From Tetrahymena thermophila SB210 (taxonomy: Eukaryota > Ciliophora > Oligohymenophorea > Hymenostomatida > Tetrahymenidae), in the NCBI RefSeq assembly GCF_000189635.1, contig NW_002476492.1, positions 62,001 through 126,000 of the forward strand: DNA of 64,000 nt, in the 5' to 3' direction. A program made the translations under genes and the position numbers. The notes under the pieces were generated by a model. That model ran no database searches and had not been told where the DNA came from. It saw only the letters and a list, made by a program, of their open reading frames with translations. Below are positions 1 through 64,000 of the stretch, piece by piece (within the stretch, counting starts at the first letter, position 1; the number at the start of each line of letters is the position of its first letter).

Positions 1-1626
1 ATTCTCTCCACTTGTTTTAAATCCTGCTCCCTTTAATTATTTATCAATACCATAATTATATTTAGATTTAATTACAGATTGATTATCTTTCTTTAAATCA
101 CAGCTTAAATACTAATTCGGTCCTGCAACTTAATTAGCCTATAAATTTCTCATTAGACCTATATTAAATCGATCATCTTGATTTAGACATTCAGCTTTTA
201 TCCTAAAAATATACTTCTAATCTTTTTATAAATTTGTATTTGATATACAATTCAGCCAAAAATTACTATGTTCTAAACATTCAATTTCATAATAACCATT
301 TTCTTTTTTATTTACCACACATCTATTCTACCCGCCATGTAACTAAGTTACAAACAATTTTAGATCTAAATTAGGTAGATTTTCCTAAAATAAAGCGTTC
401 CATTTTTAATGTTTAAAATTTCTGAACAAGTCAAATTTATTTTTATCAGTAAAAGTATTAGTGAAATTAATCTATTTTAAGAAAGGTTTTACATCAACTA
501 AGAACTTTTCAAACTATTAATTGAATTCTTAGCTCAAGAAATTGATTTTAGAATCTACAATTTAAGTCATTTATTTGATTTCTAAACTATCCTTTACTTC
601 CTATTCAAATTACTATTCCCCTCTTTACAAAGCTATTGAATGCTTAACATATTCTTCTATTAAATTTATCTTTTCCTCACTAATCTTGGAAAAGTCAATT
701 TATTCTTTATTCTCCTTGAAAATTGTTGTGCTGAAACTAAACTATTTAAGAATAGGGTTTATACTTTAAAGATTCTCACTTAATTTGCTTAAGAATTAGT
801 CAGAGCAAAAGTTTGATTTATTAGAAACAAGCTTCATGATTAATTCAGATGTTAATTTTAAATCTCCAGTTTAGTTATTTTGATTTCTAATATTAGTTTC
901 CAAATGATTTCTATTGTTATCATGATTTGCACTGCTGAATTCAGGAATATCTAAATTGAAGAAAGAAATTTGGTCAATAAAAGTTAATAATTACTTTTTA
1001 ATGATGTGAGGATATTCCATGTTGAAATTCGTTTACAATTAATTTGCTTAGGTAAGCAGACTTTACAATTATTCTGTGTTTTTATCTTTTTGAGACTCCA
1101 TTTGAGAGATAAATTCTTTACAGAGAATTGAATAATCTTGGAGATTATTTGATTTTTGATTGTTAAGAAGCTACTTAAGCTAAAGAATGTTTGAAACTTC
1201 TTAGTATCTTTTGATAATATGCTATCTATCAATAGGATATTTCAAGGCTTCATTGATCATTTTTTTTTAGATAACATCTATTTTATTTAAAAACTCTTCT
1301 TTGAGTTGATTAAAGAAGTTTGTAATTTGCTTGACATAGTCAAGTGAAGATTAATTTGATGTAAGATCAATGAGATCTGAGATTATTTGATAGTTATTGA
1401 CTGGTGGCCATTTTGGGATAATGTTATTGTCTGCTTCTTAAAAAATCTGGTCGATCATAAGATAGTTGATAGATTTAAAGTGAAGATCATGATTAAAACA
1501 GGAAGAACAGTAAAAGAGAGGTTTAGGGGAATTAGGTTCTGCTAGGACATCATTAACTTAAATAAATTGAAGATCTTTATTTGGATGCATATTGCATTTT
1601 AGATTTTAGATGGCAATTTTATCCAT
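1..1626 (-). CDS. Zinc-motif / coiled / SPRY-like protein, array copy 1 (3' end outside window)
   Basis: Starts with MDK at 1626 and stays open through 542 codons to the window edge, reading TAA/TAG as Gln. Residues 11-49 hold a compact Cys/His set (C11, H14, C40, C43, H46, H49) that I read as a zinc-binding, B-box-like motif. Residues of roughly 80-370 are polar and rich in Gln, Lys and Glu and probably form helices or coiled coil. The C-terminal part resembles the SPRY-like ends of many ciliate proteins, with IGLM-type strands. By comparison with copies 2 and 3, about 67 residues are missing beyond the window. The overall plan is TRIM-like, but no RING is visible. The biochemical role is unknown. 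It is the downstream-most visible member of a tandem array on one strand, with no introns. Confidence 0.8.
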
Positions 1627-2076
1627 TTTTTAGAATAGAGTGTAATGATATACTTTCAATGTATTTTTTGATTATTTTTTTTATGATTAATTTGAGTTTT
1701 TTTTTTGTATTTTAGAAAATAAAAAGAAAATTAGTTATTTGAGTATCTTAAAAAAAGATATTAAATATTTTAATAAATAATAAAATAGAAATATTTTTTT
1801 TCAGAATTTTAGTTGATATAATCATGTTTCTAGATAAAAATTAATTTATTATATTAGTATGGATATTCATAAGAAACATAATTTACTTTGAAATTATATA
1901 AAATTTTTTAGGATAAAATAATATGCTTATTTTATAGATTAACTATAAATTTTATTTAAAAATATAAAAAATAATTTTAGTATACTTTTAACAAATTTTA
2001 TAATTTTTCAAATTTTTAAATAAGATAAAAAGATCTATCGAATATTATATTATTGTTATTATTTATAAAATTTAAT

Positions 2077-3906
2077 TCAATTTATAAACTCATTCACTAT
2101 TTTTACATCCATTAAAATATATTTCTCACCTTAATTACCAATGCCAAGATAAAATCTTAGATCATCAAATTATGTAAGCTTCTCTTTATATTTATCCTGT
2201 AATCCTAACTTATACTCATAATTAGGATAATCTAATACTTCTAGAACCTACTCTTTCAAACACAATCTTAATTCTATCATATTCTCTCCACTTGTTTTAA
2301 ATCCTGCTCCCTTTAATTATTTATCAATACCATAATTAATTCCACATTTAATTACAGATTGATTATTTTTCTTTAACTAACAGCTTAAATACTAATAAAA
2401 TCCTGCATTTTAATCAGCCTATGAATTTCTCATTAGACCTATTGTAAATGATTTACCTTCATTTAGACTTTCAACTTTTATCCTAAAAATATACTTCTAA
2501 TCTTTTTATAAATTTGTATTTGATATACAATTCAGCCAAAATAGACTACTTTCTAAACATTCAATTTCATAATAACCATTTTCTTTTTTATTTACCACAC
2601 ATTTATTCTACCCGCCATTGATCTAAGTTGCAAACAATTTTAGATCTAAATTAGGTAGATTTTCCTAAAATAAAGCGTTCCATTTTTCATGTTTAAAATT
2701 TCTGAAGAAGTCAAATTTATTTTTGTCAGTAAAAGTATTAGTGAAATTAATCTATTTTAAGAAAGGTTTTACATCAACTAAGAACTTTTCAAACTATTAA
2801 TTGAATTCTTAGCTCAAGAAATTGATTTTAGAATCTACAATTTAAGTCATTTATTTTATTTCTAAACTATCCTTGACTTCCTATTCAAATTACTATTCCC
2901 CTCTTAACAAGGCTATTGAATGCTTAACATATTCTTCTATTAAATTTATTTTTTCCTCACTAATCTTGGAAAAGTCAATTTATTCTTTATTCTCCTTGAA
3001 AACTGTTGTGTTGAAACTAAACTATTTAAGAATAGGGTTTATACTTTAAAGATTCTCACTTAATTTGCTTAAAAATTGGTCAGAGCAAAAGTTTGATTTA
3101 TTAGAAACAAGCTTCATGATTAATTCAGATGTTAATTTTAAATCTCCAGTTTAGTTATTTTGATTTCTAATATTAGTTTCCAAATGATTTCTATTGTTAT
3201 CATGATTTGCACTGCTGACTTCAGGAATATCTAAATTGAAGAAAGAAATTTGGTCAATAAAAGTTAATATTTACTTTTTAATGATGTGAGGATATTCCAT
3301 GTTGAAATTCGTTTACAATTAATTTGCTTAGGTAAGCAGACTTTACAATTATTCGGTATTTTTATCTTTTTGAGACTCCATTTGAGAGATAAATTCTTTA
3401 CAGAGAATTGAATAATCTTGGAGATTATTTGATTTTTCATTGTTAAGAAGCTACTTAAGTTAAAGAATGTTTGAAACTTCTTAGTATCTTTTGATAATAA
3501 GCGAATTATCAATAGGATATTTCAAGGCTTCATTGATCATTTTTTTTTAGATAACATCTATTTTATTTAAAAACTCTTCTTTGAGTTGATTAAAGAAGTT
3601 TGTAATTTGCTTGACGTAATCAAGTTAAGATTAATTTGATGTAAGATCAATGAGATCTGAGATTATTTGATAGTTATTGACTGGCGGCCATTTTGGGATA
3701 ATGTTATTGTCTGCTTCTTAAAAGATCTGGTCGATCATAAGATAGTTGATAGATTTAAAGTGAAGATCGTGATTAAAACAGGAAGAACAGTAAAAGAGAG
3801 GTTTAGTGGAATTAGGTTGTGCTAGGACATCATTAACTTAAATAAATTGAAGATCTTTATTTGGATGCTTATTGCAATTTAGTTTTTAGATGGCAATTTT
3901 ATCCAT
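2077..3906 (-). CDS. Zinc-motif / coiled / SPRY-like protein, array copy 2
   Basis: A complete intronless frame of 610 codons (609 residues) from ATG at 3906 to TGA at 2077-2079 under the ciliate code. It aligns with copy 1 over the shared 1626 bases without any indel. The N-terminal Cys/His motif is kept, with CNKHP in place of CNMHP. The polar helical middle and the SPRY-like end are also kept; the end carries IELRLCLKEQV, YLGIGNQGEKY and a short VNEFIN tail. Most substitutions cluster in the C-terminal domain, for example just before the GLM strand, while the middle is nearly unchanged. This would suit a binding domain that diversifies after duplication, but that is inference. Function unknown. 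Confidence 0.85.
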
Positions 3907-4349
3907 TTTTAGAATAGAGTGTGATGATATACTTTCAATGTATTTTTTGATTATTTTTTTTATGATTAATTTGAGTTTTTTTTTTTGTATTTTAGAAAAT
4001 ATAAAGAAAATTAAATAGAGTATCTTATAAAAAGATATTAAATATTTTAATTAATAATAAAATAGAACTATTTTTTTTCATAATTTTGGTTTATATAATC
4101 ATGTTTCTAGATAAAAATTAATTTATTATATTAGTATGGATATTCATAAGAAACATAATTTACTTTCAAATTATATAAAATTTTTTACGATAAAATAATA
4201 TGCTTAATTTATAGATTAACTATAAATTTTATTTAAAAATATAAAAAAATGATTTTAGTATTTTTATAATTTTTCAAATTTTTAAATAAGAAAAATAAAA
4301 AGATCTATCGAATATTATATTATTATTGTTATTATTTATAAAATTTAAT

Positions 4350-6176
4350 TCAATTTATAAACTCATTCACTATTTTTACATCCATTAAAATTAATTTCTC
4401 ACCTTAATTACCAATGCCAAGATAAAATCTTAGATCATCAAATTATGTAAGCTTCTCTTTATATTTATCCTCTAATCCTAACTTATACTCATAATTCGGA
4501 TAATCTAATAGTTCTAGAACCTACTCTTTCATACACAATCTTAGTTCTATCATATTCTCTCCACTTGTTTTAAATCCTGCTCCCTTTAATTATTTATCAA
4601 TACCATAATTAGAATCAGATTTAATTACAGATTGATTTTTTTTCTGTAAATAAAAACTTAGATACTCATAAAATCCTGTATTTTAATTAGCCTATGAATT
4701 TCTTATTAGACCTATATAAATTCCATTATCTTGATTTAGACTTTCAACTTTTATCCTAAAAATATACTTCTAATCTTTTTATAAATTTGTATTTGATATA
4801 CAATTCACCCAATAATTAGTATGTTTTAAACATTCAATTTCATAATAACCATTTTCTTTTTTATTTACCACACATTTATGCTACCCGTCATTAAACTAAG
4901 TTACAAACAATTTTAGATCTAAATTAGGTAGATTTTCCTAAAATAAAGCGTTCCATTTTTCATCTTTAAAATTTCTGAAGAAGTCAAATTTATTTTTGTC
5001 AGTAAAAGTATTAGTGAAATTAATCTATTTTAAGAAAGGTTTTACATCAACTAAGAACTTTTCAAACTATTATTTGAATTCTTAGCTTAAGAAATTGATT
5101 TTAGAATCAACAATTTAAGTCATTTATTTGATTTCTAAACTATCCTTTACTTCCTATTCAAATTACTATTCCCCTCTTTACAAAGCTATTGAATGCTTAA
5201 CATATTCATCTATTAAATTTATTTTTTCCTCACTAATCTTGGAAAAGTCAATTTATTCTTTATTCTCCTTGAAAACTGTTGTGCTGAAACTAAACTATTT
5301 AAGTAGAGGGTTTATACTTTAAAGATTCTCACTTAACTTGCTTAAGAATTGGTCAGAGCAAAAGTTTGATTTATTAGAAACAAGCTTCATGATTAAATCA
5401 GACGTTAATTTTAAATCTCCAGTTTAATTATTTTGATTTCTAATACTTTCTATATGATTTCTATTGTTATTATGATTTGTACTGCTAATTTCAGGAATAT
5501 CTAAATTGAAGAAAGAAATTTGGTCAATAAAAGTAAATAATTAGTTTTTAATGATGTGAGGATATTCCATGTTGAAATTCGTTTACAATTAATTTGCTTA
5601 GGTAAGCAGACTTTCCAATTATTCAGTATTTTTATCTTTTTGAGACTCCATTTGAGAGATAAATTCTTTACAGAGAATTGAATAATCTTGGAGATTATTT
5701 GATTATTGATTGTTAAGAAGCTACTTAAGCTAAAGAATGTTTGAAACGTCTTAGTATCTTTTGATAATATGCTATCTATCAATAGGATATTTCAAGGCTT
5801 CATTGATCATTTTTTTTTAGATAACATCTATTTTATTTAAAAACTCTTCTTTGAGTTGATTAAAGAAGCTTGTAATTTGCTTGACGTAGTCAAGTGAAGA
5901 TTAATTTGACGTGAGATCAATGAGATCTGAGATTAATTTATAATTGTTGACTGGTGGCCATTTTGGGATAATGTTATTGTCTGCTTCTTAAAAAATCTGG
6001 TCAATCATAAGATAGTTGATAGATTTAAAGTGAAGATCATGATTAAAACAGGAAGAGCAATAAAAGAGAGGTTTAGTAGAATTAGGTTGTGCTAGGACAT
6101 CATTAACTTAAATAAATTGAAGGTCTTTATTTGGATGCTTATTGCATTTTAAATTTTAGATTGTAATTTTATCCAT
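4350..6176 (-). CDS. Zinc-motif / coiled / SPRY-like protein, array copy 3
   Basis: A complete intronless frame of 609 codons (608 residues), ATG at 6176 and TGA at 4350-4352. It differs from copies 1 and 2 by one codon-sized deletion near 5450, so the frame is maintained, as expected for a gene under selection. It starts MDKIT rather than MDKIA and keeps CNKHP and the later CSSC-type pair. The region upstream (beyond 6176) stops resembling the other copies after about 6.4 kb, so this is the 5' edge of the array within the window. Function unknown. The family assignment rests on the visible Cys/His motif and the SPRY-like fold pattern, not on a search. Confidence 0.85.
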
Positions 6177-7363
6177 TTATAAGATTACAGTGAGTAGATA
6201 GATATATTTTCAATGTCTTTTTGATTTTTTTTTTATGATTAATTTGAGTTTTTTTGTATTTTAGAAATTAAAAAGAAAATTACTAATTTGAGTATCTTAT
6301 AAAAATATTTTAAATACTTTAATAAATAAATAATAAATTAGAACTATATTTTTCAGAATTTTGGTTATATCTTAAAGTGTTTCTAGATTAAAATTAATCC
6401 ATAATAATAGAATATTCATAAGAAACATAATTTATTTTCAAATTATATAAAAAATATCAAAAATTATAGGATAAAATATGATTATTTATTTTTTAAAATA
6501 AGCTATAAATTTTATTAAAAAATAAAAAATTATTTAGTTAAATTTAAGCAAAAATAAATATTAAATATTTAAATTTTAAGCTAAGTTTTTATAATTTTTA
6601 TTAATTTTTTTTTGAATTAATACATTAACTATAATAAAATAAATTAATTATAATTATTACTATATATTATTCAATTAAGAATTTATAGGAAGATTTATAT
6701 TTAGTAATAAAAAAATTATCTACTTGACCACTGATTAATTGATTACCAATAATCAATCAAGTATTTTTAAAATAGCAAATTGCTATATTAATATTTTAAT
6801 GAATAATTCATAAATTTTCAAATAATATTAACAAAAATTAATTTCTTTCAAACTCTAATATAGAGACTAATTTGAACTGAGAATCATAAAACTATTGTGT
6901 GCAAGCTTAATAAAATTATTAATGTTTAGAAGATAATTAAAATTTTTAAAACGTAAATAAAAAAACACAATTTCTTTATCAAAAAGATTTTTAAATTTGC
7001 TTTTTATTAAAAAAGAATATTCAAAATAAATTTTTTTTGGAAACGAATTAATTAATTCAGCAAGAATATGGAAACAGAAATCTTCTTTTTGCATTTGAGT
7101 GATAATGCACATAGATAGATATACATACAAATATAGATAAATATTTAGAAATGACTTATGCTATAATATTATTTATATTCCTATTAACATTAAATTGAGA
7201 ATAGATAGAAGATTTGTTTAATGCTTGCTTGCTAACTTGTTTTTTATTTTAATTAATTAATTATTATTTTTCTGGCTCTTTAATAATTTATTTACTAATT
7301 GATTCACTTATTTGATTGGTTGGTTAACTAACTAACTAACTAAGTATCTATCTATCAAACCTA
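6177..7363. other. Intergenic, nothing recognised
   Basis: The first 270 bases continue the array's 5' flank. The rest is A+T-rich with no supported gene. A minus-strand open stretch at 6753-7130 is of ordinary random quality. A short GGTT/AACTAACT and TATC microsatellite lies at about 7316-7355, at the 3' side of the next gene. Confidence 0.6.
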
Positions 7364-8320
7364 TCATAATTTTCTCAAGGCAAATAGCAAGTACTCCATA
7401 ATAATCTTTTTAAAATTCTTGAGAGAAACATTTGCTTATAAGAAAGCGAACTCATCAATGAAGAGTTTGCAGGTAACGTTTGAAGAGATATTGTTGATTA
7501 AATCGTATAAGAATGTTTATGACTTTAAATGGTTGATTAATTCATGTTTAGTATTTTCATCAGGTATTTCAATTTTACCGGGCAAGACGTATTGCTTGAT
7601 GGGTTGAGGGAGATTTTCGGCAGAGTTGAAAGTGAGATCGACATCAAGATTTTTGAAATACTTTAAGAATTGCAATTGAGGTGAGCTGAGTAAATTTTCA
7701 TCAATATTTTTGACGACATCTTCAATTTAAGTGCTAATGTTCTTATCTAAAGCTAAAGTCAATTTAGCTCTGGATTTAGTTAAGAAGGGAACAATAAAAC
7801 GATAGTTCTTGAGCATATCAAAGATTTAATCAACTGTAACATCAACGCAAGCTTCAGCTTGTAAAGTGTTAGGATTCTAAGCTATGTCCTTCAAACCTGA
7901 CTCAAGCAAGATTTGAAGAGGCTCTAAAATTTTCTCTGCAATTTATTCCTTTAAAGAAATTTAAACGTATAAATTTTATCCAACAATGTGAGTTTGAAGA
8001 TTTAAATCTTTGAAAGCCCTCTTTAAGTCTTTGTAGAATCTTTGTTCACCCAATTTAGCTTCGTCATCACCAGATGCAATGTCTTTATTGAGTAAATTGA
8101 TTACTTGGCTGAGTTTCTCTACATTTTCGCAATTTTCGAACTTCAAGAGCAAGCTATAATTCAAGTTTTCAAACTTCTTTTCAGTTTCTTAAGCAGCAGC
8201 TTCCAATTCTTAGCTGGCTACCTTCGAGTCAATCGCGAGATTTACCTTTACGTTGAGGTGTCCGTCTCCTTGGAATTCCTCTCCAAATCTGACTCCTATG
8301 CTTGATATTTCCTGGCTCAT
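7364..8320 (-). CDS. Unknown 318-residue protein
   Basis: A single clean exon from ATG at 8320 to TGA at 7364-7366 (319 codons). The start was chosen because ATG follows a typical A-rich leader and begins MSQEISSIGVRFGEEF, with no better upstream Met. Codon use is GC-richer than the surroundings, a mark of a well-expressed ciliate gene. The protein is soluble-looking, without signal peptide or membrane segment. It has an acidic and helical N-terminal third (SQELEAAAQETEKKFENL), a central helical part with the only clustered Cys (EACVDV), and a hydrophobic helical C-terminus ending LLFALRKL. I do not recognise a family. There is no operon context; the next gene is divergent from it across an unannotated 750-base gap. 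Confidence 0.85.
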
Positions 8321-9078
8321 CTTATTAGTTTTTAAATTAAGATACTCTATTTATTTTTGATGGATTTTTTGTTAATAAATTAAATAATTGATTTATTTAT
8401 TTGTTTATTAATTCTTTCTTTCTTTTGTTCGATATCAGATAAAGGATAAATAAATAAAAAAAATTATCAATAAATACTTTTTATTCTTGCAAAAAAAACC
8501 AATTCAATCAATAATCAAAAAATAACTTTCTTCTATCTAATTATTTGTTCGTTTGTCTGTCTTTCTGGCTTTCTGTTTTTGTATGTATGTATCTATCTAT
8601 ATCTATCTATATCTAGGAATTTATCTTTATTGATTAATTCTTTTAAATAATAAAAATAAACTTTCTATAAATAAAAAATGATAGCAATCTTAAAAATAAA
8701 TATTTTGATGAATTTCATTCAAAGCATCTATCTATCTAATGTTTTCAATATTCCTCTCTTATGTTACTTAATATTCTGATTATTGATGCATTTTATTTGC
8801 TTTGTTGAAAAATATTATTTCTCATTTCTAAATAAACATTTTTTAATTTTAAATAATTCAAAATTCTATTTTAAAATAAATATTTTATTGATTTACTTTA
8901 TTTTTTTAAAATGATAATTATTGTTTTTAATTTTTTTTTACAAATAAGACATTTACCTGTTTCAAGATGCTTGTTTTTATGAATGAATATAAGTAATTTT
9001 GATCTATATTATATCTATGATTATTATAAATTTAATTAATTTGTGTTTCTTAGTGCTAATTTTGTAAAGGTTTTGCAA
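8321..9078. other. Divergent intergenic region
   Basis: This lies between the minus-strand 318-residue gene and the plus-strand Ser/Lys-tailed gene, so it should hold both promoters. It contains TTTA- and TATC-type simple repeats. No specific promoter element can be assigned. Confidence 0.5.
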
Positions 9079-10011
9079 ATGAGTTTAAGAAGCTATTTAA
9101 ATTAAATCAACTCACATAATAGGAAATGGGAAGAAAAAAAAATGTGGGAAGATCACATGAGGGAAAAACAAATTGGTATTTATAAAATTAGATATATCTG
9201 ATAGATTGATTAACAATTTCATTTATTTATTTATTTGAATATTTTGTAAATCATAAAATATAAAAATAATTTTTAATGCTTTTTAAACAGATGAAGGAGA
9301 TTTCAAAATTGATAAAAGCAAAGGAGAAGTATATGTAGAAAGCTGTTAAATAACGGAGTACTTTGATTTTTGTGGTTTTAAGATTTTAAAAATGCTCATT
9401 TTTAACAAATAGTGAAAAGGTTTTGAACGCAAAGCCTGCTGAAAAAAAAGAGTAACAAATTTCTACTATTTAAATTGTATAAAACTTAAATAATACTAAA
9501 GCAATTATTGATTAAATATTCAATTGTAAAACAAGCATGTGGGTAAAAGACAAATACATTGAAATCTATGAAGATAAAAAACAATAAAAAGACTCCAATA
9601 ATTAAAACCTTAAAGATAAAAAGGAAGCTAAAAAGAAAAGTAAGCTTATTAAACAAGATTCTTAAAATCATTTCCTTATGAATATATGGAATAGTAAATA
9701 AAAAAAAGAAATCGAGAAGATCCAGCAGCTCTTCTTTAAGCAGCAGCAGCAGTAGCAGCAGTGATGATGATAGCATTAGTAGCAGAAGTAGCAGCACAAG
9801 TAGATAAAGCTCTGAAAGTAGAACTCAATCGAAAAAAAAACGAGATAAAAAAGAATAAAAAAAATAAACCAAAAAAAAATAAAAGAAAGATAAAGAAAAA
9901 ACTAAAAAAATTAAAAAAGAAAAGAAAGAAAAGAAAGAAAAGAAGAAAAGTAAAAGTAAGAAGAAAAAGAAGGATAAAAAATCCAAAAATGAAAAAGATG
10001 AAAAAAATTGA
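9079..10011 (+). CDS. Ser-rich / Lys-rich tailed protein, probably nuclear (4 exons)
   Basis: Exons 9079-9175, 9291-9357, 9413-9639 and 9695-10011 join to 708 bases, 236 codons, ending at TGA 10009-10011. All three introns (115, 55 and 55 nt) have GT..AG ends and each junction restores the frame exactly, which is strong support for the model. The start at 9079 gives MSLRSYLNQINSHNRKWEEK; an internal ATG at 9142 in the same frame is an alternative. Residues of about 137-175 are a Ser-rich block with SR and RSS steps, followed to the end by an almost pure Lys/Glu/Asp tail. Such RS-like plus Lys-rich tails are usual in splicing-related or chromatin proteins, so a nuclear RNA-binding role is plausible. 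The N-terminal 100 residues match no family I recognise. Confidence 0.75.
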
Positions 10012-10929
10012 AATATTTTACTAAAATAACTCTAAAAAATAAAACATTAATTTACTTAAATACATAAAAATTTACTCTAAAAACTAGTTATTTAATTCAA
10101 GTTCTTTTTAATTACTTTATTTAATTTTATCATTTATTAATTGTTGTGTAAATCATTTAATCATTTTTATTAAAATTATTTTAGCTTTACATTTAATAAT
10201 ATTTTCTTAAAAATTCTAAGCAAATTATATTATTAATTTAAACTTCCTCTTTATTTATAAAATTTCATTCCTAAATTGTTAAAACCTTATCGATAATCAT
10301 TTTTAAAAAATTGTTTTATACTATACAATCCAATTTTTATTATAAAATAAACTAAAATATAATTATATTTTTTTAAATTTCATCAAAAATTAAATTTTTA
10401 GATTTTTTGAAACAAAAATAGAATTTGATAATTTAAATACCTACTACATACAGTATTTTTATAAAATCTTATTTATATTGATTTGTTTGTTTTCTAAATA
10501 AACAAAAGAATTCAATATGAAAAATTATATAAATAAATTTAAAATAAAGAAATTAAAAAAATCAGCTAAACTTAGAGAATGAAATAATTTTATAAAGAAC
10601 AAGTAGATATTTGGATTGGTTTTTTTTATTGATTTGATTGCATTATGCATGCATGCATGCTTGATGTCAATCAGCAAATACAAAAATAAAGGCGAAGTAA
10701 TTTGGTAGTGAGAAATAATGAATAAATGAATGAATGAGTATTAGATTGATTGATTGAATTGGAAAATATTGAAAAAGATATTTATGTGATTATTTTAATC
10801 ATTTAATATTATTTAAGTTATTAGATCAATCAAAGGAGGTGAATTGAAAATCTCTTAGTATAAAATATAGTGGCAGCTGATAAAATAAAAGGAAAAAAGA
10901 ACAAAATATTTAGCGTTAATTACATAAAA
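10012..10929. other. Intergenic, nothing recognised
   Basis: A+T-rich spacer between two plus-strand genes. It contains a short GCAT tetranucleotide run at about 10645-10660 and TGAA/TGAT repeats near 10725-10755. No gene or structured element is supported. Confidence 0.6.
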
Positions 10930-13755
10930 ATGATGAATAGAAATCTATTTAAGTTGTTATAGTTATCTACAAAGAGCGTATCTTTCAACTGCACCAAGTT
11001 GAATTATAAATTTGCAACCTTCCCTTCAAAGGAATAGATGAGATTTTAAAAAAATATGGGCTATAATGGTTTTTAGCCCAACATCGCATTCAAGGATGAT
11101 TTATATTTTCCTCTTGATAACCCAGTCTAAAGACAAGGTTTGGAAGATGTAATTAAAATTCATTTACTGTTAGTTAAAACTAGTTTGTATTTCTTCTTAG
11201 CTTTTATTTGTTGTTGACAGACACATTTATTTTTTTTAAGCTACTTATCTCTAGTTAATTACAATCGATAAATGAACAAATGAATTAGAGCAAGTAAAAT
11301 AAAAATAAATAAGCAAGAAAAGAAGAAATATTTTATTTAAACAAGATTATTTATTATTACTTAATTAATAATTTAGTTGATTAATCACATCAAGGTCAAT
11401 CCTAATTTAGCTATTGAAGGAAGAGGTTTATGTACTATTCTTTACATTATTGCTAGAGAAGGAAAGGATGAGCCATTCATTTTCAAAGAATTAGAAAGAC
11501 ATTTATATAAATTTAAGGAAAACCTCTCTCCTCGTTTATCTTTCGGTGGTTTGTATGCCAGTTATAAATCTAACTTAGCAAGTCCTTATTAAGTATCTTT
11601 CTTTGAAGACGAGTTTACCAGAAATTCATAATAAATCAGTAATAAATCAATTCGCATAATTGCTACTTTAAGCATTATTTAACAAAAATGGGAGTTTAGA
11701 ACAAAGAAAACAATTAAAAACAAACGAAAGTCGATTTATTTTTGCATAATATTTATAAAAATTATTTTAAAATTATCAAAAAAGCTACTCTTTCTTACTT
11801 TTCTAGAAAGATTTATCAAACTAAAAGAAATTATTTGTTTGCTGATAGATGTTGTTTATAAGCTTAGATTAATTTATTGCCCCAATTTAAAATAATTAAA
11901 AAATCTTTTAGCACTCATTCATAGCTAATTAATAGCAAACAACCTCTAATTTAAAAATGTCATTTTGAAAAGTGAATAAACAAATACTTTCAAAATGGAT
12001 ATTTAAAGTAGATGATTTGATATGCTAATTCATAGAATAAACAAAGACTTCTACTGCAAAATTTCTGAGCAAATAAAAGGGCTTGCTTTTAAAATTATTT
12101 AGATAGAGAGAAGCAAATAATTTTTAACGAGACTCTAATGAAATAAATATTTTTTTATTTTGAATGAAATGCAGCAATAAAAATAATTAAATTAAATTTC
12201 AAGATTTGTAAAAGAATATTTTAAATTTATTCTTAGAGAGGAAGAAGAAAAAAAAATGATATTTATTAATATCAAAAAATATTGATAAAATGTGTAGATC
12301 AATCATATCAACAAATATAAACTAAAAAATTCTAACTAACTAAATAGATAAAATTTAAAAACAATAAAATTATTTAATTATTTTTTATTAAAATTAAATG
12401 AATTTGGTAAATGTTAAAAAAATTCAGGTTTAGAAAAAAGCACTGATAAAAATTTAATAAAATTGATATACATTTTATAGGGGAAAGCAAATAAAAAAAT
12501 CTATCTAGTAAAAAAACATCTAATTTAACTGCTAAATGCTGTTTAATCATCTACAGAAATACTTTTCAACAATAAAATGAACTTTTTTAGTTTGAAAGTT
12601 TTAAATTTTTAAGGCTTTTTGAAGTAAAACTTAAAATTTTTATGCTATATTTATCAAATATAATAAAGCACTCATATACATTTATATTAGAGATCATTTA
12701 AACTTCCCTTATTGAAATTTTCTTCAATAAGAAATTTTAATTCTTTATTTAAAAATGAAAAGATTTATCAAATTTATTAGATTTTATAATTAAGTTTATT
12801 ATTTTTAATATTTAGATGCTTACGAAGCTATTGAAATTCTTCAAACTATGTTTGAAAATACAACTAAAGTTAATGAACACAAAATTTAGTACTTCCACTA
12901 GAGTGTTAAGCCTATTATTGTTTCAAATTTCAGCAAATAAGTTAGACCTTACACCGGTAACCTCCTCAAGCTTTTCATTGGTAAACAACAATAAAAAATT
13001 ATCATTTTATAATATACTTCAATTAATTTGAGATTATTGACTATTTTTACATATTATTTATATATATAATTTATTAAATAGGTTTGAGAAATATGAACAT
13101 TTATGATGAAGAATTGCATGAGTTAATTTTGAAGTATTTACCTTACAGAAGAGGTCTCAATAATGTTAAAGATATTGCTGAAGTTTATGAAACTCTTTGC
13201 GATTATAAGGAAAAGGGAATACTCAAGTAAAATATAGATGCTCATATTGAAGCCTTGGAAAAGAAATTAACCACAAAGGATGATTGCAGATGGAGATATA
13301 ATTTGAAGGAGAAGAGATTTTACACTTACGACGAATTAATTGCTAATAGAGACAACTACACTATTAAGGATCAACTTAATCACAAGTATCGTTTCTCTAA
13401 TCCCGAGCTCATTGAGAAGTTCAACCTCGTGCAATCTGATAAGGATGCTATCAAGGCTGAATTAGAAGCTAGAGAAAGATCAAGAGAATTAGAAAACTTG
13501 GTCCTCGAAATGTTCGAATTAAAGAACAGAGGTGAAGTTGCTCAAACTGAAGATAAGAACACTCTTAAGGGAACATACGAAAATGTTATCTTCGTCAAAG
13601 AAGGTGAAGAACTTGAAGAAGAAGAGGGTGCCGAAGAAATCGATAACGAACCTGCTGAAGAAGTCGATGAAGGATTGGATTTCGATCTTAAATCTAGCAA
13701 CAAACCCAAAGTAAAGAAGGAAAAGGGTCAAAAATAAAAAAACAAAAACAACTGA
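10930..13755 (+). CDS. Probable mitochondrial helical protein (4 exons)
   Basis: Exons 10930-11148, 11377-11638, 12816-12980 and 13082-13755 join to 1320 bases, 440 codons. The last exon ends KQKNKNN before TGA 13753-13755. Introns are 228, about 1177 and 101 nt; the middle one is unusually long for this genome, and its donor at 11639 was chosen because it alone restores phase. The first 35 residues are rich in Arg, Lys, Ser, Thr and aromatic residues with no acids (MMNRNLFKLLQLSTKSVSF), a good mitochondrial presequence. The body is alpha-helical, with helix pairs such as LHELILKYLPY and IAEVYETLCDYKEKG suggesting helical repeats as in RAP/PPR-like organelle proteins. The C-terminus is a long acidic (EELEEEEG) then basic tail. 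It may be a mitoribosomal or respiratory-complex accessory subunit. The exact identity is unknown. Confidence 0.7.
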
Positions 13756-15879
13756 TCAAAATGATTTTTTTAATTAATCCGTTTATTAATTCATTCATTT
13801 TAAGTTCGGTTTTCTTCATTAAATAAAATATATTTAAAAATAATTAGTTGGTTAGTTAGTTAGTTATTTGCTAACTTAATTAATTAAATCCTTTTTTATA
13901 ATTTGTAATTTATAAAGCATTTATTTAATGCAACAAAGACTCCTTATAAACTCAATCATTTCTTCATTAGATTATTAAAAGCTAGTTTATCACTTCATTC
14001 ATTTATTTAAAATTTGTTTATTCTTTTTCAATTAATTAATTTTCAGTAGCTGTTTTAAAGATTTGCTTATAATTTAATAATTTTCTTGTTTCTTAATTAT
14101 TAGTTTATTAAATTAGAAATAATTCAAAGTTTGTTTATTTATTTATTTTTAATAACTAGTTTTTTAATAAAAATAATTCACCACAAATCAAAAATATAAA
14201 AAAAATTTAGCTGATAACTCGAATTTAAAAGAAAATTGTTTAAAATCAATTACAATTTTAAGGAAGATAAGTCGCATTTATATTAATAGCTCTCTCTTTC
14301 TCTATCTTACAAAATTAATTTACTGTATAAATTGTTTAGCGTATTTAACTTTTATTTTATAAAAATACTATAAGTCCCTCAATGTATCCAAGCTTAATGA
14401 TTATAGAAAAATTTCAAAAAATATGAATAAAATACATTAAAAATTTAAAATATAATTACATATTTCTAAATAAAAATGAAAGCAAATAGTATTTCTATTA
14501 TATAAAAATCATAAGAGACTTTATTTGAAGTTTTTTTTTTAGCTGAATTTACAAAATATATTCGATTTTTTATGATAGAATATAAAGTAATTATTAAAAT
14601 AACTTAATATTTAGATCAATAAACTAAATATGCTATTAAAAATTCAAATAGAAATTCATAAATCAATAGTTTTTTCTTCATAAATTTGTTCTAAAGTTTC
14701 AAAAATTGACTTTATTATCTTATCAAATATAATAGGAAATAATTGAATTTATAATACCATATAAAATATAATTTAAGAGTGTTTTTAAAATAATTCTCAA
14801 AAGAGTTAAATTAATTTCAAAAATAATAAAGAGATTTTTAAAGGATTAAAAATATTTTAAAATCAATGAATGAATGAATAAATGCACGTGATTGCTTATT
14901 TTAAAAGTAATTATTTATTTGTTACTCAATTCATATCAGGCGTGAATTGAGAGTGATAGTAAACAATTATGATTTTGAGTTAGTAAATGTATTAAACTGA
15001 GCTTTCGTTTAGAAACAAATAAAGTCATTATTAGTTTTCAGTATTTGAAATAGAGTAAATGTGGATTAATTTACTAGTCTAACAATTTACCATGTAAAAA
15101 GAATAGAAATTAAATTTAAATTTTGATTTTCAAAAATAATAATTAACTTCTTCTACAAAAACAAAAAATTAAATTTCAAAAACTCAAGCTAATTAATTTT
15201 TGAGTAAGTAAATAAGTTGCTGATATTAAATACAAAGAAAATATATTTTATAAAATATTGATTGATTGAAAAAGAACATTTGCGAGAAGTCTTTTTATTA
15301 ATTAATGTATAAATTTTAGTAGCGCATCATGAAATAGACATGGATTAATGTAGAATTTCTAAATTTAACTAGCAGAGTAAAAATTCTAATTTGAAATATA
15401 TAAAATGATAAAGGAGAAACTAGAAAAGATAGTATAAAAGGTGATTAATACATAGATTATATTTCATATTAATATTAATTACTTAATTACTCAGAAATAA
15501 TAGATAGACTTGTTAGTTTTTTTTAATATTTCTTGATTTATTTGTTTGTTTGTTTGTTTTAAGATTGAAAGTAATATAAATTAATTCCAAAAATTAGCAA
15601 AACTTTAAATAGATAGATAGACGTAGATTTTTTAAGTCTATAAACTACATAGCTACTGATCAAGAATATCTTATATTTAGTTTAATAACTAAATTAGAAT
15701 ATTTAACATGATTGTTTATTGGTTTGTTTCCCTCAAAATATATATTTGTTTAGTTATTTATTTATTTAGTTAGTTAGTACAAATTTTTCACCATAATAAA
15801 TAGTTAATTTTATATAAGTAGTAATTATATTATTCAATCTGTCTTATTTATTTATATATATTTATATTTATATCTAATA
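13756..15879. other. Convergent intergenic region, nothing recognised
   Basis: About 2.1 kb between the 3' ends of a plus-strand and a minus-strand gene. It shows only very A+T-rich sequence with TTAG/TTTA-type simple repeats (for example 13848-13866 and 15540-15560) and no open frame with gene-like composition. Confidence 0.6.
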
Positions 15880-16422
15880 TCACATAGCTTTTAGCAACAT
15901 TTTTCTTCTGTAGAATTTGTTTGAGTGGTATTCCTTGCTGTATGTGGGTAGTTATTTAGTTATTCTTTAGTTCAACATTCTGGGTTACTTAAGATTTTAT
16001 TTAAACAAGTTGTTTATTGTTTCTCTTTCGTCTTGAGAAGTCCCCTTTTCATAATCATTTGGGTGAGATACATATTCTTCACTGGAATCTTTCTCCTTAT
16101 CTAATCCCTGGCTGTTTGTAGCGAAAGAATTTGCCTTCTCTACTGCAGAAAGCTGGTCAAATAATTGGATAAGCTTGTTTTTGCGCTTGGCTAGAGACTT
16201 TTTGTTGTGAATGACCAATTCTCCCCTGCAAAGTTTGCATTTGCAAACATTTTAACAAGCGTAGCAAACCCAACAACCTTCTTTGTAAGAACCATGGTAG
16301 GTAAAATCAGGATCAAAATTCTCTTAGATGCATTTCTCACAGAAAAAGTTACGACAACGAGTTTTGGTGCACTTAGCAAGATTTTGAACAGTCATTTAAC
16401 ACAAATGGCACTCCGACTTCAT
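15880..16422 (-). CDS. zf-4CXXC_R1 (CDCA7-like) zinc-finger protein
   Basis: A single exon of 181 codons from ATG at 16422 to TGA at 15880-15882. Residues 5-65 carry the cysteine signature of the zf-4CXXC_R1 domain: C5, C8, C18, C23, C28, C31, then after a spacer W51, C53, C56, C60, C62 and C65 (CWVCYACQNVCKCKLCR). The same layout is found in human CDCA7 and plant homologues, where it binds modified or special DNA and, in CDCA7, recruits the HELLS remodeller. Here the domain sits at the very N-terminus and no leucine-zipper or HELLS-binding segment precedes it. The rest is a basic helix (KSLAKRKNKLIQLF) and an acidic, low-complexity tail. A chromatin role in the nucleus is likely by family. 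At 180 residues it is much shorter than CDCA7, so it may be a domain-only or distinct subclass member. Confidence 0.85.
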
Positions 16423-19048
16423 TTCTTTTATCTTCTTTTATCAATGTTATTTGTTTATTTTTTTTCCTCTTTTTTTTATTAATTAGTATTTTATAAATGT
16501 TTTCTTTGATTTTAGATATTTTCTTAATTACTTTTAAAGTTAGTTGTATTGTCAAAGATTTTTAATTTATTTTTGCAACCCAAAATACACACACATAAAC
16601 ACACACACAAACATTATTCATTCATTTATTTATTTAATTATTCATAAATTCATTTATAAATTAATTCATTCATTTTTTTCTTATTCATATTTAGCTGTTT
16701 ATCAATGCAACTAGCTAGCTAGCTAATTTCTTATAATTAAAATATCGAGCTAAATAGTTCTTTATTGTTTGATTTCTATTATTTATTTATTTATTCTTTT
16801 AATAATACATAAGCTAAGTAGGTCTATTCCTATTTTATACTGCTACTACTATAGCTCTTCACCTATATAATTATAATCAGATTCACCTTCTATTAATTTA
16901 ATAAATTTAATCATATTGCTTCTATCAAAAATATTTGATGGAATGATTAATATTATTTAACAGCCTATTTATTTTTAATAAAATAGTATTATTATTATAA
17001 ATAAAATTTATGTAAATTCTTTATCAAAAGCTATTTTTTTAGATAAAACAATTTCATTTCATTAATTTTTTTTTACCAATTTTTCATAAATATAATTTTT
17101 ATAACTGCCTTAGATAAATAAATAAATGATTTTAAATATTTAAGTTTGGAATTTTCTATTCTAAAATACTATTTAAGGTTTCTTTTTCAATTATTAATCA
17201 AAAATATAAATTTAATTAAAAATTTCTAATAATATTAATTAATTTATCATATTAAAAATAAATTATTTAGCTAAAACAAAAATTGACCAAAGCAGATAGA
17301 TAGAAATATTATTGAAGTTAATAATTGAATTAATACATCATATTTCTGGTATTTATTTTGTTACAATTAATATGCTGTTTAATTCATAATTATAAATTTA
17401 AATAAAATCAAGCTATAATTTAAATTTAATTTAACTTTCTTTTATCATATATATATATATGATTGATTAATTTGATTATATTAATTAGACTAAATAATTC
17501 ATTTTATTTTATTTTTATCTAAAAACTATGATTTTATTTTTAATTTTCTTTATTATTATTCAAATTAAAAAATTTTATTTTTTAATAAAAACAACATTTT
17601 TCTTTAATATTTCAAATTTTTTTGTGAAAGCTTGCTTTTTATTTAATTTATATCTAAATAAATCTTTGAAATTAGTTTTTATTTTATTTTTTTTAATGTA
17701 TATTTTTAATGTAATCTCTTTTTATAAGAATAGTAAGTAATTTATTGTTTTAATTATTTTATTCATATTTTTTGATAACATCTTCAAAAGAAAAAATTTA
17801 TAAATAGTTATCTATTATTTTTTGAAAAAATGAACAATAATACAAACTAATTTGCTTAATATTATTTTATTATTTTCAGATTCTAAAATTACAAAAATGA
17901 ATATTTTATTTTTTATGAAAATATTTATTGTATACTTAAAATACTTTTAATCATAAACTTTTCTAATTAACATACTTTAGATAAATTTCGTAAGTTTTTA
18001 TTCCACATCAAAGCAATTAAAAATAGTGATTAAGATTTTTTAAATAAGATTTCTTTATCAATAATTTCATGAAAAAAAGATTTTTTGGTTTTATCAGTTG
18101 ATTTTTTTATACTTTTGATATAAAAGCTTCTCATATATTTATTTTAACAAAACATAGTAAGAAAATAGCAATTAATAAAAGTTTTGATAGTTTTTGGTAA
18201 AATTAAACATTCATTCATTCTGGGCTCATTTTAGATTAATTCCTTGTCTTATTTCACCACCTTCGTAACCTGTGACCTATTAGAAAAAAAAGTTTAATAA
18301 TAATAAAATAAATTAAAAATAAATAAACAGAGTAAAAAATTTTATTTTCAGTTGTATTTTGATGAGTATATCAAAGAAAAAATTTGAATTAATTAGTTAT
18401 TTAGTTAGTTAATTAATTAATATGAAAAATTGAAGAAAAATTGTGAAATAATAAGAAATTAATTAATATTAAAAACACAAATTTAAAATCAAAAAGTAAA
18501 TGAGCTAAATTTATAAACAAACATACAAATAAATAAAAAAATGTATATATATTTATATAAAAGACAAGCATAATAAAAAAATAGAAAAATATAAAGCTAA
18601 TAAATAAATAAATTAAATGAGTTAGCTAAATTGTTTTAAATTCATTTTATTATTTTTCTTTAAATCAAAGTTACTTACCTTATACAATTAAATAAATCCT
18701 AAAATAAAGGGAGATAGAGATAGAAATTGAAAAATAAATCATATCTATTAAATCAGTTGTTAATAAATTTATCTTTAAACCATTTTAATATATCACTGAG
18801 TGTCTTATTTATTTATCTTTTATAAATAAAAAAGTTAAAAATAATATTTTTAAAGTAGTTTATTTGTTTGTTTGTTTGTATGTTTTTTAAATGCAAATTT
18901 TGCTAAATTTAATTGAAATAATTATGAAACTAATTTTAAATAAATTTTATGATGAGGATAATAATATTTTTTTAAATTCTGTTAGAAAAAGTAATTGAAA
19001 TAAATAAATAATTTAATAACATAGCTTATAATAATTAATTAATTAGAA
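16423..19048. other. Intergenic, with a possible terminal exon pair on the minus strand
   Basis: Mostly A+T-rich spacer with CACA, TTTA and GCTA simple repeats. One piece looks exonic on the minus strand. A block at about 18229-18282 follows a pyrimidine-rich CTAATAG acceptor and reads VTGYEGGEIRQGINLK before TGA. A 20-nt block at about 18680-18699 has a fine acceptor (TTTATTTTAG) and donor (GTAAGT). Together they read FIQLYK-VTGYEGGE. I could not find the remaining exons, so this may be a gene remnant. Confidence 0.35.
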
Positions 19049-19391
19049 ATGAATTTGAAGATAGCTATCTATACCTTACATTCTATGAATTGGGACAATA
19101 GTTTTTTTTGCTAAATTCTTACTAAAAATTTGTCAATATGATGGCTTAATGGAGCAGACAGAATGTTTGCTATGAATATACCCCAAATCCAATGAAAATC
19201 GACTCTTCCATCATTAAAAACACTTTTGTGAAGGAGATTACTCATTTTAAGTTGTTGTCTAACACTTAAACGAAAACCAAGTAGGATATTTTGAAACTTA
19301 TACAACAGGTTGCTTAAATGAGAATTAATCTTTCACTATACATGCTAAAGTAATATCTATTGATAAATAAGTCAGCTAGGTATAGTGTTGA
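19049..19391 (+). pseudogene. Decayed MNLK-type secreted protein gene
   Basis: The sequence aligns end to end with the intact gene at 26325-26657: the same MNLKIA start, the same VCYEYTP core, and a TGT-TGA end. A 4-base gain in the signal-peptide region shifts the frame and a TGA follows at 19139-19141. More small indels follow, and Cys codons such as the NTCEG one are no longer in frame. It lies at the left end of a duplicated segment whose right end holds an intact MNK gene (23260), matching the order of the intact pair at 26325 and 30188. Confidence 0.8.
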
Positions 19392-20023
19392 TAGATAATT
19401 ATTAGTAGTTAGCTTTTCATATATCTTTAAAATGGCTATCAAATAAAGTTATTATATATATCTATAGTCATTTATTTAATCCTTTATTATCTTAAATTAA
19501 ACATATAAAAACTTACTTTATAAATTATTGTGCATATTGACTGGCTAAACAACTAAATTTTCAAAAATGTTGGTTTGTAAAGTGTTAAAGTGTTTTTAAT
19601 TTTTAAAGCAAACAAAAATCTAAACAAAAAAGTTGATTTTTGTTTGTAATATACTATGGTTTTTGTAGTGAATATGATATAAATCAAAGATTTTTATTTA
19701 TGTTTTTGATACATAAGATAAATAAACAATAATTAGTATATAGATAGTTGCAAGTAAAAATATGAAACGAGGAAAATTTATTTTTCTTCTGAGTGAGCGA
19801 TACAAGATTAACTAGTTCTTTTAAAAATAAAACATATCAATGAAATATAAATATATATATATTCTTATAAAAAAACTATATTTAGCTTTTTCTTGTTTAA
19901 TTTTTAATAATAAATACTTAATTTTTAATTAATTAATTAATGAATTATCAAAAAGACTTTTGACTTATTTCTGTCAGAAAAATAATTTGCTTGATTAGAT
20001 ATTTATTTTTTTTTATAGATAAA

Positions 20024-20218
20024 ATGTAACTAAATTTATCTGAAGATAAAATGAGGACGGACTAGAAAAACAAACAATATTTAATTAAAATAATTACAGG
20101 TATTTTTATACATTAATTTTTTCTAGAATCCTTCTATCTATTTTTTGTTTCAGATAAACTAATTAATATTTTATCTCTTAAATTTATATTTTTCAGAGTA
20201 AACATATTTCTTTACTGA
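20024..20218 (+). CDS. Possible tiny two-exon ORF or gene relic
   Basis: Exon 20024-20099 begins MQLNLSEDKMRTDQKNKQ and ends before a GTATTT donor. A 54-nt intron with a TTTGTTTCAG acceptor leads to exon 20154-20218, and the joined frame is 47 codons ending at TGA. Exon 1 has gene-like composition, but exon 2 is Phe/Ile/Leu-rich and could be chance. It may be a relic of a larger gene. I do not recognise it. Confidence 0.25.
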
Positions 20219-20778
20219 TATAAATAATTTAAATTATATCCTACCTCTACAATAAAACATATTAATAAAATAAGGAATAGAAAATTAACATTTTATTTAT
20301 TACATATATTATCAATTTATTTTTATTAAACAAATATTTTTATATTTATTTTACCAGGATGGATCTATCTATTTTATTACTAATAATTTAGAATAAATTA
20401 TTTTCTTTTTATATTTATTATATTATTAATATTTGATATGAATTTAATTTTATTTGTAATAAAAAATATCTATGATAAAATAAATGTATTAGCCTTAAAA
20501 AATAAATATATTAGTTTATATAAAAGCATTGAATTGATAACAATAACCATCATGCACATCTATCTATCTATCTTTTTAAAATAAAAGAAAAATGCAGTCA
20601 ATATTGAAAATTTTTTGAATTAGAAAAGCTTAATTTTTCTTTATAAAAATTTAGATATTAATATATTTGATTATTTTAAATGCATTTTTTATCAACAAAA
20701 GGTATATTACTACTCTCTAATAATTATTTCTCTAGTAGGAAATTAATGAATATTAAGTATAATAATAATAATATAAAA

Positions 20779-21070
20779 GGGTATCGAAATAGGTTTCGAA
20801 CCTGAACAAACTAAAAACAAAAAATGTTTAATAAAATATTTAATTTGTTTTTTAATGAAGAAATCTAACTGAATTTTTAATCAAACATTTAATTTTTAGA
20901 ATTAAGCATTTTTTTAGTTTGTAAAAAAAAATTAATTCAAAATTAAATGTTTGATAAAAAAAAGTTAATTACTTCATCAGAAAACAAACAAATTAAGTCT
21001 TTGATTAAACATTTTTTGGTTATTTATTTTTTTCTTTTATCGATCAGGTTCGAAACCTGCTTCTAAACCT
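20779..21070. mobile_element. Foldback / MITE-like palindromic element
   Basis: The two halves are imperfect inverted copies of each other. AGGTTTCGAACCTGA at 20791-20805 is exactly complementary to 21044-21058. Inside, 20815-20905 pairs with 20935-21040 with small mismatches. The outer arms also contain the TFIIIC B-box-like string GGTTCGAAACC. No protein is encoded. In the duplicate segment near 28490 the corresponding sequence is continuous without the element, so about 460 bases around it were inserted after or lost since the duplication. Confidence 0.7.
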
Positions 21071-23045
21071 TTTTTTTATTTCTTTTAATTTGTTAAAAAT
21101 TTTAATAAATAATGTTTATTATTTTACTAAATAAATGCGTATTCCTAACTCAATAAATAACTATCCTAGAATTGTTAAATATTTAAATCTTAACTCAATT
21201 AATTAAAATACAAATTTAATATATTTTTAATATTACTTTATTATTGTTACATAATTAATTATTATTCTTAAAATTATTCTATATTTGTGATAAAGAGCAG
21301 CAGGGATATTAATTTTTTAAATGAAAAATGGCTCAATAGTTTTATAAAATCAAATATAAATAAATAATTAACTTTATATCAATTTATTTTAAATTATAAA
21401 ATAATTTTGATTAGTTTTAGAGCTTAACCAAATAAATTAATTGCTATATTAAAGTGAGTTATTAATCGGTATTAAATATTTTTAGTTAGTTTAAATAAAA
21501 TTACATCAAAATTTTTTAATTATTTTGTATGGAGTAATTAATGTTTATTCCTATATATTTAAATTTTAATTAATATTATGTATAAAAATAAAAATCTATT
21601 TCTCAAATAGAATCTATTGGTAATTTTAATTTAAATTGATGTCTTATTTGACTATTTTGAAACAAAACTAATTTTTGTATTATTTATTAATTTATTACCC
21701 ACACTTGTTTATTTTCTTTTCTAAATTTGGATTAAATATTAAATTTTGCATATGTTTTAGTAAAAGAAAATAATTACTCTATGGACTCAGTTTCTATCAG
21801 AAAGATTAAAATAGACCATCATAGTTAGAAAAGCAAAATAAAATAAATGTAAAATGATATACTTTTAATTAATTTTTAATAAACAATTATCAAATAATAT
21901 TTTATATTTTTTTAACAAAAAAATGATGATTTAATTAAAAAATCTATAACTTAATATCTAATTTGTTACAAACTGATTTATTTATTATTTGATTTCCTGA
22001 AAAAATAGCTAATTTAATTTTGTATTTTCCTTTAAAAGAAATCAAAAATAAGATAAGTCCTCTTCAAGAAAAATAAGTCATATTTACTAAATTTTATAGA
22101 CACTGAAAATAAATAAAATCTTCTTTACTCGAAAAAGTTCGAATCATTTTAAGTTTTTTATCAATTTTCTTTATTTACAAAATAAATTTGTGTGGCTCTT
22201 TTCAAATATTTTGATGGTATTATTTTTAAAACATGGACAGATGTTATTCAAACCAATTTTGAGTATCCTTTTTAATTATTTATTTATCTATTTTGTATTA
22301 CTCGCATACTATTAAAATCTGAATCAATATTAATTACATTCTTTCAGATAGATTGGATTAAAATAAATTGATTAAAAAAAGACTTTAGAGTATTCATAAG
22401 ATTAGAAAAATACTTCTTCGCGTTTTCTAGAAATTTAAAATAGAATATAAAGCTCTTAGAATTATTCATTATAATTTCCTAAGATTTCTTTGAAAGAGTA
22501 ACAATAAGTAAATAAATATGCCAATTAGCTTGAATAGATTTGAGCACATTAAAATAAGAATTTATTTTCAAGATATTTTACCAAAGATAATTTCACTTTC
22601 AGTAGTGGTTTTTGTGGTTTACTCAATTTATTAATGATTAATTAAGACTTTTTTCTTATAAAAGAATTATTAGATTTTGAAAATCAAAGATAAAACCAAA
22701 CAGCAAATTAGTTTTCCTTTTCATGTAAATAAATATTAGAAATCTCTATTTTACTAGAAACAATTTTCTCTCTTTAGCATAGATAAAAAGCTTGAGTATA
22801 AGAAAAGTTCTATATTTAAATATCATCATAATAAATAATGTAAAAGAATCTAAAAAATAGCCAAGGGATATATTTCTTTTTAAATAAGTTTATTTTTTAT
22901 GACAAAAAAATATTTTTCTGCTTACTTTTGATTGATGAATAGATCTAATTGAAAATCATTGGTGTATAGTTATGTTTTATAATCCTTTGGATATTTATAA
23001 AAGATGGAAAACTTTAATCTTTTTATGATTTTAGTCAATTAACAA

Positions 23046-23080
23046 TCTAAAATTAATTTCTGATTGATAAGAAATATTCT
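23046..23080 (+). promoter_or_regulatory. Conserved upstream dyad motif, MNK gene A
   Basis: A variant of ATTTCTGATCAATAAGAAAT, whose ends ATTTCT and AGAAAT are inverted repeats, about 200 bases before the start codon. The same block precedes the other full-length MNK copies. Probable promoter element. Confidence 0.55.
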
Positions 23081-23259
23081 TATTTGTTGTACAATCAAAT
23101 GAAAAATACAAATTCTTATATTAAATTAGATCCTTTAATCAAAAGATATTACAACTATTATCGATTAAAATTAGAAGGCAATCACTCATTTAATTATAAT
23201 TCAATTAAATCTAAAACAAACAAAGAAATAAAAAATACAAAAGAAAGATTGACAAAAAA

Positions 23260-23685
23260 ATGAATAAAATTTTATATTTAATTCCTGCATTATTGTTAGT
23301 AGGAGCTGGAATTTTATTGATTCAAGGCAATTAGAATAACTTATCTGCTGATAATGATTACGTTACATATGGTTAATATTTAGACTGCATGACCGAAAAA
23401 GTTTTTCACAAAGAACCTTGCATGGAAACTGATAGCTTCGTACAAACTAAAGAAAAGGCTGTCTAATATTTAAATACCGATCCTATTTGTCTTGCTTATG
23501 CTAAATTATAAGAAAGATATTTTTACTTAAATATAGTAGATACTGCTCCCTTAAACTATGACTAATTATACTAGAACTGTCGCGCTAGTCCTGAATTTTT
23601 AGCTATCGTTCAATAAGACTATGACTGCCTTTACACTAAGTTCATTGTTCCTGAACTCAAATTGTGCAGTGGCTTAAATCTTTGA
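23260..23685 (+). CDS. Small secreted six-Cys protein, MNK family copy A
   Basis: A single-exon frame of 142 codons, ATG at 23260 and TGA at 23683-23685. Residues 1-22 form a clear signal peptide (MNKILYLIPALLLVGAGILL), so the product should enter the secretory pathway. The mature part has six cysteines in the contexts DCM, PCM, ICL, NCR, DCL and LCSGLNL, enough for three disulfides, and is rich in Tyr and Gln. The C-terminal half (LYQNCRASPEFLAIV) and the ending CSGLNL are the most conserved between copies. Many Gln are written TAA or TAG, so the gene is invisible under the standard code. I do not know the family; it looks ciliate-specific. It is paired with the decayed MNLK gene upstream in duplicated unit 1. 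Confidence 0.85.
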
Positions 23686-26324
23686 AACAAAAATAATAAC
23701 TACACATCTATAAAATATTATATAAAATAGTAAAACAGTGTTAGTTAGCTAGCTACATATTTTGTGATTTGAATTTTTAATAAATAAATAAATAAATTGT
23801 TACTTTTATTATATTTAAAATATATTTAATATGATCTATCAATTACTGCAAAATAATGCATTAAGTAATTAGCTTAAATTCATTCAATTAATATTAGCTT
23901 TTATATTAAATATCGCATTTAATTAGTTAATTATTCTTTCTGGTTGATAAGTAAAATCAAAAGCAAGTAATTAATCAATTAATTAATTGTGTTTTTTTTC
24001 AGATTTAAGGTGATTTTTTAATTTACAAACTACTATTAAAAAATCTTAAGCTTTTTTTCCATTAATTTACTTATATATCTGTCAACATTTTTAAACAATT
24101 AACTAACATCCAAATCTTCTTAACACAACCAAAAAAATGGACAAAAGTGTGTTTTTAAATATCTTTTGAGTATTACTTACTTACTAATTAAATTTATGAA
24201 TCACTTTTTATTTATTTTTTTTAGCTTTTAACATTTTATCTTAATTTTTTTATTCTTCATTTTTCATAAAATTAAAATTAAATAAATCTTAAAATATTAA
24301 AATAAGTATTTATTTATTTATTTTATAAAAATTAAGCAATAAATATCTAATGAAATCTTCTGCTGATAAATTTATGGACAAAGATATTTTATAGATTGGT
24401 ATCTAATTAAATCTTTTGTTAATAAACCTGAATTCTTAGCTATAATCAAAGAGGACTATAATTGCTTATACTAGAAATATTTTGCTTTTGAATACAAATT
24501 ATGCAGCGGTTTAAATATTTGATATTAAATATAAACAAAACTGTTAATCTATAAATTATTATATAAAATATTTGATCTATATTTATAAATTAAATAACTT
24601 TTTTACATCTAAAAATACTAAAATTTATATAATCTAATTTTAAAATATAATGTGTTTAATTAATAACTTAAAATTGATTAAATATAAATTAACATTGACA
24701 TTTAACATAAAATTAGTACTACTTTCTTATTAATAATTAAACCAAAAATTAGTTAGTTAGTTAGTTAGTAATTTTAAATATATTTTTAAAAAAGAAAGAT
24801 TTTTTTTCTTGAAAAAATAATTTAAAAAAGCCTTTTTTTTAATTAATTTATTTAAATAAGAATGAAAATTAATGAAAAAATTGCCTACATTAAAGTTAAA
24901 AATGTTTTTGTTAACTATAAAATGTTTTATCAACTTTTATTTGAATTGTGCTAGATAGATTGAATTTTCAAATAATTATTTTAAAAATATTTTCTATCCT
25001 AGCAAAAAAATTTCTGAAATATCTATCTTATTTTCTCTTTAAAATTTATGAAATTTAAAAAAAATTTGCTCTCATTTTACTAGAAATATTCATTTCAAAT
25101 TTTTTAGTTTAAACAAAGCCACTTTTTTTAATTTATGGTGTTGAGTTAAATTCTTTTGGGTGTTAAAATTCAAAGAAAGATTTTTTCCTTTTTATTTGAT
25201 GTCCTGCTTCATCTATGGATTATTTAATACTTCATATGACTTAAGTCTTTAATCGGGAGTACCTTCCTACAATCCGTTCTACTACTAAATTATATAAAGA
25301 GAGACATACATTCTTACATCATAATCAATCAGATTTAAGTTTTTTAATTAAATTTCACTTATAGGATTTATAATGTAGTTAGGAAACCTCTCATCCCCCT
25401 AGTTATACCAAAAACAAGTTTATAATTTCCTTAATTTTTATAAATGTTAAATTTTGCTTAAAAGAAAGTAAGAAATTTCTAATTCAGTTTATTTTTAACT
25501 TTCCTTCAGACTAATTTTGATAATACTACTATCAAAATTAATTATCAAATCCAAAATATTTTCTTTTTGTAAAAGCAAAGAATCAAGAAATTATAATAAA
25601 TTAGTCAATAATTAAACAAAAATGTTTAAAATTAAAAAATCAGTTAAATTAAAACAAAATAAAATTATAATCAGAATTAAAAAGCAAATAAATTAAGAGA
25701 ATTTTTTAATTTTAATTTATTTTACATTAAATATGAATAAATTATATATTAAATCAAATGAAAATTGTTAGAGACTAGTGCTTTTGCATAAGAAAAAATT
25801 CACTCTAACACTTCTATAATTTTATGTGCAATTTTACATATCGAAGAGCATATTGTTAGAGATTGAGAATGATAATGAAGAAAGAGTATGAAATAGCATT
25901 AAATTTTTTGATAATCAAATTCAAAAATTGAAAACTAAAAAATGAGTTTTAAGAAAAAAAAAATCAGAATCAAATAAATTAAATAAATCTTGGTATTAGG
26001 ATTGATTATAGAAGAATTTAATAATAGATATCTAATGAAATCTTTCGGTTATTAATTTATCTTTTTAATATTATTCTATATATTAGTATCTAATTAAATC
26101 TTTTGCAAATAAAAGAATTGAGATTAGATTTTTTTAGACATATTTTTACCCACTATTTTTGTTAAAACTTAAAATCTAAAGGGATAGATACTAAATTTAA
26201 ATAAATTGATTGTTCTAATGAGGATAAAAGGTTTAATTTAAATACATATTTGGTTCTCTAAGTAAAGAAGTAGAAATAAATAATTTAATATAAAAAGATT
26301 AATTCAAAATAAAAAATCAGAGAA
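23686..26324. other. Spacer with relics
   Basis: Non-coding spacer between duplicated units. It contains the C-terminal relic at 24427-24522 and a dispersed repeat shared by 24337-24426 and about 26015-26105. From ATG at 25200 a frame runs open past 25880, but only its first 40 codons have gene-like composition, and I regard it as chance. Confidence 0.5.
24427..24522 (+). pseudogene. C-terminal relic of MNK-family gene
   Basis: The last 31 codons of the family survive in frame, reading PEFLAIIKEDYNCLYQK and ending LCSGLNI before TGA. Nothing upstream resembles the signal peptide or the first four Cys. A truncated copy. Confidence 0.75.
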
Positions 26325-26657
26325 ATGAATTTGAAAATAGCTTTACCATACATTTTATTAGCTGGCACATTAGTTTTCTTTGCTTAATACTTAAAAGAAG
26401 TAGTGCAATATCCAAGGTTATAAGAATAAAATGTTTGCTATGAATACACCCCAACTGCCATGACATTTGACTCTACAGTCATTACAAATACTTGTGAAGG
26501 AACCTATTCGTTTGAAGTTATTGTTTAATACTTAAACAGAAACCATCAAAGACACGACAAGACTTACACAACAGACTGCTTAAAATAGAATGAAACTTTC
26601 ACTATTCCTGCCTACGAAATATCTATCGTTAGATAAGTCACCTAGGTTGAATGTTGA
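26325..26657 (+). CDS. Small secreted four-Cys protein, MNLK type
   Basis: A single exon of 111 codons (110 residues), ATG at 26325 and TGA at 26655-26657. Residues 1-21 (MNLKIALPYILLAGTLVFFA) make a signal peptide. The mature chain has four Cys (NVCYEY, NTCEGT, TDCLKQ and the terminal VEC), so two disulfides are possible, with an internal repeat-like spacing of Thr and Tyr. It is unrelated by sequence to the MNK family except for being small, secreted and Cys-bearing. It sits about 3.5 kb upstream of MNK copy C in the same orientation, an order repeated by the pseudogene at 19049 and copy A. Function unknown. Confidence 0.8.
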
Positions 26658-27236
26658 CTAATAAATAATTGGATCTATTAATTAATATATATTTAAAATG
26701 ACTATCAAATATAATTATATAAAATCAACTTTGTCATTTATTGATTCCATAAATAATATCTTATATTAGCTATAAAAAATTGTGAAACAACAATATTTTA
26801 ATACATACTCAATCAGCAACTAAATTTTTTTAAATATCTTGAAACTTTTTCATACATTTTTAAACTGAATTTTTCTCTCTCAATTCATTCTTATTTTAAA
26901 TTTAAATGATATCCTCACAAAAAAAAATTTTTGTCTCTGTAGAAAAATTTTAAAACTATTGAATGAGATGTGTGAGGGAATCAAAATTTTATTTCTTCTT
27001 ATTGATTTATATCGATGCTAATATGAATCTAATATAAATACTAATTTATCCTTTGCGTATATAAAATTAACTAAATATTTTGAATAAGCGATTTAGTTTT
27101 TTTCTTGTTACTCATTTTTATAAAATATTTCTTTTATAATTTATTATAAGTCCGTCTAAGTGATCTAATATTAATACTCAAATTCATCATTATACAAAAT
27201 CTTTATATTTGTTTATAAGTTATTAATTAAATCAAT

Positions 27237-27272
<36 letters not shown>

Positions 27273-29972
27273 TATTTTAGGAAAATCAGCATTGACTTCT
27301 GAATTTTAAAATGTTTTATTTTGTTTTTTACAAAATTTTGATTATTTGTTATGAATGTTTAAGACTATTTAATTATTTTTGTGAATAGAAGTGAGATCAA
27401 AAGAATTTATTAAGTTTTTAATATAGATATGGATGGATGGATGAATGAATGGACATTTTGATTTATATAAAAGTTTTAAATTATTAATAAAAAAACTTTT
27501 ACAATAACTTTTCTTGGTAAAAGAAATATATCAATAACAATGAAAGTTGTGTATTTTTTGTAAATTAAAAAGCTTAATTTATAAGATTGAAATTCTGATG
27601 TTTGGTATTTTCTTTTCTCAATTTGAATATATTATTCTATTTTATTTCTTTCTCAAGAAAAGTAATGTGATTTATTTGAAATAGGTTATTATTATATCAG
27701 TAAGACTAAAGTAGATCATTAAAATTAATTAAGATATCAATCAAAAAACAAATAAACTTAAAAAGCAATTTATATATTGCTGATTAATTCTTTCCTATCC
27801 AACAATTATCAAATAAGAATTTTTAAAAAAAAAAAACTAGTTAAAAAATATTTAAATAAGAAATTCGTTTTAAACTGACAAATGATTTAATTTAAGAAAA
27901 AATAAATAGCTGATCTTTTTTCAATTAGGATCATCATAATTTTTCTGATAAAGAAATATCAGTAATAACATAATAAATTTTTTCAGAAAAATATAATCAA
28001 TCAATTTTATTTTTTCAATTGTAACATAAAAGCATTAAAGGAAATTGTATTAAACTGAATTTGTTCAAATCTATCTTTTAAATTTTTGATTGATCCTTTC
28101 AAAATTTGATAAATTTAGTAGGTTTTTATATAACCATATTTTGATAGTAATATTGAATAATAAAGATTAAACTAATTCTGAATTATTTCTTCTTTAATTA
28201 TTAAGAAAAAATTATCTTGTTCTTTTATTAAAAAAAAGTTGTATTTATTTTATTTTTTCAAGTATTAGCCTTTAAATATAAAAATATTTGTTTACATAAA
28301 ATATGTCATCATCATTATTGTAATTATACTGTTTTCGAGGTTTTCGAGAGCTGCTAAATTTAACGACTAGACACATCTTGTTAAAATAAAAGAAAAAATA
28401 TAGTAGATATTAAAAAAAAAAAATTTTTTTAATAAGAAAAGCTTAGTTTTTATATTTGATTATTTTAAATAGGTAATTTATCAACAACTGAAGTTATATA
28501 TTTAAATTTTAATTCAATTAATTAAACTAGAAATTTAATTTATTTTAAAAATTATTTTATCATTGTTACATAATTAATTATTATTCTACTGAATTTGTGT
28601 TAAATAATTTGGGGATATTAAATTTTTAAAATGAATAAGGGCTCATTTAAATTAAAAAATCAGTTTAATAAATAATTATTTAACTTTAAATTCATTCATT
28701 TTATAATATAAAATAATTATTATTTGTTTTAGAGACAAATAAATAAATAAATAAATTTATTTATATATTTATTTTACCAGAGTTATTAATTGTTGTTAAA
28801 TAAATAAATATCTTTAGCTAGTTTAAATATAATTAAATGAAGCTTTATTACAACTAGATAATTTTTTATGGAATAATGAATATATTTTTAGTTAATATTA
28901 TCTATAATAATTAAAATCTATCTAACAAATATAATATATTAGTAAATATATAAATAATGTAAATTAATGTCATAATTGAATCAAAAAAAACTCATTATTG
29001 TATTAACTATTTATTTATTTATAACTGTGCTTGTTTATTTTCTTTTCTAAATTAATAATTAATTTTACTTTGTTGTTAAATAAAAGATAAAAATAAATTC
29101 TCTAAGGACTTTATTTCTATTAATAAGATTAAAATAGATCTTCTAACTTGTATAATAATGATAGAAAATTAAAATAAAATAATTTTAAAATGATATCAGT
29201 TAATAAATCTTTAATTAACAATTATTAAATAATTTTTTTATGTATTTAAATAAATAAAAAAAACCTATCACTTAAAACTAATTTGTTACTCACTGACTGA
29301 CTGAATGACTGATTGATAATTTGGTTTCCCAATAAAATAGCTAATTTAATTTTCTTATGAAGACTTTAGTAAATTAAATTCTTATAAAAGAAATCAAAAA
29401 GTAAGATTAATAAATACTCAACTTGTGAAAATTCTTAATCATCCAATTTTATTTTTATAGATGCAGAGAATAAAATCATATAAACTAGTATATGTTCTAA
29501 CTAAAGATTTTAGTTTTTATCAATTTTTTTAATTTAAAAAATAAATTTGTGTAGCCTTTTTATTATTTGAAGTATTATTTTTAAAAGATGGAGAGAGGTT
29601 AAACAAACCATTCATTGATTATCCTTGCTATTATATATGTTTTTATTTATTTATTGTCTATTTTGTATTAATCTCATATTCAATATGATATTCTTTTATA
29701 TAATTTCGAATTGGGTTTAAATAAGGGTTGGATGTGCTTTTAGAACTCCAATATAATATACTGTAAATTCTAATTAATTAAGGGCCACCCGCCTCCTAAA
29801 TTTTTACCCTTCCTATTTGATGTTTTAAAAAAAATATTTTTCTTCATTTTTAATCATAGATAGATCTAATTGAGAAACATTGGTATATAGTTATGTTTGC
29901 TTTTTGATCTTTTAGATGTTTATAAAAAAGATGATAAATTTTAATCAATTTAAGATTTTGTTCATTTAATAA
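26658..29972. other. Spacer of duplicated unit 2
   Basis: Non-coding. It is alignable with 19405-23045, for example 28495-28660 with 21140-21330 and 29570-29680 with 22215-22310. Part of it (26880-27240) also resembles 31080-31400. It includes a TTTA microsatellite at 27241-27274. Confidence 0.6.
27241..27274. repeat. TTTA microsatellite
   Basis: About eight uninterrupted TTTA units. Confidence 0.9.
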
Positions 29973-30009
29973 TCTAAAATTAATTTCTGGTTGAAAAGAA
30001 ATATTCTTA
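29973..30009 (+). promoter_or_regulatory. Conserved upstream dyad motif, MNK gene C
   Basis: A degenerate copy of the family's upstream dyad, ATTTCTGG...AAGAAAT, placed about 200 bases before the ATG like the others. Confidence 0.5.
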
Positions 30010-30187
30010 TTAGATGTATAATCAAGCAAAAAATGCAAATTCTTATATTAAATTGCATTATTTTAATTAGAAGATAATCATCGTATTACAAATAATATCT
30101 ATTAAAAATAGAAGAAAATCACTCATTTAATTATAATTCAATTAAATCTAAAACAAACAAACAAAGAAAAATAGATACATAAAAAAA

Positions 30188-30616
30188 ATGAATAAAATTT
30201 TATATTTAATTCCTGCAATATTGTTAGTAGGAGCTGGAATTTTATTGATTCAAGGCAATTAGAATAGCTTATCTGCTGATAATGATTAGGTTACTTTCTC
30301 CTAATATTACGACTGCATGTACGATAAGAACGTTTATCACAGAGATATTTGCACATAAACTGAAAAATTCCAATAAACTAAAGAAAAAGTTGAATAATAT
30401 TTAAATACCAATCCTACTTGTATTGCTTATGCTTAATACACTGATAAGGTATTTGCCTTAAATATTTTAGCTACTGCTGCCTTAAACTAAGACTAATTAT
30501 ACTAGAACTGCCGCGCTAGTCCTGAATTTTTAGCTATCGTTCAATAAGACTATGACTGTCTTTACACAAAGTTCATCTCTCCTGAACTTAAATTGTGCAG
30601 TGGCTTAAATCTTTGA
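30188..30616 (+). CDS. Small secreted six-Cys protein, MNK family copy C
   Basis: A single exon of 143 codons (142 residues), ATG at 30188 and TGA at 30614-30616. The signal peptide is almost identical to that of copy A (one Leu to Ile change), and the C-terminal 45 residues are nearly identical. The segment between (about residues 33-90) differs much more, for example VTFSQYYDCMYDKNVYHRDIC against the copy A equivalent. The six Cys are all kept. This pattern of conserved ends and a variable middle is what diversifying surface or secreted proteins show, though I have not measured substitution rates. It is part of duplicated unit 2. Confidence 0.85.
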
Positions 30617-33054
30617 AACAAAAATATATACCAAGCATCTATAAAATATTATATAAAATAGCAAAATATTGTTTGCTGTATATATATTTGTGATTTGAAT
30701 GTTTCAAAAAGTAAATATTTACTTACTTTTGTTAAATTTGAAAATATATAATCTGATCTAATTAAATACTGCAAAAAATAATTTATTAAGTAAATACCTT
30801 CAATTCATTCAGTTGATATTAACTTTTATCTTAAATATCACATTTAATTATTTTTCTGATAGATAAGAAAAATCAAATAGCAAGTATTTAAGTGTGCTAT
30901 TTTAAAAATTTAAAGTTATTTTTTAACTAAGAAATTGCTATAAAAAAATCTTAAACTCTCTTTCTATTAATTTACTTAAATATATGTTTACATTTTTCAA
31001 CAATTACGTATTACCTCGATTCTTGAACCTTATAATTTTGAAAAATTTGGAATTGAGAAGTAAGGTTTTATTTTTATAAAAATGCGTTCTTTTTAAATTT
31101 AAATGGTATTCTCACAAAAAAATAAACACGGTATAAAAAAAATACTTATTGAATAAAATATGAGAATCCAAAAATTATTTTTTCTTTCTTGTTTAGAGAT
31201 GCTAATATGAATAATAAGTTATCCTTTATGTAAATAAAAGTGTAAATAAATAAATAAATATTCTGAATCAGAGATTTTGCTATTTCTTTGCTTACTAATT
31301 TTTTTAAAAAAATTCTTTTATAATTTATATTAGTACTCAAATTTATCATTATACAAAATCTTTATTAATCATTAACAAAATCAATATTATATTTTTATAT
31401 TTTATAAAGTCGACATACTTTCCTAAATCTTAAAATGTTTTTTTTATCTTTGCTAAAAGTTCAATATTATGTATTTGTATATATATATACGCATATCAAT
31501 ATGTATAGGTATGTGTGTGCATATGATATGAATGCTTAATATAAATTTTATTATATTTATAAATAGAAATTATTTTCTATAGAATTAATGAATTTAATTT
31601 TCAATATAAATACCAGATATATTTTTGGGTTTATATAGAAGTTTTCAATTAAAAATAAAAACTATTTGCAATAATCCAATTAATATGTTGCTAATTAATT
31701 CCTATCTATTGAACAATTATCAAAAATGTTTTGACAAAAAAATATAAATTATTTAATAAATCTATTTTTAATGACAAATTTGTTTTAAATTGATGAATAA
31801 TTTTATTTCAGAAGAAATAGTTATTTTAACTTAAGACCATTTTAATTTTTCTGATAAGGGGATATCAGTATAAAATATTTTCTTGAGAAAAATAAATTCA
31901 ATTAATTTTTTCAATCGTAACTTAAAATAAAATAAATTAGACTTAATAGATACAAATATTTTTAATTTTTTATTGATTCTTTCTAAATTAGATAATTTAG
32001 TGGGATTTATAAGAATTTTTTTATATTAATTATGCTAAATAGTTAAGATAAAACTGAATATGAATTCCTTAAAGTTAATTATTATGAAAAAAATATCTAA
32101 TTTTTTTATTAATATTTTAATTTATTTTATTTTCTCAATTCAAAATTCGATTTTATTTCTTTTTCAATAAAAATCATGAGTTTTATTTGAACCATTTTAT
32201 TATTATATTATTAAGACAAAAATAAATCATGAAAATTAATTAAGATATCTATGAAAAATCAAATAAACTTAATGAAATTAATATATTGCTAATTAATTCC
32301 TATCCAATAATTATCAAATATGTTTTAACAAAAATTAAATATATATTATTAGATAAATCCATTTTTAAAGACAAATTTGTTTATTTTAAATTGAAGAATA
32401 GTTTATATCAAAAAAAATTATGATTTTAATTTAGGATCATTAGAATTTTTCTGATAAGAAACAATATTAGCAATAACATATTTTTTTGAGAAAAAATAGA
32501 TACAATTAATTTTTAAAAAATTGTTACTTAAAATAAAATAAATTTAGAATGAATAGGTTAAAATATTTTAAACTTTGTATTGTTCCTTTCTAAATTTGAT
32601 AATTTTGTGGAATCTATGAGAATTTTTTGATAGTAATAATGCTAAATAATAACTATAAAACTGATTATGAATTCTTAAAACTAAATTATTATGAAAGAAT
32701 TATCCTAATTTTTTAAATTATTTCAACATTTAATTAATTTTATTTTCTCAATTATTTTATTTCTTTCTCAATAAAACTATTGTGTTTTATTTGAACAAAA
32801 TTATTATTATTTTAGTAGACTAAAATAGATTATGAGCATTAATTGCTATATAGCTGAAAAATTAATAAAATTAATTAACATATTTCTCATTACATTATTA
32901 CCTTGATTGTCGAAATTATAAATAATCATTTTTAAAAGTATTTTTGGTTTTAAAGTTCTAATTGAGAAAGTTTGGTATATATTTTTAATTCTTCATTCTC
33001 AGATTCTTAATTAAATATTTTTATTTCAAATTTCAAAATAAAATTGATTTGTAA
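30617..33054. other. Spacer with internal duplication
   Basis: Non-coding. The stretch 31080-31400 repeats 26880-27240. A roughly 595-base segment starting near 31688 is repeated from about 32283, and a third relative starts near 27775. No gene found. Confidence 0.6.
31688..32870. repeat. Roughly 595-base direct duplication
   Basis: Both halves begin with TTGCTAATTAATTCCTATC and share blocks ending in a TTTCTGATAAG-type string and a later TTTCTAAATT block, with many small indels. Non-coding. Confidence 0.65.
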
Positions 33055-33090
33055 ATCCAAAATTAATATCTGATCAATAGGAAATAGTAT
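33055..33090 (+). promoter_or_regulatory. Conserved upstream dyad motif, MNK pseudogene D
   Basis: A copy of the family dyad with substitutions, only about 140 bases before the former start codon, closer than at intact genes. Confidence 0.45.
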
Positions 33091-33198
33091 GCTTTATGAT
33101 TGAATGAAACTAAGAATAGGGCAGATATTTAAAAAAAAGTGAAGAGCTTATTTAGCATATTTTAATTAAATCTAAAATAAATATTAAAAAAAAAAAGA

Positions 33199-33620
33199 AT
33201 GAATAAACTTTTATTTTTAATTCCTGCCTTATGCTTAATTGGATCTGGATTTTTATAATTCAAGGTAATTAGACTAACTTATCTGCTGATAATGATTACG
33301 TTACATTTGCCTAATACAACGACTGTATGACTAATAAGGTTAATCACAGAGAACCTTGCACAGCTACTGCCAATTTCTAATAAACTAAAACAAAAGTCTA
33401 TTAATACTTAAATACCAATCCTGCTTGTATTGCTTATAGTAAATACGTTGATACAGTGTTTGCTTTAAATCAATTAGATTCTTCAGCTTTAAACTAAGAC
33501 AATTTATACTAGAATTGTCGTGCTAGTCCTGAATTCTTAGCAATTGTTAAAACTAGTGATTGCCTTTACAATTAATTCATTGTTCCTGAACTCAAATTGT
33601 GAAGCGGTTTACATATTTGA
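33199..33620 (+). pseudogene. MNK family copy D, frameshift and premature stop
   Basis: It begins like an intact gene (MNKLLFLIPALCLIG), but one base is missing in the signal-peptide region near 33255 relative to the other copies, shifting the frame. After the shift the family sequence continues with five of the six Cys. The last Cys codon is changed from TGC to TGA at 33600-33602, so even a corrected frame would stop six codons early. Two independent lesions make this a pseudogene rather than a sequencing slip. Confidence 0.8.
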
Positions 33621-33914
33621 TTAAAAATGAGTGAATCAATTAATAAATAATAAAATTATTATTTTTTTATTAAATATTATATAAAATATATATTGAATAT
33701 TACCAATTTTTTTTATTGCAAATAAATAAATAATAAAACAGTTACTCTAATTCCTTATTATACTTAAATCCCAGACATTTTTTACAAGCCCATTCATTTA
33801 ATGCTTTAAAAAAATGGTCTTAATTAAAAAGGCTTGAAAAATTGTCGTAATTTATGAGGAATGACGGTATTGCCAATTTTAATTTTCTATGTATGGAATA
33901 GTATTAATTGTATG

Positions 33915-33950
33915 TCCAAAATTAATTTCTGATCAATAAGAAATATAATC
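33915..33950 (+). promoter_or_regulatory. Conserved upstream dyad motif, MNK gene E
   Basis: An exact match to ATTTCTGATCAATAAGAAAT, about 200 bases before the ATG. A TATAAAAG string follows at about 33997, nearer the gene. Confidence 0.6.
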
Positions 33951-34121
33951 ATTTAATCAAAAGAAAAACAGGCAAATAATATCAAGTGTTTGTGTATTAT
34001 AAAAGACATTGAAGAATTACCACTAACACCAATTGAAAAAAGAAGTCAATCTCTAATATTAATATAATTTAATTAAATCTAAAAAAAACAAATACAAAAG
34101 AAATAAAGAAAGAAAGAAAGC

Positions 34122-34544
34122 ATGAATAAATTATTGTTATTAATTCCTGCCTTGTGCTTAATTGGAGCTGGAGTCTTATTGATTTAAGGTAATATGACTA
34201 ACTTATCAGTTGATAATGACTATGTTACATTTGCCTAATATGAAGACTGTATGGATAAATTCGTTAATCACAGAGAACCTTGCACATCATCTACCAATTT
34301 CTAATAAACTAAGCAAAAAATTTAATATTTCATGAATACTAATCCTGATTGCATTGCTTATGCTAACTACTAAAACACAGTATACGCCTTAAATGAATTA
34401 GATACTGCTGCTTTAAATTAAGATAATTTATACTAGAACTGTCGTGCCAGTCCTGAATTCTTAGCTATCGCTAAAACTAGTGATTGCCTTTACAATTAAT
34501 TCATCGCTCCTGAACTCGAATTGTGTAGTGGTTTAAATATTTGA
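34122..34544 (+). CDS. Small secreted six-Cys protein, MNK family copy E
   Basis: A single exon of 141 codons (140 residues), ATG at 34122 and TGA at 34542-34544. The signal peptide MNKLLLLIPALCLIGAGVLL carries one extra Cys inside the hydrophobic core, expected to be removed. The mature part keeps the six family Cys (DCM, PCT, DCI, NCR, DCL, LCSGLNI). It is closest to pseudogene D, with which it shares the LDTAALNQDNLYQNC-type block and the AKTSDCLYNQF ending, so D and E look like a recent tandem pair 0.9 kb apart. The 5' leader is A-rich with an AAAG run just before the ATG. Function unknown. Confidence 0.85.
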
Positions 34545-35359
34545 TGCAAAATAAATGAACGAATAAATAAATAAAAGTTTTACTTTTTTAACAACTATTA
34601 TATAGAATAAAATATATTTAATATTGCATTTTTTTATATTTTTTAGTGAAATAACAAAACAATAGATAGATATATATAAACTTTAAAAAATCATACAAGC
34701 ATCTAATTTTATCCAATAAAGAATAAAGAATGTATATAGTTATAAGGTAAATAAATCATTTAATTAAATTTAAAAAGCAAATACTTACTCTTTTTTAAGG
34801 AATGAAATTTAATAGTAAAAAATTTAATATTTTAAATGAATTTAAACACTAATTTTTATCTAATAAATATTATCATTATTATTGTAATCTTAAATATCCT
34901 TTAATTATTTTCTTTATAAATTTATTAAGCTTTTTGAGCAACATATCTCCATAAATATAATACATATAAAAAAATAATAAATACCGTCAATGCTTGCGAT
35001 TAAGGAGAAAATTAAAAATAATTTCTTATCAGTATTTTTCTCCTGATTTTAATTTTTATAAATAGCATTTTTATTTTCGTTTTTTGATTCAAAGGAAATC
35101 TAATTGAGAAAAGAGGGTAAATAGTTATAATTATTTAATATTTAAATCTTTTTCAATATCTTTCTAGATGGCGAATTCCCAATTTAGATGATATATCCAA
35201 TTTGATAAATTAAAATCTGATTGATTAGATATTTTTTTTTGATTTTTAATTTTATCAAACAAAAATTTTCCAAAAGATATTTTGATCATACAATTACTAA
35301 TCTTAATTTATAAAAGAAAAAAATCACTTATTTAAATAATAATTCAATCAAATATAAAA

Positions 35360-35485
35360 AATTTATTTTCAATTCATTCATGCATTATGTTTAATTGGAG
35401 CTTGAGTTTTATTTAATCAAAATAATTTAATTTATTTATTTAATCCTAAAGATAATGTCACACTTACCTAATTTCATGAATGGGT
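35360..35485 (+). pseudogene. N-terminal relic of MNK family (F)
   Basis: Resembles the signal-peptide region of copy E (ALCLIGA then VLF) without a start codon and with a TGA in the hydrophobic core, followed by a short match to the DNVTL region. The rest is gone. Confidence 0.6.
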
Positions 35486-35660
35486 AAAATTAATTGATTG
35501 ATTAGAGAGATAATTTCTTATTTTATGTTTTATCAAATAAAAATTTTCTAAAAGATTTTGCTGGTCATACATACAATAACTCATCTAAATTTAAAAAAAG
35601 AGAAAGTCCTCATTTAAGTTATAATTTAATCAAATCTAAGCAAATTAGATATAAAGAAAA

Positions 35661-35750
35661 ACGAATAAGCTTTTATTTTTAATTACTGAATTTTTGTTAA
35701 TAATAGCTTGAGTCTTTTTTTGAATCAAGGCTATTTAACTAACTTGTTTA
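35661..35750 (+). pseudogene. N-terminal relic of MNK family (G)
   Basis: Reads NKLLFLI after a start codon changed from ATG to ACG at 35661, then LLIIA and a TGA. Only the signal-peptide region is recognisable. Confidence 0.6.
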
Positions 35751-36286
35751 ATGGTATTTAGTTTTAGTAGATTATGTACTTATAACATTAATAATTCATA
35801 TAGATGATCAAAGAAATTATCTCATTTGCGTTAATGTAAGTGCTAGCAATATTTTACTAATTTTTTCTATTTATATTAGTATTTTTTCATGGGGAGGGGA
35901 GTTTTTGGTGATGTTCCTATAAAATTAAGGAAATTTATTTTCTTAATTAGGTAATTAAAATTTATATTGCATCTTTTTTAGATAGATTATATATATCCTT
36001 CCTTTATTATTTTATAAAAAAATCCTTACTATTTATAAAATTATTCTTCTTTAATTTTCCTTAAAATAGAATAATAAAAAACATTATGAAAATCAAAGAT
36101 TTGTTATTTTTCTTTCTAATTATAATTTTTGTATCTTTTAATTATTTTTAACTTAAAAAGATAAAATATTTTTTAAAGAAAATCAAATTTAGAAAAATTA
36201 TTTATAATCTAATTTTTAACTCTTTTATCAATATCTTTTTAGAATGCATTCATATTCAAAGTATTTATTATTGAATAGATTTAAAA

Positions 36287-36320
36287 GTCTAAAATTAATT
36301 TCTGATCAATAAGAAATTTT
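36287..36320 (+). promoter_or_regulatory. Conserved upstream dyad motif, MNK gene H
   Basis: A match to ATTTCTGATCAATAAGAAAT about 200 bases before the ATG. TATAAAAG follows at about 36374. Confidence 0.6.
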
Positions 36321-36494
36321 TATTTTCTTCCAAAAGAAAGCCGAGCAGAATATCTTGTATCTTTGTTCTGGGTTATAAAAGATTTTAATAATATTGTAGT
36401 ATATTTCAATTAAAAAAGAAGAAAATAATAATTAATTTAAATATAATTGAATCAAATCTAAAATAAGCAAATAAAAAAAAAACTAGAAACAACA

Positions 36495-36917
36495 ATGAAT
36501 AAATTATTATTTTTAATTCCTGTCTTGTGCTTAGTTGGAGCAGGTATCTTATTGATTCAGGTTAACTAGACTCCATTATCTGTTGATAATAATGATGTTA
36601 CACTTGCCTAATATTCTAGCTGTGTTTAAGATAATGTAGATACTCACCAAAGTTGCATGGAGTAAGACACTTTCAAATAAGTTTATAACCAATATATTAG
36701 ACACGAAATGTCAGATAGTGATTGTTATCTTTTTAGATAATACTATTAAAGAGCAATTTACTTGAATGAATTCTATACTTCTGCTTTAAACTAAGATTAA
36801 TACTATGAGAAATGTTACACTAGTCCTAAAATTTTAGAAATAGCAAAAACAAATTTTGATTGCCTATACTAGAAGATTGTTCTTCCTCAACTTAAATGCA
36901 GTGGCTTAAATATTTGA
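36495..36917 (+). CDS. Small secreted Cys-rich protein, diverged MNK family copy H
   Basis: A single exon of 141 codons (140 residues), ATG at 36495 and TGA at 36915-36917. The signal peptide (MNKLLFLIPVLCLVGAGILL) and the CSGLNI end are conserved. The mature middle is the most diverged of the four intact copies: the contexts are SCV, SCM, DCY, KCY, DCL and KCSGLNI, and the usual NCRASPEFLAI block has become KCYTSPKILEI. All six Cys positions are kept. The upstream dyad and a TATAAAAG string are well preserved, so it is probably expressed. It closes the plus-strand cluster before the minus-strand membrane-protein array. Confidence 0.85.
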
Positions 36918-38322
36918 TACAAAATAAATAAAAAGTTATTATTTAATTAAATGTCATATAAATAAAATAATTATTTTGATTGTATATTTTTAATTTAAAT
37001 TTTTGATTTATAATTTAGACATATTTATATTAAATTAAATAAAAGTTATACTTTCCAAAATAAAAAAGAATAATGAATTTACAAATAGCTAAAAAGCTAT
37101 GTAATTAATTTTAGCTAATTTTTTAATTACCAAATTTAATTATTTTTTCTGACTGAAAGAAAAATGATATCACAAATAAAAATAATTTGTATTTAATTAT
37201 TTATTTATTTTTTGAATCTATTTTATTTTAATTGAATATAATTAAATTTTTTTTAATTTGATAAAGTTTATTATTTATTTAAATATGTAATAACTATTGT
37301 TTCTCATATATCAAGACCAGAAAAAAACTTTTTACAAAAATTTAAGAGTAAAAAAAAATTCAAACATAAATTTGTGTCATTGGTACCTCTGATTGGGTAT
37401 ATCTAAGGAATTAAGGTGTAAATAGTTTTATATTAAGCTCTAAATATCTTATTTACTTAAGTCATATATTCACTAAAAGTTTTTTTTATTAATCATGTAT
37501 ACATTTTAAACAATCATTTTTATTATTTTAATAAAATATAAAGAGATAAGATTAAAAATTCTGATTTGAGATCATTTTATTTTTATTAATTTTAATTAGC
37601 TACAAGAAAGATTTTTTATTGATCAGATATAAATTTTAGATTAGCAAAAATTTTAAACAATTATTAGAATTTTTATAAGTATAAAATTAATATAAAAATA
37701 GAAAAGATTAAAAATTATAAATTGTAAATATTTTAATTATAACAATTTTATGTTTTGTTGCAACCAAAATCATTTTTTTACTGATCAGATATAAATTTTA
37801 TGTAAGCAAGAAATTTGAAACAATTATCTGAATTTATTCATTTTTCATAAAGTTATAAATAAAAATATAAAAGATTTAAAATCCTAATTTGAGATCATTT
37901 TAATTTTATGCTTGATTAGAACTAGAAACATTTTTTTACTAATCAGAATTTAATTTAGATTAGCAATAAATTTGAAGCTATCATTTGAAATTTAAAATTT
38001 TTATAAAATATAAAGATATAATAAAAATAGACAAGATAGATCAAAAATTCTAACAGAAATCAATTTAATTTTATCAGTTTCATGATTTATTAACAAAAAT
38101 AAATATATTTGATTTACTGATCAGAATTAAATTTTAGATTAGCAATAAACTTAATATTACTAATATCCCTCTAAGTTAAGCCTAAAGAAAAAATAGTTTG
38201 TTTTCCTGATAAAAAACAACCCTACGATAGTATATTCATTTTTATCCAAGTCATATATAAAAGGCTAAAAATTAATTATGATAAAAATACTAAAAATAAA
38301 ATTAACATATAAAAATATTGAG
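36918..38322. other. Spacer between the two gene families
   Basis: Convergent intergenic region. The first 550 bases show nothing. The degenerate tandem repeat at 37470-38150 fills most of the rest. Confidence 0.6.
37470..38150. repeat. Degenerate tandem repeat, about 145-180-base unit
   Basis: A string like TTTACTGATCAGATATAAA, followed by TTTTAGATTAGCAA, recurs near 37617, 37778, 37938 and 38116, with a weaker copy near 37475. Each is followed by ATATAAA and AAGATTAAAAAT-type blocks. The unit contains no open frame. Confidence 0.7.
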
Positions 38323-40476
38323 TCAATTATTTTTAGTTATTGATTAAAATATCCTTTAATCAATATCATTTAAATTATCATCTTCAACACATTTTAGTAG
38401 GAATTACTCTATATAATCAATTTATAATTCCTCGTTTTATAATATTGAATAATATTTCTCAAAATGGTTTAATTTTTTTCTCTGCTCTTTTATTAATAAT
38501 TTAATTTAATATCAAATTTTTAAACATTTATTATAATTTACTTTAAAAATTAACTTTTGAAGATGTGCTTTCTAAATCAAGATTCATATAATTATCTGTC
38601 AGGCCTATCAGTTATACTGCGGCTATTTAGTCTAAACTGAGAATCATGCTTATTGCTTTCTTCAAAAATAAAATATCCTTAAAGAGCTCATTAATATTTA
38701 AATTCTTTTATACTTCTGTAAATATTTTTTCTTTTTACTTTTACTCGATGCCTTAAGATTTTAAAAATTCCTAAGCTTTGCAACATCTTTTAATCGTAAT
38801 TATAATAAATTATTAAAAATAAATTTTTTAAAAATTTACTTAAATTTAAACATCATCTTTTACACTGCTTTTTTCATCGAACCATGTCTCATAACTTTCA
38901 GCTTTTAAGAAATTATATCTCCGTAAGATTATTTTGTTTCTGATTTCTTAAATTCAGTTCTTTTATTATTTTTAGATGTATCTTGTTTTTTATTTATAGG
39001 TTTTCTTTAGATTGGACTTTAGTCATTCTTGGAATATAATTTGCTATTCATTTTAGATGATTGAATTGATTCGTTTTATGAAATTGTATCAATTTTATCA
39101 AACTTAGTTATTTTTGTATAATTTTTTGAATGATTTTGTTAGCTCTTGAGTGAAGATATAGAGCCTGGGCCATTAAAAATTTTATATTCACTTTCCTCAT
39201 CAAATAAAAATCTCTATTTTTAAAAACTGATATTGCTATTTTACTAATATGGACTAATTTTCTTTCTTTTTTCCATAAAATTAGATTAAAAATTAGGCAA
39301 ATTTATGTTGGTTTTATTTTAAAATTCTAAAATTTCATCAGGGATATCTTCTTCCCTACTTTAAATTTGTATTTTTAAGTCGCATTTATTTATCAAATTA
39401 TTATGCTATAATACTTATTAGTATTTTTCTTAAAATAAATTTCTCATAATTAAAATAAAAAAGTCTTCCTTGATAATATTTTAAGATAGGAATCTTGCAA
39501 TAGTTTTACAAATAATTGCTATGAGACCTATACTATTAGCCAATGCCAAAATTTATGTTATAGTAGGATATTAGATTTTAGTAAATTACACAATTTCATC
39601 CATTTAAATTGCTACTTGAATGTAAGGCCCAATACTTTATTATAAAGAGATCTACCTATCAAAGCTTTAGATTGTCTAATCATACTGTATAGCAGTAGAA
39701 TAAGACTATTGTTCTTAAATTACCAAACCTTGTTTTACTTAAGTATTTTGCATTTAAGTCTTTAATGAACTTAAAATGAACTAGCTTGATATCCCAAATA
39801 TTTCAATATACCTATAATCAGTCTGAATCTGCTTTGAAGTTGTGTTGTATTATTAAGTTTTAAGAAACATACTAAAACCAGAATAAAATCCATTTATAAT
39901 AGCATCAATTTCGCTTTAAGTGGCACAATTATCTGGTATTGTTGTTTTAAATTCATCCAAATCTAGGCAACCGTAGACATTGATAAAAACTTAAGATATA
40001 ACTTTATTAGATTAATCTAATACGAGTGTATAGTTATTTATTTAAGACATGTCAATACAATTTTAATCTTTCAATTAAGGGCTACTGCATTCAGTTATGT
40101 TTAAATTAATTTATTCATAAATATGATTCAATTTATCCTAGTAATACAAGAATGGCATGAAAACTAAATAAGTTTTATTCTGTAACATTTGAAACTTATC
40201 AATAGTTAAACTAGTATTGTAATAAAAGTTAAATCCAATAATATCTTCAGTCAATGGGATCTCTTTTCTAATGCTAGAAACAAAACTTTGTGATCTAAAT
40301 TAGGGATCAATTGAATTATTTAAATATTGATTGCATAAATATACAAAGTAAGTAAGGATTAAAGAATAAGATAATATTGTTAATATGACACCTTATAGAG
40401 TACCTTTCTTATGATTTTATCCTTCTAAGTTAAAGTAAAATTCAGAAGAAAATAAATCGAACTGCGTTAATTTCAT
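38323..40476 (-). CDS. Two-pass membrane protein, array copy 1 (3 exons)
   Basis: Exons 40476-38840, 38786-38542 and 38486-38323 join to 2046 bases, 682 codons (681 residues); introns are 53 and 55 nt. Residues 28-48 form the first membrane helix (VILTILSYSLILTYFVYLC) after a short cytoplasmic N-terminus, MKLTQFDLFSSEFYFNLEG. Residues of about 50-303 should be extracytoplasmic, with four conserved Cys (C130, C140, C170, C184) and Asn-linked glycosylation sequons. Residues of about 304-327 (TITQILALANSIGLIAIICK) are the second helix. The remaining 350 residues are cytoplasmic: a Ser/Lys-rich linker, then a conserved helical tail in exons 2-3 (NINELFKDILFLKKAISM). It is the most diverged array member. 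The architecture suggests a receptor or scaffold at the surface. No family name known to me. Confidence 0.85.
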
Positions 40477-41157
40477 CTTTTTTTATTGATTGTTTATTTA
40501 TTTACTTCTACTTTTTAGCGTTTTTATTTATTGAAACATAATAATTTCTTGATTTTTGGATTAAAAAGCATTAATTATATCAATCTAATATATAAACTAT
40601 ATTAAAAACAGTAATTTTTTGTGTAAATAAAATGAATGAATAAACAAAATAATTTATAAAAAATGATAATATGTTTAATATAATAATCCTTAATGCATAA
40701 AAATATTATATATATTAAATATAAAATAAATTAATAATTCATTAATATTACTAATCACAAAGTTAATAATTTATATTTATTTTTTAGCAAGTCAAAAAAT
40801 TAATAAATCATTCATCCATAGTTTAATTTTTAATTGAGTAATATGCTATTATTTTATTTTGTACCAATTAATCTAAATCCTTTTTTTCATATTTTTTATT
40901 AGTAAATTAAAATATTTAAAGGTTAAAAATGAGTTTTTCTTTAAAATTTCTCCTCTAATTTACTAACCACTTTTTTAAATGTGATATATTAGAAAATTCT
41001 CTTTCCAAATTTTCTAAAGAAATATTTATTTTGCTTTTTTTAGTTAAGCGAGGGTGATTATTGAATTTGTGAATTCATAAAAAAATTTTTAATATTTTTA
41101 TAGGATAAAAGCTATTGATGTTTTTAATATAATTTTTGAAAAATATCCCCTTTTAAT
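40477..41157. other. Spacer 5' of array copy 1
   Basis: A+T-rich, presumably holding the copy 1 promoter. Its right part (from about 40900) may be the eroded 3' end of the adjacent transposase relic, but no protein match is visible. Confidence 0.5.
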
Positions 41158-41860
41158 TCAAATGCTAACATTTACGTGGAATTTATATTTTTTTGAAATA
41201 AAAATTACAGTCTGCCAATCATCTTATGTCCAATTTTAATATTCATTAGCAAATTATTACCTTTTTACAATATTTTAAGCTGAAAAAATATAATTTTTAG
41301 GAAAATTGTAAGAGTGATAACCATTTTGAATGAGTACATTTTTAATTATCTATATTGATGCCTCAATATTTAAATCATTCTTGAGTTCAGAAGTTGCTAA
41401 CTTTATATTTTAGCTTCAGTATTCAATCAACTCTTATTTTTCTTCTAGGTACATAGCCTTTGGTCTTCAGAAGTGCTCCAACGATTACCAACATTACAAT
41501 ACTTTTGAAATTATCATGAAATTTTGGAAAATTGGTTGACACTGGTCCTTTTAAACTTTTCTCAAACTTCTTTTGAGGTCTTTCTACCTAATTTACTTCA
41601 TTTCTCCTACTAAAAATATCCCATTTTATTTTGTCGCATAACAAATTACTAATTTATAATTAACCTTTTTAATCAAAAGTTTTCTAAATTTATTTTTTCT
41701 TATTCTAACTGAATCGTGGTCTTTAGAATTTAAATTTATTTAATGAGCTTTTAGAAATGTCTAAATATACAATCAAATTTAGAGTATCAGCTGGAGTTTA
41801 AAAAATAAATTTGGTGGGAACAACCTTTTTACAAATATTATATTTGAGATAGCCAATTAT
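41158..41860 (-). pseudogene. Decayed Tc1/mariner-family transposase
   Basis: On the minus strand, 41407-41158 reads LATSELKNDLNIEASIQIIKN, then QNGYHSY, and later RQQFANEYQNWTQDDWQTVIF. This is the classic Tc1 segment leading to the catalytic DES motif: helix, then FA..H.NWT.EDW..VIF. Where SDESKF is expected there is ISKKYKF, so the catalytic Asp is lost and TGA follows at 41158-41160. Upstream (41860-41427), another frame, ending at TGA 41427-41429, has gene-like text including IKWDIFSRRNEVN and KGYVPRRKIRV, perhaps the DNA-binding part, joined to the first by a frameshift. The relic lies between membrane-array copies 1 and 2. I could not identify terminal inverted repeats. Confidence 0.7.
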
Positions 41861-41990
41861 TTTTTAAAAATTAATTATTAAAAAGAATGTTAGTAAGATA
41901 TTTATACTTATAGGACTGCTTTATATTCACAAATAACAGAAAACAACGATAATTTTAAAGAATTTATTTTAATAAAGAATTAACATTAGG

Positions 41991-44145
41991 TCAAATAGTG
42001 TTTGAAATTGATGAAATGATTCTTTAATCTATTATGCTTACATCATCATTTTCCTCACATTTTTTAAAGAATTTTTGAATATAATCTATTTATATCTCAC
42101 CATATTATTGCATTACATAATACTTCTCAAAATGATTTAAATTTTCTCTCTATTCTATTTTTTTAAAAATTTTGATTTAATTTTTCATTTTTAAATAAGA
42201 ATTTAAATATTTACAATCAAAATTAAGGTTTGAAGTTGTGCTTTCTAAATCAAGATTAATATAATTATTTGTCAGACCAATAAGCTAGATAGCTGCTATC
42301 TAGTCTAAGCTCAGTAACATACTGATTGCTTTCTTCAAAAATATTATATCTTTAAAGAGTTCATTAATATTTAAATTCTTTAATACTTCTTTTTGAATTT
42401 TTATCATTTATGTTTAGTCAATTCCTTTCTACAAATATTATTCCTTGCCTTTGCAACATCTTTTTAAAATATTTAAAATTCATAATACATAATAATTATT
42501 AAATAGTTTACCTAAATTTAAAGATAGTCTTTTAAAGGGCTTTTTTAATAGAATTATTCTCCATAACTTTTAGCTTTTAAGATATTGCATCAATAAAGGA
42601 TTTTTTTAATTTTTGGTTTTAAAATTTAGTTTTGAAAGTATTTTTAGATATTTCTTATTGTTTGTTCAAAGATTTTTGCGTTATTGAGGTTTCTTTTATC
42701 TTAAAAGTTGGTTTGCTATTTATCATAGAGGTTTTTTGATATTCGTTTTATGAAATTATGTCAAGTTTATCAAATTTAAATTTGTTTGTCATATTCTATT
42801 AATTTGACAGTGAATTGACTGAATCTAAACGATCGCCCAAATTTGTGATATTATTTTGTTCGCTCTCTTCATTTAAATTAAATTTTTATTTTTAAAAACT
42901 ATTATTAATAACTTAACTAAAGCTTGTGTTATTTCTTTTTTATAAGTACTCTTTTTAGAAATTAGGCACTATTATGTTTGTGTTATTTTATTATTCTAAA
43001 ATATTTTCAGTTATAGGTTCTTCGATATTCTGAGTTTGCATAAGTATTTCACATTTACTTATCAAATTATTATGCTATAGAACTTGTTAGCATTTATCTT
43101 AAAATAGATTTCTCATAATAAGAATAAAAAAGTCTTCTTTAATGACATTTTATGATATAAATCTTGCAATTACCCTACAAATAATTGCTATGAAACCAAT
43201 ACTATTAGCCAAGGCTAATATTTGTGTTATTGTAGGATATTAAATTTAGGTAAATTACACTATTTCATCCAATTAAATAATTATTTAAATGTATGGACCA
43301 AGACCAGATTACAAAGAAAGTTATCTATCAAAATTTTGTAGAGTCTAATCATATGACACAGGTGTATAATATGTTTATTATTCTTAGAAAATTAATCCTT
43401 ATTTTACTTCAGTGTTTTAAATTTAAGTCTTTAATTAACTTAGAATGAACTAATTTGATGTACCAAAAATCTATACATATCTATATCTCGTCTGAATTTG
43501 TTTTGAAGTTGTATTATATTATTATGCTTTTAAATAGACAGTAAAGACAAATTCGCTGCCATTTATAACATCATCTATCTCACTTTAACTAGCACAATTA
43601 TCTGGAATTGTTGTCTTTTAGTCATCTAAATCTAAGCATCCATAAATATTAACATATATCTATGAAAAAATACTATTTGATTAATCATAAAGAAAAGTAT
43701 AATTACTTATCTAAGACATATCAATGCAATTCTAACCTTCTAGTTAAGGATTACTGCATTAAGTTGTGTTCAATTAAATGTATTGATAAATATTATTGGG
43801 TTTGTCTTGATAATATAGAAATGGAATGAATACTAAATATGTTTTATTTTATAATGCTTAATATTAACTTATAGTTAAGCTATCATTGTAATAGAAGTTA
43901 AATCCAATAAAGTCTTCATTTAATGGTATCTCTTTTCTTATATTAGTTATGAAGCTTTAAGATCTAAATTATGGATCAATTAAGTTGTTTAGATATTGGT
44001 TACATAAATAGATAAAGTAAGAAAGAATCAAAAAAGTAGATACTATTGTTAAAAAAACACCCTAATAAGTACCCCTTTTTTAACATTAACCTTCTAAGTT
44101 AAAATAAAACTCAGAAGAAAATAAATCTAATTTTTATATTTTCAT
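41991..44145 (-). CDS. Two-pass membrane protein, array copy 2 (3 exons)
   Basis: Exons 44145-42512, 42459-42215 and 42154-41991 join to 2043 bases, 681 codons (680 residues), with introns of 52 and 60 nt. Exons 2 and 3 have exactly the lengths of copy 1 (245 and 164). I checked the minus-strand frame for in-frame TGA in exon 1 and found none. It starts MKI and keeps the N-terminal block SSEFYFNLEG, the first helix, the four Cys (QCSNPQLEGQNC, YGCLDL, DNCA) and the second helix. The end reads SIIDQRIISSISNTI. It belongs to the closely related group of copies 2-5, which share 5' and 3' flanks. Confidence 0.85.
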
Positions 44146-44990
44146 CTTTTTTATATTTTGTTTACTTCTACTTTCTTGCTATTATTTTTCTTTTATTATT
44201 TAAATACAAATAATATTTATGTAAAATAAATTAAAAACTCATCCTAAGAATTATCAAATAATTTAATCAACTACCATAAATATTTATGATTTTAACTATA
44301 AATGAATTTTATAAAATTTATTTTACAATTTCACATTCATAATAAGAAATTTTATTTTTGTTTCTATTAAATTGACACATTTAATCTAAATTATAGAGAA
44401 AAATAAATAACTGAAAAAATGAAATTAAAGGGAAATTATGAAGAAAATTTATATTTTATTTGAATTTCTGATACACTTATTAATACAAATTCAATTTTCT
44501 GTATTTTTTGATTCATAAATCTAGATAAATACCTGATATCTATTTTTCAGACATTCAAACCAAATATTTAGGGGAGTTATTAAAATATGGTGTCAAAATT
44601 AAAAATAAAAAATAAATGTTTATCAATAAAAAATTAATAATATTTTTAAATTTTGATATTTGGTTTATTATCCATACATATTTTAATTTTTATAAATAAA
44701 TTCAAAATATATTTTTTTATATTGTTTATTATATTAAATGTGTATTATTATAATTTATAAAATATTAATTTTTGTGATTATTTATTTTTAAAACTGTATT
44801 ATAATTAGGAGTAGAAATTGTAAATTGATTTTATTACTCTTTTTAAAATAGCTAGTTATTTTTTTATAACTAATTATTAAAAAGAGTATTATTGAGATAA
44901 TTACACATATACTCTATTTATATTATCAATTAAGGGAAACAAACAAGAATTAATTTAAAGAATCTATTTTAATAAATTATAAACGTTAAG
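44146..44990. other. Array spacer between copies 2 and 3
   Basis: Non-coding 845-base spacer that is largely alignable with 47147-48019, so it belongs to the duplicated unit. It must contain the copy 2 promoter and the copy 3 3' flank. Confidence 0.6.
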
Positions 44991-47146
44991 TCAAATATTG
45001 TTTGTAATTGATGAAATAATTCTTTAATCGATTATGCTTACTTCATCATTTTCCTCAAATTTTGTCAAGAATTTTTGAATATAATCAATTTATATCTCAC
45101 TACTTTATTGAATAGAATAATACTTCTCAAAATGGTTTAAATTTTCTTTCTATTCTATTTTAAAATATATTTTATTTTAATTTTTCATATTTAAGAGTTT
45201 TAAAAATTAATTTACAATCAAAGTTAATGTTTGAAGTTGTGCTTTCTAAATCAAGATTCATATAATTATCTGTCAAACCAATAAGCTAGATAGCTGCTAT
45301 CTAGTCTAAGCTCAGTAGCATACTAATTGCTTTCTTCAAAAATATTAAATCCTTAAAGAGTTCATTAATATTTAAATTCTTTAATACTTCTTTTTAAATT
45401 TTTATCATTTATTTCTAGTCAATACCTTTTTACAAAAGATATTCCTTGTCTTTGCAATATCTTTTTAAAATATTTAAAATTCAAAAAACATAACAATTAT
45501 TAAATAGTTTACCTAAATTTAAAAATAGTCTTTTAAAGGGCTTTTTTAATTGAATTATTATCCTTAACTTTTAACTTTTAAGATATTGCATCGATGAAAG
45601 ATTTTTTCGTTTTTTGGTTTTAAAATTTAGTTTTGTAAGCATTTTTAGATATGTCTTATTGTATGCTCAAAGATTTTTGAATTATTGAGTTTTCCTTTAT
45701 TTTCAAAGCTACTTTGCTATTTATCATAGATGCTTTCTGAGATTCGTTTTATGAAATTATGTCAAGTTTATCAAATTTAAATTTATTTGTCAAATTCTAT
45801 TAATTTTATTATGAGTTGACTGAATCTAAACGATCAGCAAAATTTGTGATATTATTTTGTTCACTCTCTTCATTTAAATTAAATTTTTATTTTAAAAAAA
45901 TATTGTTAATTACTGAACTAAAACTTGTATTTTTTCTTTTTTATAAATATTATAGTTAGAAATTAGGGACTACAAGGTTAGTGTTATTTTATTATTCTAA
46001 AATACTGTCAGCTATAGGTTCTTCCATATTCTGAATTTGCAATACTATTTCACATTTATTTATCAAATTATTATGCTATAACACTTATTAGCATTTATCT
46101 TAAAATAGATTCCTCATAATAAGTATAAAAAAATCTTCTTTAATAACATTTAATGATATAAATCTTGCAATAACTCTACAAATAATTGCTATGAAACTAA
46201 TACTATTAGCCAGGGCTAAAATTTGTGTTATTGTAGGATATTAAATTTATGTAAATTACACTGTTTCATCCATAGAAATACATATTTGAATGTATGGGCC
46301 AAGACCCGATTGCAAAGAAAGTTATCTATCAAAGCTTTGTATTGTCTAATCGTATTACACGGGTGTAGAATAAGTTTAATATTCTTAAAAAAGTAATCCT
46401 TATTTTACTTCTGTGTTTTAAATTTAAGTCTTTAATTAACTTAGAACGAACAAATTCGATACACTATAAAGCTCTACAAATCTATAGCTTGTCTGAATCT
46501 GTCTTGAAGTTGTATTATATTATTATGCTTTTAAAAACATAGTAAAGCCAGCTTAACCTCCATTTATAACCTCATCTATCTCACTTTAGCTAGCACAATT
46601 ATCTGGAATTGTTGTTTTTAAGTCATCTAAATCTAAGCATCCATAAATGTTAACATATATCAAAGATAAAATATTATTTGTTTATTCTTAAAGAAAGGTA
46701 TAATTACTTATCTAAGACATATCAATGCAATTCTAACCTTCTAGTTAAGAGTTACTGCATTAAGTTGTGTTCAAATTAACTTGTTGATAGATATTATTCG
46801 CTTTGTCTTGATAATATAGAAATGGAATGAATACTAAATATGTTTTATTTTATAATGCTTAATATTAACTTATAGTTAAGCTATTATTATAATAGAAGTT
46901 AAATCCAATAAAGTCTTCATTTAATGGTATCTCTTTTCTTATATTAGTTATGAAGCTTTAAGATCTGAATTATGGATCAATTAAGTTGTTTAGATATTGG
47001 TTACATAAATAGAAAAAGTAAGAAAGAATCAAAAAAGTAGATACTATTGTTAATATAACACCTTAATAAGTACCCCTTTTTTAACACTAACCTTCTAAGT
47101 TAAAATAAAACTCAGAAGAAAATAAATCTAATTTTTATATTTTCAT
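44991..47146 (-). CDS. Two-pass membrane protein, array copy 3 (3 exons)
   Basis: Exons 47146-45513, 45460-45216 and 45154-44991 total 2043 bases, 681 codons (680 residues); introns are 52 and 61 nt. I scanned the three exons for in-frame TGA and found only the terminal one at 44991-44993. At the exon 1/2 junction the usual RCC is RYC here. The architecture is the same as copy 1: short cytoplasmic N-terminus, membrane helix, Cys-containing outer domain of about 250 residues, second helix, and a long cytoplasmic Ser/Lys-rich region ending in the conserved helical tail. The unit spacing to copy 2 is about 3.0 kb. Confidence 0.85.
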
Positions 47147-48019
47147 CTTTTTTATATTTGGTTTACTTCTACTTTCTTGCTCTTAATTTTTCTTTTATTA
47201 TATAAATGCAAATAATATTTCTTTAAATAAAATTTCCTTTATGAATTATTGATTCGTTTAATCAATTACCATAACTATTTATGATTTTAACTTTAAAGGA
47301 ATTTATTAAAATTGATTTTACCAATCAACATTCACAATAAGAAATTTTATTTTTGTTTCTGCCATTATTTTAATATAAGTTCATTTTTTTTATTTATTAT
47401 TTAGATTAATACATTTAATCTAAATTATAAAGAATAATAAATTTCTGACTTTTTAATAAATGGTTAGTTTATTGTAAATAAACTTTAACTACTTGAAAAT
47501 ACTCAAAAAATGTATTAATGGAAGTTATTTAGAAAATTTACATTTCATTTAAATATTTGATCCACTTATTAATATAAATTTAATTTCTCTATTGTTTTGA
47601 TTCATAAATAAGAGATATTTACTTCGATCACTCAAACCAAATACGATGATAAATTTGGTGTCAAAATTAAAAATTAAAATACTATGATTTATTTTTCATC
47701 AAAATTTTAATTTTATAAATAAATTTAAATACCTCTATTTCATCTTATTCATTATATCACATATGTACTATTATAAATATAAAATATTGAATTTTAATTT
47801 TTGAGATTATTTATTTTAAAAAACAATATTAAAATTAGTAGCTGAAATTATAAATTGATTATTAAGAATATTTAATAGAGCAAGTAATTTTTTAAAAACT
47901 ATTTATTAAAAAGAATATTATTGAGATAATTAAACATACATCCTATTTATATTATCAATTAAAAGAAACAAACAATAATTAATTTAAAGAATTTTTTTAA
48001 TAAATTATAAATTTTTAAG
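47147..48019. other. Array spacer between copies 3 and 4
   Basis: Non-coding, homologous to 44146-44990. No separate feature. Confidence 0.6.
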
Positions 48020-50171
48020 TCAAATATTGTTTGAAATTGATGAAATAATTCTTTAATCGATTATGCTTAGATCTTCATTTTCCTCACATTTTGTCAAGAA
48101 TTTTTGAATATAATCAATTTATATCTTACAACATTATTGCATAACATAATACTTCTCGAAATAATTTAAATTTTCTTTCTATTCTATTTTAAAATAAATT
48201 TTATTTTTTTTTTTTATATTTAAGAGTTTTATAAATTTACAATCAAAATTAATGTTTGAAGTTGTGCTTTCTAAATCAAGATTCATATAATTATCTGTCA
48301 AACCAATAATATGGATAGCAGCTATCTAGTCTAAGCTCAGTAGCATACTAATTGCTTTCTTCAAAAATATTATATCCTTAAAGAGCTCATTAATATTTAA
48401 ATTCTTTAATACTTCTTTTTAAATTTTTATCATTTATTTTTAGTCAATGCCTTTCTACAAAAGATATTCCTTGTTTTTGCAACATCTTTTTAAAATATTT
48501 AAAATTCACAATTCATAATAATTATTAAATAGTTTACCTAAATTTAAAAATAGTCTTTTAAAGGGCTTTTTTAACTGAATTATTCTCCTTAACTTTTAAC
48601 TTTTAAGATATTACATCAATGAAAGATTTTTTAGTTTTTTGGTTTTAAAATTTAGTTTTAAAAGCATTCTTAGGTATTTCTTATTGTTTGTTCAAAGAAT
48701 TTTGTATTATTGAGTTTTCCTTTATCTTCAATGTTATTTTACTATTTATCATAGATGCTTTATGAGATTCATTTTAAGAAATTATGTCAAGTTTATCAAA
48801 TTTAAATTTATTTGTCAAATTCTATTAATTTTATAATGAGTTGACTGAATCTAAACGATCAGCAAAATTTGTGATATTATTTTGTTCACTCTCTTCATTT
48901 AAATTAAATTTTTATTTAAAAAAAATATTATTAACAACTTAACTAATACTTGCATTATTTCTTTTTTATAAATATTATATTTAAAAATTAGGCACTACAA
49001 GGTTAGTGTTATTTTATTATTCTAAAATACTGTCAGCTATAGGTTCTTCCATTTTCTGAATTTGCAATAGTATTTCACATTTATTTATCAAATTATTATC
49101 CTATAGTACTTGTTAGCATTTATCTTAAAATAGATTCCTCATAATAAGAATAAAAAAGTCTTCTTTAATGACATTTTATGATATAAATCTTGCAATTACT
49201 CTACAAATAATTGCTATGAAACCAATACTATTAACCAAAGCTAAAATTTGTGTTATTGTAGGATATTATATTTAGGTAAATTACACTGCTTCATCCATAG
49301 ATATAGATATTTAAATGTATGGGCCAAGACCTGATTTCAAAGAAAGTTATCTATCAAAGCTTTGTATTGTTTAATCATATGACACAGGCGTAAAATATGT
49401 TTATTATTCTTAGAAAAGTAATCCTTATTTTACTTCAGTGTTTTAAATCTTTGTCTTTAATTAGCTTAGAATGAACTAATTTGATAAACCAAAAATCTCT
49501 ACAAATCTATAGCTAGTCTGAATCTGTTTTGAAGTTATGTTATATTATTATGCTTTTAAAAACATACTAAAACCAGCTTATATTCCATTTATAACCTCAT
49601 CTATCTCACTTTAACTAGCACAATTATCTGGAATTGTTGTTTTTAAGTCATCTAAATCTAAGCATCCATAAATATTAACAAATATCTAAGAATAAATATT
49701 ATTTGTTTATTCTTAAAGAAAAGTATAATTACTTATCTAAGACATATCAATACAATTCTAACCTTCTAGCTAAGGGTTACTGCATTAAGTTGTATTCAAA
49801 TTAATTTGTTGATAGATATTATTCTGTTTGTCTTGATAGTATAGAAATGGAATGAATACTACATATGTTTTATTCTATATTTCTTAATATTAACTTATAG
49901 ATAAACTAGCATTGTAATAGTAGTTAAATCCAATAAAGTCTTCATTCAATGGTATTTCTTTTCTTACATTAGTTATAAAGCTTTAAGATCTAAATTATGG
50001 ATCAATTTAATTGTTTAGATATTGATTACACAAATAAATAAAGTAAGAAAGAATCAAAAAAGTAGATACTAGTGTTAATATAACACCTTAAAAAGTCCCC
50101 TTTTTTTAACACTAACCTTCTAAGTTAAAGTAAAACTCAGAAGAAAATAAATCTAATTTAGATAATTTCAT
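48020..50171 (-). CDS. Two-pass membrane protein, array copy 4 (3 exons)
   Basis: Exons 50171-48538, 48485-48241 and 48183-48020 total 2043 bases, 681 codons (680 residues); introns are 52 and 57 nt. An in-frame scan found no internal TGA. Exon 2 reads CCKNKEYLLQKGIDQ, then KEVLKNLNINELFKDIIFLKK, and exon 3 ends SIIDQRIISSISNNI. It is closest to copy 5 in the outer domain and 5' leader, where both have a TTTAGATAATTTCAT stretch over the start codon that copies 2 and 3 lack. This suggests copies 4 and 5 come from one of the later duplications. Confidence 0.85.
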
Positions 50172-51396
50172 CTTTTTTATATTTTATTTACTTCTACTTT
50201 CCTGCTCTTATTTATCTTCAATTAATTAATTGCAAATAATATTTCTGTAAATAAACTTATGAATTATCAAATCATATAATCAACTGCTATAACTACGATT
50301 TTACCTTTAAATGAATTCAATAAAATTGATTTTACAAATCAACTGATAATAAGAAATTTTATTTTTGTTTCTGCTATTAATTTAATATAAGTTCATTTTG
50401 TTTGTTTATTATTTAAATTGACACATTTAATCTAAATTATAAAGAATAATAAATTTCTGACTTTTTAATTGTTAAGTTTTTTGTTAATAAGTTTTAATTA
50501 TTTGAAAATACTCAAAAAATGTAATTAAATGGAAAATATTTAGAAGATAAGTTGCTAGATCTGATATTTGTGCTTGTTTAATGGTATAATTTGTATTTAA
50601 AGCTGTTATTGTTATTCAAGTAGTGAGAATATAGATGATATTTCAATTATTTATGATTCTATTTGTGTATTTTATATTTATACATGTTTAAACTGTATTT
50701 TGAATAGTTTTTTTCGCATTTATCAGTACTTATTCATTGATTTCTTTTACCAAGTTTTATTCTCTTTTAAATGAGTTTGAAATAAGCACTCATTAACAAA
50801 AATGGTTAAACCTAAATTATCTTTTTTATTAATTTCACAAATAACACTCTATATATTGATAATTTATGATGATGATATTATTTATTCTGTATTTAGTTCC
50901 ACTTTAGTATATTTCAAATTTTGAGAGGAAAAAACTTTATCGAAAGCATTCTTAGCTAAAATAGAAGGTTTTGAAGTTCATATATATTTAAATGAAATAT
51001 GAACTTAAACCATCTTTTTGTTTCTATTTTTTCAATTCGAATACTTTTATTAAATTTTAAGAATTTACAACAAAAATTAAAATACTCCGCATAGAGAAGA
51101 CATTATGTCTTTCTTTTTATCTTATTAATTATATTACATATGTATTATTAAAATTTATAAAATATTGAATATTAATTAATTTTTGGATTATTTATTTTAA
51201 AAAACAATATAAAAATTAGGAGTTAAAATTATAAATTAATTATTTACTATATTTAATATAGATAGTTATTTTTAAAAAACTATTTATTAAAAACAATTTT
51301 ATAGAGATAATTACTCATATACTCTCTATACATTATTAAATAAGAGAAACAAACAAGAATTTAAAGAATTTATTTTTATAAATTATAAACGTTAAG
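50172..51396. other. Array spacer between copies 4 and 5, with an extra segment
   Basis: Longer than the other array spacers because about 50545-51090 has no counterpart in them. That segment is non-coding and includes a perfect 10-base inverted repeat, AAGTTCATAT with ATATGAACTT, at about 50976-51006. Confidence 0.6.
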
Positions 51397-53554
51397 TCAA
51401 ATATTGTTTGAAATTGATGAAATAATTCTTTAATCTATAATGCTTACTTCATCATTTTCCTCACATTTTGTCAAGAATTTTTGAATATAATCTATTTATA
51501 TCTGACCACATTATTGCATTACATAATACTACTCAAAATGATTTAAATTTTCTTTTTATTATATTTTAAATTAAATTTTATTTTAATTTTTTGTATTTAA
51601 AAGCTTTATAAATTTACAATAAAAATTAATATTTGAAGTTGTGCTTTCTAAATCAAGAGTCATATAATTATCTGTCAAACCTATAAGTTAGATAGCTGCA
51701 ATCTAGTCTAAGCTTAGTAGCATACTAATTGCTTTCTTCAAAAATATTATATCCTTAAAGAGCTCATTAATATTTAAATTCTTTAATACTTCTTTTTAAA
51801 TTTTTATCATTTATTTTTAGTCAATGCCTTTCTACAAAAGATATTCTTTGTTTTTGCAACATCTTTTTAAAATATTTAAAATTCATAATTCATGATAATT
51901 GTTAAATAATTTACCTAAATTTAAATATAGTATTTTAAAGAACTTATTTCATAGAATTATTATCAATAATTTTTAGCCTTTTCGATATTGCATCAACGAA
52001 AGATTTTTTTATTTTTTGGTTTTAAAATTTAGTTTTAAAAGCGTTCTTAGATATTTCTTATTGTTTATTCAAAGATTTTTGTATTATTGTGTTTTCTTTT
52101 TCCTTTATCTTCAAAGTTGCTTTGCTATTTATCATAGATGCCTTCAGAGATTCTTTTTATGAAATAAAATCAATTTTATCAAATTTAATTTTATTTGTCT
52201 GATTCTATTAATTTTATAGTGAATTTATAGAATCTAAACGATCGCAGAAATTTGTATTAATATTTTATTAGCTCTCTTCATTTAAATTAAATTTTTATTT
52301 TTAAAAAATATTATTAATAACTTAACTAATACTTGCAATATTTTTTTTTTATAAATATTATATTTAGAAATTAGGCACTACAAGGTTAGTGTTATTTTAT
52401 TATTCTAAAATACTGTCAGCTATAGGTTCTTCCATTTTATGAATTTGCAATACTATTTCACATTTATTTATCAAATTATTATGCTATAGTACTTGTTAGC
52501 ATTTATCTTAAAATAGATTCCTCATAATAAGAATAAAAAAATCTTCTTTAATGACATTTTATGATATAAATCTTGCAATAAATCTACAAATAATTGCTAT
52601 GAAACCAATGCTATTAGCCAAGGCTAAGATTTGTGTTATGGTTGGATATTAAATTTAGGTAAATTACATTATTTCATCCATTTTAATATTTATTTGAATG
52701 TATGGGCCAAGACCCGATTACAAAGAAAGTTATCTATCAAAGCTTTGTATTGTTTAATCATATGATACAGGTGTAGAATATGTTTATTATTCTTAGAAAA
52801 TTAATCCTTATTTTACTTCAGTGTTTTAAATTTAAGTCTTTAATTAGCTTAGAATGAACTAATTTGATAAACCAAAAATCTCTACAAATCTATATCTCGT
52901 CTGAATCTGTTTTGAAGTTGTATTATATTATTACGCTTTTAAAAACATACTAAAGCCAGCTTAGCCTCCATTTATAACCTCATCTATCTCACTTTAACTA
53001 GCACAATTATCTGGAATTGTTGTTTTTAAGTCATCTAAATCTAAGCATCCATACATATTAACAAATATCTATGAAAAAATACTATTTGATTAATCATAAA
53101 GAAAAGTATAATTACTTATCTAAGACATATCAATACAATTCTAACCTTCTAGCTAAGGGTTATTGCACTAAGTTGTGTTCAAATTAATTTGCTAAAAGAC
53201 ATTATTTGATTTATCTTGATAGTATAGAAATGGAATGAATACTAAGTATGTTTTATTCTATTATGCTTGAAATTAACTTAATGTTAAACTAGTATTATAA
53301 TAGAAGTTAAATCCAATAAAGTCTTCATTCAATGGTATTTCTCTTCTTATATTAGTTATAAAGCTTTAAGATCTAAATTATGGATCAATTTAGTTGTTTA
53401 GATATTGATTACACAAATAAATAAAGTAAGAAAGAATCACAAAAGTAGATAAAAGTGTTAATATAACACCTTAAAAAGTACCCTTTTTTTAACGTTAACC
53501 TTCTAAGTTAAAGTAAAACTCAGAAGAAAATAAATCTAATTTAGATAATTTCAT
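51397..53554 (-). CDS. Two-pass membrane protein, array copy 5 (3 exons, shifted acceptor)
   Basis: Exons 53554-51915, 51862-51618 and 51551-51397 total 2040 bases, 680 codons (679 residues). Exon 1 is six bases longer than in copies 2-4, in frame. At intron 2 the AG used by the other copies is changed to AT (plus-strand base 51561). The next AG, nine bases downstream, keeps the frame and removes three codons, so the model uses it and the intron becomes 66 nt. No internal TGA was found on scanning. Outer-domain Cys, both membrane helices and the tail are intact. The gene therefore looks functional despite the splice-site change, but this depends on the shifted acceptor really being used. Confidence 0.8.
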
Positions 53555-54190
53555 CTTTTGTATATTATATTTACTTCTACTTTCTTGCTCTTGTTTTTCT
53601 TTTATTATTTAAATACAAATAATAGTTCTGTAAAACAAATTTAAAAACTCTTCCTAAGAATTATCAAATCATTTAATTAATAACCATAACTATTAATGAT
53701 TTTAACTTCAAATAAACTAAATAAAATTAATTTTACCAATCAACATTCATAATAAGAAATTTTATTTTTGCTTCTACCATTATTTTAATTATAAGTTTAT
53801 TGTTTCTTAATTAATTAAATTGAGACCTTTAATTTAAATTTGTAATTTCAGATATTAAATTTTAAGTTTATAATAATTTTTTTTTTAATAATATAATAAA
53901 TATGCATAATTATTTTAAAAGTAAATATTTATTATTTAATAATTTATGAATTCTTCTTGAAAATTTAAAAAAATTATTATATATTTATAATGTTATATAA
54001 TAAATATTTTATATTTTCAACCCTCCTCCAAATATTTATTATCATTATAAAAATTTATTAGAGAAAATTACTTATATATTTTATTTTGGAGTACTACAAA
54101 TAGATAAAAATGATAACATAAATAATTTTATAATTTTATTTAATAATCAATTATCATATGAAAATGACTAAAATAAATTCTTAGAAATAA
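53555..54190. other. Spacer 5' of array copy 5
   Basis: The first 200 bases resemble the 5' flanks of the other copies. The remainder is A+T-rich and unrelated. No gene. Confidence 0.6.
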
Positions 54191-54640
54191 TCAAATATTT
54201 TTTATAATTGGCGAGAGTATTCTTTTATCTAAAGCACTTATACTTTCATCTTCTTCAAATTTTATCAAGAATTTTTGCATGAAATCTTTTATAATTCTTT
54301 TCATGATAGCATTTTATAAATCTTTTTCAAATAATTTTCATTTTTTCTTATCTCTTCTAAAAAAATATAAGTTAGCTTGTATATTTATAAAGAAATTATT
54401 TAAATTTATTTTCATATTTAACTTTCAAAATTAAGACTTATGTAATTATTTGTAAGACCAATAAATTAAATAGCAGCTATTTAATTCAAGTTAAGTATCA
54501 TATTAATTGTTTTCTTCAAAAAGATTATATCCTTATGCAGCTCATGACTATTTAAATTTTTTAAACTTCCTTTTGAATTTTAACCAATAATTTCTACTCA
54601 ATTCCTTGAGAAATGATACTCTCTTCTCAATAGTTGTTTT
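54191..54640 (-). pseudogene. Terminal relic of the membrane-protein array (exons 2-3 only)
   Basis: The minus strand retains the tail region: a GIEQKLLVKIQKEV-like stretch, then NSHELHKDIIFLKKTINMI, and after an intron-like gap a KNENYLKKIYKM block. A one-base loss near 54565 shifts exon 2, and TGA interrupts exon 3 after KMLS, although the following LDKRILSPIIKNI end is still visible in another frame. Nothing matching exon 1 (membrane helices or outer domain) is found upstream. Confidence 0.7.
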
Positions 54641-57600
54641 CATAGATATACTTCATAGCTTACAGTTTTTCAGAATTTGCCCAATCAAAGGAATATACTT
54701 TTCCTAAACTATAAAGACAAATATAGATATCTAAATAATTAAAAAATGCACATAAAAATTAAAGATCCAAGCACCTAATACCCTATCTCTAATATTTCTA
54801 CTCTTTTTTTATAGCTTATTATAATCCAAAAATAATTTGCTTTGATCTTTAAATATCTTTTTATCAGAATATTTACACACTATTTTTAATTACTAATCAA
54901 AATATTTGAATTAAAACTAATAAACCTCTAAAGAAAACAGAGCAGTCACTCAAAAGATAAAAATAAATAACTCAGATCATAAAGGCCTAACAAGTTCTAT
55001 AAAAAATATTAATGTTCTCTTTATATTTTTGAAAATATAAATATATTTATTATTCCATGATCATTCAATTAAAATTAATAAAATAAAATATATTTTAATT
55101 AAAAATAATCTTTTTAAGAATAAAATAAATTTAATTTCATTTAATGACTTTAAAATTTAAAATAGATACTTATTAAATAGTTCATTAAATTGATAAATAT
55201 TTTGTATGACGAATATATTTTTTATTGCAACTTCAAGGCGTATTCATAAATCAGAAATAAATCTTTTTAAATAAGAATTAGATGAAGCAAATTATCTAAT
55301 TGTGAAATTTAAATAGATTAATTTAAAATTTAATTACTTCGTTAAAAATTATAAAACATGTAAAAAAGTGCTAAAAATTTGGATAGAAATAAGGATAGCA
55401 AAATTAATGGGATAAAATGGAGATTTAATGATTGAATAAATAAATTTTATTAATAATTAAATGAATTTTACTCTGATATGTAATTATAATGCTTGGGGTG
55501 TAACTTAGCTATTTAAGAATATATTTCGGTATTGATATTGAATTAAATATATGGTTTTTACTTTATCAAATTTAATTCGATAATAGTTACTAAAAAATAT
55601 AGACCTTTGATAAATAGAACAATTTATTTTGGATATGCATAGTCATTTAATTTAAAAATAGACAAAATTGAATGCAAAACAATTTAATTGAATTTTTATT
55701 ATTATTTCTATTGTTTATTCTGTAATCTAGCCTTTCTTTCCTATGAGAATTCAAATTTTTTAATTTTATTTTTTCATTGAATGGGTAAATAAATAAATAA
55801 TTGATTTGTTGCAGTTAGTTAATTTTAATAGTATAAATCAAATAGTATATTTTTAGAAACAAATACTTTCAATTAGGGATTACACTGATGATAAATATTC
55901 AATTAGAAGGAATTTATAGAACATGATAGAGATATTGGAGTTTGAGGAGAGAAAAGAGAAGAATAATATAAAAAGGTCTGATTAAAATAATAAGTGAAAG
56001 ATTACTTTAAATAATATGTATTAGTACTTATAGACTAATTAATAGGTTGGTTAAATTTATTAAAACTAATTATTGCTAAATTCTTATTTGATAATACTTA
56101 AATTATATACATAGTTAAGGAGTTCTATGCTTTTTAATTGGAATATAGATTAATTTTGATTAAGCCATTGTAGCATATTATGAGACAAAATCAGTTCATT
56201 TAAATTGCTTTTTTAAGGCGATGGCAATATTTTTTAGCTTTAAAGTTTCTTACTCGCCATTATTGTCAAAAGAATTAAATAGGTTTGGCTCTTTAAATTA
56301 GATATAATTTTTAATGAATAAATTATTAAATTAAGATTTTCAAATTCATAAGTAAATATATTTCATACCTATTTTTGTTTTGCCTTTTTTGCTTTACAAT
56401 TTTAAGAAATCAGATAATTGCAAAAAAAGCGATATATTTGTTGGTTTTAAAAACTCCAATTTGTTACATGTTTTTATTGTAATTTAATGTGAAAAGACTT
56501 GCTTTTAGATATTATCTTCTTTTTTTAATGATAAAGTATCATTTTGCAGTTAATTTAGTAAGAATATGAAAATTTTTTGAGATAATGATCGATTATTTTA
56601 ATGTTACTTAGATTATTTAATGGAAAAATTAAGCTTTTGTAATATTTGAAATATTTAATTACCATCTGTAGTCTTTCTTTGTTTTAATGATGAAAAAAAA
56701 CAATAATTTTACATTTATTAAGTGATAAAGACTACAACTTAGATAGTAAATTCATACATTCTTTAACACATTTTAATAAATTAAATTTTGTGTACTATAA
56801 AAGGCTAAATATTTCAATACATATTTATCAACTTAATAGAAAAAATATTCTTAAGCCGATTAAATGTAGATATTAGTAAATTTCCATTATATTTTAATAT
56901 GATAAGGATGATTTTATGCGTTGAAAAAATATTTTAAATACCTAAATTAATATTTAACTATTTAGGAAAAACTTACATCAGAAAAAACTTAAAGGATAAA
57001 TTAGAAAGAAAAATAAATTAAGATATTATACAGATTTAGCACAAAAAGAGGGAAAATAGTAAATAAAGAGATAAAATAGCAAGTATATCAAAAAACAACA
57101 AAAATTGAATGGATATTTTAATTGATTTAGCTATGTGTTGTATTACAATTAAATAAACCTACTCTAATTAACAAAAACAAGAAATTTATTATTAATATTT
57201 TTCAAATTTTTATTCAGCAAATGATGAAGATCATTTATTAGTGAAGATGAGAATGAGAAAGAATATTTAAATTCATTTAAATTTTTTGTAGACATTTAAA
57301 AGATTTATTAATAATGTGACATTACTTGGTTTTTTTTACGCAATAAAAGTTCTTCTATTCTTATTATTTTGTCTTCAGTAAAGTTTTGTAATTATATATA
57401 TAGATTAAGTTTCAAAAAATACTCCAGTGCGATTAGAGTAGATGAAATGGTGCCAGAGCAGAATCAGGAGTGTAATTGGAGTAGATTTGAAATTTTAAGC
57501 TGTTTGGAGAGAAATGGATTGAAAGAAGAGTTTGTAATGATCGTGAGTTCGTAGTGAAAAAAAATCGAAAAGGAAATTAAAGGAGTAATTTAAAACTGCT

Positions 57601-60242
57601 TAGATTAAGATTAGATCAGAATATTACTACATTAGATGTTAATTTTATGAGATAAATTGCAAATTTAGGATACATTTTGCAATTAAAGATAAATAGATCA
57701 AATTGGGGTCTTTGATGAAGAATGATATTAGATTATTGTTAAATGGGAAATTATTACTCTACACGCGAAATATTTCAAACTGCCATAAGGGATTACATTA
57801 ATAATTATTTGCCATTTGAGTGAAATTTGAGGGGCGAATTAAAAAATGGACCATAAAAATGAGAAAAAAGTTAGACAAAAAATGAGAGAGAAATTTACAT
57901 ATTAGTCTGTAAGGTTTGTAAGGTTGAGCTTGCATAGTATTTTTTAGCCAACGAAAGCTAGATTGGAAAAATTAGAATAAATACTTTGAATTTATCATTG
58001 CTTTAATTATCTGTTTTGCAAAACAGATACAAATAAATAGTTAGATCGATGTATAACTAGATAGAACAAATAATTGTTGGAAGTAAAGAAAATTGTGCAA
58101 TCAAGACGAAAATTTTTTATAAAAATATGAGAAACAAATACTTTTTTTGTTCACACAAATCCCACCCCTTCTTAAATTATCATTCAATTCAAGAGTTTTC
58201 TATTTATTTATGGTAAAAATAGCTTTCAAATTTTAATTAATTTTTTCTTACAAGTGATCACTCTTAAAATAGCTCTTCATTTGCAATAGATTTTTAATTG
58301 TATCTCAAATGCCTACAAAGATAGAAAGATATTTCATTATAAATAGTTACGAGCACACATTTATATTCTTTTATACCCTCAGCAATCACTTTTTATATAA
58401 GCTAATAGCTAAATCAAACACAATTTTAATTAAAAGGAGAAGTTTACACATTAAGCTTCTTTTGTAATTTTATGAACTTCATTAAAATGTGCTCTCTCTT
58501 CAAACAAATTTGGTAGTCCTACGAACAAAAAAACAAATCAACTAGTCAATCAAACTCCCATAAAATTATGAATAAAAGTAAGGTCAGCTTGGTTGATGTA
58601 AATTTGATAAACTTGTTTGAAATCCAAGCCAATCGAACATAATAGAATTTTTTGCTGCTACCGCTGAAAATTTGCTACTGAAACAAAAAACAAAAGATTT
58701 TGGTTTAGTACAATTAAATTTTGTTTCGCTTTTTGAAATATTCAAATACTTTTTTTAGGGTTACTCTAGTTAAGATTTTGTTTGTATTTTCTTACATTAA
58801 ATACATTAGATACAAAATAGTGAAAAAAGGAAAATAAATAAAGCAAAAAAAGTAAATAAATATACATCACTTCAATAGAAAGTAGTAAATAAATAGAAAG
58901 TGAATTCATAGATAGTAAGATATCAAGTAATAAAGATAAATAGAAAGAAGAAAGAAAGAAAGATAGATATATTGGTTGAAATAAGCATTTATTAAATCAT
59001 TAAAACAAAATTTGAAGTCTTTATTTTTTTAATTATTTCTTTTTTTGAGTGAAATTGTTTATTTGTCTTTTGCTTTCTTTTGGCTGAAAATTTAATTTTA
59101 CTTTGTTTCTCCCACAAAAAAATTGGTTTGATCTTTAATATTTGCTCTTTTTTTTAATGTGAAGATCACTTAAATAAATATGTATAGAGTTAATTAAAAA
59201 ACAGAATCAATCATCTGTCATGATAATTGCCGATTTAAATAAGTTTAAAGTTAGAATCTTAAAATAAGAGAAATGCCAGAGTAAATTTTAATGCTTAATT
59301 GCAAACGTTTCTATTTTTATCTGGCTTGTTTAAGTAAAATACGAAGAAAAATTGATTGATTTTGTTTGGTTGTTTTAAATTAATGATATTTAGCTCAACA
59401 AAATATAAAAATATATATAATTTACTTCGAATATTTACAATTTAAACTGTTTGTTTCCTTTGATTTTTTGTTTGTTTATTTTTTTGCTTTTGTTTAGTGA
59501 TTAATTTCTTATTTGATTTGATTTTCTTCTCTTTTTCCGAGCGAAAAGAAGTAAATTATTGCGATTAAGATATTTATTTATTTAATTTTTAATTTAGAAA
59601 GGAGTTAATAAGTAATAGAGATGAGTAAAGTGAGTAAAAGTGACTTTCTTTCAAGTATTTTTGCTCTATTTTTGCCATGCTCTGCAGTTAGCACACTGGA
59701 ATAAGTTGTATTTTAAGGCCTTATCAGTACTTTTTTGTACTTTAAAGGTTTTTGTGGGAAGATTTTTCTGGTTTTGTTTCCAAAAATAATACTTATCTAT
59801 TTTTTTTATTAAGTTTCTAGCATGCGTGCTAAATAAAATGTGTACTTTTGTAATCTGTATTTAAGTTAGTTAGTGAGTGAGTGTATGCTGTAGTTATTAA
59901 TTACAAAGAGCGCGGGCAAATCATAGATAGTTCGTAGTTAAGTTTTAAGTGAGTAAAGAAGTGAAAGTAAAGTAAATTTATTAATTTGATATGATTATTA
60001 TTAGTGAAAGGGTTTATTTAAAATGAGTGATTGATAATATTAGGGTATTGATATTATATATTTATTTATATTTAAATTTATGGTAGGGGAAAGGTTAAAT
60101 CTGTGACATAGCAGGTTATACTTTATAGGAATTTTATTTATTATAAGCTTTTGCCAGCCTATTTTAATCAATTTATCAGATTTAAATTTACGTGAATTTG
60201 ATTTAAACTAATATAACTAGCAAAATCAGAATTATTAATTTC
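54641..60242. other. Long gene-poor region
   Basis: I find no convincing exon on either strand. Most of it is A+T-rich. Two less A+T-rich patches stand out: about 57415-57560, which is open on both strands, and about 59640-59970. Poly-purine GAAA/GATA repeats occur at about 58940-58980. The right end should include the 3' flank of the 751-residue gene. Confidence 0.5.
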
Positions 60243-62498
60243 TCAAAAGCGTTGGACTATCTTTCCAGCGTTCATTTTTTCCATTCCCTTGATAACTCTG
60301 TCAATGTACATAGATCTGATGGCTTGAATTTGAGAGTCATTTGAGGTATCGTTGAGACGCAAAGTTCTGTCTAAAATAAGGTAGATATATTGCTTTAAAA
60401 TGTTGGTTTTTTGGATTTCAAAATAATTTTGGCTGTAGGGTAGAGATAGATCAATATCATAAATAATCTTGTGTAATTCAATATCTGATTAAGATTAACT
60501 GAGTTTTTAATAATTAGAAGCAGAAATTTGTAAAAACATTGTATTATAGTGAGCGTGAGAGTACTAGTCATTAACGATTGTATTTTTTATTAATTTCTTA
60601 GAAGAGTTTACTAATTTTGTGCTCATTGTATGGAAGAACTTGAAAATGGGTTGGGGCACCTTCAACTATAAAATAATTGGGTTGTTTAGAATGCTCAGTA
60701 AAACTCTCATAATTCTCTTGTTTAGGTTGTGGAATTTTGTGTCTTTAAGCATTTCCTTTTATGAGCGAACTTTCTTAAAATAGACTTTGTGGTTACTCTT
60801 AAAGCTATGTAAAATTTGCTATATTTCCTTTTTTAACACTTCTTCGTTAACGTTTGTTTCCAAGCTGATGTGGTTTGTAATGTCTTCGAAGTCAAGTTAG
60901 CCTTTCATTGTTTTAATTTTTTCGCTGATAGGAACACTCTTTTAAGTTTATTCTTATTTTTCGTTATTTTCTTCATCTTTGGAAGGATTATTTGAGAACA
61001 AAAGTTACTTCTTCAAGAAGTTTTCAATTGTGTTGACCAACTTTAAGTTTAAACGGAGGGAAGAGTGACCTTTCTTGATGAATCCGTGGAAGTTGTTGTA
61101 TTCTCCTTCAGTTTCTTCATCAAAGTAATCGCTATTAATTGAATCAGAATCTTAATTAGGAGTATTTTTATTTCCATTTTATTAAGATAAAAGATTGATG
61201 GACTTGGAGAGGAATTGAGTGTTGAAGTTCAAGTTTTCTTCAATTTTAACTGAGTTCTTAGAAATATAGTTTTTGTTTTTTCCAGCACCAGCAACTTCGT
61301 TGTTTTACTTGTTATTGTCTTCAAAGGGATGAGTCAAATTGCCAAGAGGATCATCGCAATTTTTGTTATTTAATTGAATGATAGTTGTATTAATTGGGGA
61401 TGAGTTGCAAATAATTTCGCTCTTGTTAGAATTCTTTGTACTTTATTATTCAACTTATTGTTCATTATTGAAAAATAATTATTCTAAGATTTCTCCCTAT
61501 TCTAATTTTTAAGGTTCATAGGTATAAATGTAAGTAAGAGTATCAGCAATTCTGCTCACAGCAGGGTTTTTCTTCATTTTAGACATGAAATTGTTGCTGT
61601 TATCCTTGGAGATAAACTTATATCCACAAGAAGAATTAGAGTTTTTATGAGATAACTTGGGCTATTCTAGGCTGGATCTGATATCATTAATTTATATCTT
61701 TTGGGTATTGTCAGCATCTTCCTCTTGCTTGCTAAAGTAGTATTGTTATTAAAATTTAGGAAGTTCATTTTGGCTAAAAGTTTGTTGGACTGTCTTATCA
61801 TATCCAAATTAAGAAGCTGCTAACAAAGGAGATTGAGATTGATTGAGAGGAACGTGATTTCTGTTCATGCTAGCTCTAGTAGTGCTATCTTCTAATTGCA
61901 TAGAGAAATCAGATAAATCTAAATTCTTCTTTGTTTCGCTATCGCGAATATATTTGGCTTAAGAAAAATCTGAGAATCTGCTAAAGTTGCATTCAGGGAA
62001 GACTAAATTTGTTTCAGAGGTGGGATTATTCAAGTAAGAGTGAGAAGAAGCAGTTGTAGCGTTACTCATGTTGCTAAGTCTAGAAGTGTTTGCATTACTG
62101 TACAAACTGTTTGGGTTTTTAGCATTCAATTAATTTTGACTGTACATATTGTTTAAGCTGAGAAGAGGATTCTAATATTAATTTTAATTCAGCATTCCTA
62201 AATTTAAATGATTTGAAACGGATTGAGCGTTAATTTAATTATTGAATCCGTAGTGAGAAGAGATGTTATTGTTATTATTAAATAGAGAATTCTATTGAGG
62301 AGGTAAGCCATAAAAATTATTTTGAGACAATTATTATTGTTATTAGGCATTTTAAAGTAAGTGGTGATATTGAGTATCACTGTTAACAAGGTTCTACTTA
62401 TTCAAAGCCATGAGCATCATAAGAAGCTCGTCCTTTTACTGATTTTGGATGATTAGCTATTCCAATTCAGCTTGCATTAATTGTTATCTATTGATCAT
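60243..62498 (-). CDS. Unknown 751-residue Asn/Gln-rich protein
   Basis: One uninterrupted exon of 752 codons, ATG at 62498 and TGA at 60243-60245. The length without a TGA and the GC-richer codon choice make it certain as a gene. The first 60 residues start MINRQQLMQAELEQLIIQ and look like a short coiled coil. Residues of about 45-300 are low-complexity and rich in Asn, Gln and Ser, with prion-like runs. A helical region begins near residue 450 (FIKKGHSSLRLNLKLVNTI) and continues to the end (VIKGMEKMNAGKIVQRF) with mixed charge. There is no signal peptide, membrane helix or zinc motif. Regulatory proteins of ciliates often look like this, but I recognise no domain and assign no function. Confidence 0.85.
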
Positions 62499-64000
62499 TT
62501 TATATTATTGGATAATTACTATTAATAGAAAATTTGATTTAATTCAAAAAGTGCGAAAAATCTTTATTTTATCTAGAGTAATGTTCGAATTAATTAATTT
62601 TTTGCAAGTTTATTGAGTTCAAAGAGACAAAATTTTCAAAGCAGCAATGAAAGATTAATTAATAATGTTTAAGTAGTAGTTTGTGTGATTATATTGTTGT
62701 GAGTTTATTTGTTATTTTATGCTCTTATTTGAGTTCGTTTATAAATATTATTTTGCAATTTGTCCCCTTCCTACAAGTGAAATCAAATAGTTGAGTTCCT
62801 CAATTCCTGATTATTTATAATTTATCTTTTGTGATTTTTGTTTTTTAATTTTTGTAAATTAATTAAAATTTTTTTTTTTTATTAAAGCGTTAAGGAATCG
62901 CTTTTGAGACTGCTTCAGATCGATCTAGCTATTTTTAATTTATTTATTTATTTGTTTGTTAATTTGCTTTACTTTAATTAAGAATATGTAATTACTTTTG
63001 TGCCGTACAAAAAGTGGCTGTGTAATTTATTTTTGATGCCAAAGAATAATCAATATTTTTAAATAATTCGATTTTTAATAAATATCCCAACCATCATATT
63101 TGAATATTAAGTCACTTATTTTTTCAGCTAATTTTTCTCCCTTTTAATTTCGTATGTTCGCTTATTTTTAATTAAAACATAATTTATCTATAGATCTTCT
63201 TTTACCTTACCCTATTTCCGGTGTTACCTTTTTTGTTTCTTCTTTCAAGCTTCAATCTCATTCATTTCAACCCCTTTTATTTTTAATCATAAATTTTAAT
63301 ATTTTCTATCAGACTTGATAGATCCACCATTTTTCTAAACCTCTACTCCAAGGTTCTCTGCGAACATTTCTTCCTTTGTTTCTTAAAAAAAGAACCTTCG
63401 CTCTCCATTCGCTTTGTATCATCAGCTGAAATAGAAAGACTCATTAAAGCACCCAAGTATTATTGAGCTTGGAAAAAAATAAAAATAGCAGCTATTCTCT
63501 TTGCATCCACTTATCATTATTTAATATTAAAATCGAAATAGACTAATTAATATTTCTGTTTGATACTCTTTATTATAAACAAACAATCTTTACAGATTTA
63601 TATATACAAATCCCATTTAAATTAAATTAATGAATAAATAAATAAATAAATAAAATAATAAGTGCATTCATTGTTTGAATAAATAAATCAAAAGATAAAT
63701 AAGTAAATTGATCAATTGATTAATGTAAATAAATTTATTAATCAATAAATTATATGTAAATAAATATGTCCTTCTCTAATCGCAAATATATCAATCAACT
63801 AGTTAATAAAACATTTAGAGTTACAATTATATTCAATTTTTTAATTTACATTTAAAATAATATGAAAAATTATATAGTCCAATTTAAATGAAATGTACTT
63901 TTAATATTACTTTTGATCTATCCTTCATTATTTTTTATGCGCTTTTTTGATTAGATCACTTGAATTACTTTTATATTTGGTTTTTGCTCGCTCATTTTAA
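62499..64000. other. 5' flank of the 751-residue gene
   Basis: Mainly non-coding, with a long A+T-rich leader and TAAA repeats at about 63630-63655. A GC-richer patch at 63200-63450 contains the small ORF listed separately. Confidence 0.5.
63262..63444 (-). CDS. Possible small ORF or first exon, 60 residues
   Basis: Reads MSLSISADDTKRMESEGSFF, then a basic stretch KKQRKKCSQRTLEQRFRKMV, and ends at TGA 63262-63264. The composition (Ser, Lys, Arg, few Ile/Asn) is more gene-like than background. It could be a small gene, an upstream ORF, or the first exon of something spliced. It lies about 0.76 kb upstream of the 751-residue gene on the same strand. Confidence 0.3.

Follow-up and report, generated by a model that had tools for sequence, protein, structure and literature searches.

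The window analysed, a stretch of 64,000 nucleotides from Tetrahymena thermophila SB210 (contig NW_002476492.1, positions 62,001 to 126,000), contains a cluster of small genes that are hidden under the standard code, each MNK gene having 7–11 in-frame TAA or TAG codons. With genetic code 6, four intact MNK genes were read: gene A at 23260..23685 (141 aa, six Cys), gene B at 30188..30616 (142 aa, six Cys), gene C at 34122..34544 and gene D at 36495..36917 (both 140 aa, with six Cys in the domain and one in the leader). These were accompanied by a full-length pseudogene (33199..33617), which was frameshifted in the leader and interrupted by a stop at the sixth Cys, and by three truncated relics, one keeping the C-terminal part (24334..24519) and two the N-terminal part (35352..35489 and 35628..35756). 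Moreover, a second type of gene, MNLK, appeared as an intact copy (26325..26657; 110 aa, four Cys) and as a decayed copy (19049..19388) with an in-frame TGA and a frame change, 43–45% identical to the intact one. Every MNK and MNLK copy was on the + strand. The inventory given in the earlier note, including the common strand and the non-standard code, was thus recovered in full, while its claim of even Cys numbers held for the six Cys of each MNK domain and the four of MNLK, and failed for two of the four MNK proteins owing to the seventh, leader Cys.

Duplication and upstream sequences

The other three intact MNK proteins were 76, 63 and 47% identical to that of gene A, gene D being the most diverged of the four. 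A search with gene C matched the cluster's four remaining full-length copies at E-values of 1.6e−55 to 2.3e−31, so the resemblance is not due to chance. The intact MNLK protein, searched against the genome, matched only itself and the decayed copy. The decayed MNLK, a spacer and gene A formed a first block (18686..24101, + strand), with three collinear matches (65.5%, 67.4% and 79.3% identity) to a second block comprising the intact MNLK, a spacer and gene B (25977..31006, + strand). Furthermore, the remains of a third spacer block were found upstream of the pseudogene (31091..32756, + strand), showing 64–70% identity to parts of 26894–28266. Block duplication of the MNLK-spacer-MNK unit explains much of the cluster layout, and these collinear blocks, together with the relics, the pseudogene and the decayed MNLK, support the birth-and-death evolution that had been proposed. 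According to Xiong et al. 2019 (PMC6564038, section 8), species-specific Tetrahymena genes in general are often duplicated in tandem, evolve with raised Ka/Ks and are weakly expressed; therefore, birth-and-death alone points to no particular role.

A short element upstream of gene C (33918..33944, + strand), taken as the query, was also found upstream of gene D (36291..36317, + strand; exact), gene A (23049..23075, + strand; two mismatches) and the pseudogene (33059..33085, + strand; two mismatches), and with four mismatches upstream of gene B. An inverted copy with three mismatches was located at 37611..37637 (− strand), with no gene found alongside. Allowing up to three mismatches, the element occurred at seven places in the genome, five of which were in the MNK cluster, compared with two for the reversed control, and the best match in 20 other upstream regions (18 of the superfamily described below and two of MNLK) reached only 21 of 29 bases. 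As regards codon usage, C was found at 81 of 209 third bases in the four MNK genes (0.39) and at 603 of 2,300 in 12 neighbour frames pooled; this excess may be a weak hint of expression, single neighbour frames spanning 0.17 to 0.54 in the same measure and three of the 12 exceeding the MNK value.

Superfamily, cysteine pattern and leader

The family was not restricted to one cluster, since MNK relatives were found at 32 places on 16 contigs of the genome. A total of 27 of these genes were read; the MNK cluster is a single branch of a superfamily spread across the genome. A single domain was present in 26 of the 27 genes, while L020 carried two in tandem. Five Cys were invariant in all 27 aligned domains, and the sixth was found either at position C5 (18 domains) or at position Cx (9 domains), never at both and never at neither, a pattern also followed by one further domain read by eye. 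The six-Cys count was thereby retained or exceeded in 27 of 27 domains. From this exclusive pattern it can be predicted that one Cys switched its disulphide partner. The gap between C1 and C2 was 7–12 residues, and the chain ended 3–18 residues after the last Cys. N-glycosylation sequons were frequent in some branches of the superfamily, but none was found from residue 29 onward in genes A–D, of which A and C have one sequon right after the leader.

Most of these proteins begin with a hydrophobic leader, an N-terminal run of 18–23 residues free of charged, N, Q or H residues being present in 21 of the 22 genes measured. Of the signal peptide proposed previously, the N-terminal hydrophobic leader was confirmed; signal-peptide status was not established, as the run has 18 residues in the MNK proteins and no obvious cleavage site was seen by inspection. 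Secretion of the products is thus only putative, since the MNK leader may be an uncleaved anchor. In genes A–D about 21 residues separate the hydrophobic run from C1. In addition, an MNK-like start followed by a hydrophobic run of 19–21 residues was found in six of eight cathepsin-type proteases, those read among 138 matches in this genome. Cathepsin-type proteases are usually soluble once mature, and the shared leader class is therefore no proof of lasting anchorage.

The leader shared with these proteases would also suit a different role, in which MNK proteins are luminal components of the endolysosomal or mucocyst route, have bacteria or proteases as their targets and use this route alongside the cathepsin-type proteases; a small Cys-rich domain, helical in the structure model, would fit such factors. 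However, the domains that follow the leader in these papain-family proteases do not match MNK, and an I29-type propeptide inhibitor was rejected as a candidate: no profile similarity was found to the propeptides of the eight proteases, which we take to be of the I29 type (hhalign probability 0.1–0.2%). Likewise, Pfam matches up to an E-value of 1 for 15 members included no antimicrobial or inhibitor family, except for weak single matches such as Ntox16 (E 0.04), taken for chance. Most membrane-active antimicrobial peptides are not net acidic, unlike 24 of the 27 domains. A lumen factor of this kind is thus regarded as improbable.

Evolutionary rates along the MNK proteins

The conserved ends and variable middle reported previously were confirmed with codon models on the four MNK genes and with pairwise identity in a wider set. 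In the codon models, omega was about 0.65 in the middle and 0.20 at the ends (by region, 0.17 in the leader, 0.64 in the middle and 0.22 in the C-terminal part), values that are uncertain on deep branches because the region boundaries were chosen after the alignment was inspected and the branch of gene D is long. By pairs, middle omega ranged from 0.26 to 1.05, and the middle evolved faster than the ends at P < 0.05 in five of the six gene pairs, with P = 0.06 for the B/C pair. Among 26 family members (325 pairs), the median protein identity was 0.35 in the leader, 0.19 in the middle and 0.29 in the C-terminal part. An excess of middle variation was therefore present, in agreement with the expectation of the earlier note. 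As for positive selection, simple counting put dN/dS in the middle at 0.53–1.52 (six pairs), a suggestion that codon models did not uphold: M2a was no better than M1a for the four genes, and the middle omega lay below 1 (P = 0.04) in a codon model allowing for AT-rich codon usage.

These last two results, like the general habits of species-specific Tetrahymena genes noted above, would fit MNK proteins having no recognition role at all, that is, a lineage-specific family of the lumen or surface whose middle is weakly constrained and whose copies turn over by unequal crossing over. On the other hand, the retention of at least six Cys in every aligned domain argues against it, and in the recent A/B pair omega reached 1.05 in the middle against 0.12 at the ends, which means that constraint is not uniformly weak. 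On balance, this explanation is considered unlikely, albeit one to be taken seriously.

Predicted fold, known systems and possible role

The MNK domain was predicted to be all-helical by AlphaFold2, with pLDDT values of 71–96 in all ten-residue blocks between residues 31 and 140; among the five MNK structure models, confidence varied (76, 66, 60, 60 and 60). No convincing match to the predicted helical model was found in the PDB. The MNLK model consisted of an N-terminal helix (residues 7–27) and a six-stranded beta domain; tendamistat-like amylase inhibitors have a six-stranded beta fold with two disulphides. At the sequence level, the Pfam search mentioned above gave 13 families (best E 0.02), 12 of them matched by single members and only WH_eIF2D by two (E 0.05), and every match was taken for chance. 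NCBIfam gave two weak matches for five proteins (E 0.06 and 0.5), both well short of the cut-offs, and no convincing match to the superfamily domain was found among PDB sequences. About thirty genes thus have in common a domain without a convincing Pfam or PDB-sequence match, and the MNK family was undescribed in the titles and abstract openings among the literature matches listed.

Saposin-like proteins and amoebapores resemble MNK proteins in their small helical domain with six Cys; however, saposins start with CxxC, while 7–12 residues lie between the MNK C1 and C2, and the saposin family was absent from the Pfam matches up to E 1 (15 proteins). The Ser immobilisation antigens of T. thermophila are also Cys-rich, polymorphic and arranged in tandem arrays, as described in PMC4136848, but they consist of repeated Cys blocks of 55–100 residues and carry a C-terminal GPI signal, unlike the one six-Cys domain of MNK proteins (two in one gene) and their ends shortly past the last Cys, where no GPI-type hydrophobic tail was seen by inspection.

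The Euplotes pheromones are described in PMC9229436 as small, acidic, helical, Cys-rich and allele-variable, and released from precursors with a signal peptide and a pro-segment. MNK proteins, being small, mostly acidic, predicted helical and Cys-rich with a variable middle, might accordingly be diffusible signals akin to such pheromones or to conditioning factors, and cell-free activity has been reported in Tetrahymena mating (PMC12029339). Nevertheless, that activity is large, is not mating-type specific and is tied in the same source to shed vesicles, and the pheromones have 37–105 residues and are alleles of one mat locus (PMC9229436), whereas the MNK domain has about 110 residues and its genes are many paralogues, spread over 32 places in one genome. 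Little credence is given to this possibility, the least probable of those considered.

Our preferred reading, held tentatively, is that MNK proteins are lineage-specific modules that are targeted to the ER, are probably anchored and present a variable face. The MNK genes would form a young branch within a superfamily of small Tetrahymena proteins directed to the ER, in which the hydrophobic leader most likely serves as a type II signal anchor and the predicted helical domain, some 110 residues long and with its six Cys presumably in three disulphides, would be exposed first to the ER lumen and afterwards at the cell surface or in the lumen of an endolysosomal or secretory organelle. The leader and the C-terminal part would form a conserved scaffold, while the part from about C1 to before C4 would offer a face that tolerates change and probably binds partners that themselves vary, for example prey or ligands of the surface or lumen. 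Copies are gained by block duplication and lost by decay. The proteins may have a role in recognition, defence or signalling, but the lack of positive selection counts against a recognition face, as such a face might be expected to show selection. Further points against the preferred reading are the lack of N-glycosylation sequons from residue 29 onward in genes A–D and the uneven confidence of the five structure models. A bolder proposal, which we consider quite doubtful, is that the superfamily is an undescribed ciliate domain with its own helical fold, whose disulphide partner shifted between the C5 and Cx parts of the tree and which would serve as a variable membrane-anchored recognition module, with the MNLK beta protein of the same block as its partner.

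If MNK proteins are recognition modules of the surface or phagosome, a tractable model ciliate would provide a simple case of birth and death in a recognition family; if they are not, the cluster would illustrate cleanly how lineage-specific genes turn over when constraint is weak.

Gene inventory and block duplication

The analysed genome comprised 445 contigs (101 Mb in total), and the window corresponds to positions 62001-126000 of contig C73. The telomerase RNA of this genome (Rfam RF00025) is consistent with that of Tetrahymena thermophila, which is therefore the probable source, or else a close relative of it. The G+C content across the window ranged from 16 to 30% (per 2 kb). After translation with genetic code 6, all the elements of the cluster listed in the earlier note were recovered, every one on the + strand. 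These were four MNK genes encoding small six-Cys proteins with a hydrophobic leader (genes A to D: 23260-23685, 30188-30616, 34122-34544 and 36495-36917), an MNK pseudogene (33199-33617), three relics (24334-24519, 35352-35489 and 35628-35756) and two copies of MNLK, which encodes a four-Cys protein, one intact (26325-26657) and one decayed (19049-19388). In the pseudogene, the leader is frameshifted and a stop codon occupies the position of the sixth Cys, and two of the four MNK proteins had a seventh Cys within the leader.

Comparison of 18686-24101 with 25977-31006 yielded three nearly collinear matching pieces with 65.5%, 67.4% and 79.3% identity (303, 404 and 970 bits, respectively, with the reversed-sequence control reaching at most 48.9 bits), and therefore the MNLK-spacer-MNK unit was duplicated as a block. 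Moreover, parts of the spacer of block 25977-31006 matched again at 31091-32756 (122-275 bits). An MNLK match was looked for near this third spacer and was not found, so that MNLK seems to have been lost from the third copy. The identity around the MNK genes was higher than that of the spacer, which may reflect later exchange there. In addition, 24316-24426 shared 76% identity with the stretch preceding the MNLK gene (26001-26113). It is immediately followed by the conserved terminal part of an MNK relic, so two decayed units seem to have been fused at this place.

Genes A, C and D are preceded by a conserved 27-base element at a distance of 178-211 bases, and the same element precedes the pseudogene start by 114-140 bases. 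With up to three mismatches, it occurred in seven places in the whole genome (control, 2), five of which were in the MNK cluster, one inverted. The inverted one belongs to a reverse-oriented copy of the region preceding MNK genes, at 37604-37734 (-), which has no recognisable gene.

Other long frames were found on the - strand. Region 1-6209 held three consecutive ones of 600-666 codons (1-1800, 2080-4077 and 4353-6209), the first two with visibly similar starts. Region 42421-53668 held three similar frames of 588-606 codons with a common N-terminal stretch (42421-44238, 48516-50279 and 51893-53668) and a further long frame between them (45422-47380). Neither region gave a Pfam match at E 0.001, the sole match in the 20 frames scanned being that of 15883-16440 (-) to the zinc finger zf-4CXXC_R1 (E 9e-6).

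The MNK superfamily and known ciliate families

Protein searches of the whole genome located MNK relatives in 32 places on 16 contigs, nine of them on contig C10; the two-domain gene on C22 was counted once, and the pseudogene and relics were excluded. A total of 27 places were read, the remaining five (on C335, C262, C442, C265 and C184) being matches only (E 4e-23 to 3e-5). Those on C442 and C184 were located in short open frames, and these copies may be broken.

No description of the superfamily was found among the titles and abstract openings of the papers listed in a literature search. Compared with what is published on Ser antigens (PMC4136848), Euplotes pheromones (PMC9229436) and species-specific Tetrahymena genes (PMC6564038), the superfamily is another lineage-specific, duplicating, Cys-rich ciliate family, real but of an ordinary kind, whose function we infer with modest confidence. 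It was distinct from the Ser proteins by two tested features and from the Euplotes pheromones by one.

Leader and evolutionary rates

The N-terminal run lacking N, Q, H and charged residues measured 18-23 residues in 21 of 22 family proteins (13 in the other). The Kyte-Doolittle maximum, taken over 19 residues, ranged from 1.94 to 2.95. Eight of the 138 papain-family matches in the same genome were read as a yardstick, and their runs measured 19-21 residues in six cases and 15 in two. Since the family leaders resemble these, the proteins are likely, judging from their sequences, to be targeted to the ER by an anchor or a cleaved signal peptide. The strong constraint on the leader (omega 0.17) mildly supports the anchor.

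In the four-gene tree, omega was 0.65 for the middle (from about C1, the first Cys of the domain, to before C4) against 0.20 for the ends (p = 3e-12 for the difference), confirming that the excess variation of the middle is real. Adaptive diversification was not borne out by the codon models, as omega in the middle was below 1 (p = 0.04) and M2a brought no improvement over M1a for the four genes. Pairwise values for the middle varied from 0.26 to 1.05 among the six pairs, with the highest in the youngest pair (A/B), and the middle differed from the ends with p < 0.05 in five pairs (0.06 for B/C). Codon bias was taken as the cause of the count-method values of up to 1.52 for the middle. When genes A and B were aligned, identity was 70-77% in the middle (three 50-column steps) and 76-94% in the non-coding flanks adjoining the genes. 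The A/B middle is thus diverged about as much as these flanks, or more, and therefore selection could possibly play a role in this pair.

Cysteine pattern

Across 27 domains, Cys 1, 2, 3, 4 and 6 were invariant, and the sixth Cys of the set appeared at C5 in 18 domains and at an alternative site, Cx, in the other nine. In the midpoint-rooted tree, the nine Cx domains grouped as a single clade (ultrafast bootstrap 96, SH-aLRT 96), and the difference therefore probably represents one change and not many independent ones. The family member L055, read by eye after alignment, had Cx, lacked C5 and carried extra Cys elsewhere. Because extra Cys were found in three of the 27 domains (7, 7 and 8 Cys), the even Cys number attributed to all products holds as a tendency and not as a rule.

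The alignment is most simply read if, in one predicted disulphide, the partner Cys was relocated between C5 and Cx. Two members of the Cx branch, L053 and L062, kept a further Cys at a distance of two residues from the C5 site, which may preserve a step of this relocation. That C5 and Cx exclude each other throughout the superfamily is the most useful new point, as it yields a direct biochemical prediction.
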